DNA from: Minicystis rosea
GTDB taxonomy: Bacteria; Myxococcota_A; Polyangia; Polyangiales; Polyangiaceae
NCBI GenBank assembly: GCA_001931535.1
Contig: CP016211.1
Location: 5,129,573-5,193,572, forward strand
Length of the DNA: 64,000 nt
Direction of reading: 5' to 3'
Shown here: piece by piece, positions 1 to 64,000 of the stretch
Layout of the letters: every line of letters starts with the position of its first letter
How positions within the stretch are numbered: position 1 is the stretch's first letter
Made by a program: the position numbers and the translations under genes
Notes under the pieces: generated by a model
What the model was told of the DNA's origin: nothing
Database searches by the model: none
Seen by the model: only the letters and a program-made list of their open reading frames with translations

Positions 1-146
1 GTGCTCGGGAAAGCCTCGTGGCTTCGGCCGATACGCCATGTGTGCTGTGGCGCACCATACCCCTCGTTGTCGGCATCGAACGCTGTGTGCGCGCTGCACG
101 GGCGTGCCGCCACGGTCTCGCTCGCGAGCCCTGCGTTGGAGACATG

Positions 147-1400
147 ATGTTTCGAGACAGGACGACATCGCCTCGACGATGGCCGCATCGTGCGACGAGC
201 ACGATTCTGCTTTCAGGCATGCTCACCGCCTCTGCGGCGCAGGCCGCGCCGCCGCCCTCGATCTCGCCTACGGATCTCGCGGAGATCCAACGCGCGCTCG
301 GCGCCGATCGCGCGGCCGCGCCACCCACGCCTCCGCCGAGCGCTCCTGCGCCCTCCCCCATCGCGCGGGCCGTGGCGTCGCTGAACCCGGCGATCTCGTT
401 CATCGCCGATCTGGCTCTCGCCGGATTCAGTCGGGCCCCCATGCAGACGGGCAGTCACGATCCACAGCAGAACGGCTTCAACCTCCAGGCTTTGGAAATG
501 GCCGTGAGCGCCGACGTCGATCCCTATTTCAAGTTCGACGCCAACATCGTCCTCGGCAACGAGGGTGTGGAGGTCGAGGAGGCTTATGCCACCACCACCG
601 CTCTCCCATGGGGCCTGCAACTGCGCGCCGGTGAGATGCTCACGCGCTTCGGGCGCATCAACCCGACGCACCCGCACGCGTGGGATTTCGCCGATCAGCC
701 GCTCGTCATCGGCAAGATGCTCGGCGGCGACGGGAACCGTGGGCTCGGTGTCGAGGTCTCGTGGCTCACGCCATTGCCTTGGCACACCGAGCTCGTCGTC
801 TCGGAGACGTTGGCTCGCGGCGAGGAGTGCGCGCGCAGCTTCTATGGCGACAAGGACCTCGGCGTGGAAAGCCCGAAGGATCTCGAGACGATGGTTGCGC
901 TCAAGCAATTTCACGCGCTCTCGTCCGACTGGTCACTCGCCTACGGTCTATCGATGGCGCGCGGCCCGAATCCGACGTACCGGGGAGCCGACAGCCTGCT
1001 CTTCGGCGCGGATCTCTACCTCAAGTATCGCCCGATCACGCGGCAGAGCACGACCATCGTGTCCGTACAGGCCGAGGCGATCGCGCGCCAGCGCGACACC
1101 CCGAATGGCACGCTCACCGATGGTGGTTTGTATGCCCAGCTCATGTGGAGGTTCGCGCAGCGTTGGGCCGTGGGCGCGCGCTACGACTTCGTGACCGGCG
1201 TCCCCAACGACTACCTCGATCCCGAGTGGCAGAGCGCGCGCCAGCGGGCGACGGCCAACGTCACGTTCTTTCCGAGCGAGTTCTCGCGGCTCCGGCTGCA
1301 AGGCTCGGCCGACATGCCCAGTTGGCAACCGTCACCCATCTACGCCGCCTTCCTGGCGCTCGAGGTCGTCGTGGGCGCGCATGGCGCGCACCCGTTCTGA
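147..1400 (+). CDS. Porin-like outer-membrane protein beside the metal efflux operon
   Basis: Predicted 417-aa exported beta-barrel-like protein. It begins with a basic signal peptide (core ILLSGMLTASAAQA) followed by a Pro/Ala-rich stretch and a body of alternating aromatic and polar residues typical of barrel strands. The body, with segments such as LTRFGRINPTHPHAWDF, resembles proteins often labelled zinc-regulated outer-membrane receptors in myxobacteria; I recall this from the family and have not searched. ATG at 144 and 147 are adjacent; GGAG lies five bases before 147, so I prefer that start. The open frame extends upstream to 18 but that part looks non-coding. Its last 61 bases overlap the convergent czcA gene, and its position next to a CzcCBA system suggests a role in metal homeostasis. 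No TonB plug domain was recognised, so receptor function is unproven. Confidence 0.72.
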   Translation: MFRDRTTSPRRWPHRATSTILLSGMLTASAAQAAPPPSISPTDLAEIQRALGADRAAAPPTPPPSAPAPSPIARAVASLNPAISFIADLALAGFSRAPMQTGSHDPQQNGFNLQALEMAVSADVDPYFKFDANIVLGNEGVEVEEAYATTTALPWGLQLRAGEMLTRFGRINPTHPHAWDFADQPLVIGKMLGGDGNRGLGVEVSWLTPLPWHTELVVSETLARGEECARSFYGDKDLGVESPKDLETMVALKQFHALSSDWSLAYGLSMARGPNPTYRGADSLLFGADLYLKYRPITRQSTTIVSVQAEAIARQRDTPNGTLTDGGLYAQLMWRFAQRWAVGARYDFVTGVPNDYLDPEWQSARQRATANVTFFPSEFSRLRLQGSADMPSWQPSPIYAAFLALEVVVGAHGAHPF

Positions 1401-4400
1401 CGCGCGCCGAGCCACGCATAGACGACGGGGAGCACCAGCAGCGTGAGCACCGTCGCCGTCACGAGACCGCCGATGACCACCGTGGCGAGCGGCCGCTGCA
1501 CCTCGCTCCCGGGCTCGCGCGACAGCGCCATCGGGATGAAGCCCAGCGACGCAACGAGCGCGGTCATGAGCACCGGACGGAGCCGCAGCTCGGCGGCCTC
1601 GCGGATGGCGTCGACATGACTTCGGCCCTGCTCTTCGAGCTGTCGCGTGAACGAGATGAGGACGAGGCCATTGAGCACGGCGACCCCGAACAGCGCGATG
1701 AAGCCGACACCGGCGGAGATGGAGAACGGAATGCTCCGCAACCACAGCGCGACGACGCCTCCGACAATCGCGAACGGGATGTTGAGGAAGATGAGCGCCG
1801 CCGGACGCGGCGAGCGGAACGCCATCCACAACAGGAACACGATGAGCGCGAGCGCCAGCGGGACCACGACGAGGAGGCGATCACGTGCCTCGGCGAAATG
1901 CTCGAACTGCCCGCCCCACTCGAGCCGATAGCCTGTCGGGAGCGTGACCGCCTTGGCAGCGGCCGCCTGGGCATCCGCGACGACGGACACGAGATCGCGC
2001 CCACGGACGTTGAATTCCACAGAAAGCCGGCGAGACTGCTTGTCGCGGCTGATCTGCACGGGGCCTTTGACCATGCGCAGCTCGGCGACGTCCCCGAGAG
2101 GGACGACCTGGCCGTTGACCGCCTTGAGGGGCAGCGTGCGGAGCGCGCTCAGATCGCCGTCGAAGCCGTGACGCGTTTTGACGACGAGACCGAAGCGTCG
2201 CTCGCCCTCGAGCACGACGCCGACTTCGTGCCCGACCGCGATCGTCTCGGTGACCTGGTTGATGTCATCGACGGTCAGGCCATAGCGCGCGAGACGCGCG
2301 CGATCGGGCGTGATGCGCAGGTAGCTGAGACCGGCGACCTGCTCGACACGCACGTCGGTGGCGCCGGGCACGCGCCGGATCGCGGCGCTCAGCTTGTCGC
2401 CGAGCTCGCGGAGCGTCTCGAGATCGGGCCCATAGACGATGGCGGCGACGTCGGATCGCACCCCGGCTACGAGCTCGTTGGTGCGCATCTGGATCGGCTG
2501 CGAGACGCCGCCCGCGATCTCCGGAACGGCGGCCTCCACCGTCTCCGAGATCTCCTTCGCGAGCGCCTCCTTCGTGAGGCCCGGGCGCCATTTCGCGCGG
2601 TCCTTGAGCGTCAGATAGACATCGCTCTGCTCCACGCCCATCGGATCGGTCGCCACCTCCGGGGCACCGGCGCGGCTGACGATGTGGTCCACCTCGGGGA
2701 TGCTCTTCAGCGCGGCCTGGAGGCGGAGATCGGTCGCCACCGACTCGGAGAGGGCGATGCCGGGGAGCCTTCGCGCCTCGATGAGGAGATCCCCTTCGTC
2801 GAGCTGCGGCACGAACTCGGCGCCGAGCCTCGTGACGAGGACGACCGCGCCCGCGAGCATCGTGAGCGCAACGCCGAGCGTGGGCCAGCGTCGCCGCAGG
2901 ACGACGTCGAGCGCGGGCTTGTAAAGGGCGTGCGCCTTGCGGAGCAACCACGTGTCGTGCTCGCCGCCGTGGGGGCGCACGAAGTAGCTCGTCAGCACCG
3001 GCACCACCGTGAGCGACAGGATGAAGGCGCCGCCGAGCGCGAGGAGCACCGTCGTCGCCATGGGCCGGAAGAGCTTCCCCTCGATCCCGAGCAACGCGAG
3101 CACCGGCAGATAGACGATGGCGATGATGGCCTCGCCGAACACCGTGGCGCCACGCACTTCGAGCGTGGACTCCCGCACGATGTCGAGCCGCTCGTCCGCC
3201 GTGAGCGTGTGACCGCGCAGGCGTTGCTCCTCGGAGAGACGCCGCACCGCGTTCTCGACGATGATCACGGCGCCGTCGACGATGAGCCCGAAGTCGATCG
3301 CGCCCAGGCTCATGAGGTTGCCGGACATGCGCGTGGCGCTCATGACCGTCACGGCGAAGAGCATCGCGAGCGGGATGGTCGTCGCTACGACGAGCCCGCC
3401 TCGCAAGTCTCCGAGCAGCACCAGGAGGACGACGATGACGAGCGCCGCGCCTTCCAGCATGTTCTTGCCGACGGTGCGCATGGTGCGATCGACCAGCGCC
3501 GAGCGGTCGTAGAACGGGACGATGCGCGTCCCCTCGGGCAGGGTGGGCTCGATCTCGGCGAGCTTCTTCTTCGCAGCCTCCGTGACCGTGCGCGAGTTCT
3601 CACCGAGGAGCATGAGCGCGACGCCGACAACCGTCTCTCCCGCGCCGTCCTTTGAGGCCGCACCCCGGCGGAGCCGCGGCCCGAACTGGACGTCGGCCAC
3701 CGTCGACAGCGTGATGGGCGTGCCTTGTGACGTCGCGCCGATGACGACGCGCCTGAGGTCGTCGAGGCTCTTGATGAGACCATCGGTGCCGATGACGAAA
3801 TGCTCGCGGTTGTGCTCGATGTATCCGCCGCCTGCGTTGGCGTTCGACTTCTCGAGCGCCTTCGCGACCTCGGCGATCGACATGCCTGCGGCCTGGAGCC
3901 GTCTCGGATCGATGACGACCTGATACTGCTTGTCCTCGCCGCCGAAGCTGTTGACCTCGACGACGCCCGGCACCGTGCGCAACGCGGGGCCGACGTACCA
4001 GTCGAGCAGCTCCTCGCGTTGCATGAGCGTGAGCCGCTCGTTCTCGATGGTGAACTGGTAGACCTCACCGAGCCCGCTCGAGATCGGGCCCATCTCGGGC
4101 TTGCCGTACTGGGCCGGCACGGCCTCCCGAGCCTCGCGCATCCGCTCGTTCACGAGCTGGCGCGCGAAGTAAATGTCGGTGTCGTCGGTGAAGACGACGG
4201 TCACCACCGAGAGGCCGTATTTGGAGATCGACCGGACCTCGGTGACGTGCGGGATGCCGGTGACGGCCCGCTCGACCGGGATGGTCACGTACTGCTCCGC
4301 TTCGAGCGGCGACAGCGCGGGCGCGGCGGTGATGATCTGCACCTGCACGTTGGTGACGTCGGGCACCGCGTCGATCGGCAGCGCACGTGCGGCGCGGATG

Positions 4401-4486
4401 CCGACGAGGACGAAGAGCACGGTGGCGACGAGGACGACAGCGCGGTTCCGGAGGGACCACGCGACGATCGCAGAGAGCAGGGCCAT
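1340..4486 (-). CDS. czcA: CzcA-type heavy-metal RND efflux transporter
   Basis: Inner-membrane proton-driven pump of 1048 aa, the normal length for the heavy-metal RND family. It starts with the usual first membrane helix, and the central helix carries DFGLIVDGAVIIVEN, the signature of CzcA/CnrA-type exporters of zinc, cobalt, cadmium or nickel. Copper/silver CusA pumps have a different sequence there (known family difference), so divalent cations are the likelier substrate. Conserved segments such as the N-terminal LPIDAVPDVTN and hydrophobic helix clusters near residues 340-530 and 870-1030 are present. It lies two bases after czcB in a czcC-czcB-czcA transcription unit. The C-terminal tail, after the last helix, is Ala/Thr/Ser-rich and overlaps the convergent outer-membrane protein gene by 61 bp. 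Specific metal is not readable from sequence alone. Confidence 0.95.
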   Translation of the reverse strand: MALLSAIVAWSLRNRAVVLVATVLFVLVGIRAARALPIDAVPDVTNVQVQIITAAPALSPLEAEQYVTIPVERAVTGIPHVTEVRSISKYGLSVVTVVFTDDTDIYFARQLVNERMREAREAVPAQYGKPEMGPISSGLGEVYQFTIENERLTLMQREELLDWYVGPALRTVPGVVEVNSFGGEDKQYQVVIDPRRLQAAGMSIAEVAKALEKSNANAGGGYIEHNREHFVIGTDGLIKSLDDLRRVVIGATSQGTPITLSTVADVQFGPRLRRGAASKDGAGETVVGVALMLLGENSRTVTEAAKKKLAEIEPTLPEGTRIVPFYDRSALVDRTMRTVGKNMLEGAALVIVVLLVLLGDLRGGLVVATTIPLAMLFAVTVMSATRMSGNLMSLGAIDFGLIVDGAVIIVENAVRRLSEEQRLRGHTLTADERLDIVRESTLEVRGATVFGEAIIAIVYLPVLALLGIEGKLFRPMATTVLLALGGAFILSLTVVPVLTSYFVRPHGGEHDTWLLRKAHALYKPALDVVLRRRWPTLGVALTMLAGAVVLVTRLGAEFVPQLDEGDLLIEARRLPGIALSESVATDLRLQAALKSIPEVDHIVSRAGAPEVATDPMGVEQSDVYLTLKDRAKWRPGLTKEALAKEISETVEAAVPEIAGGVSQPIQMRTNELVAGVRSDVAAIVYGPDLETLRELGDKLSAAIRRVPGATDVRVEQVAGLSYLRITPDRARLARYGLTVDDINQVTETIAVGHEVGVVLEGERRFGLVVKTRHGFDGDLSALRTLPLKAVNGQVVPLGDVAELRMVKGPVQISRDKQSRRLSVEFNVRGRDLVSVVADAQAAAAKAVTLPTGYRLEWGGQFEHFAEARDRLLVVVPLALALIVFLLWMAFRSPRPAALIFLNIPFAIVGGVVALWLRSIPFSISAGVGFIALFGVAVLNGLVLISFTRQLEEQGRSHVDAIREAAELRLRPVLMTALVASLGFIPMALSREPGSEVQRPLATVVIGGLVTATVLTLLVLPVVYAWLGARQNGCAPCAPTTTSSARKAA

Positions 4487-4488
4487 CG

Positions 4489-5706
4489 CTACTCGTCCTC
4501 CGCGATGGTGCTCTTGAGCACGAGGCTCTTGAGCGTGAAGACGCCGTCGGAGACGACCTGCTCGCCTTCGCGCAAGCCCGAGAGGACCTCGACCTTGCCG
4601 AGCGCGGCGCGCCCCACGACGATCGGGTGCAGCTCGAAGTCGTCGTCCGGGTGGCGCACGAACACGAACGGCTTGCCGTTGATCTCGGTGACCGCCGTGC
4701 GAAGCACGACCAGCGACGGCTCACGCTTCTGCGCGTCACCGGCAGAGATACGCGCCGTCCCGAAGAGCCCGAGGCGGAGCAGCTCCTGGCGGTTGGCGAG
4801 CGGGATGCGCGCGACCACTGTGCGCGCCACGGGATCGATCTGCCGGCCGATGAGCGTGATTCGCCCCTCGAACCGCTCCTTGGGATAGGCGTTGAGCTGG
4901 ACCTCGGCGGCGGCGCCCACCTGCACGCGCGCGAGATCACTCTCGAAGACTCGCCCGAGGAACCAGACCTCGCCGAGATCGGCGATCGTAGCGATCGGTT
5001 GCTCGGGGCCCACGGCTTGCCCCATGACGGCGTCCCGCGCGACGACGGTGCCGTCGATGGGCGAGCGAACCTCGAGGAGCGAGCCCGGCTTGCCCGTGGC
5101 GCCGAGATCGAGTGCCCTGAGTCGCTCTGCGGCGGCCCGCGCCTCCGCTTCGAGCGCGGCAGCCTGCGCCTTCGCGTCAGCGAGCTCCTGCGCTGCAGAC
5201 AGCCCCTTGCCGGCCAGCGCCGCGAGCCGATCGGCGTTGGCCCGCGCCGCCACCGCCCTGGCCGTCGCCGAGGCCAGAGCGGCCTGCCGATCGGCCAGAT
5301 CGGGGACGCGCACCACGGCCAAGAGCTCCCGCGCCTTCACGAGCTTGCCCTCGGTGAAGAGCACGCGTTCGATGCGACCGACCACGGGAGGCGCGATGCG
5401 CGCCGTCTTGTCCGGATCGCCCGTGATCTCGCCGGGAAGCTCCAGCACCGTCTCCAGCACTTCTCGCGCGGCCGGCGTGGTCTTGATCCGCGATGCCGCG
5501 ATCACGTCCGGCTTGAGGTGCACGCGCTTGGGCAGCTCCTCGTGCTCCGGCTCGTCCTTGTGATCGCCGTGCTGCTCGGCGGCGCTCGTGGGTTGCTTCC
5601 CATGCTCGTCGGCGTTGCTCGAAGTCGACGCCCCCGCGCTCCCTTTGGAGCAGCCCGCTCCGAGCACACCGAGAAGCGCCCAGAAGAACCAAGCACGTCG
5701 CTTCAC
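4489..5706 (-). CDS. czcB: RND efflux periplasmic adaptor lipoprotein (CzcB type)
   Basis: Membrane-fusion protein of 405 aa that should link the inner-membrane pump to the outer-membrane channel. The N-terminus is a lipoprotein signal (WALLGVLGAGC), followed by a Ser-rich and His-rich segment (EQHGDHKDEPEHEE) that may bind metal before the adaptor core. The core shows the biotinyl-lipoyl halves (GRIERVLFTEGKLVKARELL, then SPIDGTVVARD) flanking an Ala-rich alpha-hairpin, then the beta-barrel region. Start is GTG at 5706; its GTG overlaps the TGA of czcC by four bases (GTGA), so the two are translationally coupled, and it ends two bases before czcA. Family assignment is firm; the Czc name rather than Cus follows from the pump signature. 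Confidence 0.92.
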   Translation of the reverse strand: MKRRAWFFWALLGVLGAGCSKGSAGASTSSNADEHGKQPTSAAEQHGDHKDEPEHEELPKRVHLKPDVIAASRIKTTPAAREVLETVLELPGEITGDPDKTARIAPPVVGRIERVLFTEGKLVKARELLAVVRVPDLADRQAALASATARAVAARANADRLAALAGKGLSAAQELADAKAQAAALEAEARAAAERLRALDLGATGKPGSLLEVRSPIDGTVVARDAVMGQAVGPEQPIATIADLGEVWFLGRVFESDLARVQVGAAAEVQLNAYPKERFEGRITLIGRQIDPVARTVVARIPLANRQELLRLGLFGTARISAGDAQKREPSLVVLRTAVTEINGKPFVFVRHPDDDFELHPIVVGRAALGKVEVLSGLREGEQVVSDGVFTLKSLVLKSTIAEDE

Positions 5707-6986
5707 GGCTCACCTCGTTCCAGGGCGATGCCCGCGGCGCGGGCGAGATCCACCGAGGCCACGCACAGCGCCCGCTTCGCTTCGACGTACGCTTCGAGCA
5801 GGTCGAGCAGCCCCTGCTGCGCGAGGAGCGCATCGCGCACCGTCACTCGCCCTGCGGCGAGCTCCTCACCGAGCGACTTGAGGCTCTCCTCGACTCGCAC
5901 GAGTCGCTTCGTGTCGAACGCCGCGAGCTCGCGGCGACGCGAGGCCAGCGCCTGCGCTGCCGTCACGACCTCGAGGCGGACCTGTCGTCGCAGGCGTTCG
6001 ACCTCCGTCCCCGCGCGCTGCGCGAGCGCGACCGCTTCGGCGATCTCGCCTGCGTTCGTGCGTCCCAGCGGGCTCGGAAGCGGGATCGGCACGGAGATGC
6101 CACCCGTGATGATGCGCTCGCCGAAGCCGTCGCTCCCCACCGACACGTTCACGGTGATGTTCGGGACACGCGATCGCCGGAGCACGGTCGCGCGATGTTC
6201 GTTCGCCACCTGCTCCGCGCGCGCGATCTCGACCTCTGCGCGCGCGCCTGCGGCCTGCTCCGTCAGCTTGGCGATGCTGTCGTCGTGGATCGCGAGCGGC
6301 ACGAGCTCGCCGTCGACCTCGAGCGGCTTGGTCGGGTCGGCGCCGATGGTGGTGGCGAGCGCCGCGTGCGCCGCAAGCGCGCGACGTTCGACGGCGGCGC
6401 GTGTCTGTCGGGCACGCATGGACGCGGCGTACGCGACGTTCGCGTCCACTTCCGGGATGAGGCCTTGCGCTGCGCGCGAGCTCGCCGATTCCGAAAGCTT
6501 CTCGGCGCTCTCGGCGAGGCGGTTCACCAGCGCGAGCTCGTCACGCGCGGACAGGGCCTCGAAGTAAGCCACGAGGGCGGCCGCCGCGACCTCGCGCTCG
6601 GTGAGGCTCGCGCGCTTCGCCTGCGCGCCGACCTCCGCGCGCGCGGCGTCGAGCCGCGCCCCTCGCCGGCCTCCGATCTCGATCTCCTGCGAGAGCGAGG
6701 CCAACCAGTTCACTGCGCTCATCCCGGTCGCATTGCGCGCCCCCGCCATGACGGAGAGCACGGGGTTCGACGGAAGGAGCACCCCGGCCGCGCTCTCTCG
6801 CCCGCGCGCCGCCTCCAAGGCGTATCGGTCTCCATGGACGGCTGGGTTGTTCTTCACTGCGCAGGCGACGACCGTCGCCCGTGTCACCTTCGGACTGCAC
6901 ACCGCGATCTCGGCCCGGCTCGGGCTCGACGAGATCGCGAGCGCAAGCGCCAACACGGCGCCTGCGAGAACGCTTCTCGGTCGCAT
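5703..6986 (-). CDS. czcC: TolC-family outer-membrane efflux channel (CzcC type)
   Basis: Outer-membrane component of the tripartite pump, 427 aa. It has a signal peptide ending near SSSPSRA, then long Ala/Glu/Arg-rich helical segments in two related halves, as expected for the TolC/OEP fold. A Cys in AVCSPKV follows the signal but is not in a lipobox. ATG at 6986 is preceded by GAGGAG at seven bases; a GTG two codons upstream (6992) is possible but has poor spacing. It is the first pump gene of the operon and overlaps czcB by four bases. Upstream, after about 130 bp, lies the small Cys-rich gene on the same strand. Confidence 0.92.
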   Translation of the reverse strand: MRPRSVLAGAVLALALAISSSPSRAEIAVCSPKVTRATVVACAVKNNPAVHGDRYALEAARGRESAAGVLLPSNPVLSVMAGARNATGMSAVNWLASLSQEIEIGGRRGARLDAARAEVGAQAKRASLTEREVAAAALVAYFEALSARDELALVNRLAESAEKLSESASSRAAQGLIPEVDANVAYAASMRARQTRAAVERRALAAHAALATTIGADPTKPLEVDGELVPLAIHDDSIAKLTEQAAGARAEVEIARAEQVANEHRATVLRRSRVPNITVNVSVGSDGFGERIITGGISVPIPLPSPLGRTNAGEIAEAVALAQRAGTEVERLRRQVRLEVVTAAQALASRRRELAAFDTKRLVRVEESLKSLGEELAAGRVTVRDALLAQQGLLDLLEAYVEAKRALCVASVDLARAAGIALERGEP

Positions 6987-7114
6987 CTCCACGCTCCTCG
7001 GCGCGCTCGGTGCACGACGAGCAAACGCTCATCGCTGCCGAGATCGCCAGCGTACGGACACCAACGTCTGAGCGCGCACACGCGCGCTCGCCTCATCGCT
7101 GTCGAGACGAGACG

Positions 7115-7522
7115 TCAGGCTCTCGGCGGACGATCGAGCTCAGGAAGCGGCGGCGCGGGAGGAATGCCGAATCGATAAGGTGTCGACGACAGCGGCACGT
7201 CCCACGCGAGGATCTCTGGGAAAACGACGGCGAGCGACGCTGGCAACGATGGCAGACGACCGTGCGGGCACGAGCAGTCCGGGCAGTCGGCGGGGCAGCC
7301 GTGGTCCCCGGGCTCGCCTTTGCAGGGGCTCGCGCAGACGTCGATGCATTCGGCGCTCGCACCGTACAGCGCTCCGACGACGACGTGCGAGCCTCCAGCA
7401 AGCTGGAACGTGCAGGCGATCAACACGACGCGCACGATGAAGAGCAACCAGCGCAAACCAGCGGCACGACGCACGCCGAGCGTGCTTCGTCGTGATCGAT
7501 GGCTGGAGCGGGAAGCCAGCAT
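7115..7522 (-). CDS. Small Cys-rich membrane protein heading the efflux operon
   Basis: A 135-aa protein with one hydrophobic helix near residues 24-43 (LRWLLFIVRVVLIACTFQLA), then a cluster of seven Cys and one His within about 30 residues (CIDVCASPCKGEPGDHGCP and onward to CPDCSCPH), then a Pro-rich tail. The Cys/His cluster looks like a metal-binding region facing the periplasm. It precedes the czcCBA genes on the same strand, so a role in metal sensing or delivery is a reasonable inference, similar in position to CzcI/CnrY-type small proteins, although I see no sequence evidence for homology to those. The start could be further downstream, for example close to the hydrophobic helix. No family is recognised with confidence. 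Confidence 0.6.
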   Translation of the reverse strand: MLASRSSHRSRRSTLGVRRAAGLRWLLFIVRVVLIACTFQLAGGSHVVVGALYGASAECIDVCASPCKGEPGDHGCPADCPDCSCPHGRLPSLPASLAVVFPEILAWDVPLSSTPYRFGIPPAPPLPELDRPPRA

Positions 7523-7827
7523 GGCCCGTCGGGAGGCTGCATCGGAAGCCGATGCAGGTCAAGGTCGGCGGTTCTTCGCGCAAGCCTGACGGGTCGAACG
7601 CTCGGGCACGCGCTCCCAGTGAGCCCGGTCGCAGAACCGTGCTTCGGCTCGAACCCACGTTACCAGCAGCGCAACACTGCCGAGATGCGTGACTCGAGCG
7701 CGCTCTGCTTGGTCGTCGCCGGCGCTCGGATCCTCGCGCCACGAGCCTCCTGCACCACTCGACGAACCTGGTTGAGCATGAGAAAGCAAGAGGCGGGACA
7801 TGGCCTCTCCAGACCGACACCGCACAT
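7523..7827. other. Intergenic region upstream of the efflux operon
   Basis: About 305 bases between the Cys-rich gene start and the left end of the insertion sequence. It should hold the promoter of the metal-efflux operon, but I could not pick out a clear metal-regulator dyad. Frames here are Arg-rich and look non-coding. The insertion sequence sits close upstream of this promoter region and could have moved any regulator gene away. Confidence 0.4.
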
Positions 7828-7861
7828 GGCCCCGTACAAGAAGCCTGCGCATTGGTCTCAT
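7828..7861 (+). repeat. Left terminal repeat of the insertion sequence
   Basis: Outer arm GGCCCCGT at 7828-7835, central ACAAGAAGCC at 7836-7845, inner arm TGCGCATTGGTCTCAT at 7846-7861. Outer and inner arms are the exact reverse complement of the right end. The central block is not inverted but repeated in direct orientation. Confidence 0.85.
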
Positions 7862-7989
7862 CTCCGGGCGAACAAGCGGGGCGCCGTCGACGGTGAAAAT
7901 GACGGCAAGCGCAGTCCCCCTAAGAGCGGGCGCACTGGTGGCCATGTTGTCGTACTTGACAACGGTCGCGCTGATGGGCGCGCCGCGGG

Positions 7990-9396
7990 ATGGGCGACAG
8001 CAGTGAGGTTCAGCGGTGGGCGGAGGAGCAGGTGGCGTCGGCGAAGCTCGGCGACGCGCGTCGCGTTCGGCGGGCCGCGTCGATGTTGCGACAAGCCGCC
8101 GACCAGCCGGCAGGTCGACTGACGGAGGTCTTCTGCACGCGCGCGGAGCTGCAAGCGGCGTACGACTTCCTTGAGACCGAAATGGCGCCGAGGGCGCTCA
8201 CGACGGCGTTCGCAGAGGCGTCGCTCCGCGCGGTGAGCGACGCTTCGTTCGTCTATGTGGTCGTCGATGGGACCAGCCTCTCGCTCACGGACGTCTCGAA
8301 GACGAAGGACTTCGGCTCGCTCGGCATGCGCTCGCTTCCGACGCGAGGGTTGAAGGTCATCGACGCTCTCGCGGTGACTGCCGACGGAGCTCCCGTGGGG
8401 CTGCTCGACCTCGAGTTCTGGGCGCGCGGGCCGAAGAGCAAGAAGGGGCGGTACGCGCGTCGACGCGACCTTGAGACCGAGACGGCGCAGTGGGTCGACG
8501 TCGTGGCGCGTACGGGCAAGCTGGTGCACCAGAAGGCGCCCTCGTGCATGCCGTGGTTCCTGATCGACCGCGAGGGCGACAACGCCGAGATTCTGCGCGC
8601 CGTTGCGAAACAAGGGCGGTTCACTATCCGCGCGAACCAGGACCGCCTCGTGGTGCTCGTGGATGGCCGACGGCGCCTGCTGCGCCGGCACATGCGCAAG
8701 CAACGCATCGTGGGCAGCTACGACGTCGACATCCCCGCCGGGCCGACACGAGCCGCCCGGCGCGCCCGGCTCGACGTACGCTACGCGGATGTCGTGCTCG
8801 ATCTACCCGAGCGTGCAACGCACCACCGCACGACGATGAACGTGCGCGTGGTCTGGGCTCACGAGCGTCGCACGCCGCGCGGCGAAGAGCGCCTCGACTG
8901 GATGCTCCTGACCAACGCCGAGGTGAACGGCTTCGAGGACGCCAAGGGCATCATCCATGGGTACTGCTTCCGGTGGCGGGGGGAAGACTTTCACCGGGCC
9001 TGGAAGCGCGGTCATTGCAATGTCGAGGACACGCAGCTGCACACCAAAGATCGCGTCATCCGCTGGGCTACGATGCTCGCCGCGGTGGCAGCTCGCGCCG
9101 AACGCCTCAAGCACCTCGCCCGCACCCAGCCCGACGCTGCGGCGAGCGTCGCGCTGTCCCCGATGGAGATCGAGGCGCTTCGCGCCGCGAAAACCAAGTA
9201 CAAGGCGCGCACGGAGACCATCCCGGAGGGCGTGCCGACCATCGCCCAGGCCGTCCTCTGGATCGCCGAGCTCGGCGGCTACACTGGCAAGTCCTCCGGC
9301 GGGCCGCCGGGCTCCACCACGATCGGACGTGGGTTGAAGCGGCTGATGATCTGGACCGAGGCGTTCGAACACTCCGAGAAGCTGCGGCGAAAATGA
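7990..9396 (+). CDS. IS4-family transposase
   Basis: A 468-aa DDE transposase of the IS4/Tn5 type. The N-terminal part (AEEQVASAKLGDARRVRRA, then an AAYDFLE segment) matches the small DNA-binding domain that precedes the catalytic core in Tn5-like transposases. The first catalytic Asp is in VVVDGTSLSLTD, the second in FLIDREGDNAEI, and the Glu is in YCFRWRGEDFHRAWK, which fits the Y-(2)-R-(3)-E-(6)-K signature of IS4 transposases exactly. All catalytic positions are intact and the frame is uninterrupted, so the enzyme could be active. The ATG at 7990 lies 129 bases inside the left end; the TGA is within the right repeat. Confidence 0.95.
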   Translation: MGDSSEVQRWAEEQVASAKLGDARRVRRAASMLRQAADQPAGRLTEVFCTRAELQAAYDFLETEMAPRALTTAFAEASLRAVSDASFVYVVVDGTSLSLTDVSKTKDFGSLGMRSLPTRGLKVIDALAVTADGAPVGLLDLEFWARGPKSKKGRYARRRDLETETAQWVDVVARTGKLVHQKAPSCMPWFLIDREGDNAEILRAVAKQGRFTIRANQDRLVVLVDGRRRLLRRHMRKQRIVGSYDVDIPAGPTRAARRARLDVRYADVVLDLPERATHHRTTMNVRVVWAHERRTPRGEERLDWMLLTNAEVNGFEDAKGIIHGYCFRWRGEDFHRAWKRGHCNVEDTQLHTKDRVIRWATMLAAVAARAERLKHLARTQPDAAASVALSPMEIEALRAAKTKYKARTETIPEGVPTIAQAVLWIAELGGYTGKSSGGPPGSTTIGRGLKRLMIWTEAFEHSEKLRRK

Positions 9397-9426
9397 GACC
9401 AATGCGCAGACAAGAAGCACGGGGCC
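9393..9426 (-). repeat. Right terminal repeat of the insertion sequence
   Basis: Inner arm ATGAGACCAATGCGCA at 9393-9408, central GACAAGAAGC at 9409-9418, outer arm ACGGGGCC at 9419-9426. It carries the transposase stop codon. The central ACAAGAAGC (9410-9418) is in the same orientation as in the left end. Confidence 0.85.
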
Positions 9427-9443
9427 TCCCGCGGCCTCCCTGA

Positions 9444-10910
9444 TCAGGGGACCATCTTGGCGACGAACCCGCTGGTCGTCTCCTGGTCTCCTTCCAGCAT
9501 GGATTGGCCGTCGAAATCGAGCGACTCCCCGTACGATCCCACCGCGACGAGCTCGCCGTCGCGGCTCAGCGCGACGTCATAGGGCATCTCACTCCCGGGG
9601 CCGGAGAGGACGGCGCTGTAAAGGGCTTTGCCCTCTGCGTCGAGCTTGGCCACGTAGACATCGCTGCTCGTCACGTCGGGCTTGCTCGGGAGCTGCATGG
9701 TGCCGAAATCGAGCCCGCCCCAGAACGTGCCGGTGAGGCCTACGGCGCCCGCGGCATCGACCGAGACCCCGAAGACGTACACCGATCCATCGTTCTGCGC
9801 GGCGAGGGTCTTGGACCACACCTCGACGCCGGTCCCACCGAGCTTGGAGATCTGGATTGCCGTGGGCGAGACACCGACGAAGACGGTGGATCCGACGACC
9901 ACGTTGCCGGCGCCGTCGAAGGCGGCGGTCTGCGCGAGGAGCTGATCGTGCCCCGTGCTGAAGACGTGGTTGCCGCTCCCGTCGACCTCGACGACGAACC
10001 CGCCGATGCCGAACGCGCCCGGCAGCTCGCCGCCGCCGAAATCGGGGTATCCGGAGTAACTCCCCACCACGACCGCCGCCCCGGACGCGGACACCGCGAT
10101 GGCCTTGGTCTCCACCTCGCCGTCGCTCGTCGCCGTGGTGAGCCGCCGACTGTAAACATGCTTCCCGCTCGCGTCGTACTTGGCGACGAACGGCGCGCCG
10201 CTCAGGTTCACGGTGCCGCCGCCGAAATCGAAGGGAGCGTCGGAAAGCCCCGTGACCATCACGTCGCCCGCGGTATTCGTGGCGACCTGTGGCGACGTGG
10301 CGGAATCCGAGCTCGGGAGTTGCTTGGCCCAGAGCACGTGACCTTCGCCGTCGAGCTTCACGACGAAGGTGCCATACGTCGGCGCCGTGAGCTTCGTGCC
10401 GTCGAAATCGATGGACGAGAGGAAATAACCGCTCGCGAGCAGGTTGCCTTGACCGTCCGCGACGACCTTCGAGACATAGGCATAGCCGCTCCCCCCGAAG
10501 GCCTTGCTGAAGACATGATGACCCTTGGTGTCGAAGCTCGCCACGAAGATGGTATCGGGCTTCTGCGCTTGGATCGGGCCGCCGCCGAGGTCCATCGATC
10601 CCTCGAAAGTCCCTGCCACCAGGACGCGCCCATCTTCCGCCGTCGCGACCCCTTGAACGGCCTTGCCGACAGCGCGACTCCAATGCGCAGGCCCCGTATC
10701 GCCCCCACCCGTGCCGCCGTGTCCGCCGCTGCCGCCGGTACCACCGCTGCTGCCCGCGCCGCTGCCGCCCGCGCCGCCGCTGCCTCCGTGGCCTCCGGTC
10801 CCGTGATTGCCATTGGAGGTGGAGCAAGCCGCGAGCGACACGAGGCACACGACGCCGATCGCGCCCGTGAGCCCGCGCCGGAGGCGCCGGCTCGAAGAAG
10901 AAAGAGTCAT
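9444..10910 (-). CDS. Beta-propeller-like repeat lipoprotein
   Basis: A 488-aa exported lipoprotein. The signal ends at a lipobox (VCLVSLAAC), followed by a Gly/Ser/His-rich linker of about 40 residues and then a body of repeated units of about 50 residues. Each unit pairs a phrase like VAGTFEGSMDLGGG or ASGYFLSSIDFDG with FVVKLDGEGHVLWAKQL or FVASFDTKGHHVFSKAF. This pattern fits SBBP-like beta-propeller blades found in many myxobacterial surface proteins. The ATG at 10910 has GAAGG eight bases upstream; the open frame extends further but the upstream part is Arg-rich and lacks coding character. It stands alone between the insertion sequence and a mixed accessory region. Ligand and role are unknown. 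Confidence 0.82.
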   Translation of the reverse strand: MTLSSSSRRLRRGLTGAIGVVCLVSLAACSTSNGNHGTGGHGGSGGAGGSGAGSSGGTGGSGGHGGTGGGDTGPAHWSRAVGKAVQGVATAEDGRVLVAGTFEGSMDLGGGPIQAQKPDTIFVASFDTKGHHVFSKAFGGSGYAYVSKVVADGQGNLLASGYFLSSIDFDGTKLTAPTYGTFVVKLDGEGHVLWAKQLPSSDSATSPQVATNTAGDVMVTGLSDAPFDFGGGTVNLSGAPFVAKYDASGKHVYSRRLTTATSDGEVETKAIAVSASGAAVVVGSYSGYPDFGGGELPGAFGIGGFVVEVDGSGNHVFSTGHDQLLAQTAAFDGAGNVVVGSTVFVGVSPTAIQISKLGGTGVEVWSKTLAAQNDGSVYVFGVSVDAAGAVGLTGTFWGGLDFGTMQLPSKPDVTSSDVYVAKLDAEGKALYSAVLSGPGSEMPYDVALSRDGELVAVGSYGESLDFDGQSMLEGDQETTSGFVAKMVP

Positions 10911-11270
10911 GTGAATTACCTTCGAGATCAAGCTGTCGAGAAGCGATGAAGCCGCGGCCGTGCGCCGCGCTGCGCCGGCGCGCTGAGCAAGCGGGACGCC
11001 AGCGGCGAAGCTCGGGGAGACGCGGGCGCCGGTGAGCGCGCGCTGCGCGAATCGAGCAGAGCTTGCACGAGTTGCGCAGCACCGGCGCGCGGGAGCCACC
11101 GCGCGGTGAGCTGTTCGGCTCGTCACGCTCGTTCGGTGGGAGAGGCGTTCGCCGCCTCGCTCGGTATGCATGAGCTCCTGAACCGGGCATCGCGCTCTCG
11201 GCGGGCATCGTCATCGGACCTGCCGAGATTGTCGTCGCCCGCGGCAGCGACGCGTCGGCCATGAGGCTGA
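10911..11270. other. Intergenic region, nothing recognised
   Basis: About 360 bases upstream of the propeller-like lipoprotein. It should contain that gene's promoter. No convincing gene, hairpin or repeat was seen; frames across it are Arg/Ala-rich and non-coding in appearance. Confidence 0.4.
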
Positions 11271-11609
11271 CTCCACGTCACGTGTCGACGGGGCGCTCGA
11301 ATCCGGGGCACCTCGTCATCGTTCCCCGCTTGCTCCGCGACTCGTCTCTTCGAGGGGGCGAAGCTCTTCGGAGCGTTCGCCGCCGCCATCACGCTCTCCG
11401 CGTGCGTCAGCCCGTACGACGACGACGCGAGCGAAGACACGCAGGAGCTGCAGCAGGCGGTCACGAGCCGGCCGCCTTGCACGGCATCGAACGAGGGGGC
11501 CCAGATCACCGAGAGCGTCCGCGGCGGGTACAACGTCTATCAGTGCGAGTCCGGCCCATGGCAGTTGATTCGCGCCTGCAAGACCGGCGGAGTCTGCATC
11601 GATCACTGA
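11271..11609 (+). pseudogene. Small secreted-lipoprotein frame lacking a start codon
   Basis: From about 11361 the frame reads as a convincing small lipoprotein: KLFGAFAAAITLSAC, a typical lipoprotein signal and lipobox, then VSPYDDDASEDTQELQQAV, then a mature domain with four further Cys (PPCTAS, YQCESG, RACKTG, GVCIDH) ending at TGA 11607-11609. The open frame begins at 11271 after an in-frame TGA and contains no ATG, GTG or TTG before the signal. A GTG-to-GCG change just before the Lys, or a one-base shift in the G run at 11354-11358, would explain it. The TTG at 11330 is in the other frame. It may be a decayed gene, a sequencing error, or use an unusual start. It overlaps the end of the convergent gene by seven bases. 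Confidence 0.45.
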
Positions 11610-12175
11610 GCGTCGTCCGTCGCCACACCTCGCCCGCGGCGCTCCGGCTGCCCGCGCGCGATCCGATCATGATCGGGCGCGGCGTTAGCCGGGTAGCCCT
11701 TCGGCTCGCGAACGACGAGGGTCGTGCCGCCGATGCGCGCGCCGCCGGAGAGTTGGGTGACACGCACGACGCCGACCTCCCGGCCCGCGACGGCGACGCT
11801 GGCGGGCATGCGGGCCGCCGAGGCCACCCGCAGGCAGGGAACGAAGATCTGCACGCTCGACGGCGCGCCGATGGTCGCAATGCCGTTCGCGAGGTCCAGA
11901 GTGCTCGCGCCCTCGATGTCCGTGCGCGCGGTCACCTCGTCCCCCTCGAGATGCGCCTCCACGGTGGCCAACGGATCGTCATTTCCGCAGCCATAGGGGG
12001 AGCGCCGCCGCCCGTGCTTCTCGATCATCTCGAGATCGCGCCAGGGAAGGGCCGAGATCGGGAGGCTCAGGAGCAACCGGCCCTCGTGGATATCCGACTC
12101 CACGAGGAGAGAGTCCTCCTCCGAGGAGCCAATGATGTAGAAGCTCATTCCGGGATTGCCGCCTGCGAGCTTCAT
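11603..12175 (-). CDS. Unknown 190-aa protein coupled to the subtilase
   Basis: Begins MKLAGGNPGMSFYIIGSSEE and has no signal peptide or membrane helix. The sequence is a mixed alpha/beta or all-beta type with segments such as LLLSLPISALPWRDLEMIEK and GASTLDLANGIATIGAPSSV. No family was recognised. The start ATG at 12175 overlaps the TGA of the upstream subtilase gene (ATGA), so the two are almost certainly translated together. A regulatory, inhibitor or partner role for the protease is plausible from this coupling only. A longer open frame reaches upstream through the protease gene but is its shadow. Confidence 0.7.
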   Translation of the reverse strand: MKLAGGNPGMSFYIIGSSEEDSLLVESDIHEGRLLLSLPISALPWRDLEMIEKHGRRRSPYGCGNDDPLATVEAHLEGDEVTARTDIEGASTLDLANGIATIGAPSSVQIFVPCLRVASAARMPASVAVAGREVGVVRVTQLSGGARIGGTTLVVREPKGYPANAAPDHDRIARGQPERRGRGVATDDAQ

Positions 12176-14805
12176 GGGTGCACCCAGACGTTGCGCATGG
12201 CGATGTTGTTGTCGTTCGTCACGACGCTCACTCCCCCTGCCCCGACGGCTGAAAGGTCTTCGTCGTCCTCGAGGCGCACCAGCAGGCAAAAGTGACCGTC
12301 CCGGTGGGCGCTGTTGCCCGGCTCGGGAGGCGCCCAGCCGAAGTCCACGGTGGTCTCTGCATTGGGAGCCAGCGAGGGAACCGTGATCCGATTGCCCGGC
12401 CGGCTGAAGCCGGGGCCGGTGAAGAACCTCGTGCCATTCCACGCGGATGGGAATGGCAAGTTCGTCGCCGGATCCGCCCAATGGAGGTACACGTCGGTAT
12501 TGAGCGCCGTGCTGTTGCCGCGGTTTCGGACCGTGACGCGGATGATGTTGTTGAATCGCTCGGTGGCCGAGTAGGTTGGGTTCGCGACGGGGATACCGTT
12601 CTTGTCGAGGACGGCAATGTCGGGGCTTTCCCAGAACACTGGACCCGTAAACGGCTCCAGGCCCTGATCGGCGAGGTCGGTCCGGATCCAGACATCCACC
12701 GTGGCCACCTGCGGATTGCAGGCGTCTTTCATGGCCAGGATGCCGAAACCGAAGGTGTTGTTGGGAGTCGGCATGCCGCGCGTGACTGCGTTGTGCACGA
12801 GGACCTGCTTCAGGTCCGCACACGTGGCCGTGGCACCACGGCACTGGAAGAGCAAGGCACAGGCGCCCGCCACGATGGGGGCCGAGAAGCTCGTGCCTCC
12901 CGCCCCGCCCGCATATGGATAGAACTGGCCGGTGGCGACGGGCACGTTCATGTTGCGAGACGCCGGGGCATTGAGGCTCGCGCCAACCGTGGCGATCTCG
13001 GGCTTGACGCGGCCATCACGGGTCGGCCCGCGGCCGCTGAAGGCGGCGATGACCGGCGTCGGAGAGCCTTTGTCGTGAGCACCGACGGTGATGGCACGCT
13101 TCGCCGTCGCGGGGACGCCGAGCGTGAGCTGGGTGTCGTCGACGAACGGCGTCTTCCAGGCGGAGCGACCGCGATTGAATCGCTCGACCCACGCCTGGAA
13201 CGCACCGCTCAAAACGCCGGTCCCCGCGAGCGCGATGGTCCAATCTCCGCTGGGGATTTCGCTCGCCGAAGTGAGCGCGAGGAGGATGCGAATGCAGTTG
13301 TCGCCGTTGCTCGGGTCGGGCGCGACGGAGGACACCTGCACACGCACACCGGCAACATCGACGCTGGCGCGGCTCCCGGGCGCGACCGGGCCAATCACGC
13401 TTCCGTCGGGCGCGGTGAGGGTGACCTCGAAGCGGTCTTGGCCACCGTACCAAATCTCGACGGCGTCGGAGCTCGTCGCTCCGGCCGTGTAGCTCAGCGT
13501 CAGCGTCACGGAGCCCCCGGGAGCCACGACGCCTTGCGCATGGAACTGCGTGTCCGTCGCGTCTCCCGATGCCAGGGTAACGGCGCGACCGGGCTTGGCG
13601 AGGAGCGAGTCCAAGAATTGCTCGCCTGCGCTGCTACCGTCGTGCGCGCCGAGATTCGAGGTGGCGCTCAGATTGACGACGCAGGGGCGGTTGGAGGCGC
13701 GCGCAAAGATGTATGCGAATGCGTCCATCACGCCCGCGTGGTCGGCGAACAGCAAGCCGAGAGGCAACGACGATCCCTGGGGATCTCGGCCCGCCAGCGC
13801 CGGTGCGCTGACGAAGATGATTTCGGCTTTCGGGGCGGCGCCGATGTGCCGCGCGTGCGGCGGCGTACCGGCGGGATCGGCCCGCCCATTGCCCGCTGCG
13901 CATCCAGTCACGACGGTGCCGTGGCTGACGATGGCGTTGTTGATCGGCGCGTTCACCGGGATGAAATGCCGGACGACCTGGTAAGCCGTCTGTGAAGCGG
14001 CTTGTGCGGCGTAGTCCCTTTGGATGTCTGCTCGGGAGTACTCGACTCCGTACGTTCCGCTGGTCGGGCTGAAGCCCGGAAGCGTGGGCGGCGGCGCCTC
14101 GGCCCCTTGCGGGGAGAGCGATTGATCCCACAGATACGATATGCGCGACGTGCCATCGGCCTCTCGAAAATCCGGGTGGTAGAAGTCGAGCGTGTTGTCG
14201 ATCACGCCCACGATGACGCCCTCGCCGTCGATCGGCGGGGTCGCGTCGTGCAGGGTGTTCATCGCCGTCAAAACCATCGTATCGCCGAGGTCGTAGGACA
14301 GAAGCTTCGACAGCTCGATGGACCGGACCGCCACCGACCGCTCGAGGCGCTCGATGGCGGAGAGCGGCACGAACGCGGTGAAGACGTCGCACGCCTGGTT
14401 GCGTACGCGCGCGCCGAGGGACTCGAGGTCTCTGGCGCTCGCGTCCGAGAGGAGGAACGCGCTGATATAGGGCTCCTCGAACAGCGCGCCTCCACTTTTA
14501 CGCTTGGAGGGAATGTAGAGGCCCCACGTGATGGGAGCAAAAACGCTCGCGTGGAGCCGCCGGAGCTCGGCCTGGTGCTCGGCGAAGCCCTCCGCGCCCG
14601 CGGCAGAGGCGCGCGCGCAGTGGCGCGCGATGGCCTCTGCGACGGCAGTGAGCTTCGCCCTTTCGTGCGCCACCAGGCTCCGAAGCTGCTTCTTCGGGAG
14701 CGAGAGGAGGAATTCCAAACGGGCGTCGAGCTTGGGCCTAACGGGCCGTACCTTCGCTGCGCGCGATCGCGAGGATCGCGGTTTGCCGATCTTCCGTCGT
14801 GCCAT
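12172..14805 (-). CDS. Subtilisin-like serine peptidase (S8) with C-terminal beta domain
   Basis: An 877-aa S8-family protein without a signal peptide. The catalytic Asp is D203 (VIVGVIDNTLDFYHPDF), His is H295 (SHGTVVTG) and Ser is S639 (GGTSFSAPIVAG). The usual oxyanion-hole Asn segment AGN is replaced by ASGD at about D415 (TLASGDATDTQFHAQG). A beta-rich insert of about 160 residues separates this from the Ser, and a C-terminal domain of about 200 residues follows with NRGNSTALNTDVYLHW, resembling an adhesion-type beta-sandwich. The N-terminal 180 residues are basic, then helical, perhaps a propeptide. ATG at 14805 is preceded by a G run; an upstream ATG at 14865 is less likely. Coupled downstream gene at 12175. 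The substrate is unknown. Confidence 0.9.
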   Translation of the reverse strand: MARRKIGKPRSSRSRAAKVRPVRPKLDARLEFLLSLPKKQLRSLVAHERAKLTAVAEAIARHCARASAAGAEGFAEHQAELRRLHASVFAPITWGLYIPSKRKSGGALFEEPYISAFLLSDASARDLESLGARVRNQACDVFTAFVPLSAIERLERSVAVRSIELSKLLSYDLGDTMVLTAMNTLHDATPPIDGEGVIVGVIDNTLDFYHPDFREADGTSRISYLWDQSLSPQGAEAPPPTLPGFSPTSGTYGVEYSRADIQRDYAAQAASQTAYQVVRHFIPVNAPINNAIVSHGTVVTGCAAGNGRADPAGTPPHARHIGAAPKAEIIFVSAPALAGRDPQGSSLPLGLLFADHAGVMDAFAYIFARASNRPCVVNLSATSNLGAHDGSSAGEQFLDSLLAKPGRAVTLASGDATDTQFHAQGVVAPGGSVTLTLSYTAGATSSDAVEIWYGGQDRFEVTLTAPDGSVIGPVAPGSRASVDVAGVRVQVSSVAPDPSNGDNCIRILLALTSASEIPSGDWTIALAGTGVLSGAFQAWVERFNRGRSAWKTPFVDDTQLTLGVPATAKRAITVGAHDKGSPTPVIAAFSGRGPTRDGRVKPEIATVGASLNAPASRNMNVPVATGQFYPYAGGAGGTSFSAPIVAGACALLFQCRGATATCADLKQVLVHNAVTRGMPTPNNTFGFGILAMKDACNPQVATVDVWIRTDLADQGLEPFTGPVFWESPDIAVLDKNGIPVANPTYSATERFNNIIRVTVRNRGNSTALNTDVYLHWADPATNLPFPSAWNGTRFFTGPGFSRPGNRITVPSLAPNAETTVDFGWAPPEPGNSAHRDGHFCLLVRLEDDEDLSAVGAGGVSVVTNDNNIAMRNVWVHP

Positions 14806-15329
14806 GTTCCCCCCCACCGGCGACGATGCGGGCCGCGCGCCGCTCATACGGATGATAATGTGCACTGACCCACTCCCCCAGTGCCGTCATCGATACACTG
14901 GCCCGATCCGGGCGCCGACGAGGAGGGCCAGCGCCGCGCGCCCGAAGCTCCGCTAGGAATTCGGGCCTCGGCGCTCGGTCGCGCGAAGCGCGGCGGGGCT
15001 TGGGGCGGAGCCCCATCGAAACCGATGGTGATGCACGAGCGCGAAGCGCCGCCGCAAAGCGGAGACGAAGTCCGGCCACATGTGGCCGGACTTCGGGCGT
15101 GCAGCACTTGGGGATGCGATGACGTGCTCGCTCCCGCCGCGGTGCAGATTGCATATCTTCCGTTGATTCTTGGAGCCCGCGAAGCCTCCGTATCCGTTCG
15201 GTCCACCAAGCCCCTCCCCTGTCGCAGAAGCACGCGAATGACGGACTGTTCGTTCGGCAAAACTGTTGCACTCCGTTCCGCACCAAGGTGCGGTCAATGA
15301 GCAGATGCGAGAGAGATCGATTTCGTGGC
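14806..15329. other. Intergenic region with stacked hairpins and a long palindrome
   Basis: About 524 bases with no convincing gene. Between 14976 and 15058 several stems are readable: GGGGCT (14995-15000) with AGCCCC (15009-15014), and CCATCG (15013-15018) with CGATGG four bases later, set in a region of GCGCGAAGCGC-type repeats. A 30-bp perfect palindrome follows at 15066-15095. Several Arg/Pro-rich open frames cross the region but look spurious. Confidence 0.55.
15066..15095. repeat. Perfect 30-bp palindrome
   Basis: The sequence reads CGAAGTCCGGCCACA and then its exact reverse complement, with no loop and the centre between 15080 and 15081. There is no T-run after it, so a classic terminator is not supported. 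It could be a protein-binding site, a cruciform-forming repeat, or one copy of a dispersed palindromic element. Confidence 0.85.
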
Positions 15330-15575
15330 TCAGGCAGAGCGCACACGGAGCCCGTGATTGAGGGTGCCGGGATCGCCGGCGCTGCCCTTGGCGCCCGGAT
15401 GGGAGAGCCGAACGGTCGTGCGCACGCGGACAGGCGCCCGGCCGTGATCAGCCGTCGAGTCGTCCTCGGTGACGATCTCCCGGGTGGCAACCTCGTTGGA
15501 ATAGGGGGTGGCGTCGACGGCGGTGAGCGCGAGAACAGCAGCAGATCCGAGCAGCGTGGCGGTGGTGCGGAGCAT
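15330..15575 (-). CDS. Small secreted protein, hypothetical
   Basis: An 81-aa frame starting MLRTTATLLGSAAVLALTAV, which reads as a signal peptide with cleavage near VDA-TP, followed by a short hydrophilic mature part (NEVATREIVTEDDSTADHG and a basic, Gly-rich end). No Cys and no known family. There is no clear ribosome-binding site before the ATG at 15575. The secretion-like start supports it, but the length and isolation keep confidence low. Confidence 0.42.
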   Translation of the reverse strand: MLRTTATLLGSAAVLALTAVDATPYSNEVATREIVTEDDSTADHGRAPVRVRTTVRLSHPGAKGSAGDPGTLNHGLRVRSA

Positions 15576-15976
15576 GGCGAACGTCGTTGCTTTCAGGCCC
15601 TCGATGGGCGTCGGCCCCGCTCACAGCAGCGGTCATGCCAGCCAAGTTCGACGCAGAGCCACAAGAAATCGTCGTAGATCGCAGCGGTTCACCGCGTGCG
15701 CGCACGCTCCACCGCACACCACCACACGATCCGGGCGCCATCCTCCCTCGGAAGCTGACGGCCCCATCGCCACGCAACGTGCATGGCCAAGCGCGCGAGC
15801 TTGTCGAAGCGCTCTCGAGAACGCGTCCGTCGTTTTCGACGGGCCGCGCAAGGGCCGGCGAGCGCCGGCGCAACCGAAAGACCGCTGTCGGCAACGCGAG
15901 CGCCGAGCCTCAGCCCACGCCGTGGCACCCCGGTGACGATCGCGACGGGAAGAGATGACACCGCCTCGCGGCGATC
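15576..15976. other. Intergenic region, nothing recognised
   Basis: About 400 bases crossed by Arg-rich frames on both strands, none with coding character, a signal peptide or a clear start. No repeats or strong hairpins were noticed. Confidence 0.35.
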
Positions 15977-16972
15977 GTGGCAGGCCCGCTCCAAGTCTCC
16001 GTCGTGCGCGGCTTCGATGGACCGCGCATCGATTGCGATGGATGGCTCGAGCCCTTGGCGTGGCTCGCCATGCTGTGGCTCGATGACGGGAAGCTCGACG
16101 CGCTCATCGACGCCGTGGCCCGCGGAGAGCGCGCGGGGCTACGGCACACGGCGGTGAGCAGGCCGCGCGAGCCCTTCACCGAAGAGCGGGAACGGTGGCG
16201 CCGAGAGACCGGGACCGAGATCGGAGACGACGCCATGGTCATCTCCATCGAATTCATCCGCGGCCCCCTCGTGATGCCCCGCCCGGTGCTGCTGCACGTC
16301 CTCGAAGAGCTCTCGCGCTGGCGCACCGCGCCGCCGGCAACCCGATCTCTCGAATTCACCCTTGGCAAATACGATATCTGCGCCACTCGTCACCTCGGCA
16401 ACCCGCCGACAGAGCACGCCGCAGGTCACCGCCGTGATGCGAGCAGAGCAGCACCCATCGAACGGACGATGTTGATTCGGTGTCGTCTGCGCAAATCGCG
16501 CAGCTCCTCTGCGACGCCGAAGAGCGTTGATGCGGCACGCACAGCTCGGCCCGGGTCACGACGCGTCGCGACCACGAGGATGGGCCGAGCGTGCCGCCGT
16601 GCGATCAATCGTCGTTCTGCTCGGTGTCGTCGTCCTGCTCTTCGCCGTCGCCGTCCGCGCACCCGATGGAGCCCGGCAGCTCGAGATCCGGGACGCCCAT
16701 GGCCTGCGCCGGATCGGCATCGTTCGCATCGTCGGCGGTCTCGGCGTCGGCGTCATTCGCGTCGTCCGCGGTCTCGGCGTCCGCATCGTCGTTCGTTTCG
16801 CCGTCGGACGCGCCATCCCCCGTGGGGTTCGCCAGCGGGCCACCGTCGCAGATCTGCTTCGTCTGCGCGTCGATGCCATCGACGCAGTCCGCGCCTCCAT
16901 CGTCGTCCGTCTCGCCGTCGCCGTCCCCCGCCGAGCACGCCTGAACCGCCTTGCCCGAGGCGCCGGGCGTGA
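15977..16972 (+). CDS. Unknown protein; only the first half looks coding
   Basis: The GTG-started frame gives a coding-like sequence for about 150 residues: SVVRGFDGPRIDCDGWLEPL, then LAMLWLDDGKLDALIDAVAR, and EIGDDAMVISIEFIRGPLVM, continuing to about 16430. After that it becomes almost pure Arg/Pro/Ser and runs antisense through the lipoprotein gene at 16605-17357 before stopping at 16972. The likeliest reading is a gene that has lost its natural end, or a real protein of about 150 residues whose stop was lost by mutation or frameshift. No family was recognised, there is no signal peptide, and no strong ribosome-binding site is seen. Confidence 0.4.
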   Translation: MAGPLQVSVVRGFDGPRIDCDGWLEPLAWLAMLWLDDGKLDALIDAVARGERAGLRHTAVSRPREPFTEERERWRRETGTEIGDDAMVISIEFIRGPLVMPRPVLLHVLEELSRWRTAPPATRSLEFTLGKYDICATRHLGNPPTEHAAGHRRDASRAAPIERTMLIRCRLRKSRSSSATPKSVDAARTARPGSRRVATTRMGRACRRAINRRSARCRRPALRRRRPRTRWSPAARDPGRPWPAPDRHRSHRRRSRRRRHSRRPRSRRPHRRSFRRRTRHPPWGSPAGHRRRSASSARRCHRRSPRLHRRPSRRRRPPPSTPEPPCPRRRA

Positions 16973-17357
16973 TCGGCGCGATCTTGCTGCGCGCCGTGAC
17001 GGCAGGCCGGAACCGGACGGCGCCGATATCGACGCTCGCGCCGATGGACTTCACCACGACCACGGTCTCGAGATGGTCCTTGTTGCTGCGCAGGACGAGC
17101 GGCGTGACCGTACTGCCTGCTGACAGCATGAAGCGGTAGCTGCTGCCGCTCGGCAACGGAAGCGAGAACTTGCCGTCCGCAGCGACCGCAACATCGAACG
17201 ACGCGCCCTTGTCACTGACGACCGAGATGGCCGTTACCGCATCAGGGAATGACCCCTGTTGGATTTGTCCGCGGACGACCGACGATCCCTGCTGCGTCGA
17301 GCTGCAGCCCGCCGCCACGACACCTGCCAGCGCCAGCGCGCCCATCATGCTCCTCAT
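16605..17357 (-). CDS. Acidic-tail lipoprotein
   Basis: A 250-aa lipoprotein with signal and lipobox GALALAGVVAAGC. The first part, residues about 25-130, looks like a carboxypeptidase-regulatory or other beta-sandwich domain (VVRGQIQQGSFPDAVTAISV, then AVAADGKFSLPLPSGSSYRF). The second part is very acidic, with Cys-containing DGDGETDDDGGADC and CDGGPLANPTGDGASDGETN, and an 11-residue unit AETADDANDAD repeated twice in tandem. The Asp-rich motifs resemble calcium-binding type-3-like repeats. It ends with a poly-acidic tail. It stands alone; the long plus-strand frames opposite it are shadows. Confidence 0.8.
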   Translation of the reverse strand: MRSMMGALALAGVVAAGCSSTQQGSSVVRGQIQQGSFPDAVTAISVVSDKGASFDVAVAADGKFSLPLPSGSSYRFMLSAGSTVTPLVLRSNKDHLETVVVVKSIGASVDIGAVRFRPAVTARSKIAPITPGASGKAVQACSAGDGDGETDDDGGADCVDGIDAQTKQICDGGPLANPTGDGASDGETNDDADAETADDANDADAETADDANDADPAQAMGVPDLELPGSIGCADGDGEEQDDDTEQNDD

Positions 17358-17865
17358 TCGATTCTCCTCTCCAGGGGTGCTCCCCGCTCATCCACATTGG
17401 TGCGGGGCGTCGTGGACCTTCAAAAATTCCCCATGCAAAGGAGTCGCTGTCGATGCCACCGCACAAGTCGATTCTGCCCCTGCGATGATGCGCAAATCCG
17501 CTGAAGGTTCTCCATAAGCCGCGCCAAGAAGGCGATCACGCGTCGATATCGCGCAGCCGAAAGAAGGTTCGCAGCAAACGAAGAACGGCGCGCCGCGCGT
17601 GCTCCAGGCCCGTGTCCGTTCAGGTGACGTTAAGGTTCGCGTGCTCTCGTGGAATGCATGCTTCCATCGCCGCTCACCAATGCCGAGACGCTGTCCAGTC
17701 GTTGGCGTGCTCTCCGCAAACACGATGCCGTGACGTGAGCGCTCATGAGAAGGAGGCCACGCTCGAGGGAGCGCATCGAGCTCATGATCTGCCCGCTGGG
17801 CGTGCTCCCTCCCGCGAAACGCATGTCGCGGGCTGCTTCGTAGAAGCGCCTCCGAGGGCAACCGC
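17358..17865. other. Intergenic region, nothing recognised
   Basis: About 508 bases between the divergent acidic lipoprotein and the transposase remnant. It should hold the lipoprotein promoter. No signal peptide, domain or repeat was recognised in the short frames crossing it. Confidence 0.35.
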
Positions 17866-18609
17866 ATGACGCGCCAAGCGCGCAGCGCTTCTCCCACGAG
17901 AACGCTCAGTCTACCGACCCTGGCGACGCGGTGCGGGGCGTGCGGCGAGGCGCTCCGCGCCGACTACCGCCGCCATCGCACGCTCGCGACGCTCGGCGGC
18001 GTCATCCGCCTGCACCTCCAGGTGCGCCGCTGTCAGGGCCCTGCATGCCCTGATTTTCTGCGACCGGTTCATCCCGAGGAGGAGGGTAGTCTCGCGCTGC
18101 CTCATCTCGAGTTCGGCCTTGACGTCTTCGCGCTGGTGGCCGCGCTTCGTCGCGCCGAGCGTCTCTCTCTCCACGAGAGTCTCACGCTCCTCCACGAGCG
18201 CCGAGTCGATATCTCTCTTCGCACCATCAAAGGTTTTCTCCGGCGCCACGAGGCATTGCTCTCCACGGAGATCGCCGACGACGCACACTTGCAACGCTCG
18301 ACTCTGCTACGCGGGCGCGTCGTCCTCGGCATCGACGGCCGGAGGACGGACATCGGGCGAGAGACACTCTGGATCGTTCGCGATTGTCTCAGCGGCGAGC
18401 CGCTCCGAGCTCGCTGGCTCTCCTCGGCGGGCCCAGACGAGCTGGTGCAGATGCTCGAGACCACGAAGCGCGCGCTGCCCGTGCCGATCGCGTGCGCGGT
18501 GTCCCGGGACGAACGGGTGTTGCGCGAAGCCGTCGCAACGGCGCTGCCCGGCGTTCCGCACGATGTCTATCATCAAAGGTCGCCAACGGACCTGCTCGAG
18601 AACGGTTGA
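17866..18609 (+). pseudogene. Truncated transposase with N-terminal zinc ribbon
   Basis: A 247-aa frame that resembles the first half of a DDE-type transposase. It has a zinc-ribbon-like start (CGACG, later RRCQGPACPDF), a helix-turn-helix-like middle (ESLTLLHERRVDISLRTIKG) and the first catalytic segment VVLGIDGRRTDIGRETLWIV followed by RDCLSGEPL. In the related proteins I recall, the second Asp region and a CHFHYL-like segment come directly after a GVPH motif. Here the frame reads GVPHDVYHQRSPTDLLENG and stops, and I found no continuation in the other frames downstream. It is therefore most likely a 3'-truncated remnant. No terminal repeats were found. Confidence 0.6.
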
Positions 18610-18961
18610 CGACCGGCGCGCGGGCGCAGAGCGATGCGCCGCAACTCGTGGCGAGGAAGTGAGCTACGAAGGCAATACTGTGATCGGCTTTCAATTCGTG
18701 CCCGCAGTGCCGCCACTGCGACGTGTGATGTCGCAACCTGATCGAGATGAATCGGCGGAGAAACGCCCCTCATCAATCACTGCTGCTTTCCTGCCTCTCA
18801 TCGAGGTGCGGCGCGCGAGGTCGCAGCCGCGACCAACCGCGTCGCAGCTTGTCTACCCCCGTTGTCGTCGCAGCCCGAGGAGACGAATTTCGCTTCCTCC
18901 CAAGTCGTTTCCGACACGCGACGCATGAATGCGCGCAAGTGACGGTGCATCGGAGGGGGCC
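18610..18961. other. Intergenic region after the transposase remnant
   Basis: About 352 bases. No rest of the transposase could be recognised in any frame. The final bases before 18962 hold a strong ribosome-binding site (GGAGGGGG) for the next lipoprotein gene. Confidence 0.4.
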
Positions 18962-20053
18962 ATGCGCCAACTTGGGTTTATCGCTCTCCCGCTCGTCGCC
19001 GTTGCCTGCGGTGGCTCCTCCAACGTCGACACAACGCCCGATGCTTCGACTCCGGATGGGACCGACGGCGGATGGATCGACAGCGGATCGAACGATGGGT
19101 CGACCACGCCCGACGCGGGGACGATCGACGCCTCGACGCCCGATGCGTCGAGCACGTGCGAAGGCGACCTCTCACAGCCCGATTCGTCGCGCCCTGCCTG
19201 CAAGCCTTGTCGCGCGATGCACTGCTGCGCCGAGTACACGAGCTATTACGCCGATCCCGATTACGACGACTACGTCGCTTGCATGGGCGAGTGCGGGAAC
19301 GCGGACGGGGGGCTGTCGGGAATCGAAGCGTGCATCAACGAGTGCGGCTCCTCGCACCCGACGATCTCCGAGAAGAACACCACGGCGGCGAACTGCGTCG
19401 TCGCGAAGTGCGAGGTGGAGTGCTATCAGTCGCCGCCGAGCACGGGGCTCGTCCATGTTGCCTATGATCATGGGCCCATCGACTGGTGTTGGCGCGAGAC
19501 CGGATCCTCGGCTTGGAACGGTCCCGTCGTCGGAGCGAGCGGCCTGACGTACAAGAGCTCGTGGAACGCCGGTTTGCCTTCGGGCGGCACCTTCGACCTC
19601 CACGTGATCGACGCGGGAGGTGACTGCAACGCTCCGATTGCGGCGAAGGACGCGGCAAATATCGTCTACAACACGCATTACACGCTCGCGTTCGTGGGAT
19701 CGCCGCCGAAGCTGTTGTTCCTCCGCGATCCGAAGCTGGCGAGCGACACGGGGTTCGTCCGAGTCATCGATGCGTACGACGGAGAGGCGACGATCACGGT
19801 CTCCACATCGTACCCTCCCAGTGGCAACACCATTGGCACCGTCTCTCCCGAGAGCGTCTGGACGGGGCCGAACATCGATGCCGACGGCGTCATGAAGTAC
19901 TCGCCCGTCCCCAGCCAAGGCAGCTTGCAGTACTATTTCAGCGCGCCCTCCTCCACCGTGGCGGCTTCTTATTCAGTGACCTTCGTGAAGAGTGGTCCGC
20001 TCGATATCTACATCGTTCCATTGGGCACGAGCTTCAGCGCGGTGTCGTTGTGA
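18962..20053 (+). CDS. Cys-rich lipoprotein with DUF4397-like beta domains
   Basis: A 363-aa lipoprotein: signal FIALPLVAVAC, then an Asp/Thr/Ser-rich linker of about 60 residues, then a Cys cluster (CKPCRAMHCC, with more Cys to about residue 165). The C-terminal 200 residues contain beta-sandwich patterns such as GGTFDLHVIDAGGDC, GFVRVIDAYDGEATITVST and GPLDIYIVPLGTSFS, which resemble the DUF4397 type. ATG at 18962 follows GGAGGGGG at an ideal distance; the in-frame upstream ATG at 18929 lacks this. Likely a surface or periplasmic protein of unknown role, standing alone. Confidence 0.82.
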   Translation: MRQLGFIALPLVAVACGGSSNVDTTPDASTPDGTDGGWIDSGSNDGSTTPDAGTIDASTPDASSTCEGDLSQPDSSRPACKPCRAMHCCAEYTSYYADPDYDDYVACMGECGNADGGLSGIEACINECGSSHPTISEKNTTAANCVVAKCEVECYQSPPSTGLVHVAYDHGPIDWCWRETGSSAWNGPVVGASGLTYKSSWNAGLPSGGTFDLHVIDAGGDCNAPIAAKDAANIVYNTHYTLAFVGSPPKLLFLRDPKLASDTGFVRVIDAYDGEATITVSTSYPPSGNTIGTVSPESVWTGPNIDADGVMKYSPVPSQGSLQYYFSAPSSTVAASYSVTFVKSGPLDIYIVPLGTSFSAVSL

Positions 20054-20232
20054 TGTGATATCGCACTGACGGCGTCCGACGCTGCGCATTGCTCTTGCGC
20101 CATCACCTGCTGTCGCCCCGGGGTGCGCCGTAGCACACCGAGCACGCCAACCACCGTTCACACCTCCGCGCGGATCGCCCTGAAAACTCGGGCCGGCGCG
20201 TGGGAGCAGGGGTTGCAAGGCGGCGCCGCCCG

Positions 20233-20841
20233 ATGCGCCTGCTCCGCCCTGTCGTCGCTGCCGCGCTCGCTTGTGCAGCCCTCCTCGCTGCGGCTCCGTC
20301 GCGCGCGGAGCCCAAGGTCATCGAGCGCGCCGTCGCCGTGGTCGGCGGCGAGCCGATCACGCTCACCGAGCTGCGCAGGCGCGCGACGCCGGCCCTTCGC
20401 AACATCTGGAACGGCCAAGATCCGAGCTGGAAGAAGGCCGAGCAGTCACGAGCGGTGCTCGCGGCGACGCTCGACGGGCTCATCGACGAGGTACTGATCG
20501 CGCGCGCCGCGAAGGCCGCCGGCATCGAGATCACCACGGCCCAGGTGGACGACATGCTCGACCGGACCGCGAAGAGCCAGGGCATCACCCGCGCCGATCT
20601 CCTCGGGCGCGGGCTCCTCACCGGGTGGGTCGAGAGCGACATGCGCGCCGACCTCAAGCGGCAGCTTTGCGCGGTGTACGTGCTCCGCCTGACGTACCAG
20701 AAAGCACACGACGAAGCCCTGCCGGAGGGGGAAGACGAGGCCGCCGTGAAGGTGCGGCACGCGTGGCGCGCGCAATGGCTCGCGACCCAGCGGCGGCTCT
20801 GGGGCGTGGAGCGGCGGCTCGTGCTGCCGGCTGGGCCGTGA
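20233..20841 (+). CDS. SurA N-terminal domain chaperone-like protein
   Basis: A 202-aa exported protein with a signal peptide (VVAAALACAALLAAAPSRA) and a chaperone domain of the SurA N-terminal type: VIERAVAVVGGEPITLTELR, followed by helices with LAATLDGLIDEVLIARAAKAA and DDMLDRTAKSQGITRADL. It has no parvulin (prolyl isomerase) domain, so it should act as a periplasmic holdase only. The next gene starts in its stop codon (GTGA) and a third gene follows, so the three form one operon. An earlier in-frame ATG at 20200 is possible, but the signal peptide fits the ATG at 20233. The operon partners suggest work on outer-membrane protein delivery. Confidence 0.82.
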   Translation: MRLLRPVVAAALACAALLAAAPSRAEPKVIERAVAVVGGEPITLTELRRRATPALRNIWNGQDPSWKKAEQSRAVLAATLDGLIDEVLIARAAKAAGIEITTAQVDDMLDRTAKSQGITRADLLGRGLLTGWVESDMRADLKRQLCAVYVLRLTYQKAHDEALPEGEDEAAVKVRHAWRAQWLATQRRLWGVERRLVLPAGP

Positions 20842-21974
20842 TCCCGCGCGTGTCTCTGCTCGCTGCGGCGCTCGCGCTCGCCGGCTGTGCGCTGCGCGTC
20901 GCGCCCGCGCCCACGGCCACGCCGGCGACCGGCGCCCGGCGCGACGCCGCCTGCGCAGCGAAGGACGACATGGTCCACGCGTCCTTCACGAACGCGCCCA
21001 CGACGTACCTGAAGGACGGCGTGCCCATCGACGAGGTCGTCGTGCACGGCGCGCGCACCGTCCCGGCATCGACGATCCTCGAGGTGATGAAGAGCCGCGC
21101 CGGCGGCGCGTTCGACGAGCTCACCGCCGAACAGGACCTGCTCCGCATCGAGGCGCTCTCCACATTCGAGGACGTACGCATCGCCTGGGAGCGTCGCGCC
21201 AAAGGCATCGTGCTCATCATCGAGGTCGACGAGCGTCCGCTCATCGGCGAGGTCTTCCTCGCCCCGGGATCGAGCACGCCCGAGGCGGGCCAGTGGGTGC
21301 CGCCGCTCGCCGGTGATCTCTACGATCCGGCCATGGTGACGCGGGCGCTCCGTGCGCTCGAGCGCAGCTGGATCGGTCGCGGGCACGTCGATGCGCAGGC
21401 CAGCGTGCGCGCGCGGCGCACGGATGCGGAGCACGTCGACCTCTGCGTCACGCTCGCTCCCGGCCCGCTGTGGACCGTGGCGCGCGTGGCGTGGCCGGGC
21501 GCGCACCGTCTCTCGACGGACGACCTGCACGCCGCCATGGACACGAAGAGCGACGCGTTCAACGTCGCGGGCAAGCCGTTCCGGCCCGATCTCCTGGGCG
21601 AGGATCGGCAGCGTCTTCAGGTGCTCCTCGGCAATCGCGGCTTCCTCGACGGGAGCGTGAAGGGTCCCAAGATCACCCGCATCGCGGAGCAGAGCGCAGT
21701 GATCATCGAGATGCCCGTGACCGAGGGCCCGGAGTACCGCATCGGCCGCCTCGACTTCCAGGGGCGCCTCGCCGGCCCGCGCGCCGAGTACGCGAAGCAG
21801 CTCGGGCTCTCGCCGGGCGAAGTGCTCTCCCGCAAGAAGATGTGGAGCGGGATCGAGCGGCTCCGCAAGCACCACCGCGCGCTCTCGCACGAGGACACGC
21901 AGCTCTCGCCGAAGCTCGAAATGCATCCGGAGCGAGGTCTCGTGGATGTGGTGATCCAAGTGAAAGGGAGCTGA
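20838..21974 (+). CDS. POTRA-domain lipoprotein without a barrel
   Basis: A 378-aa protein started by GTG at 20838, overlapping the previous stop by four bases. It begins with a lipoprotein signal (LAAALALAGC). The rest reads as several POTRA-like units: IDEVVVHGARTVPASTILEV, then a second unit with VARVAWPGAHRLSTDDLHAA, and a third with EYRIGRLDFQGRLAGPRAEY. These resemble the periplasmic repeats of BamA and TamA, but the protein ends with VDVVIQVKGS where the membrane barrel would begin. It may thus be a lipid-anchored periplasmic scaffold. Its companions, a SurA-like chaperone and an M48 protease, support a role in outer-membrane protein assembly. Family call is by motif only. Confidence 0.78.
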   Translation: MIPRVSLLAAALALAGCALRVAPAPTATPATGARRDAACAAKDDMVHASFTNAPTTYLKDGVPIDEVVVHGARTVPASTILEVMKSRAGGAFDELTAEQDLLRIEALSTFEDVRIAWERRAKGIVLIIEVDERPLIGEVFLAPGSSTPEAGQWVPPLAGDLYDPAMVTRALRALERSWIGRGHVDAQASVRARRTDAEHVDLCVTLAPGPLWTVARVAWPGAHRLSTDDLHAAMDTKSDAFNVAGKPFRPDLLGEDRQRLQVLLGNRGFLDGSVKGPKITRIAEQSAVIIEMPVTEGPEYRIGRLDFQGRLAGPRAEYAKQLGLSPGEVLSRKKMWSGIERLRKHHRALSHEDTQLSPKLEMHPERGLVDVVIQVKGS

Positions 21975-21977
21975 TCC

Positions 21978-23315
21978 ATGCAGCGTATCGCAGCCGTCGT
22001 CGCGATCGCGCTCGCCCTGGCCGGCTGCGCCCACGCGCCCGCGAAGGGCAACGCGCGCCCACGCGCGTCGAAGGTCACCGCGCCGGCCTCCGCAAAGAAG
22101 GCGAGCGACGTGGAGATCGAGTGGGTGATTGGAAAAGTGTTCGCCGAGCTCTACAAGAGCCGCCTCATGCCGTACGACGAGCCGCGGCTCGCGCGCTACG
22201 TGAGCGCCGTCACCGCGCGCCTCGCCGCGCACACGGGCCGGCCCGAGGCGCGCTTCGAGGCCCAGGTGACCGACTCGCCTGCGCCCGATGCCTGCTCGAT
22301 GCTCGGCGGCCGCGTGTACATCTCGCGCGGCCTGCTCGCGTATTTCGACTCCGAGGCGGAGCTCGCCGCCGTCCTCGCCCACGAGATGGGTCACGTGTCC
22401 GGACGGCACGCGTTCCATGGCTTCTGGCGAAGAGCGGCAGACCTGCACGACGACTCGGCCTCGCCCTATCCGGAAGCCGAGCAGGAAGAGGACCAGCAGC
22501 TCCAGGCCGACCGCCTCGGGCTCAGCTTCCTACGCGCGGCCGGCTATGCGCCCCGCGCGCAGGATCGCGCCCTCCGCACGAGCGCCCACGTCATGGGCTA
22601 CGACAACGTCGACGACGCCGCGTTGCGCGCGCGGCTCGCGCGGCTCACGCGGCACGGCGGGAACGACGGCGGCGGCGAGATCGGACGCGACGCGTACCTC
22701 GATCATCTCGACGGCCTCGTGTACGGCGCCGATCCGCGGGACGGCGCGATCCGCGGGCGAACGTACCTCCACGCGCGCACCGGCTTCACCTTCGATCTGC
22801 CGGAAGGATGGACCGGGGAGATGGAGGACTCCGAGCTCCATGCGCGCAGCCCGCGCGGCAAGGAGCTCGACTGCTCCTACGTTCGCCACGCTGCCCCCGA
22901 CGTGCTGCGCACGTCGATCGTGGAGGACTTCCTTCCGGGCACGGCCGCGCGCGAGACCGTGTCGGGCCTGTCCGTCGTGCTCGGCACGGTGCAGGGCAAG
23001 ACCAAGCTCCACGAGCTCGCGATGATCGCCGACGGCGAGGTGACGTACCTACTCCTGACCGAGGACGCCGGCGCGGAGGAGAAGCGCATCCTCCACGAGA
23101 TCGTGCGGACGGTGCGCCGCACGCGCGAGGCCGACACGCGCCTCACGCCCGCGCGCATCCGTATCCGCCGCGCAGCCGAGACAGGCCCGTTTCAGCGCGT
23201 GATCGAGCGCACCTGCAACCGCGCGCGTCCCGCGGGCGAGCTCGCCAAGCTGAACGGAGAGGATCTCGCCGCTCCCATCGAGGCGGGCCGCCGCCTCAAA
23301 TGCATCGCGCCGTGA
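21978..23315 (+). CDS. M48-family metalloprotease lipoprotein (BepA-like)
   Basis: A 445-aa lipoprotein (signal AVVAIALALAGC) with an M48 peptidase domain. The zinc-binding motif is HEMGH at residues 135-139, and the third-ligand region follows as QLQADRLGLSFLRAAGY, with the E/AD-x2-G pattern typical of periplasmic M48 proteases. After residue about 240 there is an extra domain of about 200 residues beginning with GRTYLHARTGFTFDLPEGW, which is not a TPR domain as in BepA. It starts three bases after the POTRA gene. In E. coli BepA degrades or refolds stalled outer-membrane proteins, which fits the operon context here; this is inference. Confidence 0.88.
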   Translation: MQRIAAVVAIALALAGCAHAPAKGNARPRASKVTAPASAKKASDVEIEWVIGKVFAELYKSRLMPYDEPRLARYVSAVTARLAAHTGRPEARFEAQVTDSPAPDACSMLGGRVYISRGLLAYFDSEAELAAVLAHEMGHVSGRHAFHGFWRRAADLHDDSASPYPEAEQEEDQQLQADRLGLSFLRAAGYAPRAQDRALRTSAHVMGYDNVDDAALRARLARLTRHGGNDGGGEIGRDAYLDHLDGLVYGADPRDGAIRGRTYLHARTGFTFDLPEGWTGEMEDSELHARSPRGKELDCSYVRHAAPDVLRTSIVEDFLPGTAARETVSGLSVVLGTVQGKTKLHELAMIADGEVTYLLLTEDAGAEEKRILHEIVRTVRRTREADTRLTPARIRIRRAAETGPFQRVIERTCNRARPAGELAKLNGEDLAAPIEAGRRLKCIAP

Positions 23316-23339
23316 TCTCCAGCCCGGCCGCGGCGCTCC

Positions 23340-24494
23340 TCATCCAACGACGCCTGCGTCGGCGCGGGCGCCAGCGTCTCGTGACTTCGTGAGCGTGGAC
23401 CAGAGGCGAGCTCCGAGGTTGCGTACGGCGATGCCGGCGCGCGTCGACGGAATGAGAAGATGCGACACGTAGCCGACGCCCTTCACCTTCGGGTCGACGC
23501 GCCGGCGGTGCTCGTGCTCGTACCGGCGGAACGCCGTCTCGTAATCGCTCGAAGCCTCGCCGAGCGCGCGGGCGAGCACGGCTGCCCCCGCCATCGCGTT
23601 GCTCGATCCACCACCGAGGAACGACACACACGAGGCTGCATCGCCGAGCAGAGCCACACGCCCCTTCGACCACGTGTCGAGCCGCACGCGGCTCACGGAA
23701 TCGAAGTAGAAGTCGTCGACCTCGTCGAGACGGCGCAACAGCTCGTCCGATCGCCAGCCGGCACCATGGAAGTCAGCCACGAGGAGGCGACGGTGCTGCG
23801 CGGTGTCGCGGTGATCGAAGTCGGCGACCACGGGGCGGCGGACCATGAGCGCGGCAATGCCTTGGCCTCGGCCGGGGTGAATCGAAATGGCCTTGTCCGG
23901 CACGTTGTACATCACGATCTCGTGAGGATCGTCCGCGGGGCCGTCGAGCGGGAAGGTCGCGACGTACATGCCGAGGTCGTCGATGAACGCGCGCTCGGGC
24001 CCGAAGAGGAACCGCCGCACCGTGGAGTGCAGCCCGTCGCAACCGATGACGAAATCGAAGCGGCGCGGCGCCGCGCGCTCGAAGGTGACGTCGACGCCGC
24101 CCTCGTCTTGGCGGAGGTCGGCGATCGAGTCGTCGAAGAGGAGCTCGGCGTCGCCGCGCGCGGCCTCGCAGAGGATGCGGGCGAGATCGCTCCGCGGCAC
24201 CTCGATCTGGCGACTGCCGTTCACCGGTAGACCGAGCTCGCTCACGCGCCGCCCGCGCCCATCCACGAGCACCATGCGGCGGACCTGCGTGGCCGCGTCA
24301 CGCAGCTTGGGCACGACGCCCATCTCGGCCGCGACGTCGAAGGCGGCGTCCTGCACGTCCACCGGCGTGCCGCTCGAACGAAGACCGCGCGCCCGCTCGA
24401 CGAGCGTCACACGAAAGCCTCGCCGCGCGAGCAGGAAAGCCAAGGTCGAGCCGGCGATGCCGGCGCCCGAGATCAAGATGGCGGGTTGGTGCAC
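23340..24494 (-). CDS. FAD-dependent monooxygenase
   Basis: A 384-aa flavoprotein of the aromatic-hydroxylase/PHBH type. The Rossmann fold is at the N-terminus (ILISGAGIAGSTLAFLLARR, GxGxxG), the second NAD(P)H/FAD contact region is DFVIGCDGLHSTVRRF and the GD motif is in VALLGDAASCVSFLGGG. These are the three standard motifs of the family. GTG at 24494 follows AGGAGG closely. It is divergent from a TetR regulator, and a 13-bp dyad operator lies in its 5' region, so the TetR protein probably represses it. Substrate is likely an aromatic or other lipophilic compound, unproven. Confidence 0.92.
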   Translation of the reverse strand: MHQPAILISGAGIAGSTLAFLLARRGFRVTLVERARGLRSSGTPVDVQDAAFDVAAEMGVVPKLRDAATQVRRMVLVDGRGRRVSELGLPVNGSRQIEVPRSDLARILCEAARGDAELLFDDSIADLRQDEGGVDVTFERAAPRRFDFVIGCDGLHSTVRRFLFGPERAFIDDLGMYVATFPLDGPADDPHEIVMYNVPDKAISIHPGRGQGIAALMVRRPVVADFDHRDTAQHRRLLVADFHGAGWRSDELLRRLDEVDDFYFDSVSRVRLDTWSKGRVALLGDAASCVSFLGGGSSNAMAGAAVLARALGEASSDYETAFRRYEHEHRRRVDPKVKGVGYVSHLLIPSTRAGIAVRNLGARLWSTLTKSRDAGARADAGVVG

Positions 24495-24507
24495 GAAGCC
24501 TCCTCAC

Positions 24508-24520
24508 TGACCGACGGTCA
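24508..24520. promoter_or_regulatory. Likely TetR operator, site 1
   Basis: TGACCGACGGTCA is a perfect 6-bp inverted repeat around a single central base. It lies 14 bases upstream of the monooxygenase start codon and its Shine-Dalgarno, so binding there would block transcription or translation initiation of that gene. A second, imperfect copy is at 24539-24551. Confidence 0.7.
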
Positions 24521-24538
24521 CATCTTCGAGCTATGTCT

Positions 24539-24551
24539 TGTCCGATGGTCA
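24539..24551. promoter_or_regulatory. Likely TetR operator, site 2
   Basis: TGTCCGATGGTCA matches site 1 at 11 of 13 bases and is dyad-like (TGNCC...GGNCA). Its centre is 31 bases from site 1, close to three helical turns, and it lies 28 bases before the ATG of the TetR gene. This would allow autorepression. Confidence 0.6.
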
Positions 24552-24579
24552 GTCAACGGGTACACATGGAGCAATCGCC

Positions 24580-25284
24580 ATGGACACGCCCGACACACGG
24601 GTCCGCATCCTCCGGGCCGCGCTCGAGGAGTTCGGCGCGCACGGCTACCAGAGCACGTCCATCCAGGCCATCGCCGCGCAGGTGGGCGTCTCGAAGGCGG
24701 CCGTGCTCTATCACTTCAAGAGCAAGGACGAGATCCTCGCCGCCCTCACCGCTCCGATGCTCGACGCGATGGAGGCGGCGATCGTCGCCGCCGAGATGGC
24801 CGCCCCGAGCGAGGCCGGCTGGAAGGCGCTGACGGGCCTGCTCGAGGTCTGGCTGAGCCACCGCTACCTGCTGCGGATGAGCCTTCACGATCTCTCGCTC
24901 GTCCACGGCAGCGCGTTCGAGCGCTACCGTGACGCCGCCCTCCGCGCGAACGCGCTCCTCGCCGGACCGAAGCCCGATCTCGCCGCGAAGGTGCGCGCGG
25001 CGCAAGCGCTCGCGATGACGACCGATCCCGTCGTGCTCTTCGCCGACGAGCCGACGGCGCGCCTGCGCGACCTCGTGCTCACCGGCGTCCGCCGCCTCCT
25101 CGATCGGCCGGCGCCACCGGCGGAGACCAAGCGCACCACTGCCCGCCGCGGTCGCAAGAGCGTGATGAGCCCACAGCTCCAAGCGAAGGCGCTCCGCCTC
25201 CGCGATCGAGGCGCGTCCGCCGACACGATCGCGGCCGAGCTCGGCGTCTCGCGCGCGACCGTCTACCGATTTTTGAGACAATAA
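24580..25284 (+). CDS. TetR-family regulator with an extra C-terminal HTH
   Basis: A 234-aa repressor. The N-terminal TetR DNA-binding domain reads TRVRILRAALEEFGAHGYQS, then QVGVSKAAVLYHFKSKDEIL. The central ligand-binding part is helical. Unusually, the last 40 residues form a second helix-turn-helix of the recombinase (Hin/resolvase) type, ADTIAAELGVSRATVYRFLR, after a basic linker. ATG at 24580 has GGAG upstream; an earlier TTG start at 24538 would overlap the second operator copy. It likely controls the divergent monooxygenase and itself through the two dyad sites. Confidence 0.88.
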   Translation: MDTPDTRVRILRAALEEFGAHGYQSTSIQAIAAQVGVSKAAVLYHFKSKDEILAALTAPMLDAMEAAIVAAEMAAPSEAGWKALTGLLEVWLSHRYLLRMSLHDLSLVHGSAFERYRDAALRANALLAGPKPDLAAKVRAAQALAMTTDPVVLFADEPTARLRDLVLTGVRRLLDRPAPPAETKRTTARRGRKSVMSPQLQAKALRLRDRGASADTIAAELGVSRATVYRFLRQ

Positions 25285-25486
25285 AGATACAATATTGAGA
25301 CGAGACGAGCCTTCTTCGCTCACGGAGCACCGCGGCCGGCCGTCGGTCTGCGGGCGCGCGCGGCACTGGGCACGTCACGTCGAGGAGCGCCCCAGGTCCT
25401 CGGGCGCACGGCATCGCGAGGGCGAGCACCGCGCCCACGCTGCGACCGGACAGCGCGGTGCCTTGCAGGCGCGAGTCGACGTGCGG

Positions 25487-25708
25487 TCAGGCGCTCGTGC
25501 GCCGGCGGATCACGTCGTCGATCGTCGACTGCACGGGCACCGGCGTCCGTGTCCGCACCGGCGGCGCGCGGCGCGTGAGGGGCTGCGGCGGCTCCTCCGG
25601 CACGGGCTCGGGAACGACCGCGGGCGGGTGCGGGGTCGCGGCGAAGAGCCGCTGCTGGCGCGGGTCCAGGCTGAAGTATTGGCCCTCGGGTTCCTTCGGC
25701 TTGGCCAT
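25487..25708 (-). CDS. Small proline-rich protein, hypothetical
   Basis: A 73-aa frame, MAKPKEPEGQYFSLDPRQQR and then a Pro/Ala-rich region ending STIDDVIRRRTSA. No signal peptide, membrane helix or Cys. The acid/base pattern at the start and the defined ends look like a real short protein, but no ribosome-binding site is obvious. A longer upstream frame exists and looks spurious. Function unknown. Confidence 0.45.
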   Translation of the reverse strand: MAKPKEPEGQYFSLDPRQQRLFAATPHPPAVVPEPVPEEPPQPLTRRAPPVRTRTPVPVQSTIDDVIRRRTSA

Positions 25709-25892
25709 GGGACGAGGCGTTTTGCCAAGAAATTGCCGGCTGGGCCAAGCTCTCCGAGGTTCCGTCGGTCGCCTCCGGCTCCACGGGCCGGCGGCGACCG
25801 CGTTCTCCGCTCTGACGCAGGTCAGGTGCAGCACCGAGATGAGCCGGCGGCCGGCCGACCAGCGCTGAACATCCCCGTGCCGTGCGGTGCGC

Positions 25893-26654
25893 TCAACGCT
25901 CGGCGAAGGCGCCGCGCACCTTGGTTCGGTGCATGGGGTGATCGGGCTGCGTGATCGCCGGGCCACCTTCGCTGAAGCGCTCCTCGAGACGCTCGATGGA
26001 GGTCATGCGCCACGGCGCGATCAGCTCGGAGATCTGCTCCACCGAGCGGACGTACAGCCCGATCCGCGCGCTCTCGGAGAGCGCCGCGACCGTGGTGTTC
26101 AACACCTCGCTCTCGGGGACCTCGGGGAAGCTCAGCGCCACCACGCTGCCGGGCGCGCAGAAGGCATGGAGGCGCTGCATCAGGCGCCTGAGCTCGTCGT
26201 CGGCGAGGAAGTAGACGACGCCGATGGCGCCGACGGCGAGCGCACGCTCTTCGCCGAAGAAGCCCACCGCCTGCTCGATGAGCGCGTCCGGCTCGCGTAG
26301 ATCGACCTGGGAGCAAGCCATGTCGGCGGTGTACGCGAGGAGCTGCTGAGACTGCGCCACCGTGATCGGATCGAAGTCCGTGAAGAGGATCTTCGCGCTC
26401 GCCATGTGCTCGTTGAAGTGCCCTTGCGTGGGCAGGCCCGAGCCGAGATCGAGGACGCGCCGGCGCCCCTCCGCCGCCCAGCGCCGCCCCACGTCGGCGA
26501 GGAAGGCACGGTTCTGCCACGCCAGGCGCGGGTATGCGGGCATGACCTCGATCATCTCTTGGGCAGCGCGGCGGTCAGCCTCGTAGTTGTACGTGCCGCC
26601 GAGCACGTAGTCGTAGATGCGGCCGATCTGCGGGCGATTGATGTCGATCTTCAT
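25893..26654 (-). CDS. S-adenosylmethionine-dependent methyltransferase (DUF574 type)
   Basis: A 253-aa protein of the S-adenosyl methyltransferase family PF04672. Typical features are the opening INRPQIGRIYDYVLGGTYNY and the glycine-rich SAM site VLDLGSGLPTQGHFNE, then FTDFDPITVAQSQQLL. The family is best known from actinomycetes and its methyl acceptor is mostly unknown. The ATG overlaps by one base the TGA of the large kinase/ATPase gene upstream (TGATG), so the two are translationally coupled. The pairing suggests methylation tied to the signalling protein's output, which is inference. Confidence 0.9.
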   Translation of the reverse strand: MKIDINRPQIGRIYDYVLGGTYNYEADRRAAQEMIEVMPAYPRLAWQNRAFLADVGRRWAAEGRRRVLDLGSGLPTQGHFNEHMASAKILFTDFDPITVAQSQQLLAYTADMACSQVDLREPDALIEQAVGFFGEERALAVGAIGVVYFLADDELRRLMQRLHAFCAPGSVVALSFPEVPESEVLNTTVAALSESARIGLYVRSVEQISELIAPWRMTSIERLEERFSEGGPAITQPDHPMHRTKVRGAFAER

Positions 26655-29600
26655 CAGGTGATCCCCTTGCGATGGCGCCGCGCCATCGCGGCGAAGCGTT
26701 GGACGATGCGCGCGTGCTCGGGCACGCGTTCGAGAAAGCTCTTCTTGAGCGCCGGCGCGCTGATCTTCTCGGCGTCCGCGAGGAGCTGCGCGTGCGTCGC
26801 GGTGAGCTCCACGCGGGCGCGCTCGTGCTCGCCAACGGCTTCGAGCGCCTCCGCGTGCGCGAGGCGCGCGTGGAGCCGGCTCACGCCCTGAGCCTCGCAG
26901 GCAGCGAGCACGTCCTCGATGAGGCGCAGTGCCGAAGGCGCGCGGCCGGCCGCGAGCTGGATGGAAGCGAAGGTGAGCTCGACCTCCCCGCGGAACAGCA
27001 CGGCGGACGGGGTCAGGTCGAGCGCGAGCTGGGATTCGCGCTCAGCCGCGACGACATCGCCGGAGCGCAGTGAGATCAGCGCCAGCAGACAGTGGCCGCG
27101 CCCCTCGAAGCGCGTGTTGTGAAGCTCGATCGCGCGGGCGAGGAGCGCACGCGTCTCGCCTTGCGCGGCGTCGAGCTCGCCGCGATCCAACAGCGCGCGA
27201 GCGAGTTGGTAGTCGCGCAGGAGCCCGAAGTCGGCGAGATCCCAATCGACGATCGCGCTCCGCAGCGTACGTTCGGCCTCCTCGAAGGCGCCGAGCTGCC
27301 AGAGACACGTGCCGCTGCAGAGCAGCGCGATCGGCTGCCCGCGTTCGTACCGGTCGTCCTGAAAGCTCGTGAACGCGGCGCGAGAGAGGCTGAGCCCACG
27401 CCAAGGATCGTTGTCGCGCAGCGAAGTGAAATGCGCGCGCGCGAGCTCGAGCCACCCGCGCGCGACACACGAGCCCGCGGCCACCGGCGTCACCACCGCG
27501 CCGAAATGGGTCAGCGTGGCCTCGGCGAGGTCGAAGCGCCCGAGCAAGTCGAGCATGAAGACGCTGATGCCGAGCGAGAGCGCGACGACGCTCGTGGCCT
27601 CGGGATCGAGCGCCGCCTCTTGGATGCGCGCGATGTGCGCGAGCAACGTCTCGAACTCCCCCTTGTTGGCCGAGAGCCAAAGTCGCGCGGTCGCCGCGTG
27701 GAGCCACGGTGTGCTGCCTGGACGCGTGAGCCGCAGCGCTTCGTCGATGATGGAGGCTGCGGCGTCCCACTCGAAGCGCCACGCATGCGCCTCGCAGAGC
27801 ACGCCGAGCAGCGCGCCCCGTTGCTCGGTGGAGAGGTCGAGCGCGAGCCCGCGGCGTGCGTGCCGGATGGCCGCGTCGGCGTCGCCCGCGTGGTAGGCGT
27901 GCTCGGCCGTGCGCGCGAACCACGTGCCCGCGCGCTCGTGCTCCTCGGCGCGGGCAAAGTGCTCGGCGAGCACCAGCGGGTCGGACTCCCCGTGCTGCTC
28001 CAGCCACTCGCCCGCGAGGCGGTGCCCGAGCACGCGGTCGGTGTCGGTGAGCATCGCGGACGCTCCCTCGCGCAACATCGCGTGACGGAAGGCGTACTCG
28101 ATCTCGCCGGTGAAACGGCTCTCCGGGCGGCGCACGAGCATCTCGTGCCGCACGAGCGCGTCCAAGTGGAACAGGGCCGCTTCCTCCCCAATGTCGGCGA
28201 CGAGCGCGGCGACGCCACCCGACCAGCAAACGTCACCGAAGATGCTCGCCGCGCGCAACACACGTCGGGCCTCCGGTGGGAGCTGCGAGATGCGCGTGCC
28301 CACGAGCGCGAGCACCGCCTCCGGGGCCGTATCGTCTCGGCCCTCGGCCACGGCGCGCACCATCTCTTCCAAATAGAGGGCGTGGCCGCCCGCCTGCGTC
28401 ACGAGGCGCTCGACCAAGTCCGGCGTGGCGCGCTCGCCGAGCGCCCGCTCCACGAGCTCGGCGCCCGCCTTGCGCGTGAGCTCCTTGAGCCGGAGGTTGA
28501 CCACGCCCTCCTGCTCCCACAGCTTCGGGAACGCGTGTGACACCTCGGGGCGCGCGAGGCCCACCACGAAGAAGGGCGCGTTCTTCAGCATGGCGAGCGC
28601 CCTGCCCACGCAGCGGATCGACGGCGCGTCACCCCATTGCAGATCGTCGAGCACGAGCACGACCGCCCGCGCCGCGCACTCGGCCCGCAGGAGATCGGCC
28701 CACGCCCGCACGATCTGCTCGTGCATGAGCCGCACGTCGTTGCGCGCCTCGAAGAGCGCGGTGCTCGTGTCGTCGGGGAAGTGCACGCTCGTGAGCTCAC
28801 CGAGGAACTCCGTCACGCGCGTGCGATCGGCCGCCGCCACGCGCTCGCGCACGTAGGCGCGGAGGCGATCGCGGCTCACCTCCAAGGGGTCACCGCGACG
28901 GATCTGGGCGGCGCCGCGCAGCGCCTCCGCTAAGAGCCCGAACGGCGCGCCCGCCCGCAACGCGTCACCGCGCGCCGCCCACACCGCAGCGGTCGGCACG
29001 TCCTTGCGCATCCCGCGGAGCAGCTCCAGCACGAGGCGAGACTTGCCGTAGCCGCTGGGCGCGGTCACCAACGCGGCGTGCGCGACCGACTCTTCGATGC
29101 ACTCGGTCCAAAGCGTGGTGAGCATCCCCAGCTCCGCCTTGCGGCCGACGTAGGGGCTCTCCCGGCCGAGAAACGTGCGAGTCATCGCGCCCGCGTCGTG
29201 CTCGCCGATGATCGCATAGCCCGGCGGTGAAGAGCGTACCTCGAAGCGCTTGTCGAGGAGCCGCGCGCTGATGGTGTCGACGAGCGGCGCATCGGGCAGC
29301 GCGCCCGCGCGCGTCACGGCGTCGAGCAGGCGCACGGCGCGGTTGATGGCGTCGCCGACCGTGCGCTTGAAGAGCCCGCCGCCTCGCCCCGTCGCCATCA
29401 CGACGGGCCGATCGGGCGCCACGGCGTGGAGATCGCGCGCCAGGCGCGCCGCCTGCGAAGCCTCGTCGAGCGGCGGCAGCGCTTCGTTCAGGATCGCGGC
29501 CATCGACCCATCGGCCATGGGCTCGAGCCGCGCGCCGCGCGCGAGCGTCACGCGGCGCAGCGCCGCCAGATCGGCCGCGCTCGCCTCGGAGGCCTGGGCA

Positions 29601-30538
29601 GCATCGAGATCGGAGACCGGCGGCGCACCGACGATCACCACCGACAGCACGCGCTGCTCGTCGGCGGTCAGCGCCGGTGCGCTCGACAACGGGCGGACGG
29701 AGACCGGCCCGAGCTCCGCCGCTGCCACGCGCTCGAGCGAGGCGAGCGACGATGCGACCTCCATGCTGGTCGGGCGCTCGCTCGGATTCTTCGAGAGCAT
29801 GCGCGCGATCAGCTCGTCGAGCACCTCGGGCACCTCGGGGCTGAGCGAACGGGCGCGCGGCGCCGGCTCGAAGAGGATCTTCGCGAGGATCGCCGGCAGG
29901 TGCTGCCCGGCGAACACCGGCGCGCTCGTAGCGCACTCGAACAACACGCACCCGAGCGAGAACATGTCCGCCCGGGGATCGCGCACGTCCTCGCCGCGCG
30001 CCTGCTCCGGCGGCATGTAGCCGGGCGTGCCGAGCACCGCGCCCGTCTGCGTCGCGCGCGTCCAGCCGGAGCGTCGCGCGATGCCGAAGTCGACCACCTT
30101 CACGCGCGCGACCTCGCCGTTCGCGAGCACGAGGTTCGTGGGCTTCACGTCGCGGTGGATGACGCCGTGCGCGTGCGCCTCGGCGAGCGCGGCTGCGACG
30201 CGCGCCCCGAGCGCCACCCACGCCTCCATGCGCAGGCGGCCACGCGCGAGCCGCCGCCCGAGATCCTCGCCTTCGATCCACTCCATGACGAGGTACGGCT
30301 CGTCCATCGACGTCGCGCCGTGCGCGATGTAGCGGACGACGTGCTCGTGATGGAGCGCTGCGAGCACCTCTGCCTCGCGCTCGAAGCGCGACGCCTGCTC
30401 GTGCGCGTCGCGCAGCACCTTCACGGCGACGAGATCGCCTGTCGCGTGATCACGGGCTCGGAAGACGACGCCCATCGCGCCGCTCCCGACCAATCTGTCG
30501 ATCTCGAAGCGATCCGAGATGATGTCGCCGGGCTGCAT
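26654..30538 (-). CDS. Ser/Thr kinase fused to an AAA ATPase and TPR-like region
   Basis: A 1294-aa signalling protein. The kinase domain (about 8-270) has the P-loop GSGAMGVVFRA, Lys K40 (VAVKVL), HRDVKPTN with D130 and DFG with D150, so it should be active. Residues about 295-450 look like a degenerate nucleotide-cyclase-related domain. An ATPase domain follows, with Walker A APSGYGKS at about 493-500 and a Walker B VLVLDDLQWGD. The last 600 residues are helical repeats that may be TPR-like. This layout is typical of myxobacterial PknK-like proteins. ATG at 30538 was chosen because the kinase fold starts at once; the frame extends 135 bases upstream. The downstream methyltransferase is coupled by one base. 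Confidence 0.9.
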   Translation of the reverse strand: MQPGDIISDRFEIDRLVGSGAMGVVFRARDHATGDLVAVKVLRDAHEQASRFEREAEVLAALHHEHVVRYIAHGATSMDEPYLVMEWIEGEDLGRRLARGRLRMEAWVALGARVAAALAEAHAHGVIHRDVKPTNLVLANGEVARVKVVDFGIARRSGWTRATQTGAVLGTPGYMPPEQARGEDVRDPRADMFSLGCVLFECATSAPVFAGQHLPAILAKILFEPAPRARSLSPEVPEVLDELIARMLSKNPSERPTSMEVASSLASLERVAAAELGPVSVRPLSSAPALTADEQRVLSVVIVGAPPVSDLDAAQASEASAADLAALRRVTLARGARLEPMADGSMAAILNEALPPLDEASQAARLARDLHAVAPDRPVVMATGRGGGLFKRTVGDAINRAVRLLDAVTRAGALPDAPLVDTISARLLDKRFEVRSSPPGYAIIGEHDAGAMTRTFLGRESPYVGRKAELGMLTTLWTECIEESVAHAALVTAPSGYGKSRLVLELLRGMRKDVPTAAVWAARGDALRAGAPFGLLAEALRGAAQIRRGDPLEVSRDRLRAYVRERVAAADRTRVTEFLGELTSVHFPDDTSTALFEARNDVRLMHEQIVRAWADLLRAECAARAVVLVLDDLQWGDAPSIRCVGRALAMLKNAPFFVVGLARPEVSHAFPKLWEQEGVVNLRLKELTRKAGAELVERALGERATPDLVERLVTQAGGHALYLEEMVRAVAEGRDDTAPEAVLALVGTRISQLPPEARRVLRAASIFGDVCWSGGVAALVADIGEEAALFHLDALVRHEMLVRRPESRFTGEIEYAFRHAMLREGASAMLTDTDRVLGHRLAGEWLEQHGESDPLVLAEHFARAEEHERAGTWFARTAEHAYHAGDADAAIRHARRGLALDLSTEQRGALLGVLCEAHAWRFEWDAAASIIDEALRLTRPGSTPWLHAATARLWLSANKGEFETLLAHIARIQEAALDPEATSVVALSLGISVFMLDLLGRFDLAEATLTHFGAVVTPVAAGSCVARGWLELARAHFTSLRDNDPWRGLSLSRAAFTSFQDDRYERGQPIALLCSGTCLWQLGAFEEAERTLRSAIVDWDLADFGLLRDYQLARALLDRGELDAAQGETRALLARAIELHNTRFEGRGHCLLALISLRSGDVVAAERESQLALDLTPSAVLFRGEVELTFASIQLAAGRAPSALRLIEDVLAACEAQGVSRLHARLAHAEALEAVGEHERARVELTATHAQLLADAEKISAPALKKSFLERVPEHARIVQRFAAMARRHRKGIT

Positions 30539-30883
30539 GAGAGAAAGGGGCCGGATGATATGGGCGATCCGTCCATCTGATGCACAAGCCTGACCATCGC
30601 GCCCCAACTTGGTGCGCGCCGCGCCCCCGAGATGCGCGGCCCAACCACGCTGTGACGCACGCCCGGACAGCACCCTACGTCCGTCGTCGTCGAGCCCGGA
30701 CCACTACGCATCCACGTCTACGCATCGCGGCAGCCACCGACAGGCGAGCTTCACGAGCGTGGCGCGGGAGACTCCATCTCACACGCCTTCACGACCTGCC
30801 CCCGATGACGCGGAGTCACGAGAACGAACGCGAAGGTCGATGCTCGTGCGTGACTGGACTGGCCATCTCGTCGCTCAGCCCGC
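30539..30883. other. Intergenic region, nothing recognised
   Basis: About 345 bases upstream of the kinase gene, expected to contain its promoter. The open frames are Arg/Pro/Ser-rich and not convincing. No dyad or repeat was noticed. Confidence 0.35.
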
Positions 30884-31072
30884 TCAACCCGTCACGTAGG
30901 TCTCCGGGTCCAGTTGTCCGATGGCAGCTTCGATGTTCTCCGCGGCGAGCGCAAAAGCGCTCACCCCGGGGAAGGCCTCGATGAGCTGCTCGAGCTGTTC
31001 GAGCTGCTCCCGCAACGCAGCGGCGATCTTCACCGGATCCGGGGCTTCGAGAGAACGAGCTGCCTGCGCCAT
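30884..31072 (-). CDS. Small coiled-coil protein, hypothetical
   Basis: A 62-aa frame: MAQAARSLEAPDPVKIAAAL, then REQLEQLEQLIEAFPGVSAF, ending AAIGQLDPETYVTG. The Leu/Glu heptads suggest a short coiled coil. It has no signal peptide or Cys. An earlier in-frame start (31222) gives a non-coding-looking extension. It is divergent from another small helical protein at 31243, and the two may be related in function. No known family. Confidence 0.5.
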   Translation of the reverse strand: MAQAARSLEAPDPVKIAAALREQLEQLEQLIEAFPGVSAFALAAENIEAAIGQLDPETYVTG

Positions 31073-31242
31073 GACGACTGCACCTATGATTTGGACAGCG
31101 AGCCTACGCACCCAGCGATGATGATTCACCGAGCCGACGGCTTCATCGAACATCGACGCCGAGCCGGAGAACCATTTCGCAGAGCCTCGCATAGTCATCG
31201 ACGCGGGCGCCGCAACCACCATGATGCACAGGGGTGAAGAGC

Positions 31243-31488
31243 ATGCCGATCGACACGGAAGAGCTCAAGCGACAGTTCGAGAAGAGCCTTGCTGAGCTCG
31301 AGACCCTCCGCGATGACACCAGAGTCAGGGTCCATCTCGGCACCATGGATCTGAAGGACAAGCTGGGGGAGTTGGAGGACCGGCTGGAGGACCTCAAGAA
31401 ACGGAAATCAGAGCTCACCCAAGAGCTCCGTGACACCGCCGCCGACCTCCGCAATGCCTTTCGCGCGCTGCGCGATCGGCTCGGTTGA
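31243..31488 (+). CDS. Small coiled-coil protein, hypothetical
   Basis: An 81-aa highly charged helical protein, MPIDTEELKRQFEKSLAELE through KDKLGELEDRLEDLKKRKSE and ending RNAFRALRDRLG. It is almost certainly a long coiled coil. ATG at 31243 follows AGGGG/GAAG; the upstream GTG (31234) lies within that ribosome-binding site. It is followed by a strong hairpin (31546-31583) and faces the lipoprotein gene on the other strand. No function is known. Confidence 0.68.
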   Translation: MPIDTEELKRQFEKSLAELETLRDDTRVRVHLGTMDLKDKLGELEDRLEDLKKRKSELTQELRDTAADLRNAFRALRDRLG

Positions 31489-31545
31489 TGGCTGGGAGCC
31501 ATCGAGCCCTCGTCCGCGTGCCGGGCGCCGCGCGCCGAACGGTGG

Positions 31546-31583
31546 TGGGCGATTCGGTGAAGCGTGCCTCACCGAATCGCCCA
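31546..31583. terminator. Bidirectional terminator-like hairpin
   Basis: Perfect 15-bp stem, TGGGCGATTCGGTGA at 31546-31560 and its reverse complement at 31569-31583, with an 8-base loop. It sits between convergent genes ending at 31488 and 31592, where a shared terminator is expected. No T-run follows, so termination may be weak or not intrinsic. Confidence 0.6.
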
Positions 31584-31591
31584 TGACTCAT

Positions 31592-32698
31592 TCAATTGCG
31601 CTCGCATTCGCTCGTCGAGCGAACCGGCTTGCCCATGTCCACGACCTCCATGTCGGTGATACGGATGTTGCCGACGCTGTCCGGATCGACGCCAACCTCG
31701 TCCCACTTGTGGACAGTGTACTTGTCGTCGGCGGCCGTGAGCGGCGTGTGCCCGCCGTCGGAGAGGATCATCCCGTGACGCATGAGCGCCCGCGCGATCA
31801 CGCGCGCGCCTTCGGTGGGCAGGCTCTGGAGCGGGAAGTCGCGGCGCAGCCGGAGGCGCACGCCGTAGGGCGGCGCGTTGGGGCCGCCGGTGAGCGCGTT
31901 CGACGCGTGGGTCGCCGGCCAGACGTAAACGCCTTTGCGGATACGGCTGTTGGGTAGGATGAAGCGGATGGCGTGATCGATCGCGCCACTGGCCACCTCG
32001 TCCGCGGTGAAGAGCATGGCCGACACGGGGAATCCGCCCGCATCCGACGACGTACACTGTTGGCCACGGCCGTTGCCATACGACTTGTGGAGATCCCACA
32101 CGACCGCGCAGCCACCGAAGAAGCCACGAGGGGTGATGTCGGCGCGCCACATCTCGTAGAGCTTGCCAGTGGCCTCGTGGACGACGAGCAGGTGGCAGTC
32201 ACCGTTGGTCGTGCACGCGTATCCATCCTCCGCCTCGAGAGCGCCGCCGCGCGGGACGGGAAAGGGCACGTCATCGCAGTCCGGCCGATAGAAGTCCTCG
32301 GTTGGCGTGAACTTCCGGAAAGGCGTGGACGCGTCGGCGTGAAGCAGCTTGATGCTGAACTCGATGCGCAGCCGCGGCGTGCCCCAGCCACCGTGATCGG
32401 CGAGCCAACCGATGATGTCGTCGCTGGCGGCGCTCTTCTGCTGGTCGGACACGTCCTTGGTCCAGGGCTGCGGCCCAGAGAAGAGACTACCGCCCATTCC
32501 CCGCTTGGACGAAGCACCGTCGAACGACGGGAAGGTGGCGACGGAAGGTGCCTTTCGGGCAGCGGAAGGGGCCTCTGCGACCGTGGAATTCGCGGTCACT
32601 TCGTCGCTTTCGGCGCAACCGCCGAGGGCGAAGCAAAACAGCGTGCCGACGGCGAGGAGACGCGGAGAGAAAACGATGGGCTCGAACGGATTCGGCAT
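31592..32698 (-). CDS. Lipoprotein, hypothetical
   Basis: A 368-aa exported lipoprotein with signal LLAVGTLFCFALGGC and a Ser/Ala/Thr-rich linker to about residue 75. The main body has mixed beta patterns and several Cys (DCDDVPFPV, YACTTNGDC, GGCAVVWDLHKSYG, QCTSSDAGG), and a conserved-looking end (NIRITDMEVVDMGKPVRSTS). It resembles secreted myxobacterial proteins of unknown function. It stands alone between a terminator hairpin and a 384-bp gap. A possible role in surface attachment is only a guess. Confidence 0.72.
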   Translation of the reverse strand: MPNPFEPIVFSPRLLAVGTLFCFALGGCAESDEVTANSTVAEAPSAARKAPSVATFPSFDGASSKRGMGGSLFSGPQPWTKDVSDQQKSAASDDIIGWLADHGGWGTPRLRIEFSIKLLHADASTPFRKFTPTEDFYRPDCDDVPFPVPRGGALEAEDGYACTTNGDCHLLVVHEATGKLYEMWRADITPRGFFGGCAVVWDLHKSYGNGRGQQCTSSDAGGFPVSAMLFTADEVASGAIDHAIRFILPNSRIRKGVYVWPATHASNALTGGPNAPPYGVRLRLRRDFPLQSLPTEGARVIARALMRHGMILSDGGHTPLTAADDKYTVHKWDEVGVDPDSVGNIRITDMEVVDMGKPVRSTSECERN

Positions 32699-33082
32699 CT
32701 CGATGAATTAGGCTCCTTCGCCGGTTCGATCAATCGCCGTATGCGGCGCTGGAGGAGAATCCGAAACGAGCTCTGGCAACGAATGTCATCTGCTCGACAA
32801 GACATCGAATCTCGCCGACCCAAATCCGGATCGGCCCCCTCTGTGAGCCACTGCGACGAAACCGCTTCGGCGCTTGCGCCGGACGAGGGCCTGACCGTAG
32901 TCCACGAAATGAAAGGTCACGCACAGGAAGGCGGCGATCGCGCTCACAAAGATGGCGAACCAAAGTCGATGGATCGCCGGCGCGCCTGGCGGACGGCAAC
33001 TGGGGCGCGGGCCGCGCCTTCTTCAAAGTACTTCACAGCACCTCATCTCCAATCGTGGCAAGGCTCGGAGAGCGAGGCCCTC
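32699..33082. other. Intergenic region with a start-less membrane-helix frame
   Basis: About 384 bases. On the minus strand around 32849-33010 one frame encodes a membrane-helix-like stretch (LWFAIFVSAIAAFLCVTFHF) followed by a basic tail and a stop, but it has no usable ATG upstream and only a GTG inside the helix. It may be a gene remnant. No other feature was noticed. Confidence 0.35.
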
Positions 33083-33751
33083 ATGAAGATCATCCTCACG
33101 GGCGCGACCGGGTTCGTCGGCACGGAAGTCGCGGCGCAGTTGCTCGTTCATCCCGAGGTCGCGCAGGTCACCTGCCTCACGCGCAGAGCGCCCGCGGTGA
33201 GGCACCCCAAGCTCGTCACCCTCTTCCACGACGACTTCGCCCATTACGACGACGCGGTGCTCGCGCCGCTCGCAGACCACGGCGCGTGCATCTGGGCGCT
33301 GGGCGGCAAGGCCTCGGACGCCGCCTCACCCGAGGCCTACGAGCGCATCACCCACACGTTCACGCTCGCGTTCGCGCGGGCCATGGCCGAGCGGGCGCGC
33401 GGGCGATTCTCCTTCTGCTACGTGAGCGGCATGGGCGCGGATCCCAGCGAGCGACGCGGGCTCCTTTGGGAGCAGACGACGCGGCACCTGAAGGGCCGCA
33501 CGGAGCGAGATCTCGGCGCGCTCCAACGCGCGCACGCAGGCTTCACGGTCCATTGCTTCCGCCCCGGAGGCATCCTCCCCGCGGGCGCGAGCCGATGGAT
33601 GCATCGCCTCCTCGGCCCCATCGTCATCGGCGTGGACACGCTTGCGGAGGCCATCATCCTCACGGCGACGAACCAAGATGTCGTGTGGAATGGCACCTTC
33701 GAGAACCACGAAATCAAGGCGCTCCCCCGCCTCGGCGCTCCGCGGCGCTAA
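33083..33751 (+). CDS. NAD(P)-binding epimerase/dehydratase-like protein
   Basis: A 222-aa Rossmann-fold protein of the short atypical-SDR type. The N-terminus has MKIILTGATGFVGTEVAAQL (GATGFVG, an atypical GxxGxxG), and later parts read ERARGRFSFCYVSGMGADPS and FTVHCFRPGGILPAGASRWM. The classic YxxxK pair is not clear, as in many NAD(P)H-binding homologues of the NmrA/atypical type. ATG at 33083 lies eight bases after a GAGG. Downstream there is a 105-bp gap to the HAD phosphatase; no operon is proven. Substrate unknown. Confidence 0.82.
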   Translation: MKIILTGATGFVGTEVAAQLLVHPEVAQVTCLTRRAPAVRHPKLVTLFHDDFAHYDDAVLAPLADHGACIWALGGKASDAASPEAYERITHTFTLAFARAMAERARGRFSFCYVSGMGADPSERRGLLWEQTTRHLKGRTERDLGALQRAHAGFTVHCFRPGGILPAGASRWMHRLLGPIVIGVDTLAEAIILTATNQDVVWNGTFENHEIKALPRLGAPRR

Positions 33752-33856
33752 AGGCCGCAGAAGCTCACGCGCCGGGCGCGCTCGCATGCACGCTCCGTCG
33801 CGCGCAGCATCACCTGCCGAGCGGGCGCGCCTGCGGCGGGGGCTTCCGGCCCGCGC

Positions 33857-34540
33857 GTGAAGAACCACAGAGCCGTCGTGCGAGGGCTCATCTTCGATCT
33901 CGACGGCACGCTGGTGGACACCGTCTACGCCCATGTCTTCTCGTGGCAGCTCGCGCTCGCCGAAGCGGGCATGCCCGTCGACGGTTGGCGCATCCATCGG
34001 CGCATCGGCATGAGCGGCGGGCTCTTCGCGCGCGCCGTGGCCCGCGAAGTCGGCCACCCGCTCACCGACGAGCAGGTTCGCTCCATTCAGCACCGCCACG
34101 GCGAGATCTTCCGCCGAATCCTGCCCGAGCGCCGCCCGCTCCCCGGCGCGGTGACGATCCTCCGTCACCTGCGCGATCTCGGCGTCCCCCACGCCATCGG
34201 CACGTCCGGACGTCGCCCGGAAATCGACGCCTCGCTCGCCGCGCTCGACCTCCCACCCGACATGGTCGTCGTCGATCGCGGCGACGTGAGCCGCGCCAAA
34301 CCGGAGCCCGATCTCTTCCTCGCTTGCCAGCAGCGCCTCGGCGTGAAGGTCGAGGATTGTTACGTCATCGGCGACGCCGTCTGGGATCTGCTCGCCGCGC
34401 GCCGCGCCCGCATGCTCGCCGTCGGCCTGCTCTCCGGCGGATACGGGCGCGACGAGCTCTTCGAAGCGGGCGCGTACCGCGTCTACCGCGACACGGCCGA
34501 GCTCGACGGCGCGCTCGACGAGCTCGGCGTGCTGCCCTGA
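33857..34540 (+). CDS. HAD-superfamily phosphatase
   Basis: A 227-aa hydrolase of the phosphoglycolate-phosphatase/beta-phosphoglucomutase type. Motif I is GLIFDLDGTLVDT, motif II is GTSGRRPE, the Lys is in SRAKPEPDLF and motif IV is YVIGDAVWD. The helical cap after residue about 20 is of the small C1 type. GTG at 33857 is the likely start (VKNHRAVV). It overlaps the convergent LysR gene by 58 bp. Substrate is unknown. Confidence 0.9.
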   Translation: MKNHRAVVRGLIFDLDGTLVDTVYAHVFSWQLALAEAGMPVDGWRIHRRIGMSGGLFARAVAREVGHPLTDEQVRSIQHRHGEIFRRILPERRPLPGAVTILRHLRDLGVPHAIGTSGRRPEIDASLAALDLPPDMVVVDRGDVSRAKPEPDLFLACQQRLGVKVEDCYVIGDAVWDLLAARRARMLAVGLLSGGYGRDELFEAGAYRVYRDTAELDGALDELGVLP

Positions 34541-35439
34541 TCCTTCACGACCCCGCGCACCAGCGCGCGAAACGCCCGCGCCGCCGGGTCCGCATGCGTG
34601 CGCTCGTGCCAGCACATCGCGATACGGATGGTCTGCGCGGGCAAGGGCGCAGAGACCTCTCGCAGCCCGAGCGCATCACCTTTGGCGCGTCGCAACGAGA
34701 CCGGCAGCATGGTCACGAGATCACTCGTCGCCACGATCTCCGCGGCGACCGTGAACGAGGGCACGGTCACCACGATCTCGCGCGGCACGCCCGCACGAGC
34801 GAACGCCGCGGCGAACGGGTCGCGGAAGTTCTTGCTCGGCACCATGTCGACGCGCACGTGACGCAGGTCGCCCAACGCCCTGCGGGTCACGCGCCGATCG
34901 AACATCGAATGCGCGCGTCGCGCCACGAGCACGCTCTGCTCCTCGAGCAGCGGCTCGACGTGCAGCCCCGGCCCCTTCGCGGCGATCCCCAGGTGAAGAT
35001 CGATCTCGGACGACGTCAGATCACCGAGCGACAGGAGCGCATCGATGCCCACCACCCGCAGGTGGGCGAGCGGCATCTCCCGCCGCATCGCCGCGCTGAG
35101 CCGCGGGGCCCACACGACCTGCCCCGCATCCGCGACGGCGAGCGTGAACGTGCGCGTGCAGCTCGAAGGCTCGTACGGCGCGTGGAGCAGCGTGTGCTCG
35201 AGCTCCCGCATGGCACGGGCGAGCCCCGGCGCGAGCTCGACGGCGCGCGGCGTGGGCACGATCCCCCGCCCCTTCCGCGTGAAGAGCGGATCGCCGAGCA
35301 GCTCGCGCAACCGGGCGAGCGCGTTGCTCACCGCGGAGGGCGTCACGTGGAGACGCTCGGCGGCGCGCGCCACGTTGCGCTCCGCGAGCACGGTGTGGAG
35401 CACCAACATCAGGTTCAAGTCGATGGATGAAATGCTCAC
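34483..35439 (-). CDS. LysR-type transcriptional regulator
   Basis: A 318-aa regulator with the N-terminal winged helix (SIDLNLMLVLHTVLAERNVA, then LHVTPSAVSNALARLRELLG) and the C-terminal substrate-binding type of domain (YEPSSCTRTFTLAVADAGQV). It is divergent from the haloalkane-dehalogenase gene, 67 bp away, and by family habit would control that neighbour and itself. The 3' end overlaps the HAD phosphatase on the other strand. No LysR box was identified with certainty. Confidence 0.92.
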   Translation of the reverse strand: MSISSIDLNLMLVLHTVLAERNVARAAERLHVTPSAVSNALARLRELLGDPLFTRKGRGIVPTPRAVELAPGLARAMRELEHTLLHAPYEPSSCTRTFTLAVADAGQVVWAPRLSAAMRREMPLAHLRVVGIDALLSLGDLTSSEIDLHLGIAAKGPGLHVEPLLEEQSVLVARRAHSMFDRRVTRRALGDLRHVRVDMVPSKNFRDPFAAAFARAGVPREIVVTVPSFTVAAEIVATSDLVTMLPVSLRRAKGDALGLREVSAPLPAQTIRIAMCWHERTHADPAARAFRALVRGVVKDQGSTPSSSSAPSSSAVSR

Positions 35440-35506
35440 GGCTGGTGACGTTATACCTCACGAACAATCACTTTCGGTGTGCATGTTCGAGGCCCACAAT
35501 CGACGC

Positions 35507-36466
35507 ATGAAACGAGCAGCGCTGTGGCTTTCGGCGGCATTCCTGGCCGCCTGTGAGCCGCGCTCCCCTTCCCTTCGGAGCCATCCCATGACCGTCGAAG
35601 CCCCCACCGTCCGCCGCCTCGATGTCCTCGACTCGTACCTCTCGTATCGCGAGGTCGGGTCGGGCTCCCCCATCGTGCTCCTGCACGGCAACCCCACGCA
35701 TTCGTACGTGTGGCGCAACGTGCTTCCTCACGTCGCGCCCCGCGGCCGCGTCCTCGCGCCCGATTTGATCGGCATGGGTCAGTCGGGCAAGCCGGAGAGC
35801 CCGTATCGCTTCCGCGATCACGCGCGCTACCTGGACGCCTGGTTCGCGAAGCTCGACCTCCGCGACGTCGTGCTCGTCGGCTACGACTGGGGCGGCGTGC
35901 TGGCCCTCGATTGGGCCCGCCGGCACCCCGATCGCGTGCGCGGCGTCGTCGTCTTCGAGACCTTCCTCCAGCCCATGTTCCTCCGCGATTTTCCACCGCA
36001 GGGCGCGGAGCTGTTCCGCGCGCTCCGCACGCCGGGCGCCGGCGAGAAGCTCGTCCTGGAGCAGAATGGCTTTCTCGAAAAGTCGCTGAGCAATGGAGTG
36101 AAGCGCGGCCTCACCGAGACGGAGCGCGCCGAGTACTACGCGCCCTTCCCCGACCCCGCGTCGCGGCGCCCGATGTTGCAATGGCCGCGCGAGCTCCCCA
36201 TCGACGGCGAGCCGGCCGATGTCGTCGCCGTCGTCGAGGACAATGGCCGGTGGCTCTCGAGCTCACCGGAGATTCCCAAGCTGCTCCTCACCTTCGATGG
36301 CAAGGGTCTCAGCAATGCGCCGGCCATCGTCGCTTGGGCGCAGCAGACGATGCCGAGCCTCGAGGTCGTCCCGCTCGGCCCCGCCGGCCATCACGCCCCC
36401 GAGGACGCGCCCGACGCCATCGGCAAAGCCATCGTGGCTTGGCTCGATCGGCATCCTGGTCGATGA
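35507..36466 (+). CDS. Haloalkane dehalogenase, predicted lipoprotein
   Basis: A 319-aa alpha/beta hydrolase with the complete haloalkane-dehalogenase pentad: HGNPT Asn N62, nucleophile Asp D127 and Trp W128 in VGYDWGG, Glu E151 in VFETFLQPM and His H295 in AGHHAPEDAPDAIG. These match the LinB type (catalytic acid after strand 6). Uniquely, it starts with MKRAALWLSAAFLAACEPRS, a lipoprotein signal with lipobox LAAC (C16), whereas the known enzymes are cytosolic. An internal ATG at residue 28 would give a cytosolic form. It is divergent from the LysR gene and followed by a strong terminator. Substrate is unknown. Confidence 0.85.
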   Translation: MKRAALWLSAAFLAACEPRSPSLRSHPMTVEAPTVRRLDVLDSYLSYREVGSGSPIVLLHGNPTHSYVWRNVLPHVAPRGRVLAPDLIGMGQSGKPESPYRFRDHARYLDAWFAKLDLRDVVLVGYDWGGVLALDWARRHPDRVRGVVVFETFLQPMFLRDFPPQGAELFRALRTPGAGEKLVLEQNGFLEKSLSNGVKRGLTETERAEYYAPFPDPASRRPMLQWPRELPIDGEPADVVAVVEDNGRWLSSSPEIPKLLLTFDGKGLSNAPAIVAWAQQTMPSLEVVPLGPAGHHAPEDAPDAIGKAIVAWLDRHPGR

Positions 36467-36476
36467 AAGAAACGTC

Positions 36477-36551
36477 GATCGGGACCGGCCCGGCCCTTCG
36501 AAAGGAGCACGATCATCCATCGTGCTCCCGTGGCCCATGCCGGTCCCGATC
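36477..36551. terminator. Two-storey bidirectional terminator
   Basis: An outer 12-bp stem, GATCGGGACCGG at 36477-36488 with its complement at 36540-36551, encloses a second 10-bp stem, GGAGCACGAT at 36504-36513 with ATCGTGCTCC at 36519-36528 and a five-base loop. Both are perfect. It lies between the convergent stops at 36466 and 36563. Confidence 0.65.
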
Positions 36552-36562
36552 GCGGCGCTCCG

Positions 36563-39241
36563 TCACTGAATCGGGGCCGGGACCGCTCGACCCAACGTGG
36601 TGCCGTCGCCGAGCTGACCGTTGGCGTTGTAGCCCCAGCCGAGGAGAGCGCCGGAGGACGTCTCGGCGAAGGTCTGGTTGAGCCCCATCTTCACCACGGT
36701 CGGGACGCCGCCGGGCGGGAGGCCCACCACGGCGGTGGGCAGATACTGGTCACCGAAGGTCCCGTCGCCGATCGCTCCGTAGCCGTTGGCTCCCCAGCAG
36801 AGCATCTTCTTCGCCTGGGTCAGCGCGCACGTGTGAGAGCCGCCGCTCGCGATGGCCACGACACCCGAGCTCAAGCCGGTCACGGGGCCGTACGTCGTGT
36901 GGCCACCGATCGTCCCTCCATTGCCGAGCTGGCCATTGGCGTTGAGGCCCCAGCAATCGACGGCCCCCATGGTGGTGAGCGCGCAGGAGTGGGCGGAGCC
37001 CGCCGCGACGGCGGCGATTCCGGAGGAGAGACCCAAGACGGCAACAGGGGTGTTGCTCGTGGTGAAGGAGCCATCACCGAGCTGGCCAGAGGAATTGGCT
37101 CCCCAGCACCGCAGCGCGCCCGCGGTGGTGACTGCGCAGGCATGCGCGCCCACGTGCGAGCTCGCAACGTCGTTGGGCCGCCCGACGGCGATGGCCGCGA
37201 CGCCGGAGCTCAGCCCCGAGACCATCACAGGAGAGCTGGAGTTGTTGAAGCTGCCGTCGCCGAGCTGGCCATACGCGTTGAAGCCCCAGCACGCGACCCC
37301 GCCCGCGTTGGTGAGCACGCACGAAAAGAGCGTGCCCGAGTGGATGTCGGCGACGCCGGTGAGGTTCGGCACGGCCACGGGCACGACGCTCTCCGTCATC
37401 GTGCTGTTGCCGAGCTCGCCATAATCGTTCTGCCCCCAGCACTCCACGCTGCCGTTCGCGAGCGCCGCGCACGTGCTGTACGAGCCCACGGCCACCTTGA
37501 CCGCGGGGCCGCTCAGGCCGAGGACGGTGACCGGCGAGAGGTGGTTGTTCTTGGTACCGTCTCCCAGCTGGCCACGGTAGTTCTGCCCCCAGCACATCAC
37601 GCCGCCGCTCGAGGTGAGACCGCAGGTGTGGTAGACGCCCGACGAGATGCCCGTCAGGCTCAGGCACGTATTGCCGTTGTTGGTCGTGGCATAGCCCGCA
37701 TTGCAGGTGAAGCCGCACGCGCCGAGGGTGCAGGACGTGATGCTCCCATGCGCGGGCGGCGCGCACGCGTGGCCGCAACCACCGCAGTTGCTCGGATCGG
37801 TGTCGGTTTGCGTGCAGAAGGCCGAAGGCCCGGTGCCGCACGTGTCGTAACCCGTTTGGCACGCGTCACCGCAGGTCCCATTCGAGCAGACCTTGCCCGC
37901 GGGGCACGCCGTGCCGCACGCGCCGCAGTTCTGCGGATCGATCGAGGTGTCGGCGCAAATCGTGATCGTGCCGGCGGTGCACGCGGTCGTGCCTTGGTCG
38001 CAGGCCTTCACGCAGAGGCCGCCCGAGCACACGTCGCCGGCTGCGCACTTGAATCCGCAGCTCCCGCAGTTCGCCGGATCGTTGATGAGGTTGGTGCAGA
38101 GCCCACCGCACGACGTGCCTTTGATGCCGTTGCAGGCGGGCGCGCACGTGCCTTGCGAGCACCCTTGGCCGAGCGGGCACGCGTGGTCGCACGCGCCGCA
38201 GTTCTGCGGATCATCATCGAGCGCAGTGCAGTGCGCGCCGGCGCCGCTGCCGCAGCTCGTGTAGCCGGTCGCGCACGAGTCGCTGCACTGCCCGCCGGAG
38301 CAAACCTGCGTTCCCGGGCAGACGTTGCCGCAGGCGCCGCAGTTGTGTTTGTCGGAGCTCGGGTCGACGCAGAGCCCATTGCAGCTCGTGTCGAGCGCGC
38401 CGCTGCAGTGCGGAGCGCACGTCCCATTCGAGCAGAGCTGGCCCGCAGGGCAGACCGCGCCGCAGGCCCCGCAGTTCTGCGGATCGTCGTGCGTGCTCGC
38501 GCAGTAGGCCGTCGTCCCCGAGCCGCACGTCTCGTCGTTGACCGCGCAGGTCGCGGCGCACGCGCCCTTCGTGCACACCTGGCCCGCGGGGCACGCGTTG
38601 CCGCACGCCCCGCAGTTCAGGTTGTCGGAGGCCGTGTCCACGCAGCCGTCACCGCACAGGGTGGAGGTCTTGCCGATGCAGCTCGACCCGCATTGACCAC
38701 GCGAGCACACGTCGCCTTCGGGGCAGACGAAGCCGCAGCCGCCGCAGTTCTGGCGATCCGTGTTGAGCCTCGTGCAGGTTTGCTTGTCCCCGACGGTGCA
38801 GAGCGTTTGTCCCGGCGTACAGCCGGCCGATTGGCACTCTCCGCCGACACACGCGTTCCCCGCCGGGCATGCGTGTCCGCACGCGCCGCAGTTCGCGGTA
38901 TCGATCGCCGTGTCCTTGCAGGCGTCACCGCACTGCGTGGTCCCGCCCAGACATACGACGCCGCACGTGCCCACCGAGCAGAGCTCGCCCTCGGCGCAGG
39001 CCTTCCCGCATGCGCCGCAATTCTTCGGATCGAGGCTCGTGTCGACGCAGGCGCCGTCGCAGTCCGTCGTGCCGGTGCCGCACGACGAGCCACCGCCGCT
39101 CGACGACGACGAGCCGCCCGTCTCCATCCCGCCCGTGCCCGCGGTCGTCGTCGATCCGGTGCCGCCGCACGCTTCGGAAGCCAAGGTCGCGCAGACCAGC
39201 AAGAACATCGAGGTCACGCGACGGGTGAAACTGAATCTCAT
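36563..39241 (-). CDS. Cys-repeat and RCC1 beta-propeller lipoprotein
   Basis: An 892-aa lipoprotein with signal FLLVCATLASEAC and a Gly/Ser/Thr linker. Ten units of about 45 residues follow, each built on NCGACGxxCPxGxxCxxGxC, giving about 80 Cys. The C-terminal half has seven RCC1 units, each with a CxWGxNxxGQLGDGT phrase, which should close one seven-bladed propeller. ATG at 39241 lies eight bases after GGAG. The Cys units look like the myxobacterial Stig1-type surface repeats; they could serve protein-protein contact at the cell surface. It faces the dehalogenase across a two-storey terminator. Function is unknown. Confidence 0.88.
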   Translation of the reverse strand: MRFSFTRRVTSMFLLVCATLASEACGGTGSTTTAGTGGMETGGSSSSSGGGSSCGTGTTDCDGACVDTSLDPKNCGACGKACAEGELCSVGTCGVVCLGGTTQCGDACKDTAIDTANCGACGHACPAGNACVGGECQSAGCTPGQTLCTVGDKQTCTRLNTDRQNCGGCGFVCPEGDVCSRGQCGSSCIGKTSTLCGDGCVDTASDNLNCGACGNACPAGQVCTKGACAATCAVNDETCGSGTTAYCASTHDDPQNCGACGAVCPAGQLCSNGTCAPHCSGALDTSCNGLCVDPSSDKHNCGACGNVCPGTQVCSGGQCSDSCATGYTSCGSGAGAHCTALDDDPQNCGACDHACPLGQGCSQGTCAPACNGIKGTSCGGLCTNLINDPANCGSCGFKCAAGDVCSGGLCVKACDQGTTACTAGTITICADTSIDPQNCGACGTACPAGKVCSNGTCGDACQTGYDTCGTGPSAFCTQTDTDPSNCGGCGHACAPPAHGSITSCTLGACGFTCNAGYATTNNGNTCLSLTGISSGVYHTCGLTSSGGVMCWGQNYRGQLGDGTKNNHLSPVTVLGLSGPAVKVAVGSYSTCAALANGSVECWGQNDYGELGNSTMTESVVPVAVPNLTGVADIHSGTLFSCVLTNAGGVACWGFNAYGQLGDGSFNNSSSPVMVSGLSSGVAAIAVGRPNDVASSHVGAHACAVTTAGALRCWGANSSGQLGDGSFTTSNTPVAVLGLSSGIAAVAAGSAHSCALTTMGAVDCWGLNANGQLGNGGTIGGHTTYGPVTGLSSGVVAIASGGSHTCALTQAKKMLCWGANGYGAIGDGTFGDQYLPTAVVGLPPGGVPTVVKMGLNQTFAETSSGALLGWGYNANGQLGDGTTLGRAVPAPIQ

Positions 39242-39671
39242 GGTGTCTCCTTCGTTGCGCTCCACGCCCGGATGAAACGGCCGACGCGTGCGCCGTGCGC
39301 CCTTCACCACGGCTCGTCGGGGTGCTGCGGAGACCCACGTACGCGAGACAGAACGATGCTTCTTGCGACAGAGTCCGCGATTGGGCGTCGCGCCTTTCGT
39401 AGATCGAAGGGCGCGCGTCGCGGCGTAAGGTGTCGATAAGATCTCGATAAGCCGGCCCGCGAATCCCAGCGATTCGCGGCGGCCACGCGCCGCTCGCGGG
39501 CGCCGTCGCAATGTGTCGGCACCGTGACGCCCACCAGCGGCGACGCTCGACGATCAAGCGCACGGGGCCCCACGGACCGCGATTTCTCCCGCTCTTTCCC
39601 GTGCTTTTTGCGCGTTTCCGCACAGCCATTCGCGGAGCCCCCGCCCTGATTTACAATGCGAGCCCCGCATC
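39242..39671. other. Divergent intergenic region
   Basis: About 430 bases between the surface lipoprotein and the ATPase regulator. It must hold promoters for both. A direct repeat TCGATAAG occurs at about 39433 and 39444 (11 bases apart), possibly a regulator site. Nothing else was recognised. Confidence 0.4.
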
Positions 39672-42398
39672 GTGCCGAACGTGCCGCGCCCGCCTCCTTC
39701 GCCGCCGACCAACGTCAAGGCACGCTCGACGCGGTTCATCGGGCGGGAAAGCGAGCTCGCCGCGCTCGACGCCCGGCTCTCCGCCGAGCTCGCGGTGAGC
39801 GTGCTCGGCCCGCCCGGCATGGGCAAGACGCGGCTCGCCCATGAATATGCGCTCCGGCGCGCCGACGCCTACCCGGGCGGCGCGTGGCTGTGCGACTTGA
39901 CCGATGCCTCGGGCATCGACGGCATCTGCGGGGCCATCGGCGCGACGCTGGAGGTCCCGCTCACCGCGGGCGACAGCGCGGGCATGCTCGCGCAGCTCGC
40001 CGACGCGATCTCCGCGCGCGGCAGGCTCCTTCTCATCCTCGACAACTTCGAGCACCTCGTCGCCCACGCGCAGGCGACGCTGCCCGTCCTCCGCGCGCGC
40101 GCCCCCGAGGCCCGTCTCCTCGTGACCTCGCGGGCGCGAACCAATCTCGAAGGCGAAGCGATTCTCGATCTCGGCCCATTGCCTCTCCCCCGAGACGACG
40201 CGGACGTCGCCGCCTCCGAAGCGATCCGCCTCTTCGTCGATCGCGCCGGGCTCATCGCCCACGGCTATGCCCTCACGACGGACGAGGCGCCCCGCGCAGC
40301 CGCGCTCGTGCGCGAGCTCGACGGCCTCCCGCTCGCGCTCGAGCTCGCCGCCGCCCGCATGCGCGTGTTCTCCACGGCCACGCTGCTCGAGAGCCTGCGC
40401 CATCGCTTCGATGTCCTCGTGAAGGGGCCTCCGAGCAGCCGGCAGCGACATGGATCGCTCCGCGACGCCATCGATGCCTCGTGGCGCGCGCTGGATCCCG
40501 CGGAGCGCGCCGTGCTCGCGCAATGCGCCGTCTTTCGGGGCAGCTTCGATTTGCACGCCGCCGAGCGCGTCATCGATACCAGCGACGGCGCGCCGCGCGT
40601 CGCCGACGTGCTCCAATCGCTCCGCGATCGCTCGCTGCTCGCGCGCGAAACACCCGACGACGCCCGCTTCACGCTCTACCTCAGCATCCGCGAATATGCG
40701 TGGGATCGCCTGCGCGAGAGCGGCGCGGCCGACGCCGCCGTCGCGCGCCATGCAGCCCATTACGAGGCGCGGGCGAGCGAATGGGCCGCGCGGGCCGACG
40801 GCCCCGAGGGCGTGGAGGCGCGCCGCTGGCTCGCGGCGGAGAAGGAGAACTTGCTGGCGGTGCACCGCCGCGCGCTCGAACGGAGCCACGTCCGCACGGC
40901 AGCCCGAATCGCGCTCGCATTGCAGCCCGCGCTCACGGTGCACGGACCGCTCAGCCTGGCCGCAACGCTCCACGATGCCGTCCTCCGCGCTTCGAGCGCG
41001 AGCGATCTCGACCACGATCTCCGCGCGCGCACGCTCGCCGCGCGGGCCGAGGTGCACCGGCTCATGGGCGACTACGCGCGCGCCCTCGCCGACGCGGACG
41101 AAGCGAGCGCCCTGTCTTCCCGCATCGCAGACCACGACACCTTCGTGCGAGCGCGCTGCACGACGACGCTCGTTCACCTCTTTCAAGGCCGGCTCACCGA
41201 GGCCCACGCCGAGCTCGCGCTCGCAGAAACGGCCATTCCTCCCGAGGATCGAAGGCTTCGCGGCCGCACTCTCACCGTGCTCGGCGTCATCCGCGTCTTC
41301 GAAGGAGCCCAGGAAGAAGCGCGCGAGCTGTTCTCGAGAGCCCTGCCATTCCACCGCGAAATGGGCGACCTCCATTTCGAGGGCATGGCGGAGGGCAACC
41401 TCTGCGTGGTGCAGATCCACCTCGGGCGCCGTGAGGAAGCGCGCGAGCACGGCGAACGTGCGGTCGCGCTCCACCGCGCTCTCGGCAACCGGCGCAACCT
41501 GGCCAATTGCTTCAGCAGCCTGGCCGCGCTCGCCGACGAGCAAGGTCGCTTCGACGACGCGGAAGACCTCTGGGAGCAGGCCATTCGCATCGCGGGTGAG
41601 ATCGGAGATCGCTATACGCGCGGGGTCGTCCTCGGCCATCACGGGAGCCACCAATTCATGGCCGGCCGGCTCCCCGAAGCGCGGGAGAGCTGCAAGCGAG
41701 CGCTGCAGAGCCTGCGCGATCAGCATTCGATGGAGGTCGCCATCCATGCTTGGCTCGGCAGCATCGAAGCGGCGGCCGGACGCGTCGCGGCCGCACGTGA
41801 AGCCTTCGAAGAGGCGGAACGACCGAGCTGGGCGCGGGAACGTCCCGCCAATGCCGCCGTCATTCATTATCTCCGCGGGCACCTCGATCTCGCGCTCGCC
41901 CGCGAAGCCGCCGCCAGCGGTGAGCCCGCCTCCGCGGAGCGACACCTCACCGATGCTCGCCAAAGGCTCGTCGGGCCGCCCCTCGCACCGAGCCGCCTCG
42001 AGATCGCCCGCGCGCGGCGCTCGTTGGAGCAGGCCGTGCGGGCCCAAGCGCCGGCGCCGATCGCCAATGCGATGCTGCTCGTTCACCCCGAGGGCGATTG
42101 GTTCCGTCTGCCTTCGGGAGAGCGCGTGGATTGCTCGCGCCGGCGCCTGCTCGGCCGTCTCCTCGTCGCCTTGACGGAGCAGCGTTTGACCGCGCCCGGC
42201 GCGCCGATGACCGCAAAGGAGCTCGTGGCCAAAGGATGGCCGAGCGAACGCATCCTCTCCGACGCCGCCCTCGCGCGCCTGCGAGTCGCCTTGAGCAACC
42301 TCCGCAAGGCAGGTTTGGGCAACCTCCTCTCGAATCACCCGAAAGGATACCTGCTCGACGCCGGGACCCCGGTGCGCTTCACGACGCCCGGTGAGTGA
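39672..42398 (+). CDS. ATPase-TPR transcription regulator with C-terminal winged helix
   Basis: A 908-aa protein of the large ATP-dependent regulator type (STAND/SARP-like). The N-terminal ATPase has Walker A LGPPGMGKTRL at about 45-55 and Walker B LLLILDNFEHL near 123. The middle consists of helical repeats of TPR type (repeated LxxxLxxAxxLxxxxGD patterns). The C-terminal 90 residues, RRRLLGRLLVALTEQRLTAP, GAPMTAKELVAKGWP and VALSNLRKAGLGNLL, look like an OmpR-type winged helix. GTG at 39672 is the likely start. A PAS histidine kinase gene follows after 87 bp. Target genes are unknown. Confidence 0.85.
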   Translation: MPNVPRPPPSPPTNVKARSTRFIGRESELAALDARLSAELAVSVLGPPGMGKTRLAHEYALRRADAYPGGAWLCDLTDASGIDGICGAIGATLEVPLTAGDSAGMLAQLADAISARGRLLLILDNFEHLVAHAQATLPVLRARAPEARLLVTSRARTNLEGEAILDLGPLPLPRDDADVAASEAIRLFVDRAGLIAHGYALTTDEAPRAAALVRELDGLPLALELAAARMRVFSTATLLESLRHRFDVLVKGPPSSRQRHGSLRDAIDASWRALDPAERAVLAQCAVFRGSFDLHAAERVIDTSDGAPRVADVLQSLRDRSLLARETPDDARFTLYLSIREYAWDRLRESGAADAAVARHAAHYEARASEWAARADGPEGVEARRWLAAEKENLLAVHRRALERSHVRTAARIALALQPALTVHGPLSLAATLHDAVLRASSASDLDHDLRARTLAARAEVHRLMGDYARALADADEASALSSRIADHDTFVRARCTTTLVHLFQGRLTEAHAELALAETAIPPEDRRLRGRTLTVLGVIRVFEGAQEEARELFSRALPFHREMGDLHFEGMAEGNLCVVQIHLGRREEAREHGERAVALHRALGNRRNLANCFSSLAALADEQGRFDDAEDLWEQAIRIAGEIGDRYTRGVVLGHHGSHQFMAGRLPEARESCKRALQSLRDQHSMEVAIHAWLGSIEAAAGRVAAAREAFEEAERPSWARERPANAAVIHYLRGHLDLALAREAAASGEPASAERHLTDARQRLVGPPLAPSRLEIARARRSLEQAVRAQAPAPIANAMLLVHPEGDWFRLPSGERVDCSRRRLLGRLLVALTEQRLTAPGAPMTAKELVAKGWPSERILSDAALARLRVALSNLRKAGLGNLLSNHPKGYLLDAGTPVRFTTPGE

Positions 42399-42485
42399 GC
42401 GAGCGGCCAGCGTCAAAGCACCTTCGCTCGACAGGCGAACCGGCGCGAGGACGCCCAGCGCTTCCGAAAGTCGCGACGAGGCGCC

Positions 42486-44267
42486 ATGCATGTGCGCAAG
42501 CCTGCCTCATGCCATCACGACACCTTTCCGCGACGGGCCATTGTCATCGGACTCCACCGCACCTCACCCGAGCTCCTCATGCTTCGCGCGGCGACCCGCT
42601 CGTCCACGGCCGCGGTCCCGCGCTCCCGAGGCCGCTCCGACGGCCACGCCCCTCGAGCGCGCTCGACGCGCCGCCGCCATTCTCTACGCTCCCTCGTCGC
42701 GTACCAAGCGCGGCTCCGGCTCTTCGTCGAATCGAACCTCCTCGGCATCGCGACGGGGCGCATCGACGGCATCATCGAAGAGTCCAACGATGCATTCCTC
42801 TCCATGACTGGCTACACGCGCGAGGACGTCCGCGCAGGCATGGTGAGCTGGAGATCCATGACCCCGCCCGAGTGGCGTCACGTCGACGTGGAGGCCCTCG
42901 AGCGGCTCCGCGCCACCGGAAGCACTGGGCATTTCGAGAAAGAATACGTACGAAAGGACGGCAGCCGCGTCGCCGTCCTCCTCGGCAGCACCTTTGCAGA
43001 CATCGAGTCCGAGCGGATCATCTTCTTTGCGCTCGACATCTCCGCTCAGAAGAAGGCCGAGGCCGAGCTCGCGCGCATGAATGCCGTGCTCGAGGACCAA
43101 GTCGCGGAGCGCACCGCGGAGCTCTACAACCACCAAGTCCGTTTGGAGCTCGCGCTGGCCGCGGCCAAATGCGGCTGGTTCGATTGGAACGTCCAAAAAG
43201 GCACGGACGTCTGGTCCAAAGAGACCGAGGCGCTCTACGGCATGCCACCGGGCGGATTCGCCGGCACCTACGAGGCGTGGCGCCGCTGCATCCACCCGGA
43301 CGATCTCGTCGAGCTCGAACAGAGGATCGGACACGCGCTCGCGACCGGAAGCTTTCATCACACCTATCGAGTCGTGTGGCCCGACGGGACGATTCGCTGG
43401 CTCCTCGCGCGGGCCCGCGTCTTCAAGAACGACGAAGGCCGACCGCTCCGCATGGTCGGCGCCGAGGTCGACGTCACGGATCTCGCCGAAGCACGACAAC
43501 GCGTGGAGCGTTTGGCGACCGAGCGCGGCCAGCTCCTCGGCGAGGCCACGCGGGCCTTGCGAGCGCGGGACGCCTTCGTCACCGTCGCCTCGCACGAATT
43601 GAAGACACCGCTCACGCCCCTCCGGCTGAGCCTCCAATCGCTGCGCGCCGAGGTCGAACGCTCGACCTCGTTCGGACACTGGATCCCGCGGATCGATCTG
43701 CTGCTACGGCAGGTCGATCGCCTCGCCGGCCTCGTCGACGCGCTCCTCGAGGTCGCGCGCGGCGCATCCGCACGAAAGGAACGCCGCTTCGTGCCCACGG
43801 ACCTCGCCGCGCTCGCGCGCGAAGCCATCGCGCGCACCACCCCCGCGGCCATCCAGGCGCGATGCGCAATCACGCTGCACACGGCCGGCGACACCGTCGC
43901 CGCCGTGGATCCCCTCCGAATCGAGCAGGTCTTCACCCACCTCCTCGCCAACGCCGTTCGCTTCGGCGCGGGAAAGCCCATCATGGTGAGCGTCGACGCG
44001 AGCCCCGGCTCCGTGCGCCTCGTGGTGGAGGATCACGGCATCGGGATCGCACCCGAGGATCAGTCGCGCATCTTCGGCCTCTTCGAGCGCGCCTCCGACG
44101 AGCGTCTCTATGGCGGCCTGGGCCTCGGCCTCTATGTGGCGCGCAGCATCATCGAAGCTCACGATGGCACCATCATCTGCAAGAGCGCGCCCGGCTCCGG
44201 TGCTCGATTCGAGATCGAGCTGCCCAAAGAGCATCCGGTGAAGCCCCTACTTCCGCGCAGTGGATAG
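42486..44267 (+). CDS. PAS-domain sensor histidine kinase, no own receiver
   Basis: A 593-aa kinase. Two PAS regions are at about 72-190 (FVESNLLGIATGRIDGIIEE) and 215-330 (a PAC-like end RMVGAEVDVTDLAEARQRVE). The HisKA domain has the H-box ASHELKTPLTPL with H370, and the catalytic domain has LLANAVRFGAGKP (N box) and VEDHGIGIAPEDQ, GLGLGLYVARSI (G boxes). There is no signal peptide or membrane helix, so it should be cytosolic. The N-terminal 60 residues are low-complexity; an internal ATG at 42579 is also possible. No response regulator is adjacent; the ATPase regulator at 39672 is not one. Confidence 0.92.
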   Translation: MHVRKPASCHHDTFPRRAIVIGLHRTSPELLMLRAATRSSTAAVPRSRGRSDGHAPRARSTRRRHSLRSLVAYQARLRLFVESNLLGIATGRIDGIIEESNDAFLSMTGYTREDVRAGMVSWRSMTPPEWRHVDVEALERLRATGSTGHFEKEYVRKDGSRVAVLLGSTFADIESERIIFFALDISAQKKAEAELARMNAVLEDQVAERTAELYNHQVRLELALAAAKCGWFDWNVQKGTDVWSKETEALYGMPPGGFAGTYEAWRRCIHPDDLVELEQRIGHALATGSFHHTYRVVWPDGTIRWLLARARVFKNDEGRPLRMVGAEVDVTDLAEARQRVERLATERGQLLGEATRALRARDAFVTVASHELKTPLTPLRLSLQSLRAEVERSTSFGHWIPRIDLLLRQVDRLAGLVDALLEVARGASARKERRFVPTDLAALAREAIARTTPAAIQARCAITLHTAGDTVAAVDPLRIEQVFTHLLANAVRFGAGKPIMVSVDASPGSVRLVVEDHGIGIAPEDQSRIFGLFERASDERLYGGLGLGLYVARSIIEAHDGTIICKSAPGSGARFEIELPKEHPVKPLLPRSG

Positions 44268-44370
44268 GACGCTCGTCGGCGAAACGCATCACGCACGATA
44301 CGACAGTCAGCCGCACCACGATGGTGCCATGACCTTTCGCAACGACCGTTTCGTGGTACGGTGCCGAGCC

Positions 44371-44799
44371 ATGTTGCGCGATCGCCTCCCCGCTGCCGAT
44401 CCCGGCAGCTCCCGTGTCGAGGACGCGCGTGGGACGGCGATCTTCAGCGAGCCCGCGCCCGGCGTGCTGCTCGTCCGCATCGTCGGGCACGTCACGCTCG
44501 ACGCGGCGAACGCGGCCATCGCGCTGCGGCGCAAGGCGCTCCGCACCACGCCGATCCTTCACCTCTTCGACGACGCGTGGGAGGCGATCGGATACGACAG
44601 CGACGTGCGCCTCCGGCTCACGACCTGGGCCAAGGAGAACAGCGATCGCATCGGGAGCCACCACCTCTTGATTCGATCGAAGATCCTCGCGATGGGCGTG
44701 TCGGTCGCGAACATGGCGCTCAAGAACCGCATCACCGCGCACACCGCGGAAGAGTCCTTCGCCGCTGCCCTGCGCGACGCCTGCCGCACGCGACGCTGA
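44371..44799 (+). CDS. STAS-like protein, hypothetical
   Basis: A 142-aa protein with a central mixed fold: APGVLLVRIVGHVTLDAANA, then RRKALRTTPILHLFDDAWEA, and SHHLLIRSKILAMGVSVANM. The order beta-beta-alpha-beta-alpha recalls STAS/SpoIIAA-like domains that are frequent in this group. It lacks a clear phosphorylatable Ser at the usual position. ATG at 44371 was chosen; an earlier ATG at 44329 is possible. It follows the histidine kinase gene by 103 bp, so a partner role is possible. Confidence 0.65.
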   Translation: MLRDRLPAADPGSSRVEDARGTAIFSEPAPGVLLVRIVGHVTLDAANAAIALRRKALRTTPILHLFDDAWEAIGYDSDVRLRLTTWAKENSDRIGSHHLLIRSKILAMGVSVANMALKNRITAHTAEESFAAALRDACRTRR

Positions 44800-44960
44800 T
44801 CAGCGCTGGCTCGTCCAGCGCGGGGTTTGGGGCCGCTTGCAGCCCCATCATGATCCGAGCGCTCGACCAAACCACGTCGGCCCCAAGCGCGCTCCTCCGC
44901 TCTTCATCCTGAATCCACCTCCCCGCGCACCGCATCACGAAGACGGCTATCCTCTTCGCG

Positions 44961-46313
44961 ATGCGCTGGTCATCACGGCTCCTCCTGCTCCTCTCGCTCT
45001 CGGCGTGCGCCGGAGAGCCGCGACGCGACGCCCGACCGGCGACGGATCTCCCAACCTCGTTCCAGCACCCCGCGCCGCGCCCGCGCGCCTTGGTCTCCTC
45101 CTGTCCACCGGCGGCGCCGAGCGCCGTGCCCCTCTCGTTCGATCCGCGCCTCGTCGCCGGGACCATCGCCGGTGTCACCTGGCTCGTCGGCATCTCCGCA
45201 GACGGCCCCGCCCTCGCGCACCTCGGGCCCACAGGCGAGATCGCTTTGACCAAAGTCCCCTTGGCACATGCGGACGCCGCCGCCGTCGACGGTGAATCCA
45301 TCTGGCTCTACGAGCTCAGTCAAAAGGGTGTCGGCCCCGCGCGCTGGACGGTGGTCGACGTCCGCGATCCCGATGCCCCCGTCTTCCATCCACCGGTCGC
45401 CGTGCCGAGCAACGTGACGCTCGACGCCCCCGTCGCGCTCGCCGTCGGCACCGGAAGAGCGCTGCTCGTGACTGGCACGCTCGCCGCGCGCGAGCTCGTG
45501 CTCCTCGACACCGCAAAGCACGCTCCCGTGCGCCCCCCCGTCGTGATGGACAATGGCTTTTTGCCGACCCATGCATTCTGCGGCGGTGCCCACTGCGCCG
45601 TCGTCGGTGTGGCCAACGAAGGAGGCGGCCCCGAGCGCCGGCTCGTGGTGGTGCGCTTCGCGCCCGATGGGACCACGGAGAGAGAGCAGCTCGCCCCTGG
45701 TTGGATCTCCGCCGTACGCGCCGCCGAAAGCCCCCAACGCGTCATCTTCCTTTGGAGCGACGAAGGCGGCACGCGGCTGCGCGCGCTCGATCTCCGCGGA
45801 CACCCCGTCGGCCCCGCGACCATCGTTCCTCCAAACACATCGACCAAGATTCGTGGTGAGCCGCGTCTGATCCCGACCGAGGGCGCGCCCCTCTTCGCCT
45901 CGCTCCAACACGATCGCTGGGCCGTCGCGCCCATTGCCCCAGATGCCACGCTCGGCGCCTTCCGCGAGGTGCCCGGCGCCGCTCTCCCATTCTTCACCGG
46001 CGCTCTCCTCGACGACGGGCTCGCCTGGGCGAGCCTCGGTGGTGACGTTCGCTACCGCCAAGTCGGTCCGTCCTATATCCACACCTGGACTTCACGTGTG
46101 GTGTCCGGCTTCGTCTCCACGTCGAGCACCGAGGATCATTCTGCATCCGAGCTCTCGGCCGGCTTCGGCGACGGGCGAGCCGGCTTCGAGGTCTTCGTGC
46201 TCACGCGCCCCGGGCGCGCGGCGACGCTGGTCGTTCCTCGCGGCGACGCCACGCTCTCTCCGAGCGGGAAGTCGCGTGCTCACACGCTGCGCGTCCCCTG
46301 CAAGGCTCGATAG
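44961..46313 (+). CDS. Large lipoprotein, hypothetical
   Basis: A 450-aa lipoprotein (signal LLLLLSLSAC) with a Pro/Ala linker to about residue 45. The body has beta-rich repeats of about 50-60 residues, such as GVTWLVGISADGPALAHLGP and VALAVGTGRALLVTGTLAAR, which may be propeller-like. One Cys pair stands out (HAFCGGAHCAVVG). The final residues are VPCKAR. No family was recognised. It is followed by a metallophosphoesterase after 55 bp on the same strand. Confidence 0.72.
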   Translation: MRWSSRLLLLLSLSACAGEPRRDARPATDLPTSFQHPAPRPRALVSSCPPAAPSAVPLSFDPRLVAGTIAGVTWLVGISADGPALAHLGPTGEIALTKVPLAHADAAAVDGESIWLYELSQKGVGPARWTVVDVRDPDAPVFHPPVAVPSNVTLDAPVALAVGTGRALLVTGTLAARELVLLDTAKHAPVRPPVVMDNGFLPTHAFCGGAHCAVVGVANEGGGPERRLVVVRFAPDGTTEREQLAPGWISAVRAAESPQRVIFLWSDEGGTRLRALDLRGHPVGPATIVPPNTSTKIRGEPRLIPTEGAPLFASLQHDRWAVAPIAPDATLGAFREVPGAALPFFTGALLDDGLAWASLGGDVRYRQVGPSYIHTWTSRVVSGFVSTSSTEDHSASELSAGFGDGRAGFEVFVLTRPGRAATLVVPRGDATLSPSGKSRAHTLRVPCKAR

Positions 46314-46368
46314 CCGCCGCAAAGGGCCTCTTGCCGCGCTCCACCGCCGCATGGTCTCCTCCGGCTCC

Positions 46369-47877
46369 ATGAGCAAGAAGCCGCGCGACGAACACGAGCT
46401 TGCCCGCCTCTACGAGCTCCTCTCCGCGCCCGCCGGCGCCCCTTCCTTCGGCTCGCTCGAGTCTCCGAGCGCGCTCCCCACCGAGCCCCAACCCGCATTC
46501 TTCGCCCCGCAGGGAACGAGCACACGAGGGCTCACCGAAGGTGATTTGCCCTTGCTCGATCCCGAAGGCATCGAGGCGCTGGAGCAGCTCCTCGCCGATC
46601 ATCCCGAAGAGATCCTGGCCCGCGCCCGCATCGCGCTCGATGGCTCGATCACCGAGGCCGAGCTCGCCGAGCGCCTGCGCCGGGCGCGCCGCGCCGTCTC
46701 CGCCCCGCGCGAAGCACAAGCCCTCATCATCGCGCAGCGAGCCCTGGAGTCCGTCGCGGAGCAACTGCCTCCCGACTTCGAGTTCGAAGGCATGGATTTG
46801 GCCGCCATCCCGATCGATCCCGGCAACACCAAATTCGAAGAGGCCGCCGACGCGCTCGGTTGGCTCGTGAACACGGGCCGCTTCGTCTTCGGCTTCTCCC
46901 CGGGCCCCAAGCAGGATTTTCGCTGGCACGACGCCCCGGGTGTCCAAAGCTCGTTCGTCTATCCGCTCCGGGGCCAGACCGCGGGCTCCGCCCTCTCGAT
47001 CGCCTTGTTCGCCGACTTCGGCACCGGCCTCTACCACTCGCGCTACATCGGAAAGCAGCTCGAACGCCGGCGTTTCCCCTACGCCATCCACCTCGGCGAC
47101 GTGTACTACGCCGGCCGAGAGGCCGAGTTCCGGGACAACTTCAAAGCGCAGCTCGACCCGCTCCTCCCCGACACTCGGCTCTTCACGATGAACTCGAACC
47201 ACGAGATGTTCTCCCGTGGCATCCCCTATTTCCGCTACATCGAAGAGCGGCGGCAGAAGCACCCCGATCTCCAAGAGCAGGAGGGTAGTTATTTCTGCCT
47301 CCGCGGCGAGACCCTTCAAATCGTCGCCATCGACACCGACTACTTCGGTTATCGCCGCCTCCGCGACCCCGCCCTCCTCGCCTGGCTCGAAGCCCAGCTC
47401 GCCTTCGGGCGCGCGCACGGGCTCACCAACGTCCTCCTTTCGGGCGACGAGCCATACGAGTACGGGAGCACCGGCCAAACCGATCTCCTCGACGACCTGC
47501 GCCGCCTGCTCGTCGATCGCGCGCTCGTCGATCTCTGGCTCTGGGGCAACACCCATTATTGCGCCCTCTTCGATCAGGCCCCGGGCCTGCCTTTCGTGGG
47601 GAGCTGCATCGGTCACGGCGGGTTCCCCTACGGCCGCCAGAAGCCGAATCGCGCGTCTCCCGCGCCCGTCCGCTTCCTCGAAACCAAAGCCCGCTTCCCG
47701 GAGTGGACGGGCCTCCGTCAGGACCGCGGCAACAACGGCTATTGCACCCTCGACATCCGCGCCGACGGTAACCTCCGCTTGACCTACGTCGATTGGATGG
47801 CCCACGAGCGCGCCATCGCCGACCTCTCCCGCGAAGCCGACGGCCGCCTGTCGCTCGCCAACGTCGACGTGCTCTGA
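46369..47877 (+). CDS. Metallophosphoesterase with altered metal motifs
   Basis: A 502-aa protein. The N-terminal 190 residues are helical and unique. The catalytic part has LSIALFADFGTGLYHSR (DxG instead of DxH), FPYAIHLGDVYYAGREAEF (GD), MNSNHEMF (NHE) and, later, LSGDEPYEYG (GD where two His are common) and LWLWGNTHYCALF (GNTH instead of GHxH). This is still the metallophosphoesterase layout, so it binds metals differently or acts on a special substrate. There is no signal peptide. ATG at 46351 is also possible. It ends 55 bp before a convergent secreted protein gene. Confidence 0.78.
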   Translation: MSKKPRDEHELARLYELLSAPAGAPSFGSLESPSALPTEPQPAFFAPQGTSTRGLTEGDLPLLDPEGIEALEQLLADHPEEILARARIALDGSITEAELAERLRRARRAVSAPREAQALIIAQRALESVAEQLPPDFEFEGMDLAAIPIDPGNTKFEEAADALGWLVNTGRFVFGFSPGPKQDFRWHDAPGVQSSFVYPLRGQTAGSALSIALFADFGTGLYHSRYIGKQLERRRFPYAIHLGDVYYAGREAEFRDNFKAQLDPLLPDTRLFTMNSNHEMFSRGIPYFRYIEERRQKHPDLQEQEGSYFCLRGETLQIVAIDTDYFGYRRLRDPALLAWLEAQLAFGRAHGLTNVLLSGDEPYEYGSTGQTDLLDDLRRLLVDRALVDLWLWGNTHYCALFDQAPGLPFVGSCIGHGGFPYGRQKPNRASPAPVRFLETKARFPEWTGLRQDRGNNGYCTLDIRADGNLRLTYVDWMAHERAIADLSREADGRLSLANVDVL

Positions 47878-47931
47878 CACCCGACCCGGATCACGACGGG
47901 CCTGCCAGCGGCCCCGAAACCCAAGCTTCGA

Positions 47932-49842
47932 TCAATTCAAATCCAAGAACGGCACGTAGACGCCGGCGGCGAGCCCGACGTTGATCGAGCCCTTGTCCTT
48001 CTTGCCGGCGGAGTCGAAGCCGTATTGCGGCGAGTAGCCGACGGTGGCGCCGATCATGAAGGGAAACTCGGTGCCCCAATACGCGCCCAGGGTGACGGAG
48101 GGCGCCAGCGCATCGAGCGGCTCGGGCTTACGCACTTTGCCCCCCTCTTGGTAGGAGAGGTATTGGCCGAGGTCCACCAGCGAAAGCTCGACATGCACGT
48201 GCTTCGCCGCCTGGAGGCCGAAGCCGATGGGCAAGCTGACGGGGCCATAGAATTTCGCCGAGTCCGCGCCGGTCGGGCTGACGCGCGCGCCACCCGCAGC
48301 GCGCAGCGAGCCGCCCAACGAGAAAATCGCGTCGCCGCCGCGGTCACGGCGGTTCGTCATGTCGCGTGTCAACGACTCCAGGATCTTGGTGCGCTGCTCA
48401 TGCTGCGCCTGCGTGGCCTTGTCGTCCTTGGGCGCACTCTTGGTGTATGTCTCCGCATGTTGGAGAATCCCGCCCAGGAGGCGCAGCGCCCGCTGCATGT
48501 CCCGGCGCGTCACGCGCTCGGCCTCGTCGAGCTTCTTCTTCTCCTCGTCGGAAACCCTCCGCCGCTCGGCGATGTAATGGAGGACCACCACGTGCTCCAC
48601 CGCGCGAAACGCGCCGGCCACGACCGTATTGGTGTCTCCCTCGATACCAGCCACCAGCAGCGCCCGAGCCAGCGAAGCCACCTGCTCCGGTTTCGTGATC
48701 TCCTCCGTGGGACTCGCATTCGGCTCGAGCTTGGCCGGACAACGGTGGTCGGCAATCTTGTCGGGCTCGATGAACATGCAGCCCGCGTCGAACGAGGCGT
48801 CGATGGCGTGCCGCGTGCGGAGCTGGACGTCGGATACGCCGTCCCTCGCCGCGGAGAGCGCCTTGATGATGCTGGCCGCGACGCCGCGTGCCGACGCGAT
48901 GCCTTCGGTCGAAGGAAGCGCCATCCCACACCTCTTTTGCAGCTCCTTGCCCATCTGCAACGAGAGCTCGGGCACCGGGCAGGACGTCAGCGCAATCCGA
49001 TCGGGCGGGCTGCTCAACAGCCGACATTTGGCGACCACCGCGCCGGCGAGGAACATCGACGACGTCGCGTCGTTCTCGCAATAAGGCACCTTCTTGCCCT
49101 CCGCCACCGGTCCCTCCAGCTCGCCCACGAGCACTTTGTCGAGCAGGCGAAACACCACATCCTCCGGCACCACCGAGCCTCGCGCCGTCTGGAGCCGGAC
49201 GAGCTCTGGAACGATGAGATCGACGACGATCCGCCGGAGCTCCACCATGCCCTTTTGCTCCCAATCGAGCTTCATCCCCCGCGCCGCCGAGGCCCGCGTG
49301 AGCATGGCCGTGATGGCATCGCCGAGCAGCGCCGAGTAAACGGCGGCACGCGAGGTGGCGACGTCTTGCATCCGCACGGAAGCCACCACCCGGCATGTCT
49401 CCGGAAACCACGTCGGCGGAGCACGCTCCACCACCGAGCCATCGCTCCTCGTCGGGCAGCGCAGCAGATCGAGAATCTTGTCCTGGAGCAGCCGATACGC
49501 CGCCTGCGTGCTCCGATCGACCACGATCTGACCGAGGATCTGCAGCGTCTCGGCCGCAATCTCGTCAGCGCCGGAGACGGGTGAGAACCCTTGGTTTCGC
49601 GCGGTGCCGAGCTCGCCCGCCTGCCCCCTGATCTCGCCGCGATACCGCGTGAGAATGCTCACGGGATCGTGATCGTCGAGCACGCTCGCAGCGATCATCA
49701 CGGGCACGCTCGGCGCACCGGCGGCGGCCGCCCGACAGCTCGTTTGCGCACGCGCCGGGGCCGTGAGCGCGACGGCGGCGAGGATCATCAGCAACGACAA
49801 TGCGGCGGAGATCGGGATCGAGCAGCTCCACCACGGCTGCAT
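47932..49842 (-). CDS. Large secreted protein with C-terminal barrel-like part
   Basis: A 636-aa exported protein. The signal peptide is AALSLLMILAAVALTAPARA; the ATG at 49842 has GGGAGG upstream. The long middle part is helical with nine Cys in pairs (LLRCPTRSD, WFPETCRVVAS, KKVPYCENDA, and others). The last 130 residues, with IFSLGGSLRAAGGARVSPTG, SLPIGFGLQAAKHVHVELSL and NVGLAAGVYVPFLDLN, look like membrane beta-strands, so the end may be an outer-membrane barrel. It is followed on the same strand by no gene and preceded by a small barrel protein (49930). Family unknown. Confidence 0.7.
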   Translation of the reverse strand: MQPWWSCSIPISAALSLLMILAAVALTAPARAQTSCRAAAAGAPSVPVMIAASVLDDHDPVSILTRYRGEIRGQAGELGTARNQGFSPVSGADEIAAETLQILGQIVVDRSTQAAYRLLQDKILDLLRCPTRSDGSVVERAPPTWFPETCRVVASVRMQDVATSRAAVYSALLGDAITAMLTRASAARGMKLDWEQKGMVELRRIVVDLIVPELVRLQTARGSVVPEDVVFRLLDKVLVGELEGPVAEGKKVPYCENDATSSMFLAGAVVAKCRLLSSPPDRIALTSCPVPELSLQMGKELQKRCGMALPSTEGIASARGVAASIIKALSAARDGVSDVQLRTRHAIDASFDAGCMFIEPDKIADHRCPAKLEPNASPTEEITKPEQVASLARALLVAGIEGDTNTVVAGAFRAVEHVVVLHYIAERRRVSDEEKKKLDEAERVTRRDMQRALRLLGGILQHAETYTKSAPKDDKATQAQHEQRTKILESLTRDMTNRRDRGGDAIFSLGGSLRAAGGARVSPTGADSAKFYGPVSLPIGFGLQAAKHVHVELSLVDLGQYLSYQEGGKVRKPEPLDALAPSVTLGAYWGTEFPFMIGATVGYSPQYGFDSAGKKDKGSINVGLAAGVYVPFLDLN

Positions 49843-49929
49843 CGATGGGCCTCCCGCTACTCCATCGCAAAGCGAAGAGGGCATGGATCCTCCACGCCCT
49901 CTTTGCGGCATCGAGGCGCTCATCCGCCG

Positions 49930-50631
49930 TCACATGACATTCTTGCCCACGCGCGTCCCGCCGACATCGAAGCGTCCTTTGAGGCCGGCGAACACGAACG
50001 TGTTGAACGTCCGGTTCTCCAGCACGGCAGACGGACCGCCCGTGCGCCCCAGGAACAGATTCACGTCGACGCCGACCATCGGTGAAATGGCCAGGCTCTC
50101 CGCGGGCCGCACATCGATGCCGAACTCGATCTTGCCGAGCTGCACGCCGTGCAGGATCGACGACGGCGATCCATCGGCCGGCGACTCGACGAACATCCGA
50201 TATCCACCACCGAAGGTGATCGACGGATCGAGCCGCTCATGAGGTGCCAAGTGATAGGTGCTGTGGAGGTCCAGCGTCACACCGCGCAGCGAGGCCGGCT
50301 CCGCTCGCCTCCCGCTCGCGCCATAGCCTTGGTATTGCCCGCCCACGCCGAACGACCAACGCGGGTTGACGCGATCATCGAGGCTCAATCCGAGGGTCCC
50401 GCCCGCGCCGGCGCCCACGCGCGGGTCCGACGTCGCCGAGCCGAAGCCCTGGGTATACCCAGCCTCCAAACCGATCTCGAGCGCCCGGCGCGGCGCCCGC
50501 ACCGGCGTCACCAGCACGTCGCGCGCTCCCTCGTTCAGCGTCACCGGCTCGGCAGGCCGCACATTCTGGGCAAAGGCCGACGTCGTCACTGCGCACACGA
50601 CCGCTCCAACCGCGATAGCCAACGTCTTCAT
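49930..50631 (-). CDS. Outer-membrane beta-barrel protein, OmpW/OmpA-like
   Basis: A 233-aa exported protein: signal TLAIAVGAVVCAVTTSAFA, then repeated amphipathic strands such as LEIGLEAGYTQGFGS, VNPRWSFGVGGQYQGYGAS, LDPSITFGGGYRMFVE and AISPMVGVDVNLFLG. The pattern and length fit an eight-stranded outer-membrane barrel. ATG at 50631 has GAGGGG upstream. It lies on the same strand 87 bases upstream of the large secreted protein gene and may be cotranscribed with it. The long plus-strand frames opposite are shadows. No specific function is assigned. Confidence 0.75.
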   Translation of the reverse strand: MKTLAIAVGAVVCAVTTSAFAQNVRPAEPVTLNEGARDVLVTPVRAPRRALEIGLEAGYTQGFGSATSDPRVGAGAGGTLGLSLDDRVNPRWSFGVGGQYQGYGASGRRAEPASLRGVTLDLHSTYHLAPHERLDPSITFGGGYRMFVESPADGSPSSILHGVQLGKIEFGIDVRPAESLAISPMVGVDVNLFLGRTGGPSAVLENRTFNTFVFAGLKGRFDVGGTRVGKNVM

Positions 50632-50913
50632 GGCGTAGCTCCCCTCACGCACCCATCGCGCCCGTGGGCCGGTTGGGCCTGCCCCGCCCGAGCATCGTGC
50701 ATGCCGCTACGCGCGAGCACATTCTGCCCGCTCGCCGAAAGCCCTCTCGCGCCGACCGAACGAGCGCGTCAATGTCATCGAGCAGGGCGAGCGCTCGTCA
50801 ACCCATGCTCGCTTCCACGACAAGCAACGTCCGCGCTGGCCATCTCCCCGAACAACCAGGCTCGAGCGCCCACTGCCGAGCTCCCCCGCCCCTTCACACG
50901 CAATCGGCAGCGC

Positions 50914-52302
50914 TCACTTGCATTGCGCCGCGCGCACGAGGCTCATGAACGCGTGGGGCCCGAGCCACGCCCCATGATCGTAGTAATCGTAATTGCGGTT
51001 GATGCCGGTACCTTCCCCGAGATCATTCCATGTACCGAACACCGCTACATCGGAAGCCGCCGAGGTCTCCAGCGCCTTGATCAAGAGCTCTGGGCCCTTC
51101 ACGACCCGGTCGCTCTCGGTCGCGATCTCACCGGGGTGATCGCGCCCCAGCGAATCCCACCGGACCATGAAGTGATCGTGGGTCACATCCTTGATCTTGT
51201 AGTGGCTCTCGTGACCGAAGGTGTTCCAGGTGAACTCCGAGTCTGCCACCGCCGGCATCCCAGGGTCCTCGAAGAAGGCGCGATCCACCGCGACGAAGGG
51301 CTCGACCCCGAAGTCGGCGGCGAAGAGCTGCTTGAGCCGCGAGACCACGCCCGCTGCCGCATTCAAAGGCTTCAGCGTACCGGCATTGTAGAAATAGAGG
51401 AAGGGACGCCCCTTGACCAAATACCAATGCTCTTGCGGAATGGCTTGGTAGAACCGCCTCCACTTCGCTTGATAAATCGTCTGCGCCGCGGCATCCGCAT
51501 CGGACAGATTCGGCACCGAGCTCCACGGCGGCGGCTGGTCCGAGCGCCAAGACCACGTATCGTCCAGAAAAGCGATCTTGATGCCCCCACCGACGTCGGC
51601 GAGCGCCTCGGTCAGCCGGCCGAGCCGCTGGAGATCCGGACCATAGGTGTTGACCAGCAGGAACTGCAGGCCCGCCCAACGGGCATCGACGAGCTCGCGC
51701 TTCCAGAAGCCGGCATTGTCCGGGTGGTAATACCCCTCCGCCGCTTCGCCGAAGCCATAGAGCCGATGGGGCGAATCCATCCCCCGCACGTGGGTGTTGG
51801 CCCAATCGAGGTCGCAGTTCACGCCGCCCGGGCACTCGCTGAAGAACATCAGCACGGCGCCCACGTCGCGCGTCGTCTTCCGCTCGCACGGCGTCGTCAG
51901 AAGCACCTGCTCCTTCCAAGGATCGGTGTAGGCGAGCGGGCAGCTCTTCCCCGCGTCATTGCAGAGGATGCGCACCACGTCGATGCGCCGGACCCATTCG
52001 TCGTTGCGGAGCTGATCGGAAAAGCTCGAGACCAGATCGGGGCTCGGCTCCGTGCCATGGATCTGGCAATGCGCTGCCCGCACGAAGGCCTCGGGCGCGT
52101 GGCCGAGGTTCACGTCGATCGTCGCCCTCGCCTCACAAGGCCCTTCATATTCCGGAACGAGCTCGAACTCGGTGTTCTCGGGAAGGTCTTTGGGAGGCTC
52201 GGTCGGACGGAGATCGTCCGTGGGATCATACGATCCCTTCGAGCAACCGGAGAACAAGGCCAGCGAAAGGGCGAACGAGCAGAAGGGTACGGCAGCGCGC
52301 AT
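50914..52302 (-). CDS. Glycosidase-like lipoprotein (DUF5010/GH71-GH99-like), copy A
   Basis: A 462-aa lipoprotein (signal ALSLALFSGC). The body is a barrel-like fold with segments IDVNLGHAPEAFVRAAHC, VLMFFSECPGGVNCDLDW, LQFLLVNTYGPDLQRL, IKIAFLDDTWSWR and, near the end, VFGTWNDLGEGTGINRNYDYY. That last motif recalls the WND/E-GE signature of GH71 alpha-1,3-glucanases and GH99-type enzymes, and the general layout resembles DUF5010 proteins. A paralogue is at 54538. It ends 281 bp before the next gene and starts three bases after a carbohydrate-binding-like lipoprotein gene, with which it forms a two-gene unit. Enzyme activity is inferred. Confidence 0.72.
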   Translation of the reverse strand: MRAAVPFCSFALSLALFSGCSKGSYDPTDDLRPTEPPKDLPENTEFELVPEYEGPCEARATIDVNLGHAPEAFVRAAHCQIHGTEPSPDLVSSFSDQLRNDEWVRRIDVVRILCNDAGKSCPLAYTDPWKEQVLLTTPCERKTTRDVGAVLMFFSECPGGVNCDLDWANTHVRGMDSPHRLYGFGEAAEGYYHPDNAGFWKRELVDARWAGLQFLLVNTYGPDLQRLGRLTEALADVGGGIKIAFLDDTWSWRSDQPPPWSSVPNLSDADAAAQTIYQAKWRRFYQAIPQEHWYLVKGRPFLYFYNAGTLKPLNAAAGVVSRLKQLFAADFGVEPFVAVDRAFFEDPGMPAVADSEFTWNTFGHESHYKIKDVTHDHFMVRWDSLGRDHPGEIATESDRVVKGPELLIKALETSAASDVAVFGTWNDLGEGTGINRNYDYYDHGAWLGPHAFMSLVRAAQCK

Positions 52303-52305
52303 CGC

Positions 52306-53055
52306 TCACTCCAAGAAGGCTACGTCATCGATGGTGAAATCCCACGCGACCGCGTCCTTGGAGGTCCAGTTCAGGCCGACGATCGCCTTCGTATCGAGCT
52401 TCGTCTTGTCGCCCCAGCCGAGCTGCTTCAAGTCCGACCACTTGATGTCGTAGGTCTTCGCGTCCTTCGACAGGTTGGTGATGGCGATCATGAAGTGGTC
52501 GTAACACTTCTTGCAGCGGCCGAACTCGGGCATCGTGTCCACCGTGGCCACGAGGAACTTCATCGGCGTAGAGCCGGAGGCCTTGAAACGAATGCCCTTG
52601 AACTTCGTCGCGTCCACGGGCGTGAGCAGCGGCGCGCCGCACAGGTTCGTGCCGATCCCCCCACCCCACTCCGTGTAGCCTTTGCCCCACGTGTGGATGG
52701 CCCCGTTCTCGATCGCTTTGGTGAACTCTTCGACGGAGGCCGGCTGTTTCTTGCCTCCGGTCTTGTCGCTGTACACGAACCAGCTCCCCGGAGGCTCGAT
52801 GTTGGGGAGGTTGGAGATGCCCGCGCCGTCCCAAATCATGGCGCCGGTCGGCACCACTGGATCAGGGACGGGCATGTCACTCTTGCCCGCGGCCGGCTTC
52901 GCGTCCACGGCGGCAGTGGCGCCGTTCGACGTGGCATTCTTGCAGTCGCACGGCGGACACGGCTTCGTGGCCCCTTGAGGGCCGATACAGCCGATGCCCA
53001 GACCGCCGACGCACACGAGAAGCCCAGTCGCAAAACGAGCAGCGAAGTAGCGCAT
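52306..53055 (-). CDS. Jelly-roll (CBM-like) lipoprotein A
   Basis: A 249-aa lipoprotein (signal GLLVCVGGLGIGC) with a Cys/Pro/Ala-rich linker (PCPPCDC). The body has a jelly-roll pattern: AMIWDGAGISNLPNIEPPGS, TKFKGIRFKASGSTPMKFLV and the end VAWDFTIDDVAFLE. The last strand, xDxxIDxVxF, is shared with the proteins at 53715 and 56034. This fits a CBM11/CIA30-like carbohydrate-binding fold. It is the first gene of the minus-strand arm and lies three bases before the glycosidase-like copy A. Confidence 0.75.
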   Translation of the reverse strand: MRYFAARFATGLLVCVGGLGIGCIGPQGATKPCPPCDCKNATSNGATAAVDAKPAAGKSDMPVPDPVVPTGAMIWDGAGISNLPNIEPPGSWFVYSDKTGGKKQPASVEEFTKAIENGAIHTWGKGYTEWGGGIGTNLCGAPLLTPVDATKFKGIRFKASGSTPMKFLVATVDTMPEFGRCKKCYDHFMIAITNLSKDAKTYDIKWSDLKQLGWGDKTKLDTKAIVGLNWTSKDAVAWDFTIDDVAFLE

Positions 53056-53714
53056 ACCTGACTCACATCACGTTGCGTGATTGTCCACGTGGAAGCCGAA
53101 CCTACGTACCATGCGCTCACGAGCGGCCCCAAGAGAAATAGTAGGCAAACCGAGTCGTTTACTACGTCGTTTACCGCGCGGGCCAATCGTCTCGCAGGGT
53201 GCCTCGACGCACGCGCGCTCGGATCCCGATCGAGGCACCGACTCTCCGCCGGATCGATCTTCGCAGCTCGGGTGGAATGCCCTCGTCCCATCGGATCTCA
53301 TCGGTCCTCGCGAACGGCTCCCGATCAGTAATCCAGGGCACGAAAACGCCGCACCGCCGGCCCGCGACCACAGCCGATCTCGCCGCCGATGCCGCGCCGA
53401 TCCCTTCGTTGCCTTCGTGTGTTTCGTGGCTTGAACCGTTAGGCCCAGGCGGACAGCGCATGAGATGATCGGTTGGGCTTCACGGCCTGAACGGGCGACC
53501 AGCGCCTTGAAGAGCCTTGAAATGCCGCATCGCGCGATGTTCACGATGCTCGTTTACCATTCGCGCGAAACACAGCGATTCATGCGGCATGCGAGTAAAC
53601 ACGGAGAGTTGACCATGATTCACATTGACGGTCCGTATCGAGTTGTTCGAATCTGGACACGACCCGGTCACCACATCGACTTTCTCTCGTACTCGCAAGG
53701 AACGGGGCAAGACT
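53056..53714. promoter_or_regulatory. Divergent control region of the glucan locus with GTTTAC motifs
   Basis: A 659-bp region that must carry promoters for both arms. GTCGTTTAC occurs twice in tandem at 53154-53162 and 53166-53174 (12-base period). A further CTCGTTTAC lies at 53549-53557 and a GAGTAAAC, its partial inverse, at 53593-53600. The pair GTAGGCAAAC (53141-53150) and GTTTACTAC form an imperfect dyad. Four such hexamers are more than expected by chance at this GC content. They are candidate operators for a regulator that is not in the window. No gene was seen inside. Confidence 0.55.
53401..53433. repeat. TTCGTTGCCTTCGTGTGTTTCGTGGC-type intergenic repeat
   Basis: The plus strand reads TTCGTTGCCTTCGTGTGTTT followed by CGTGGCTTG. 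I recall similar CACGAAACACACGAAGG repeats between genes in several bacterial phyla, but have not searched. It lies inside the divergent control region and has lower GC than its surroundings. Another low-GC repeat is at 62597. Confidence 0.4.
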
Positions 53715-54521
53715 ATGAAGCCTAATCATGCGTTGCACGTGTCCATCTTCACCGTTGGTTGCGCGTTGTCGCTGATGACCGCGTGCTCGTCGGGCACGGC
53801 CAGCCCCACCGGCGGCGCCGGCGGCACTGACCCTTCCACGAGCAGCGGTACCACCACCAGCAGTGGCACCACCACCTCGAGCGGCACGACCACGAGCAGC
53901 AGCAGCACCGGCGGCCCGTCCAAGCCCAGCGTCTGTGACAACAACGTTCACGAGCGGACCATCGACGACGCGTTCATCGACGACTTCGAGACCGACACGC
54001 AGTTCGGCGGTTGGTACTCGTTCGCCGACACCACCACCATGACGCCGATCGCGATCGCGGACGGCGGCGCCACGACGACGGCCAAGTCCGCGCACGTGCT
54101 CGCGAGCGGCATCAAGGCGCCCACCGCCGGTGGCTTCGGGGCCGGCTTCGGCTTCAACCTGAAGGACTCCGCCGGTGCCTGCGCCGGTGTCTCCGCATTC
54201 GACGGCGTGTCCTTCTGGGCCAAGGGTACCGCCGGCGCCGACAACGCGCTCAAATTCCAAGCCGTCGTCGCGGCCACGCAGGCGAAGGCCGACGGCGGCG
54301 ACTGCGAGAGCAACTGCTACAACCACCCTGGCAAGACCGTCACGCTGACCGCGGATTGGAAGCAGTACACGCTCAAGTGGAGCGAGCTCGCCGGCGCCGT
54401 GAAGGTCGAAGGGCTCCTCCTCGGCATCAATTGGATCACGCCGGGCCCCGACTACGACGTGTACATCGACGAGGTCACGTTCTTCTCGGGCACCGCTCCG
54501 ACCGGCCCTGTCGGCAAGTGA
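53715..54521 (+). CDS. Jelly-roll (CBM-like) lipoprotein B
   Basis: A 268-aa lipoprotein (signal FTVGCALSLMTAC) with a Ser/Gly/Thr linker holding three SSGTTT units. The body starts ERTIDDAFIDDFETDTQFGG and has FDGVSFWAKGTAGADNALKF and an end YDVYIDEVTFFSG. It is the same fold type as the proteins at 52306 and 56034. Two Cys close together (GDCESNCYN) may form a disulphide. ATG at 53715 was preferred over an upstream GTG. It is the first gene of the plus-strand arm, 16 bases before the glycosidase-like copy B. Confidence 0.78.
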   Translation: MKPNHALHVSIFTVGCALSLMTACSSGTASPTGGAGGTDPSTSSGTTTSSGTTTSSGTTTSSSSTGGPSKPSVCDNNVHERTIDDAFIDDFETDTQFGGWYSFADTTTMTPIAIADGGATTTAKSAHVLASGIKAPTAGGFGAGFGFNLKDSAGACAGVSAFDGVSFWAKGTAGADNALKFQAVVAATQAKADGGDCESNCYNHPGKTVTLTADWKQYTLKWSELAGAVKVEGLLLGINWITPGPDYDVYIDEVTFFSGTAPTGPVGK

Positions 54522-54537
54522 CGTCACGAATCGGCCC

Positions 54538-56037
54538 ATGAAGACAAGAAACAACGCGGCCGGCTCGGAGCAACCGACCTTCATCGGGCCGGCCGCGCTG
54601 GTTCTCGGCCTCATCGGCGCGGGTTGCTTCGATCAGCGGGTGAGCCCCGTGGAGGCTCGCCCCATGGATTCGGCGGTCGTCCAACCGGTAACACCGGCGA
54701 CAGCGGCGACGGGAGCAAGACCCATGAACACTCCCCCCATCGACGAATCGGATCTCGGTCCCTTCAAGCTCAAGCCCGAGTGGACGGGCCCCTGCCAGCG
54801 CGCGGACGTCGTCGACGTGAACCTCGGTCATGCGCCCGAGATCTTCGTGCGCGCGGCCCACTGCCAAGTGACCGGCAAAGAGCCGAGCCCCGACCTCGTG
54901 AAGACGTGGGCCGAGAAGCTCCGGGCGAAGCCGCGCACCCGCCGCATCGACGTGGTGATGTCGCTCTGCGCCGACGAGAAGCGCACCTGTCAGCTCTCCT
55001 ATTCGGACCCTTGGGAAAACCACCCCGAGCTCGGCACCGGTCCCGTCAAGAAGGTGAAGCGGGACATCGGTGCCGTTTGCATGTTCTTCTTCAATTGCCC
55101 TGGAGAGGTCAATTGCAAGATGGACTGGGCCAACACCCACTCCCCCGGCATGGCGAAAGAGCACCCGCTGCTCGCCTTCGGTGCGCAGAAGGCCGGCTAT
55201 TACGTGCCCACGCACCCAGGCTTCTGGCGCCGCGAGCTGCTCGACGCCAAGTATGCGGGCCTCGACTTCCTGCTCCTCAACACCTACGGCCCCGACATCG
55301 AGAACGGCAAGCTCAAGCCCTTGGCGGACGCCTTGGCCAGCGTCGAAGACCCGGTCAAGATCGCCTTCTTCGACGACACGTGGACGTGGGGGCAACCCTA
55401 TTTCAGCCCGGCGTGGAAGCAGAAGCCCGATCTCGACGACACCGAGGCCGCCGCCAAGCTCATCTACGGGATGAAGTGGAAGCCCTTCTTCTCGCAGATC
55501 GACAAGCGCCACTGGTATCGCTTCAAGGGCCGGCCCTTCATCTACTTCTACAATGCGGGCACGCTCCTCCCGCGCACCAAGTCCTCCGCGCTGCTCGCGC
55601 GGCTCAAGGCGATGTTCGTCGCGGACTTCGGGGAAGAGCCGTTCGTCAACGCCGACTCCGCCTACTTCGAGGATCCGGCCATGGAGAAGGTGGCGGACGC
55701 TCGTTACCAGTGGTTCACCTTCAACAGCCCCGAGCGCCGCAGCCGCTCGACGCTGAAGGGCCACGTCATCGATCATGCGATGGTCAAGTGGGACGCGGTC
55801 GGCCGCGATCGCCCGGGCCAGCTCCCCCGCCAGACGGATCTCATCATCAAGGACGCCAGCGTCTTCACGCGCGTCCTCGACGAGACACGCGACTCCGAGC
55901 TGCTCGTGATCGCGACCTGGAACGACCTCGGCGAAGGCACCGGCCTGAACCGCAACTACGACTACTATTTCCACGGGCAGTGGCAGCGGCCCGATTACTT
56001 CATGCAGCTCATCCGAAGATCGCAGAGCGGACTATGA
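54538..56037 (+). CDS. Glycosidase-like lipoprotein (DUF5010/GH71-GH99-like), copy B
   Basis: A 499-aa paralogue of the protein at 50914, with matching segments VVDVNLGHAPEIFVRAAHC, AVCMFFFNCPGEVNCKMDW, LDFLLLNTYGPDIEN, VKIAFFDDTWTWG and IATWNDLGEGTGLNRNYDYYF. The N-terminus has a long leader and the hydrophobic run LVLGLIGAGC, a lipobox near residue 30. It overlaps the next gene by four bases (ATGA). Conserved Asp/Glu positions shared with copy A (DDTW, FEDP, WNDLGEG) are candidate catalytic residues. The likely role is alpha-glucan cleavage at the cell surface, from context only. Confidence 0.72.
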   Translation: MKTRNNAAGSEQPTFIGPAALVLGLIGAGCFDQRVSPVEARPMDSAVVQPVTPATAATGARPMNTPPIDESDLGPFKLKPEWTGPCQRADVVDVNLGHAPEIFVRAAHCQVTGKEPSPDLVKTWAEKLRAKPRTRRIDVVMSLCADEKRTCQLSYSDPWENHPELGTGPVKKVKRDIGAVCMFFFNCPGEVNCKMDWANTHSPGMAKEHPLLAFGAQKAGYYVPTHPGFWRRELLDAKYAGLDFLLLNTYGPDIENGKLKPLADALASVEDPVKIAFFDDTWTWGQPYFSPAWKQKPDLDDTEAAAKLIYGMKWKPFFSQIDKRHWYRFKGRPFIYFYNAGTLLPRTKSSALLARLKAMFVADFGEEPFVNADSAYFEDPAMEKVADARYQWFTFNSPERRSRSTLKGHVIDHAMVKWDAVGRDRPGQLPRQTDLIIKDASVFTRVLDETRDSELLVIATWNDLGEGTGLNRNYDYYFHGQWQRPDYFMQLIRRSQSGL

Positions 56038-57350
56038 AGGGCGGATATCGGCTGGCAGGGGCCGCGCTCTGTGTCGCGGCCGCGTGCACCAACGGTGGAA
56101 ACGTCGGCCGCGTCGGGCTCGCGGACGGGCTCGCCGCGGCCGTTCCCTGGGCCAACGGCGCCATCGCGCAACGGAACCCCGATGGCACCTTGATCACCCC
56201 AGCCGAGCCCGTTTTCCCGCCGATCCGGACCGATACACCGGATCCCGGCTCGCATCCCATCGATTGCAGCCGGCTCGATGACATCGAGCTCTCGCCTTTC
56301 TGGATCGAGACGTTCGAGCCCGATCCCAGCTTGGCCGATGGGTGGGGCGTGGGCGAGGCCTGGTCCGCCTACGACGACGAGACCTATGGCGCGTTCCGCG
56401 TGCCCGGCGACGCCGCTTGGTATCCAGGGCTGTTCGGGCGCTACAAGGAGAAATGGGGCCTCGCGGCGGACCGCATCAAAGATGGTCCGAGCTGCGATGG
56501 CAAGCCGAACCAATGGGCGCTCCATGCCCGCGGCGGTCGATTCAACTACTTCGGCGCCGGCCTCGAGCATCCTTTCGCGGCCATCGAAGCATGTCCCTCC
56601 GGCTCGGATTTCTGCCCTCCGCCACCGGAGCCCGGCTCGAAGACGGACTCGGTGGGTTTCCCGCTCACGCGTTCCGACGGCCACGACTACGAGCAACCGG
56701 AGCCTCACCGCTATTGGGATCTCAGTCGTTACGACGGTATCACGCTCTGGGCGCGACGCGGCCCGGACAGCCAGCCCGGCGTGCTCGTGGCCTTGCACGA
56801 CAAGCACACGAGCGACGCGCTCAACCGCGAAAACCAGACCTTCTGCCGCCGCATCAAGACCTGTCGGCTCGACTGTCAGAACGGCCTGCCCTGCAGCCCG
56901 GAGAACCCCGACGCCCCCAAGCCGACCTTCCGCTGCTTCGATCCCAACCAGGGAATGGCGCCGATCCCCGAGCCGGCGGAGATCGAAGAGGTCTATCCCG
57001 TCTGCGGCCCGAGCGCGTGTCGCTCGCCGGACTACTACTACGATCGCGATCTCGATGGCACCGAGTGCAAGCCCTACGAGTTCTCGGGCACCTCGTCCGC
57101 ATACTACTGCTACGGCGACGAGCCGCCGCCCACCGAGGCGGAGCGCTGCGGCGACGGGTGGGTCGCGCCCATCCACCTGAGCACGGATTGGCAGATCTTC
57201 GTCCTCCCCTTCAGCGAGTTCCGTCAGGTCGGCTTCGGCAAACGGGCGCCGTTCATGGATCTGCACTCGATTTACATGATGGCCATTCAGCTCCCGGTGG
57301 GCTTCGCCGACGTGTACATCGACAACGTCACATTCTATCGCCGCCGCTAA
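56034..57350 (+). CDS. Cys-rich jelly-roll lipoprotein C
   Basis: A 438-aa lipoprotein with signal LAGAALCVAAAC. The body begins with a jelly-roll-like FWIETFEPDPSLADGWGVGE, a central insert with many Cys pairs (FCRRIKTCRLDCQNGLPC and others) and the same type of end (ADVYIDNVTFYRRR) as the proteins at 52306 and 53715. It may thus be a larger carbohydrate-binding module with an extra Cys-stabilised loop. It starts by ATGA overlap with the glycosidase-like copy B and is followed after eight bases by the first barrel gene. Confidence 0.7.
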   Translation: MKGGYRLAGAALCVAAACTNGGNVGRVGLADGLAAAVPWANGAIAQRNPDGTLITPAEPVFPPIRTDTPDPGSHPIDCSRLDDIELSPFWIETFEPDPSLADGWGVGEAWSAYDDETYGAFRVPGDAAWYPGLFGRYKEKWGLAADRIKDGPSCDGKPNQWALHARGGRFNYFGAGLEHPFAAIEACPSGSDFCPPPPEPGSKTDSVGFPLTRSDGHDYEQPEPHRYWDLSRYDGITLWARRGPDSQPGVLVALHDKHTSDALNRENQTFCRRIKTCRLDCQNGLPCSPENPDAPKPTFRCFDPNQGMAPIPEPAEIEEVYPVCGPSACRSPDYYYDRDLDGTECKPYEFSGTSSAYYCYGDEPPPTEAERCGDGWVAPIHLSTDWQIFVLPFSEFRQVGFGKRAPFMDLHSIYMMAIQLPVGFADVYIDNVTFYRRR

Positions 57351-57358
57351 GAGATCCG

Positions 57359-59053
57359 ATGAGACAGCTCCCCAAACTGGCAGCGCTCGCGTGGACTCTG
57401 TTCGCCATGGCAGCAGCCAAGCCGGCGGAGGCGCAGAATCCACCGACAACCGCGAGCACCGCAGATCCCGCGGCCAAGCCACCAGCGGCACCGGCGCAGC
57501 CCGCGCCTACCAACGGCTCTCCGGCCAAGGCCGATCCCCCTGCCGAGCCCATCACACCGGCGTTGCCTCCGCGCGGCTACATCCCCGGCTCACGCCGCTC
57601 GGTCGGGCTCGGCCTCTCGCCCTATGCCCCGAGCGGGCCCAGCTTGCCCGGCGGCGTGACGATTCCGTTCGCCGGCCCGGAGGACGAGAGCAGCGAGTTC
57701 AAATTCAAATTCAGCGGCTACATGAGCGCGGCGCTCCGGCTCTCGTCCGGCCATCGCGACAAGCCCACGAAGGATCAATACGAGGCCACGTTCCTCGCGC
57801 CCCCGCGCACGCCCGACATCTACGGCGCCACGCTCGGCACCAACGCGCCGCAGGGCAGTTGGGTGGAGCTCCGCTTCGACTACGGCAACGCCAACGTCAA
57901 ATCGGTGGTGAAGATCAGCACGTGGAAGCCGACGGCCGGTGAGACCTGGCGCGAGAACAGCAGCCAAAACTTCGTCAACGAGGCCTTCCTGGTCTTCACG
58001 CTGCCCACCATCGCGGACTTGAGCGTCAATTGGACGGTGGGCGCCTTCCGCAACTCGTATGGTCCTCTCGGGCAATACGGAGCGGGCCAATACAACGCCG
58101 CCATCATCGGCTCGCCGTTCGGCGTGGGCGAGACGCTGAGCGCCAAATACCGGCTCTCGAGCTCGTTCTCGCTCGTCGCCGAGCACGGCTTCATGGGGCG
58201 CTTCAACAAAGTCCCCATCGGCGCCGGCCCCGTCGTCTACGACCACGACGCCAACCCCTCCAAGCCTTCGGGCTTCGTCCACCACGCCCACCTCGGCTTC
58301 ACCATCGACGGCGAAGTCCCCTTCGTCTTCGGCCTGCACCTCCTCCAGAACTTCGCGCAGGACGAGCGCGATCAAATCGACGATCCCAAGACGCCGTTCA
58401 TCAACGAAGGCCGCCGCCCCGACGCGAGCATGAACGTGTACGGCGCCGACTTTCGCATGCTCAACAACTACCTCGGCAACTTCGCGCTCGCCGCGTCGTA
58501 CGCCGACGCGACCTACGCGCAGCTCTTGACGGGCATGAATTATTACGGCGCGGACACCGGCGAGCTCCTCACGAAGCGCCTCCTCGGCCAGCAGGGCGGC
58601 GGCACCGGCAAGCTCCTCATCGCCGGCTTCGAATACAACTTCAGTTGGGCGAAGTTCCTCTGGTACCCAGAAGCCTATTGGGGCGAAGGCCCCGATCTCG
58701 TCACCAGCGTGTTCGCCAACGTCGCCTCCGTGGTAGAGAGCAAAGATCCGAACTTCGACGGGCGCACGCTCTACAAGGTCGGCACCGAGATCACGTATCG
58801 CTGCCTCTCCTGGCTCGCGCTCTCCGGTCGCTACGATCACGTCTCGCCCAACTCCAAGGACAAACGGGAGAGCTTCGACGTCATCAGCCCCAAGCTCATC
58901 TTCCGGAGCGACTGGAACAGCCACGAGCAGGTCACGCTCAGCTACACGCGCTGGTTCTACGGCAAGCACACCCACGGTGAAGCGCCGAACGACTACACGC
59001 ACGAGGAGCTCGATAACCAGATGTTCGCTCTCAGCTTCGGGATGTGGTGGTGA
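57359..59053 (+). CDS. Porin-like outer-membrane protein 1
   Basis: A 564-aa exported protein: signal LAALAWTLFAMAAAKPAEA, then a long Pro/Ala linker to about residue 75, then strand-like segments (SSEFKFKFSGYMSAALRLSS, GSWVELRFDYGNANVKSVVK, FSLVAEHGFMGRFNKVPIG). It ends MFALSFGMWW, an aromatic C-terminus typical of barrel proteins sorted by the Bam complex. A paralogue follows directly. No TonB box or plug was seen, so a passive or oligosaccharide-specific channel is plausible. Two bases separate it from the next gene. Confidence 0.78.
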   Translation: MRQLPKLAALAWTLFAMAAAKPAEAQNPPTTASTADPAAKPPAAPAQPAPTNGSPAKADPPAEPITPALPPRGYIPGSRRSVGLGLSPYAPSGPSLPGGVTIPFAGPEDESSEFKFKFSGYMSAALRLSSGHRDKPTKDQYEATFLAPPRTPDIYGATLGTNAPQGSWVELRFDYGNANVKSVVKISTWKPTAGETWRENSSQNFVNEAFLVFTLPTIADLSVNWTVGAFRNSYGPLGQYGAGQYNAAIIGSPFGVGETLSAKYRLSSSFSLVAEHGFMGRFNKVPIGAGPVVYDHDANPSKPSGFVHHAHLGFTIDGEVPFVFGLHLLQNFAQDERDQIDDPKTPFINEGRRPDASMNVYGADFRMLNNYLGNFALAASYADATYAQLLTGMNYYGADTGELLTKRLLGQQGGGTGKLLIAGFEYNFSWAKFLWYPEAYWGEGPDLVTSVFANVASVVESKDPNFDGRTLYKVGTEITYRCLSWLALSGRYDHVSPNSKDKRESFDVISPKLIFRSDWNSHEQVTLSYTRWFYGKHTHGEAPNDYTHEELDNQMFALSFGMWW

Positions 59054-59055
59054 AC

Positions 59056-60651
59056 ATGAAGAAGCACCTCGTTTCATGCCGAGCGGCGGCGCGTGGTCTC
59101 CTCGGGGCGATGCTCGCCCTGCCCTTCTTCGCGAGCACCGCGCGCGCGCAGCAGCAACAGCCGCCGAACGAAGCGACCGCCGCCGCTGCGGCCGCCGCGC
59201 AACAGCAGCAGCAGGACGCGGGCCTCGGCCTCACCCCGGGCACGCCCGTCGTCGGCACCCTCCCCGGCGGCTTCGCGCCCGCATACGGCCTCAGGCCCAA
59301 GGAAGAGAGCGAAGGCGGCTTCCAATTCGACTTCCACGGCCTCATCACCATGCCGCTCCGCGTGGGCTTGAACTCGCGCGCCGGCGTCGTGACGACGGAG
59401 CAGAAGAACTTCGTCATCCACGCTCCGCCGGTCGTCCCCGACTACCCCGATTCGCCCGGATACACCGCCGTCGTGCCCCAACCGTACGTGCAGCTCGCCT
59501 TCTCGTACGGAAACCCGATCGTGACCGGCACGGCCATCATCAAGGCGTGGACGGCCACCACCGCCAACAGCTTCTTCGATCCCACGCTCCAAGGCGGCAT
59601 CACCGACGCATTCATCACCTTCAACATCCCGACCCTGGCCAAGAGCGCGCACATCTCCATCAACGTAGGCGCCTTCTCGAACCGCTACGGGACGATGGGC
59701 GAGTACGACGAAGGCCACTACGCCACACCCATCATCGGCCGCACCAACGGCGTGGGCGAGAACGTCATCGCTCGCTTGGCGCTCGGTGATTGGGTGCTCG
59801 CCTTCGAGCAGGGCTTTCAAGGGCAGCTCGACAAAACGCCGATCGGCCTCACCTCCGATGGTTGGAATGGCTTTGCCGATCCCAACACGGGCACCAGCCT
59901 GGTGATGCACGAGCACCTCGGCGTCACCTACCGGCGCCAGCTCACCTTGGGCCTGCACCACATGTTGGCCTGGAGCCAAGACGACCGCGCCGCCCAAGCC
60001 TTCACGCCCGATGGATCCATCACCGTGCTGGGCGCCGATCTCCGCTTCTCCGGCAGCCACATCGGCCATGCCTATCTCGGCGCCTCGTACACGATCGCGA
60101 ACGACGCACGCTCCGTGGGCCGCATCCTCTCCGTGATGAACACGCAGGGCGGCGCCGATCTCATGCGCAACTACCTCGGCCCCGACAGCGGCGGCAACGG
60201 GAAGATTCTCACCATCGGCGCCGAATACGGCGTGAGCCTGGCCCGCCTGCTCCTCTATCCGGGCGACTTCGACGGCAAATCACGGGACATCGTGCTCTCC
60301 GCCTTCGGCATCTACTCGCGCGTCGCCAGCGAGGATGTGAAGTACAATGGGGACAACAAGATCAGGTTCGGCGCCGAGGGCAGCTACACACTGGCCTCTT
60401 GGTTCGCCGCCTCGGGCCGCGTCGACCACGTGCGGCCGACGAGCAACGTCGATGGACGCGAGTTCACGATCCTTTCCCCCCGGTTGATTTTCCGCACGGA
60501 CTGGCAAGCGCGAAACCAAATCGTGCTTCAATATTCGCGGTACATCTACGGTTCGAATCCGATCGTCCGGAGCGGTTATCCGGCGGTCGACGATCCCAAG
60601 CTCAAGCCCGACGAGAACATGGTCTCGCTCTCCGCGAGCATGTGGTGGTGA
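59056..60651 (+). CDS. Porin-like outer-membrane protein 2
   Basis: A 531-aa exported paralogue of the previous protein. The signal is GAMLALPFFASTARA, followed by a Gln/Ala-rich linker with two poly-Gln runs, then strands such as GGFQFDFHGLITMPLRVGLN and VQLAFSYGNPIVTGTAIIKA, ending MVSLSASMWW. The shared end and order suggest a gene duplication. Lies two bases after porin 1 and three bases before the GH87 gene. The pair may form a hetero-oligomeric channel for glucan oligosaccharides, which is inference. Confidence 0.78.
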   Translation: MKKHLVSCRAAARGLLGAMLALPFFASTARAQQQQPPNEATAAAAAAAQQQQQDAGLGLTPGTPVVGTLPGGFAPAYGLRPKEESEGGFQFDFHGLITMPLRVGLNSRAGVVTTEQKNFVIHAPPVVPDYPDSPGYTAVVPQPYVQLAFSYGNPIVTGTAIIKAWTATTANSFFDPTLQGGITDAFITFNIPTLAKSAHISINVGAFSNRYGTMGEYDEGHYATPIIGRTNGVGENVIARLALGDWVLAFEQGFQGQLDKTPIGLTSDGWNGFADPNTGTSLVMHEHLGVTYRRQLTLGLHHMLAWSQDDRAAQAFTPDGSITVLGADLRFSGSHIGHAYLGASYTIANDARSVGRILSVMNTQGGADLMRNYLGPDSGGNGKILTIGAEYGVSLARLLLYPGDFDGKSRDIVLSAFGIYSRVASEDVKYNGDNKIRFGAEGSYTLASWFAASGRVDHVRPTSNVDGREFTILSPRLIFRTDWQARNQIVLQYSRYIYGSNPIVRSGYPAVDDPKLKPDENMVSLSASMWW

Positions 60652-60654
60652 CCT

Positions 60655-62529
60655 ATGCCCCGACGTTCGATGGATGAGCGCTTCGCGAAAAGGCCTCTCA
60701 CCTCGGCCCGCGTGATGGGGGCTTTGGCGGCGGCCAGCATGCTCGCGGCATGCTCGTCGACCCCCGCGACCACGACGAGCGGTGAGCCCACCGGAACGGG
60801 CGGCCACGGCGGCGTGGGCGTCGGTGGCCATGGCGGTCAGGGCGTCGCAGGGCACGGCGGCCAAGGCACGGGCGCGGGCACGAGCAGCAGCACGGGCACC
60901 GGCGGCGAGCCCACGATTCCCTCGGGCGGCGGCGCGGCCGCGCCCTTCGTCGAATACGAGGCCGAGTCGATGGAGACGAACGGCGTCGTCATCGGCCCCT
61001 CACGCACCTTCACGGAAGTCGCATCCGAAGCGTCGGGCCGGCGCGCGGTCAAGCTCACCAAGGTCGGCGACGACGTTCATTTCAAGAGCACGACCCACGC
61101 GAACTCCATCGTCGTCCGCTACTCCATCCCCGACGGCGGCAACGATTATTGGGTGACGCTGGGCGTGTACGTCGACGGCCAGCTCCGTGGCCGCCTCTCG
61201 CTGACCTCGCGCTATTCGTGGACCTACGGCAACCACGATCACTTCAACCAGCCCGATCAAAACAACGCTGGGCTCGGGACACCGCATCACTTCTTCGACG
61301 AGTCACGCGCGCTCATCGGCGACATCCCCGAAGGGGCCACCGTGATGCTGCGCAAAGACGGCGAGGACATGGCCTCCGAGTACGTCATCGATCTGGTCGA
61401 CCTGGAGTACGTCGCACCGCCGCTCCCCAAGCCCGATGGCTTTCTCTCTCTCACCGATGATTGCGGGGGCACGCCCAACGACGCCACCGACGACTCGGAC
61501 GCCCTGCAAAAGTGCATCGATCGCGTGCAAGGCGAAGGCCGGCCCGGGCTCTATCTGCCGCCCGGCGAGTTCCGCAGCATCAGCAAAGGCCTCAGCACCT
61601 CGAACATCACCATCCGCGGCGCGGGGATGTGGCACACCACCATCTCGGGCTTCTTCGCCCGCTTCGATTGCTGGGGCAACAACTGCCAGTACTATGACTT
61701 CTCCGTCTTCGGCGACACCATCCAGCGCAAGGACGACTCGCCCGAGAACGCCTTCGGCGGCAACGGCAGCTCCGGCACGCGGCTCGAGAACATCTGGATC
61801 GAGCACGCCAAGGTCGGTTATTGGACGGGCCCGGACACGAACGGTCTCACGATCACCCACTGCCGCATGCGCAACCTCTTCGCCGACGGGGTGAACTTCT
61901 TCGGCGGTACCAGCAATTCGCTGGTCGAGTACACCCACGCGCGCAACACCGGCGACGACGCCTTCGCGTCCTGGTCGCCGGCCGATCACGCGCCCAACCG
62001 CAAGAACGTCTTCCAAAACAACCTCGTCCAGGTGCCGTGGATGGCGAATTGCTTCGGCATCTACGGCGGCGAGGACACCGTCGTTCAAGACAACGTGTGC
62101 GCCGACGTCGTGCAGTATCCCGGCATCCTCATCGCCCGACAGTTCAACTCGACCCCTTTCACCGGGACGACGCACATCGATCGCAACTCCCTCATCCGCG
62201 CCGGCGGCTCCGCCTACGATCAACCCCACGGCGCCTTGAAGCTCCACGCCGCCCAAGGCCCGCTCCAAAACCTGCGCATCGGCGATCTCGAGGTCATCGA
62301 CCCGACCTATTCAGGCATCCACGTCGAAGGCCCGGGCACCATCGACAGCGTGTGGTTCGACAAGGCAACCATCAAGCAGCCCAAGACAGCCGCCTTCCAC
62401 CTGAGCCCCAACGCCACCGGCGCCATGGACGCCGCCAACGTTGCCGTCACCAACGCTCCCCAGGGCGTGCTCGACGAGTCGGGCGGCAAGTTCAAGATCC
62501 TCGTCGGCGCCGGCAACACCGGCTGGTAG
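60655..62529 (+). CDS. GH87-type mycodextranase/alpha-1,3-glucanase lipoprotein
   Basis: A 624-aa lipoprotein (lipobox near AAASMLAAC) with a Gly/His linker, a CBM35-like jelly roll (VEYEAESMETNGVVIGPSRT, WVTLGVYVDGQLRGRLSLTS) and a right-handed beta-helix catalytic domain. Diagnostic segments are DDCGGTPNDATDDSDALQKC, NITIRGAGMWHTTISGFFAR, FADGVNFFGGTSNSL and ARNTGDDAFASWS (D434/D435), followed by FGIYGGEDTVVQDNVCADV. These agree with GH87 enzymes (nigeran or mutan hydrolases), with both Asp pairs kept. It is the last gene of the plus-strand arm and faces the GH31 gene. Substrate is alpha-1,3-linked glucan by family. Confidence 0.85.
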   Translation: MPRRSMDERFAKRPLTSARVMGALAAASMLAACSSTPATTTSGEPTGTGGHGGVGVGGHGGQGVAGHGGQGTGAGTSSSTGTGGEPTIPSGGGAAAPFVEYEAESMETNGVVIGPSRTFTEVASEASGRRAVKLTKVGDDVHFKSTTHANSIVVRYSIPDGGNDYWVTLGVYVDGQLRGRLSLTSRYSWTYGNHDHFNQPDQNNAGLGTPHHFFDESRALIGDIPEGATVMLRKDGEDMASEYVIDLVDLEYVAPPLPKPDGFLSLTDDCGGTPNDATDDSDALQKCIDRVQGEGRPGLYLPPGEFRSISKGLSTSNITIRGAGMWHTTISGFFARFDCWGNNCQYYDFSVFGDTIQRKDDSPENAFGGNGSSGTRLENIWIEHAKVGYWTGPDTNGLTITHCRMRNLFADGVNFFGGTSNSLVEYTHARNTGDDAFASWSPADHAPNRKNVFQNNLVQVPWMANCFGIYGGEDTVVQDNVCADVVQYPGILIARQFNSTPFTGTTHIDRNSLIRAGGSAYDQPHGALKLHAAQGPLQNLRIGDLEVIDPTYSGIHVEGPGTIDSVWFDKATIKQPKTAAFHLSPNATGAMDAANVAVTNAPQGVLDESGGKFKILVGAGNTGW

Positions 62530-62596
62530 GCCTGTCCGAGGACACGGCAATGGTCGGCGCCCTCGCCGATCCGTGCTGCTGCGCTCCCGGAATTTC

Positions 62597-62641
62597 AACG
62601 CGAAGTCGCAAAGACGCAGAGACGCAAAAAGGCGCAAAGAG
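62597..62641. repeat. GCAAAGACGC-type intergenic repeat
   Basis: AACGCGAAGTCGCAAAGACG followed by CAGAGACGCAAAAAGGCGCAAAGAG: an A/G-rich low-GC tract with an irregular 9-10-base period of GCAAAG and GACGCA. I recall similar GCAAAGACGCAGAGACGC tracts between genes in several phyla, but have not searched. It lies between the convergent GH87 and GH31 genes. Confidence 0.45.
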
Positions 62642-62795
62642 CTTGGCTCGGCGCGCCCAGGAGGCGTTGCACAGCGATCGAAGCACGGCACGCGTGCGAC
62701 GCTGCGAGCCGGCGTCGTGGATGACACCGGCTCGCGCCGCTTCATGGCGATTGCCGGAGCCGTCGTGATGACCGACACCGGCATGGATGGTGGGC

Positions 62796-64000
62796 TCACA
62801 TCAGTTGGGCGCGCACCGAGCGATCTTCGAGCGAGAGACCGAGCGTGAAGCTCTCGGCGCGATTCGCGATCTCGACGACGCCGTTCTCGACGCGCAGGGA
62901 GCGGCCGTCGAGGGTGATGTCCCGGCCCTTGAAGCCATGGAGCACGAGGCGCAGCGCGCTCCTTCGAAACTCGGGGAAGCCTTGGCCCGTCACCGTCGCC
63001 GTCATCGTGATGGAGGCGCCGCGCCGAACGACTCGGAACGTCGTGCGGTAATAGGCGCCGCGCGCAAAGGCCTTGGTGAGCCCGTCGTCCTCGTGCAGCT
63101 CGGAGACGAGCTCACCATCTTCGTCGGGGATGAAGACGTGGAGCACGAGGAGCTCCGGCGCGTATCCCATCGTCGACTCGGGGGCCGTCGCATACGCCGG
63201 GACGACATAGCCCCCGCGCGCGAACATCGGAATCCGCGAGAGCGGCGCCTCGACGTTGATGAAGCGCCCGCCCGTGTGGCGCTCGCCGGTGTACCAATCC
63301 TCCCACGTGCCTTCGGGGAGGTAGACCCGGCGCGATCGGCACCCGGGCTCGACGACCGGAGCGACCAAGAGCGCGTCGCCGAGCAGATAGGCGTCCTGCG
63401 TCTCCCGCGCGCGGCGATCGTATTGAAAGTCGTACACGAGCGGCCGTTGGATGGGGTCGCCCGACTCGCTCGCGTGGAAGAACGCGCTGTAGAGATAGGG
63501 CAACAAGCGATAGCGAAGCTGCAGCGCCTCGCGACAAATCTCCTCGATCTCGGGGCCGAACGACCAAGGGTATTGATCCGGCTCACCCCAGTGGTTGTGA
63601 TTGCGGCAGAAGGGCGTGAGCGCGCCGCACTGGGTCCAGCGCGCGGCCAGCTCCGCCGTGGGCGCCGAGACGAAGCCGGGGATGTCGGCGCCGATGAACG
63701 GCTGCCCCGAAATCCCCATGGCGAGCGCCATGGGAATGCTCATCTCCAGATGGTCCCAATTCGAGCAATTGTCGCCGAGCCACTGCGCCGCGTAGCGCTG
63801 AATCCCGGCGGACCCGGCGCGGCTCAGGATGAAGGTGCGCTGATCGGGCGCGGTCTCGGCGAGACCGGCCACCGTGCTCATGGCCATGAGAAGCGCATAT
63901 TGGTTGTGGTAACGCTCGTGCGGGTGATTGGCTCCGTCGCGATCGAAGCGCATCGCGAAGGGCTCGACATCGCCCGTCGCCGGCTCGTTCATGTCGTTCC
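62796..64000 (-). CDS. GH31-family alpha-glucosidase, 5' part outside window
   Basis: The C-terminal 400 residues of a GH31 glycosidase; the gene continues beyond 64000. The catalytic nucleophile is in NDMNEPATGD right at the window end, and the acid/base Asp is in RYAAQWLGDNCSNWDHL. The start of the beta-sandwich domains follows, including YLPEGTWEDWYTGERHTGG and FARGGYVVPAY. GH31 covers alpha-glucosidases, alpha-xylosidases and related enzymes; in this locus an alpha-glucosidase for oligosaccharides made by the GH87 enzyme is likely. It is convergent with the GH87 gene, 266 bp apart. Signal peptide cannot be judged. Confidence 0.9.
   Translation of the reverse strand, partial: NDMNEPATGDVEPFAMRFDRDGANHPHERYHNQYALLMAMSTVAGLAETAPDQRTFILSRAGSAGIQRYAAQWLGDNCSNWDHLEMSIPMALAMGISGQPFIGADIPGFVSAPTAELAARWTQCGALTPFCRNHNHWGEPDQYPWSFGPEIEEICREALQLRYRLLPYLYSAFFHASESGDPIQRPLVYDFQYDRRARETQDAYLLGDALLVAPVVEPGCRSRRVYLPEGTWEDWYTGERHTGGRFINVEAPLSRIPMFARGGYVVPAYATAPESTMGYAPELLVLHVFIPDEDGELVSELHEDDGLTKAFARGAYYRTTFRVVRRGASITMTATVTGQGFPEFRRSALRLVLHGFKGRDITLDGRSLRVENGVVEIANRAESFTLGLSLEDRSVRAQLM

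Follow-up and report, generated by a model that had tools for sequence, protein, structure and literature searches.

How might a myxobacterium digest an insoluble alpha-glucan outside the cell and take up the products? The question is raised by a gene cluster of Minicystis rosea, a soil myxobacterium with a giant genome (16 Mb; GCA_001931535.1, contig CP016211.1). Fungal walls and dental biofilm both contain alpha-1,3-glucan, and its degraders are therefore of practical interest. An earlier note on this DNA had proposed alpha-glucan degradation and uptake; this is well supported by protein families, synteny and a shared operator, whereas activity on alpha-1,3-glucan is what we infer. We consider it probable that the cluster forms a single regulon for alpha-1,3-glucan utilisation in Polyangiaceae, with surface digestion, porin passage, ABC import and cytoplasmic hydrolysis.

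Layout of the cluster

The window, that is the whole stretch of 64,000 nt analysed, covers CP016211.1 5,129,573-5,193,572 on the forward strand, and the locus lies at window positions 50,914-64,000 and beyond the edge. Gene coordinates, Pfam searches and paralogue alignments bear out the gene content and families listed in the earlier note, and the coordinates reproduce its plus-arm spacings of 16, -4, 8, 2 and 3 bases. The features are as follows, with window-extended coordinates past base 64000.

50914..52302, minus strand: DUF5010 lipoprotein a (462 aa), predicted surface endo-alpha-glucanase (Pfam PF16402, 1.6e-10)
52306..53055, minus strand: JR1 (249 aa), CBM11-like jelly-roll lipoprotein (JR family profile match to CBM11)
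53144..53163, minus strand: operator-like palindrome of the JR1 promoter, AGTAAACGACTCGGTTTGCC, kept upstream of JR1 in Polyangium
53594..53614, plus strand: operator-like palindrome of the JR2 promoter, AGTAAACACGGAGAGTTGACC, kept upstream of JR2 in Polyangium
53715..54521, plus strand: JR2, CBM11-like jelly-roll lipoprotein (ATG start at 53715; mechanical ORF from 53625)
54538..56037, plus strand: DUF5010 lipoprotein b, predicted GH71/GH99-type TIM barrel (Pfam PF16402, 1e-14; AF2 and Foldseek)
56034..57350, plus strand: JR3, larger jelly-roll lipoprotein (weak CIA30 match, below the Pfam cut-off)
57359..59053, plus strand: PorA, predicted outer-membrane sugar-porin-like barrel (signal peptide, C-terminal WW)
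59056..60651, plus strand: PorB, predicted outer-membrane barrel of about 18 strands (AF2 model and Foldseek)
60655..62529, plus strand: GH87 lipoprotein of the alpha-1,3-glucanase / mycodextranase family (Pfam CatAgl_D1 and CatAgl_D2)
62796..64000, minus strand: GH31 alpha-glucosidase, C-terminal part in the window (whole gene to 65264)
65406-66527, minus strand: MalK, same strand as GH31
66763-67836, minus strand: GntR-type regulator, same strand as GH31
67987-68853, minus strand: MalG, same strand as GH31
68857-71259, minus strand: SBP-MalF fusion, same strand as GH31

The divergent layout described before holds for M. rosea but not for Polyangium, where the JR1-DUF5010a pair runs parallel to the other arm. 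The reported lack of a transporter is true inside the window only, and is a window-edge artefact, because the GH31 operon continues past base 64000; a MalK/MalG/(SBP-MalF) importer, kept in Polyangium, starts about 140 bases past GH31.

Glycosidases and the likely substrate

The GH87 protein matches both CatAgl_D1 (5.2e-41) and CatAgl_D2 (3.5e-32) above the Pfam cut-offs. Its best matches are alpha-1,3-glucanases, its closest solved relative is PDB 7c7d (1e-67), and it retains three catalytic Asp residues (D411, D434 and D435) whose 23/24 spacing matches that of D1045/D1068/D1069 in Agl-FH1. GH31 is identified by its Pfam family profile (2.4e-120) and has its nucleophile, D424, within a WNDMNEP motif; with 822 aa and no signal peptide, it is predicted to be a cytoplasmic alpha-glucosidase. 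In another genome GH87 is solitary, with porins, DUF5010 and ABC genes all absent nearby, and thus GH87 by itself does not imply the present system.

The two lipoproteins sharing TWNDLGEGTG are indeed paralogues, 51% identical, and both belong to DUF5010 (PF16402). DUF5010a has the lipobox FSGC, with S directly after the Cys, and is 75-78% identical to its Polyangium orthologs. Both paralogues carry a D-x-x-E dyad of GH71 type (NDLGE), which lines up with EWHE, the dyad of GH99-like proteins; the putative catalytic pairs are D427/E430 in DUF5010a and D463/E466 in DUF5010b. An AF2 model of DUF5010b, of moderate confidence (pLDDT 64.7, pTM 0.68), appears to share its barrel fold with GH71 Agn1/AnGH71C: Foldseek ranks GH99 structures at the top (7.4e-8) and finds GH71 Agn1, 8yfh, at 3.7e-7 (VIA Z 14.0, rmsd 3.8, 248 aligned) and 9fnf at 6.9e-5. 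Neither paralogue matches the Glyco_hydro_71 Pfam profile, DUF5010 alone being above cut-off, and a PDB sequence search with DUF5010 gave no match. The GH99 EWHE dyad is absent from both, the motif there being DLGE, as is the C-terminal beta-sandwich of fungal GH71, both proteins stopping 32-33 residues past the dyad Glu.

Canonical GH71 (PF03659) was not found in the M. rosea genome, and the five PF03659 matches of the phylum have the EWHE motif of GH99 type. In distribution searches DUF5010 proved rare and far from Polyangiales-wide. Our literature search found no tested DUF5010 member; a GH71/99-superfamily relative in a Prevotella GH87 locus was inactive on yeast cells.

These assignments do not fix the linkage that is cut, because mycodextranases, too, fall into GH87, and GH31 is broad as a family, the nearest solved relatives of the present GH31 including broad alpha-glucosidases and the candidate alpha-glycosidase 6jr6. 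The same machinery might serve nigeran (alternating alpha-1,3/1,4-glucan), the mixed alpha-1,3/1,6-glucan of bacterial biofilms or another alpha-glucan, and linkages may be divided between the two DUF5010 paralogues. This is possible, but we are inclined to doubt it, since alpha-1,3-glucanases are the best GH87 matches and DUF5010 has a dyad like that of GH71 alpha-1,3-glucanases.

Predicted surface binding, outer-membrane passage and import

The three jelly-roll lipoproteins, JR1-JR3, are confirmed and are CBM11-like. The profile of the JR family (25 members) matches 1v0a, the CBM11 of endoglucanase H, at 5.4e-7, a distant relation because Pfam CBM_11 matches only 1 of the 25 members. JR2 is 64% identical to its Polyangium counterpart. 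JR1 has an Ala at +7 after the lipobox Cys, which in Myxococcus xanthus is an extracellular-matrix signal (PMC3222651) and would fit a locus that recycles an alpha-glucan-containing matrix or spore coat of the bacterium itself. However, the Ala is found in just one of the lipoproteins, the cluster contains no synthase and most relatives lack the cluster, which makes such recycling highly improbable.

As in the earlier note, PorA and PorB are a pair; they are 37% identical. Neither has a Pfam porin match, Pfam holding no family that covers them, and a PDB sequence search with the porins gave no match. The AF2 model of PorB is of low confidence (pLDDT 46, 18 predicted strands) and its best Foldseek matches are ScrY (3.3e-5) and maltoporin (4.9e-5); on this modelling, the two barrels look like sugar porins. 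The PorB family occurs in 23 of 145 Polyangiales genomes. Homologous porins elsewhere in the order adjoin GH9, GH48, GH5, GH10, GH94 and arabinofuranosidase genes, for enzymes of cellulose, xylan, arabinan and cellobiose breakdown, and this variety suggests a general SusCD-independent design. The cellulose loci resemble the present one in that a homologous porin and CBM11-like lipoproteins adjoin lipoprotein glycoside hydrolases, but their cargo is GH9, GH48, GH5, GH6 and GH1, and they have one porin with a second, unrelated envelope protein in place of the porin pair. This second protein, B2, was rejected as a PorA homologue (hhalign probability 0.9).

The importer is of the CUT1 (MalEFGK) type, having SBP_bac_1, two BPD permease domains and a MalK with OB/TOBE that matches the UgpC subfamily above cut-off. 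A separate solute-binding protein is absent, SBP and the MalF permease forming one 800-aa protein in M. rosea and Polyangium alike. In the E. coli mal and Klebsiella cym systems, an outer-membrane sugar porin is combined with a CUT1-type ABC importer with MalK and a cytoplasmic alpha-glucan enzyme. The M. rosea locus has a comparable importer, a predicted cytoplasmic alpha-glucosidase and putative sugar porins, to which it adds endo-enzymes and binding lipoproteins that would act on an insoluble polymer at the cell surface; its SBP is fused to the permease, and its tandem barrels belong to no Pfam porin family.

No cluster protein has a Pfam match to SusC, SusD or TonB, in agreement with the earlier note, and the architecture is supported as unlike that of Bacteroidetes loci, with predicted sugar porins and an ABC importer in place of SusC/SusD. 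The predicted mutan locus of Prevotella melaninogenica (GH87, GH97 and GH71/99-like; PMC13421300) is similar in its lipoprotein GH87, its alpha-glucosidase and a GH71/GH99-superfamily enzyme with a DYGE-type dyad. It differs in having a SusR-type regulator, a TonB-dependent transporter and SusD, where M. rosea has paired porin-like barrels, CBM11-like lipoproteins and the ABC importer, and in its alpha-glucosidase, a GH97 instead of a predicted cytoplasmic GH31. In Lactococcus and Lachnoclostridium, the GH31_u1 clusters for nigero-oligosaccharides likewise have an ABC importer and an intracellular GH31, with LacI-type regulation and alpha-1,3-gluco-oligosaccharides as substrate (PMC9061262). 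These are Gram-positive and without outer-membrane parts or DUF5010. The M. rosea GH31 is placed at family level.

Conservation, predicted regulon and proposed pathway

The 13-gene set is syntenic in four of the five Polyangium genomes searched (protein identity 64-94%), the fifth lacking the cluster, and clustering is far beyond chance. In the Polyangiales neighbourhood search the DUF5010 and GH87 cluster occurs only in M. rosea and Polyangium; to call it Polyangiales-wide would go too far, and most relatives lack it.

An operator-like palindrome, RGTAAA-N7-9-TTKRCC, lies upstream of the cluster units in M. rosea and Polyangium. It has 12 matches in the M. rosea genome, four of them at the present locus, 8-9 in each cluster-bearing Polyangium, three of them upstream of cluster units, and three in the Polyangium without the cluster, none corresponding to cluster sites; since the pattern was drawn up after four of its sites had been seen, independence is limited to the DUF4380 site and the Polyangium counts. 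The former precedes a DUF4380 lipoprotein gene far from the cluster in M. rosea, whose ortholog (77%) lies inside the P. fumosum cluster, beside JR1, and the palindrome shared by the units and this distal gene therefore argues for one predicted regulon. Other M. rosea matches were set aside; they lie close to a signalling gene, a metalloprotease and an IS66 element. Further matches in Polyangium, a pair of sites in one region by an asparaginase-like gene and a single site within an NRPS region, seem to be due to chance.

In the proposed pathway, a surface GH87 endo-glucanase and the DUF5010 pair, as GH71/GH99-superfamily glycosidases, would cleave the insoluble polymer, which JR1-JR3 would retain at the cell surface, probably aided by fibro-slime lipoproteins. 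Nigero-oligosaccharides would pass through the paired PorA/PorB, be captured by the binding-protein part of the SBP-MalF permease, enter the cytoplasm by way of the MalK/MalG ABC transporter and be split to glucose by the cytoplasmic GH31. Each unit is preceded by the palindrome, the probable binding site of the GntR-type regulator from the transporter operon.

Myxobacteria are predators, and the enzymes could instead be chiefly a predatory or lytic weapon on fungal walls, with sugar uptake secondary. A Gram-negative GH87 does remove alpha-1,3-glucan from the fungal wall (PMC10696023), but we think this role unlikely, as the enzymes have their operator and their synteny in common with a dedicated ABC importer, a cytoplasmic GH31 and porins, which is a catabolic design.

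The utilisation locus that we favour may be one case of a general SusC/SusD-independent architecture of Polyangiales, in which a porin family new to Pfam, partly in tandem pairs, and CBM11-like lipoproteins are combined with interchangeable lipoprotein hydrolases for cellulose, xylan, arabinan or alpha-1,3-glucan, DUF5010 being, within the GH71/GH99 superfamily, a new family of inverting alpha-1,3-glucanases; we judge the chances of this wider proposal to be even. A literature text search found no papers on such myxobacterial loci, and the uptake of insoluble-polysaccharide products across the myxobacterial outer membrane appears largely undescribed. The predicted regulon suggests what DUF5010 may do, and in that superfamily no characterised bacterial GH71 is reported (PMC13421300). 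It also names one family of porins and one of surface lipoproteins that recur in the cellulose loci, and supplies a concrete, testable pathway.

Enzymes and lipoproteins of the cluster

All genes and spacings listed in the earlier note were found in the window, and its GH87 and GH31 assignments both hold. The product of 60655-62529 matches CatAgl_D1 and CatAgl_D2 (GH87) in Pfam and aligns with the alpha-1,3-glucanase 7c7d (1e-67); its residues D411, D434 and D435 have the 23/24 spacing of the catalytic D1045, D1068 and D1069 in Agl-FH1. The gene crossing the window end has a complete GH31 architecture (Pfam).

Both TWNDLGEGTG lipoproteins (DUF5010a and DUF5010b) match DUF5010 in Pfam. A direct PDB sequence search with them gave nothing useful. 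A structure model built from eight sequences (pLDDT 64.7, pTM 0.68) placed GH99 endo-mannosidases (7.4e-8) and the GH71 alpha-1,3-glucanases Agn1 (3.7e-7) and AnGH71C (6.9e-5) ahead of other folds in Foldseek. A second structural comparison gave Z = 14-15 for GH99 and 14.0 for Agn1, with several further TIM-barrel families nearly as close. According to the literature the dyad is E-x-x-E (EWHE) in GH99 and D-x-x-E (DYGE) in GH71; both paralogues have DLGE at this position, opposite EWHE of GH99-like proteins in a weak profile alignment. Lacking both the GH71 profile and the C-terminal sandwich, they are not filed under GH71 and are best regarded as enzymes of the GH71/GH99 superfamily that carry a dyad of the GH71 type.

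The jelly-roll profile (25 members) matches CBM11 of endoglucanase H (5.4e-7). Lys directly after the lipobox Cys, an inner-membrane signal in M. xanthus (PMC3222651), never occurs in the cluster lipoproteins, which makes an outer-membrane location plausible; they may also be exposed on the cell surface. The model of PorB, one of the paired barrels, has 18 strands but is poor (pLDDT 46), and its best Foldseek matches are sucrose porin (3.3e-5) and maltoporin (4.9e-5). On the left flank, at 47932-50652, lie two minus-strand genes for apparently secreted proteins of 663 aa and 240 aa.

Importer genes beyond the window end

The earlier note had reported no transporter. Reading the next 20 kb, we found that the minus-strand GH31 operon continues into genes for an ABC importer, so that the absence was an edge artefact (L008 and L092 below name stretches of the genome sequence).

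Genes past the window end
GH31 operon, minus strand: MalK-type ATPase with OB and TOBE domains
GH31 operon, minus strand: regulator with GntR DNA-binding domain and periplasmic-binding-like sensor
GH31 operon, minus strand: MalG-type permease
L008:6857-9259, minus strand: SBP-MalF, 800 aa, solute-binding protein fused to MalF-type permease
L008:9592-11523 (genome 5201164-5203095), next after the transporter genes: Ser/Thr kinase with LacI-like sensor domain
L008:13481-14605 and 15054-15905, divergent pair with operator in between: two fibro-slime (PA14-like) lipoproteins

The SBP-MalF fusion, an unusual layout for an ABC importer, is kept in Polyangium, where one fibro-slime copy lies directly upstream of it. 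The sensor of the kinase fusion is a close relative of the GntR-type regulator's own sensor (about 76% against the regulator of Polyangium); no such fusion was seen at the loci in Polyangium. A small lipoprotein gene (MNSSRTNKLASIFSTL...) occurs in near-identical copies at L008:17585-18172 and L092:2814-3404, about 5 kb apart.

Conservation, porin relatives and operator-like sites

Among 284 Myxococcota genomes drawn, relatives of P0004, one of the two DUF5010 proteins, occurred in the M. rosea genome only, and when 84,980 species genomes were scanned they turned up otherwise only in three Polyangium species. Thirteen genes (JR1, DUF5010a, JR2, DUF5010b, JR3, PorA, PorB, GH87, GH31, MalK, regulator, MalG and SBP-MalF; JR1-JR3 being the jelly-roll lipoproteins) are present at 64-94% identity in four Polyangium genomes, these three and G339, whose compared stretch ends inside DUF5010a with JR1 outside it. 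In a fifth Polyangium genome the cellulose-type porin alone is present. The JR1-DUF5010a unit is inverted in Polyangium relative to M. rosea, indicating that it forms its own transcription unit.

The PorB-type family is found in 23 of 145 Polyangiales genomes. When 20 porin loci were sampled irrespective of neighbours and adjoining genes classed by Pfam, a glycoside hydrolase (GH9, GH48, GH5, GH6, GH1, GH10, GH94, GH15-like or arabinofuranosidase) lay near the porin in 11, and a sugar ABC transporter or CBM11/CIA30 lipoprotein in two more. The median GH gene count of a Polyangiaceae genome is about 111 (PMC12093494), at which chance alone would place a GH gene in roughly a sixth of stretches of this size (a rough estimate from the median, not per genome). 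JR-type lipoproteins are again found alongside cellulose porins. One such locus in M. rosea (L050, genome 3867000-3886999, near 3.87 Mb) combines GH48, GH9, GH5, GH1 and CBM3 with a homologous porin and a CBM11-like lipoprotein; within Polyangiaceae, GH48 is limited to M. rosea and P. fumosum (PMC12093494). L050 also codes for a GGDEF response regulator and for a histidine kinase whose sensor domain is LacI-like. Another family, B2 (L050:11536-12954, L051:8274-9851 and homologues), repeatedly adjoins cellulose porins; the members scanned have no Pfam match, and the family is unrelated to PorA.

JR1, JR2 and SBP-MalF are each preceded by an imperfect palindrome, RGTAAA-N7-9-TTKRCC, which also occurs between the fibro-slime genes and, as a one-mismatch copy, upstream of GH31; these positions are kept in Polyangium, some with one mismatch. 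Four of the 12 sites in the M. rosea genome fall in the locus, against none of 13 matches to the reversed pattern. In cluster-bearing Polyangium genomes three of 8-9 exact sites fall in the cluster, and the genome without it has three sites, none corresponding to cluster sites. Since the pattern was set after some sites had been seen, these counts are partly circular. A non-circular check is the site at 11,868,063, roughly 130 bases ahead of the gene for a DUF4380 lipoprotein (L088:2213-3307, genome about 11868212-11869306) some 6.7 Mb from the cluster: its P. fumosum ortholog (77%) lies inside the cluster as divergent neighbour of JR1, and an ortholog also lies at the cluster of a second Polyangium.

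Proposed route of glucan use

The transport logic of the M. rosea cluster is closest to the mal/cym type. The closest enzyme set is that of a predicted Prevotella mutan locus (GH87, GH97 and GH71/99-like), which, however, imports via a TonB-dependent transporter and SusD (PMC13421300). The M. rosea combination was not found in the literature searched, most subscription journals lying outside it. The sequence itself shows the synteny, the parts of the importer, the operator, and the enzymes' families and catalytic residues; the steps that follow are a proposal. The substrate is most likely linear alpha-1,3-glucan, with nigeran or mixed alpha-glucans as possible alternatives. Linear alpha-1,3-glucan would be retained by the CBM11-like lipoproteins and digested at the cell surface by GH87 and the DUF5010 proteins. 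The products would pass through PorA/PorB, be captured by the tethered binding domain of SBP-MalF and, after ABC import, be hydrolysed by GH31, with the GntR-type regulator probably acting as the sensor.
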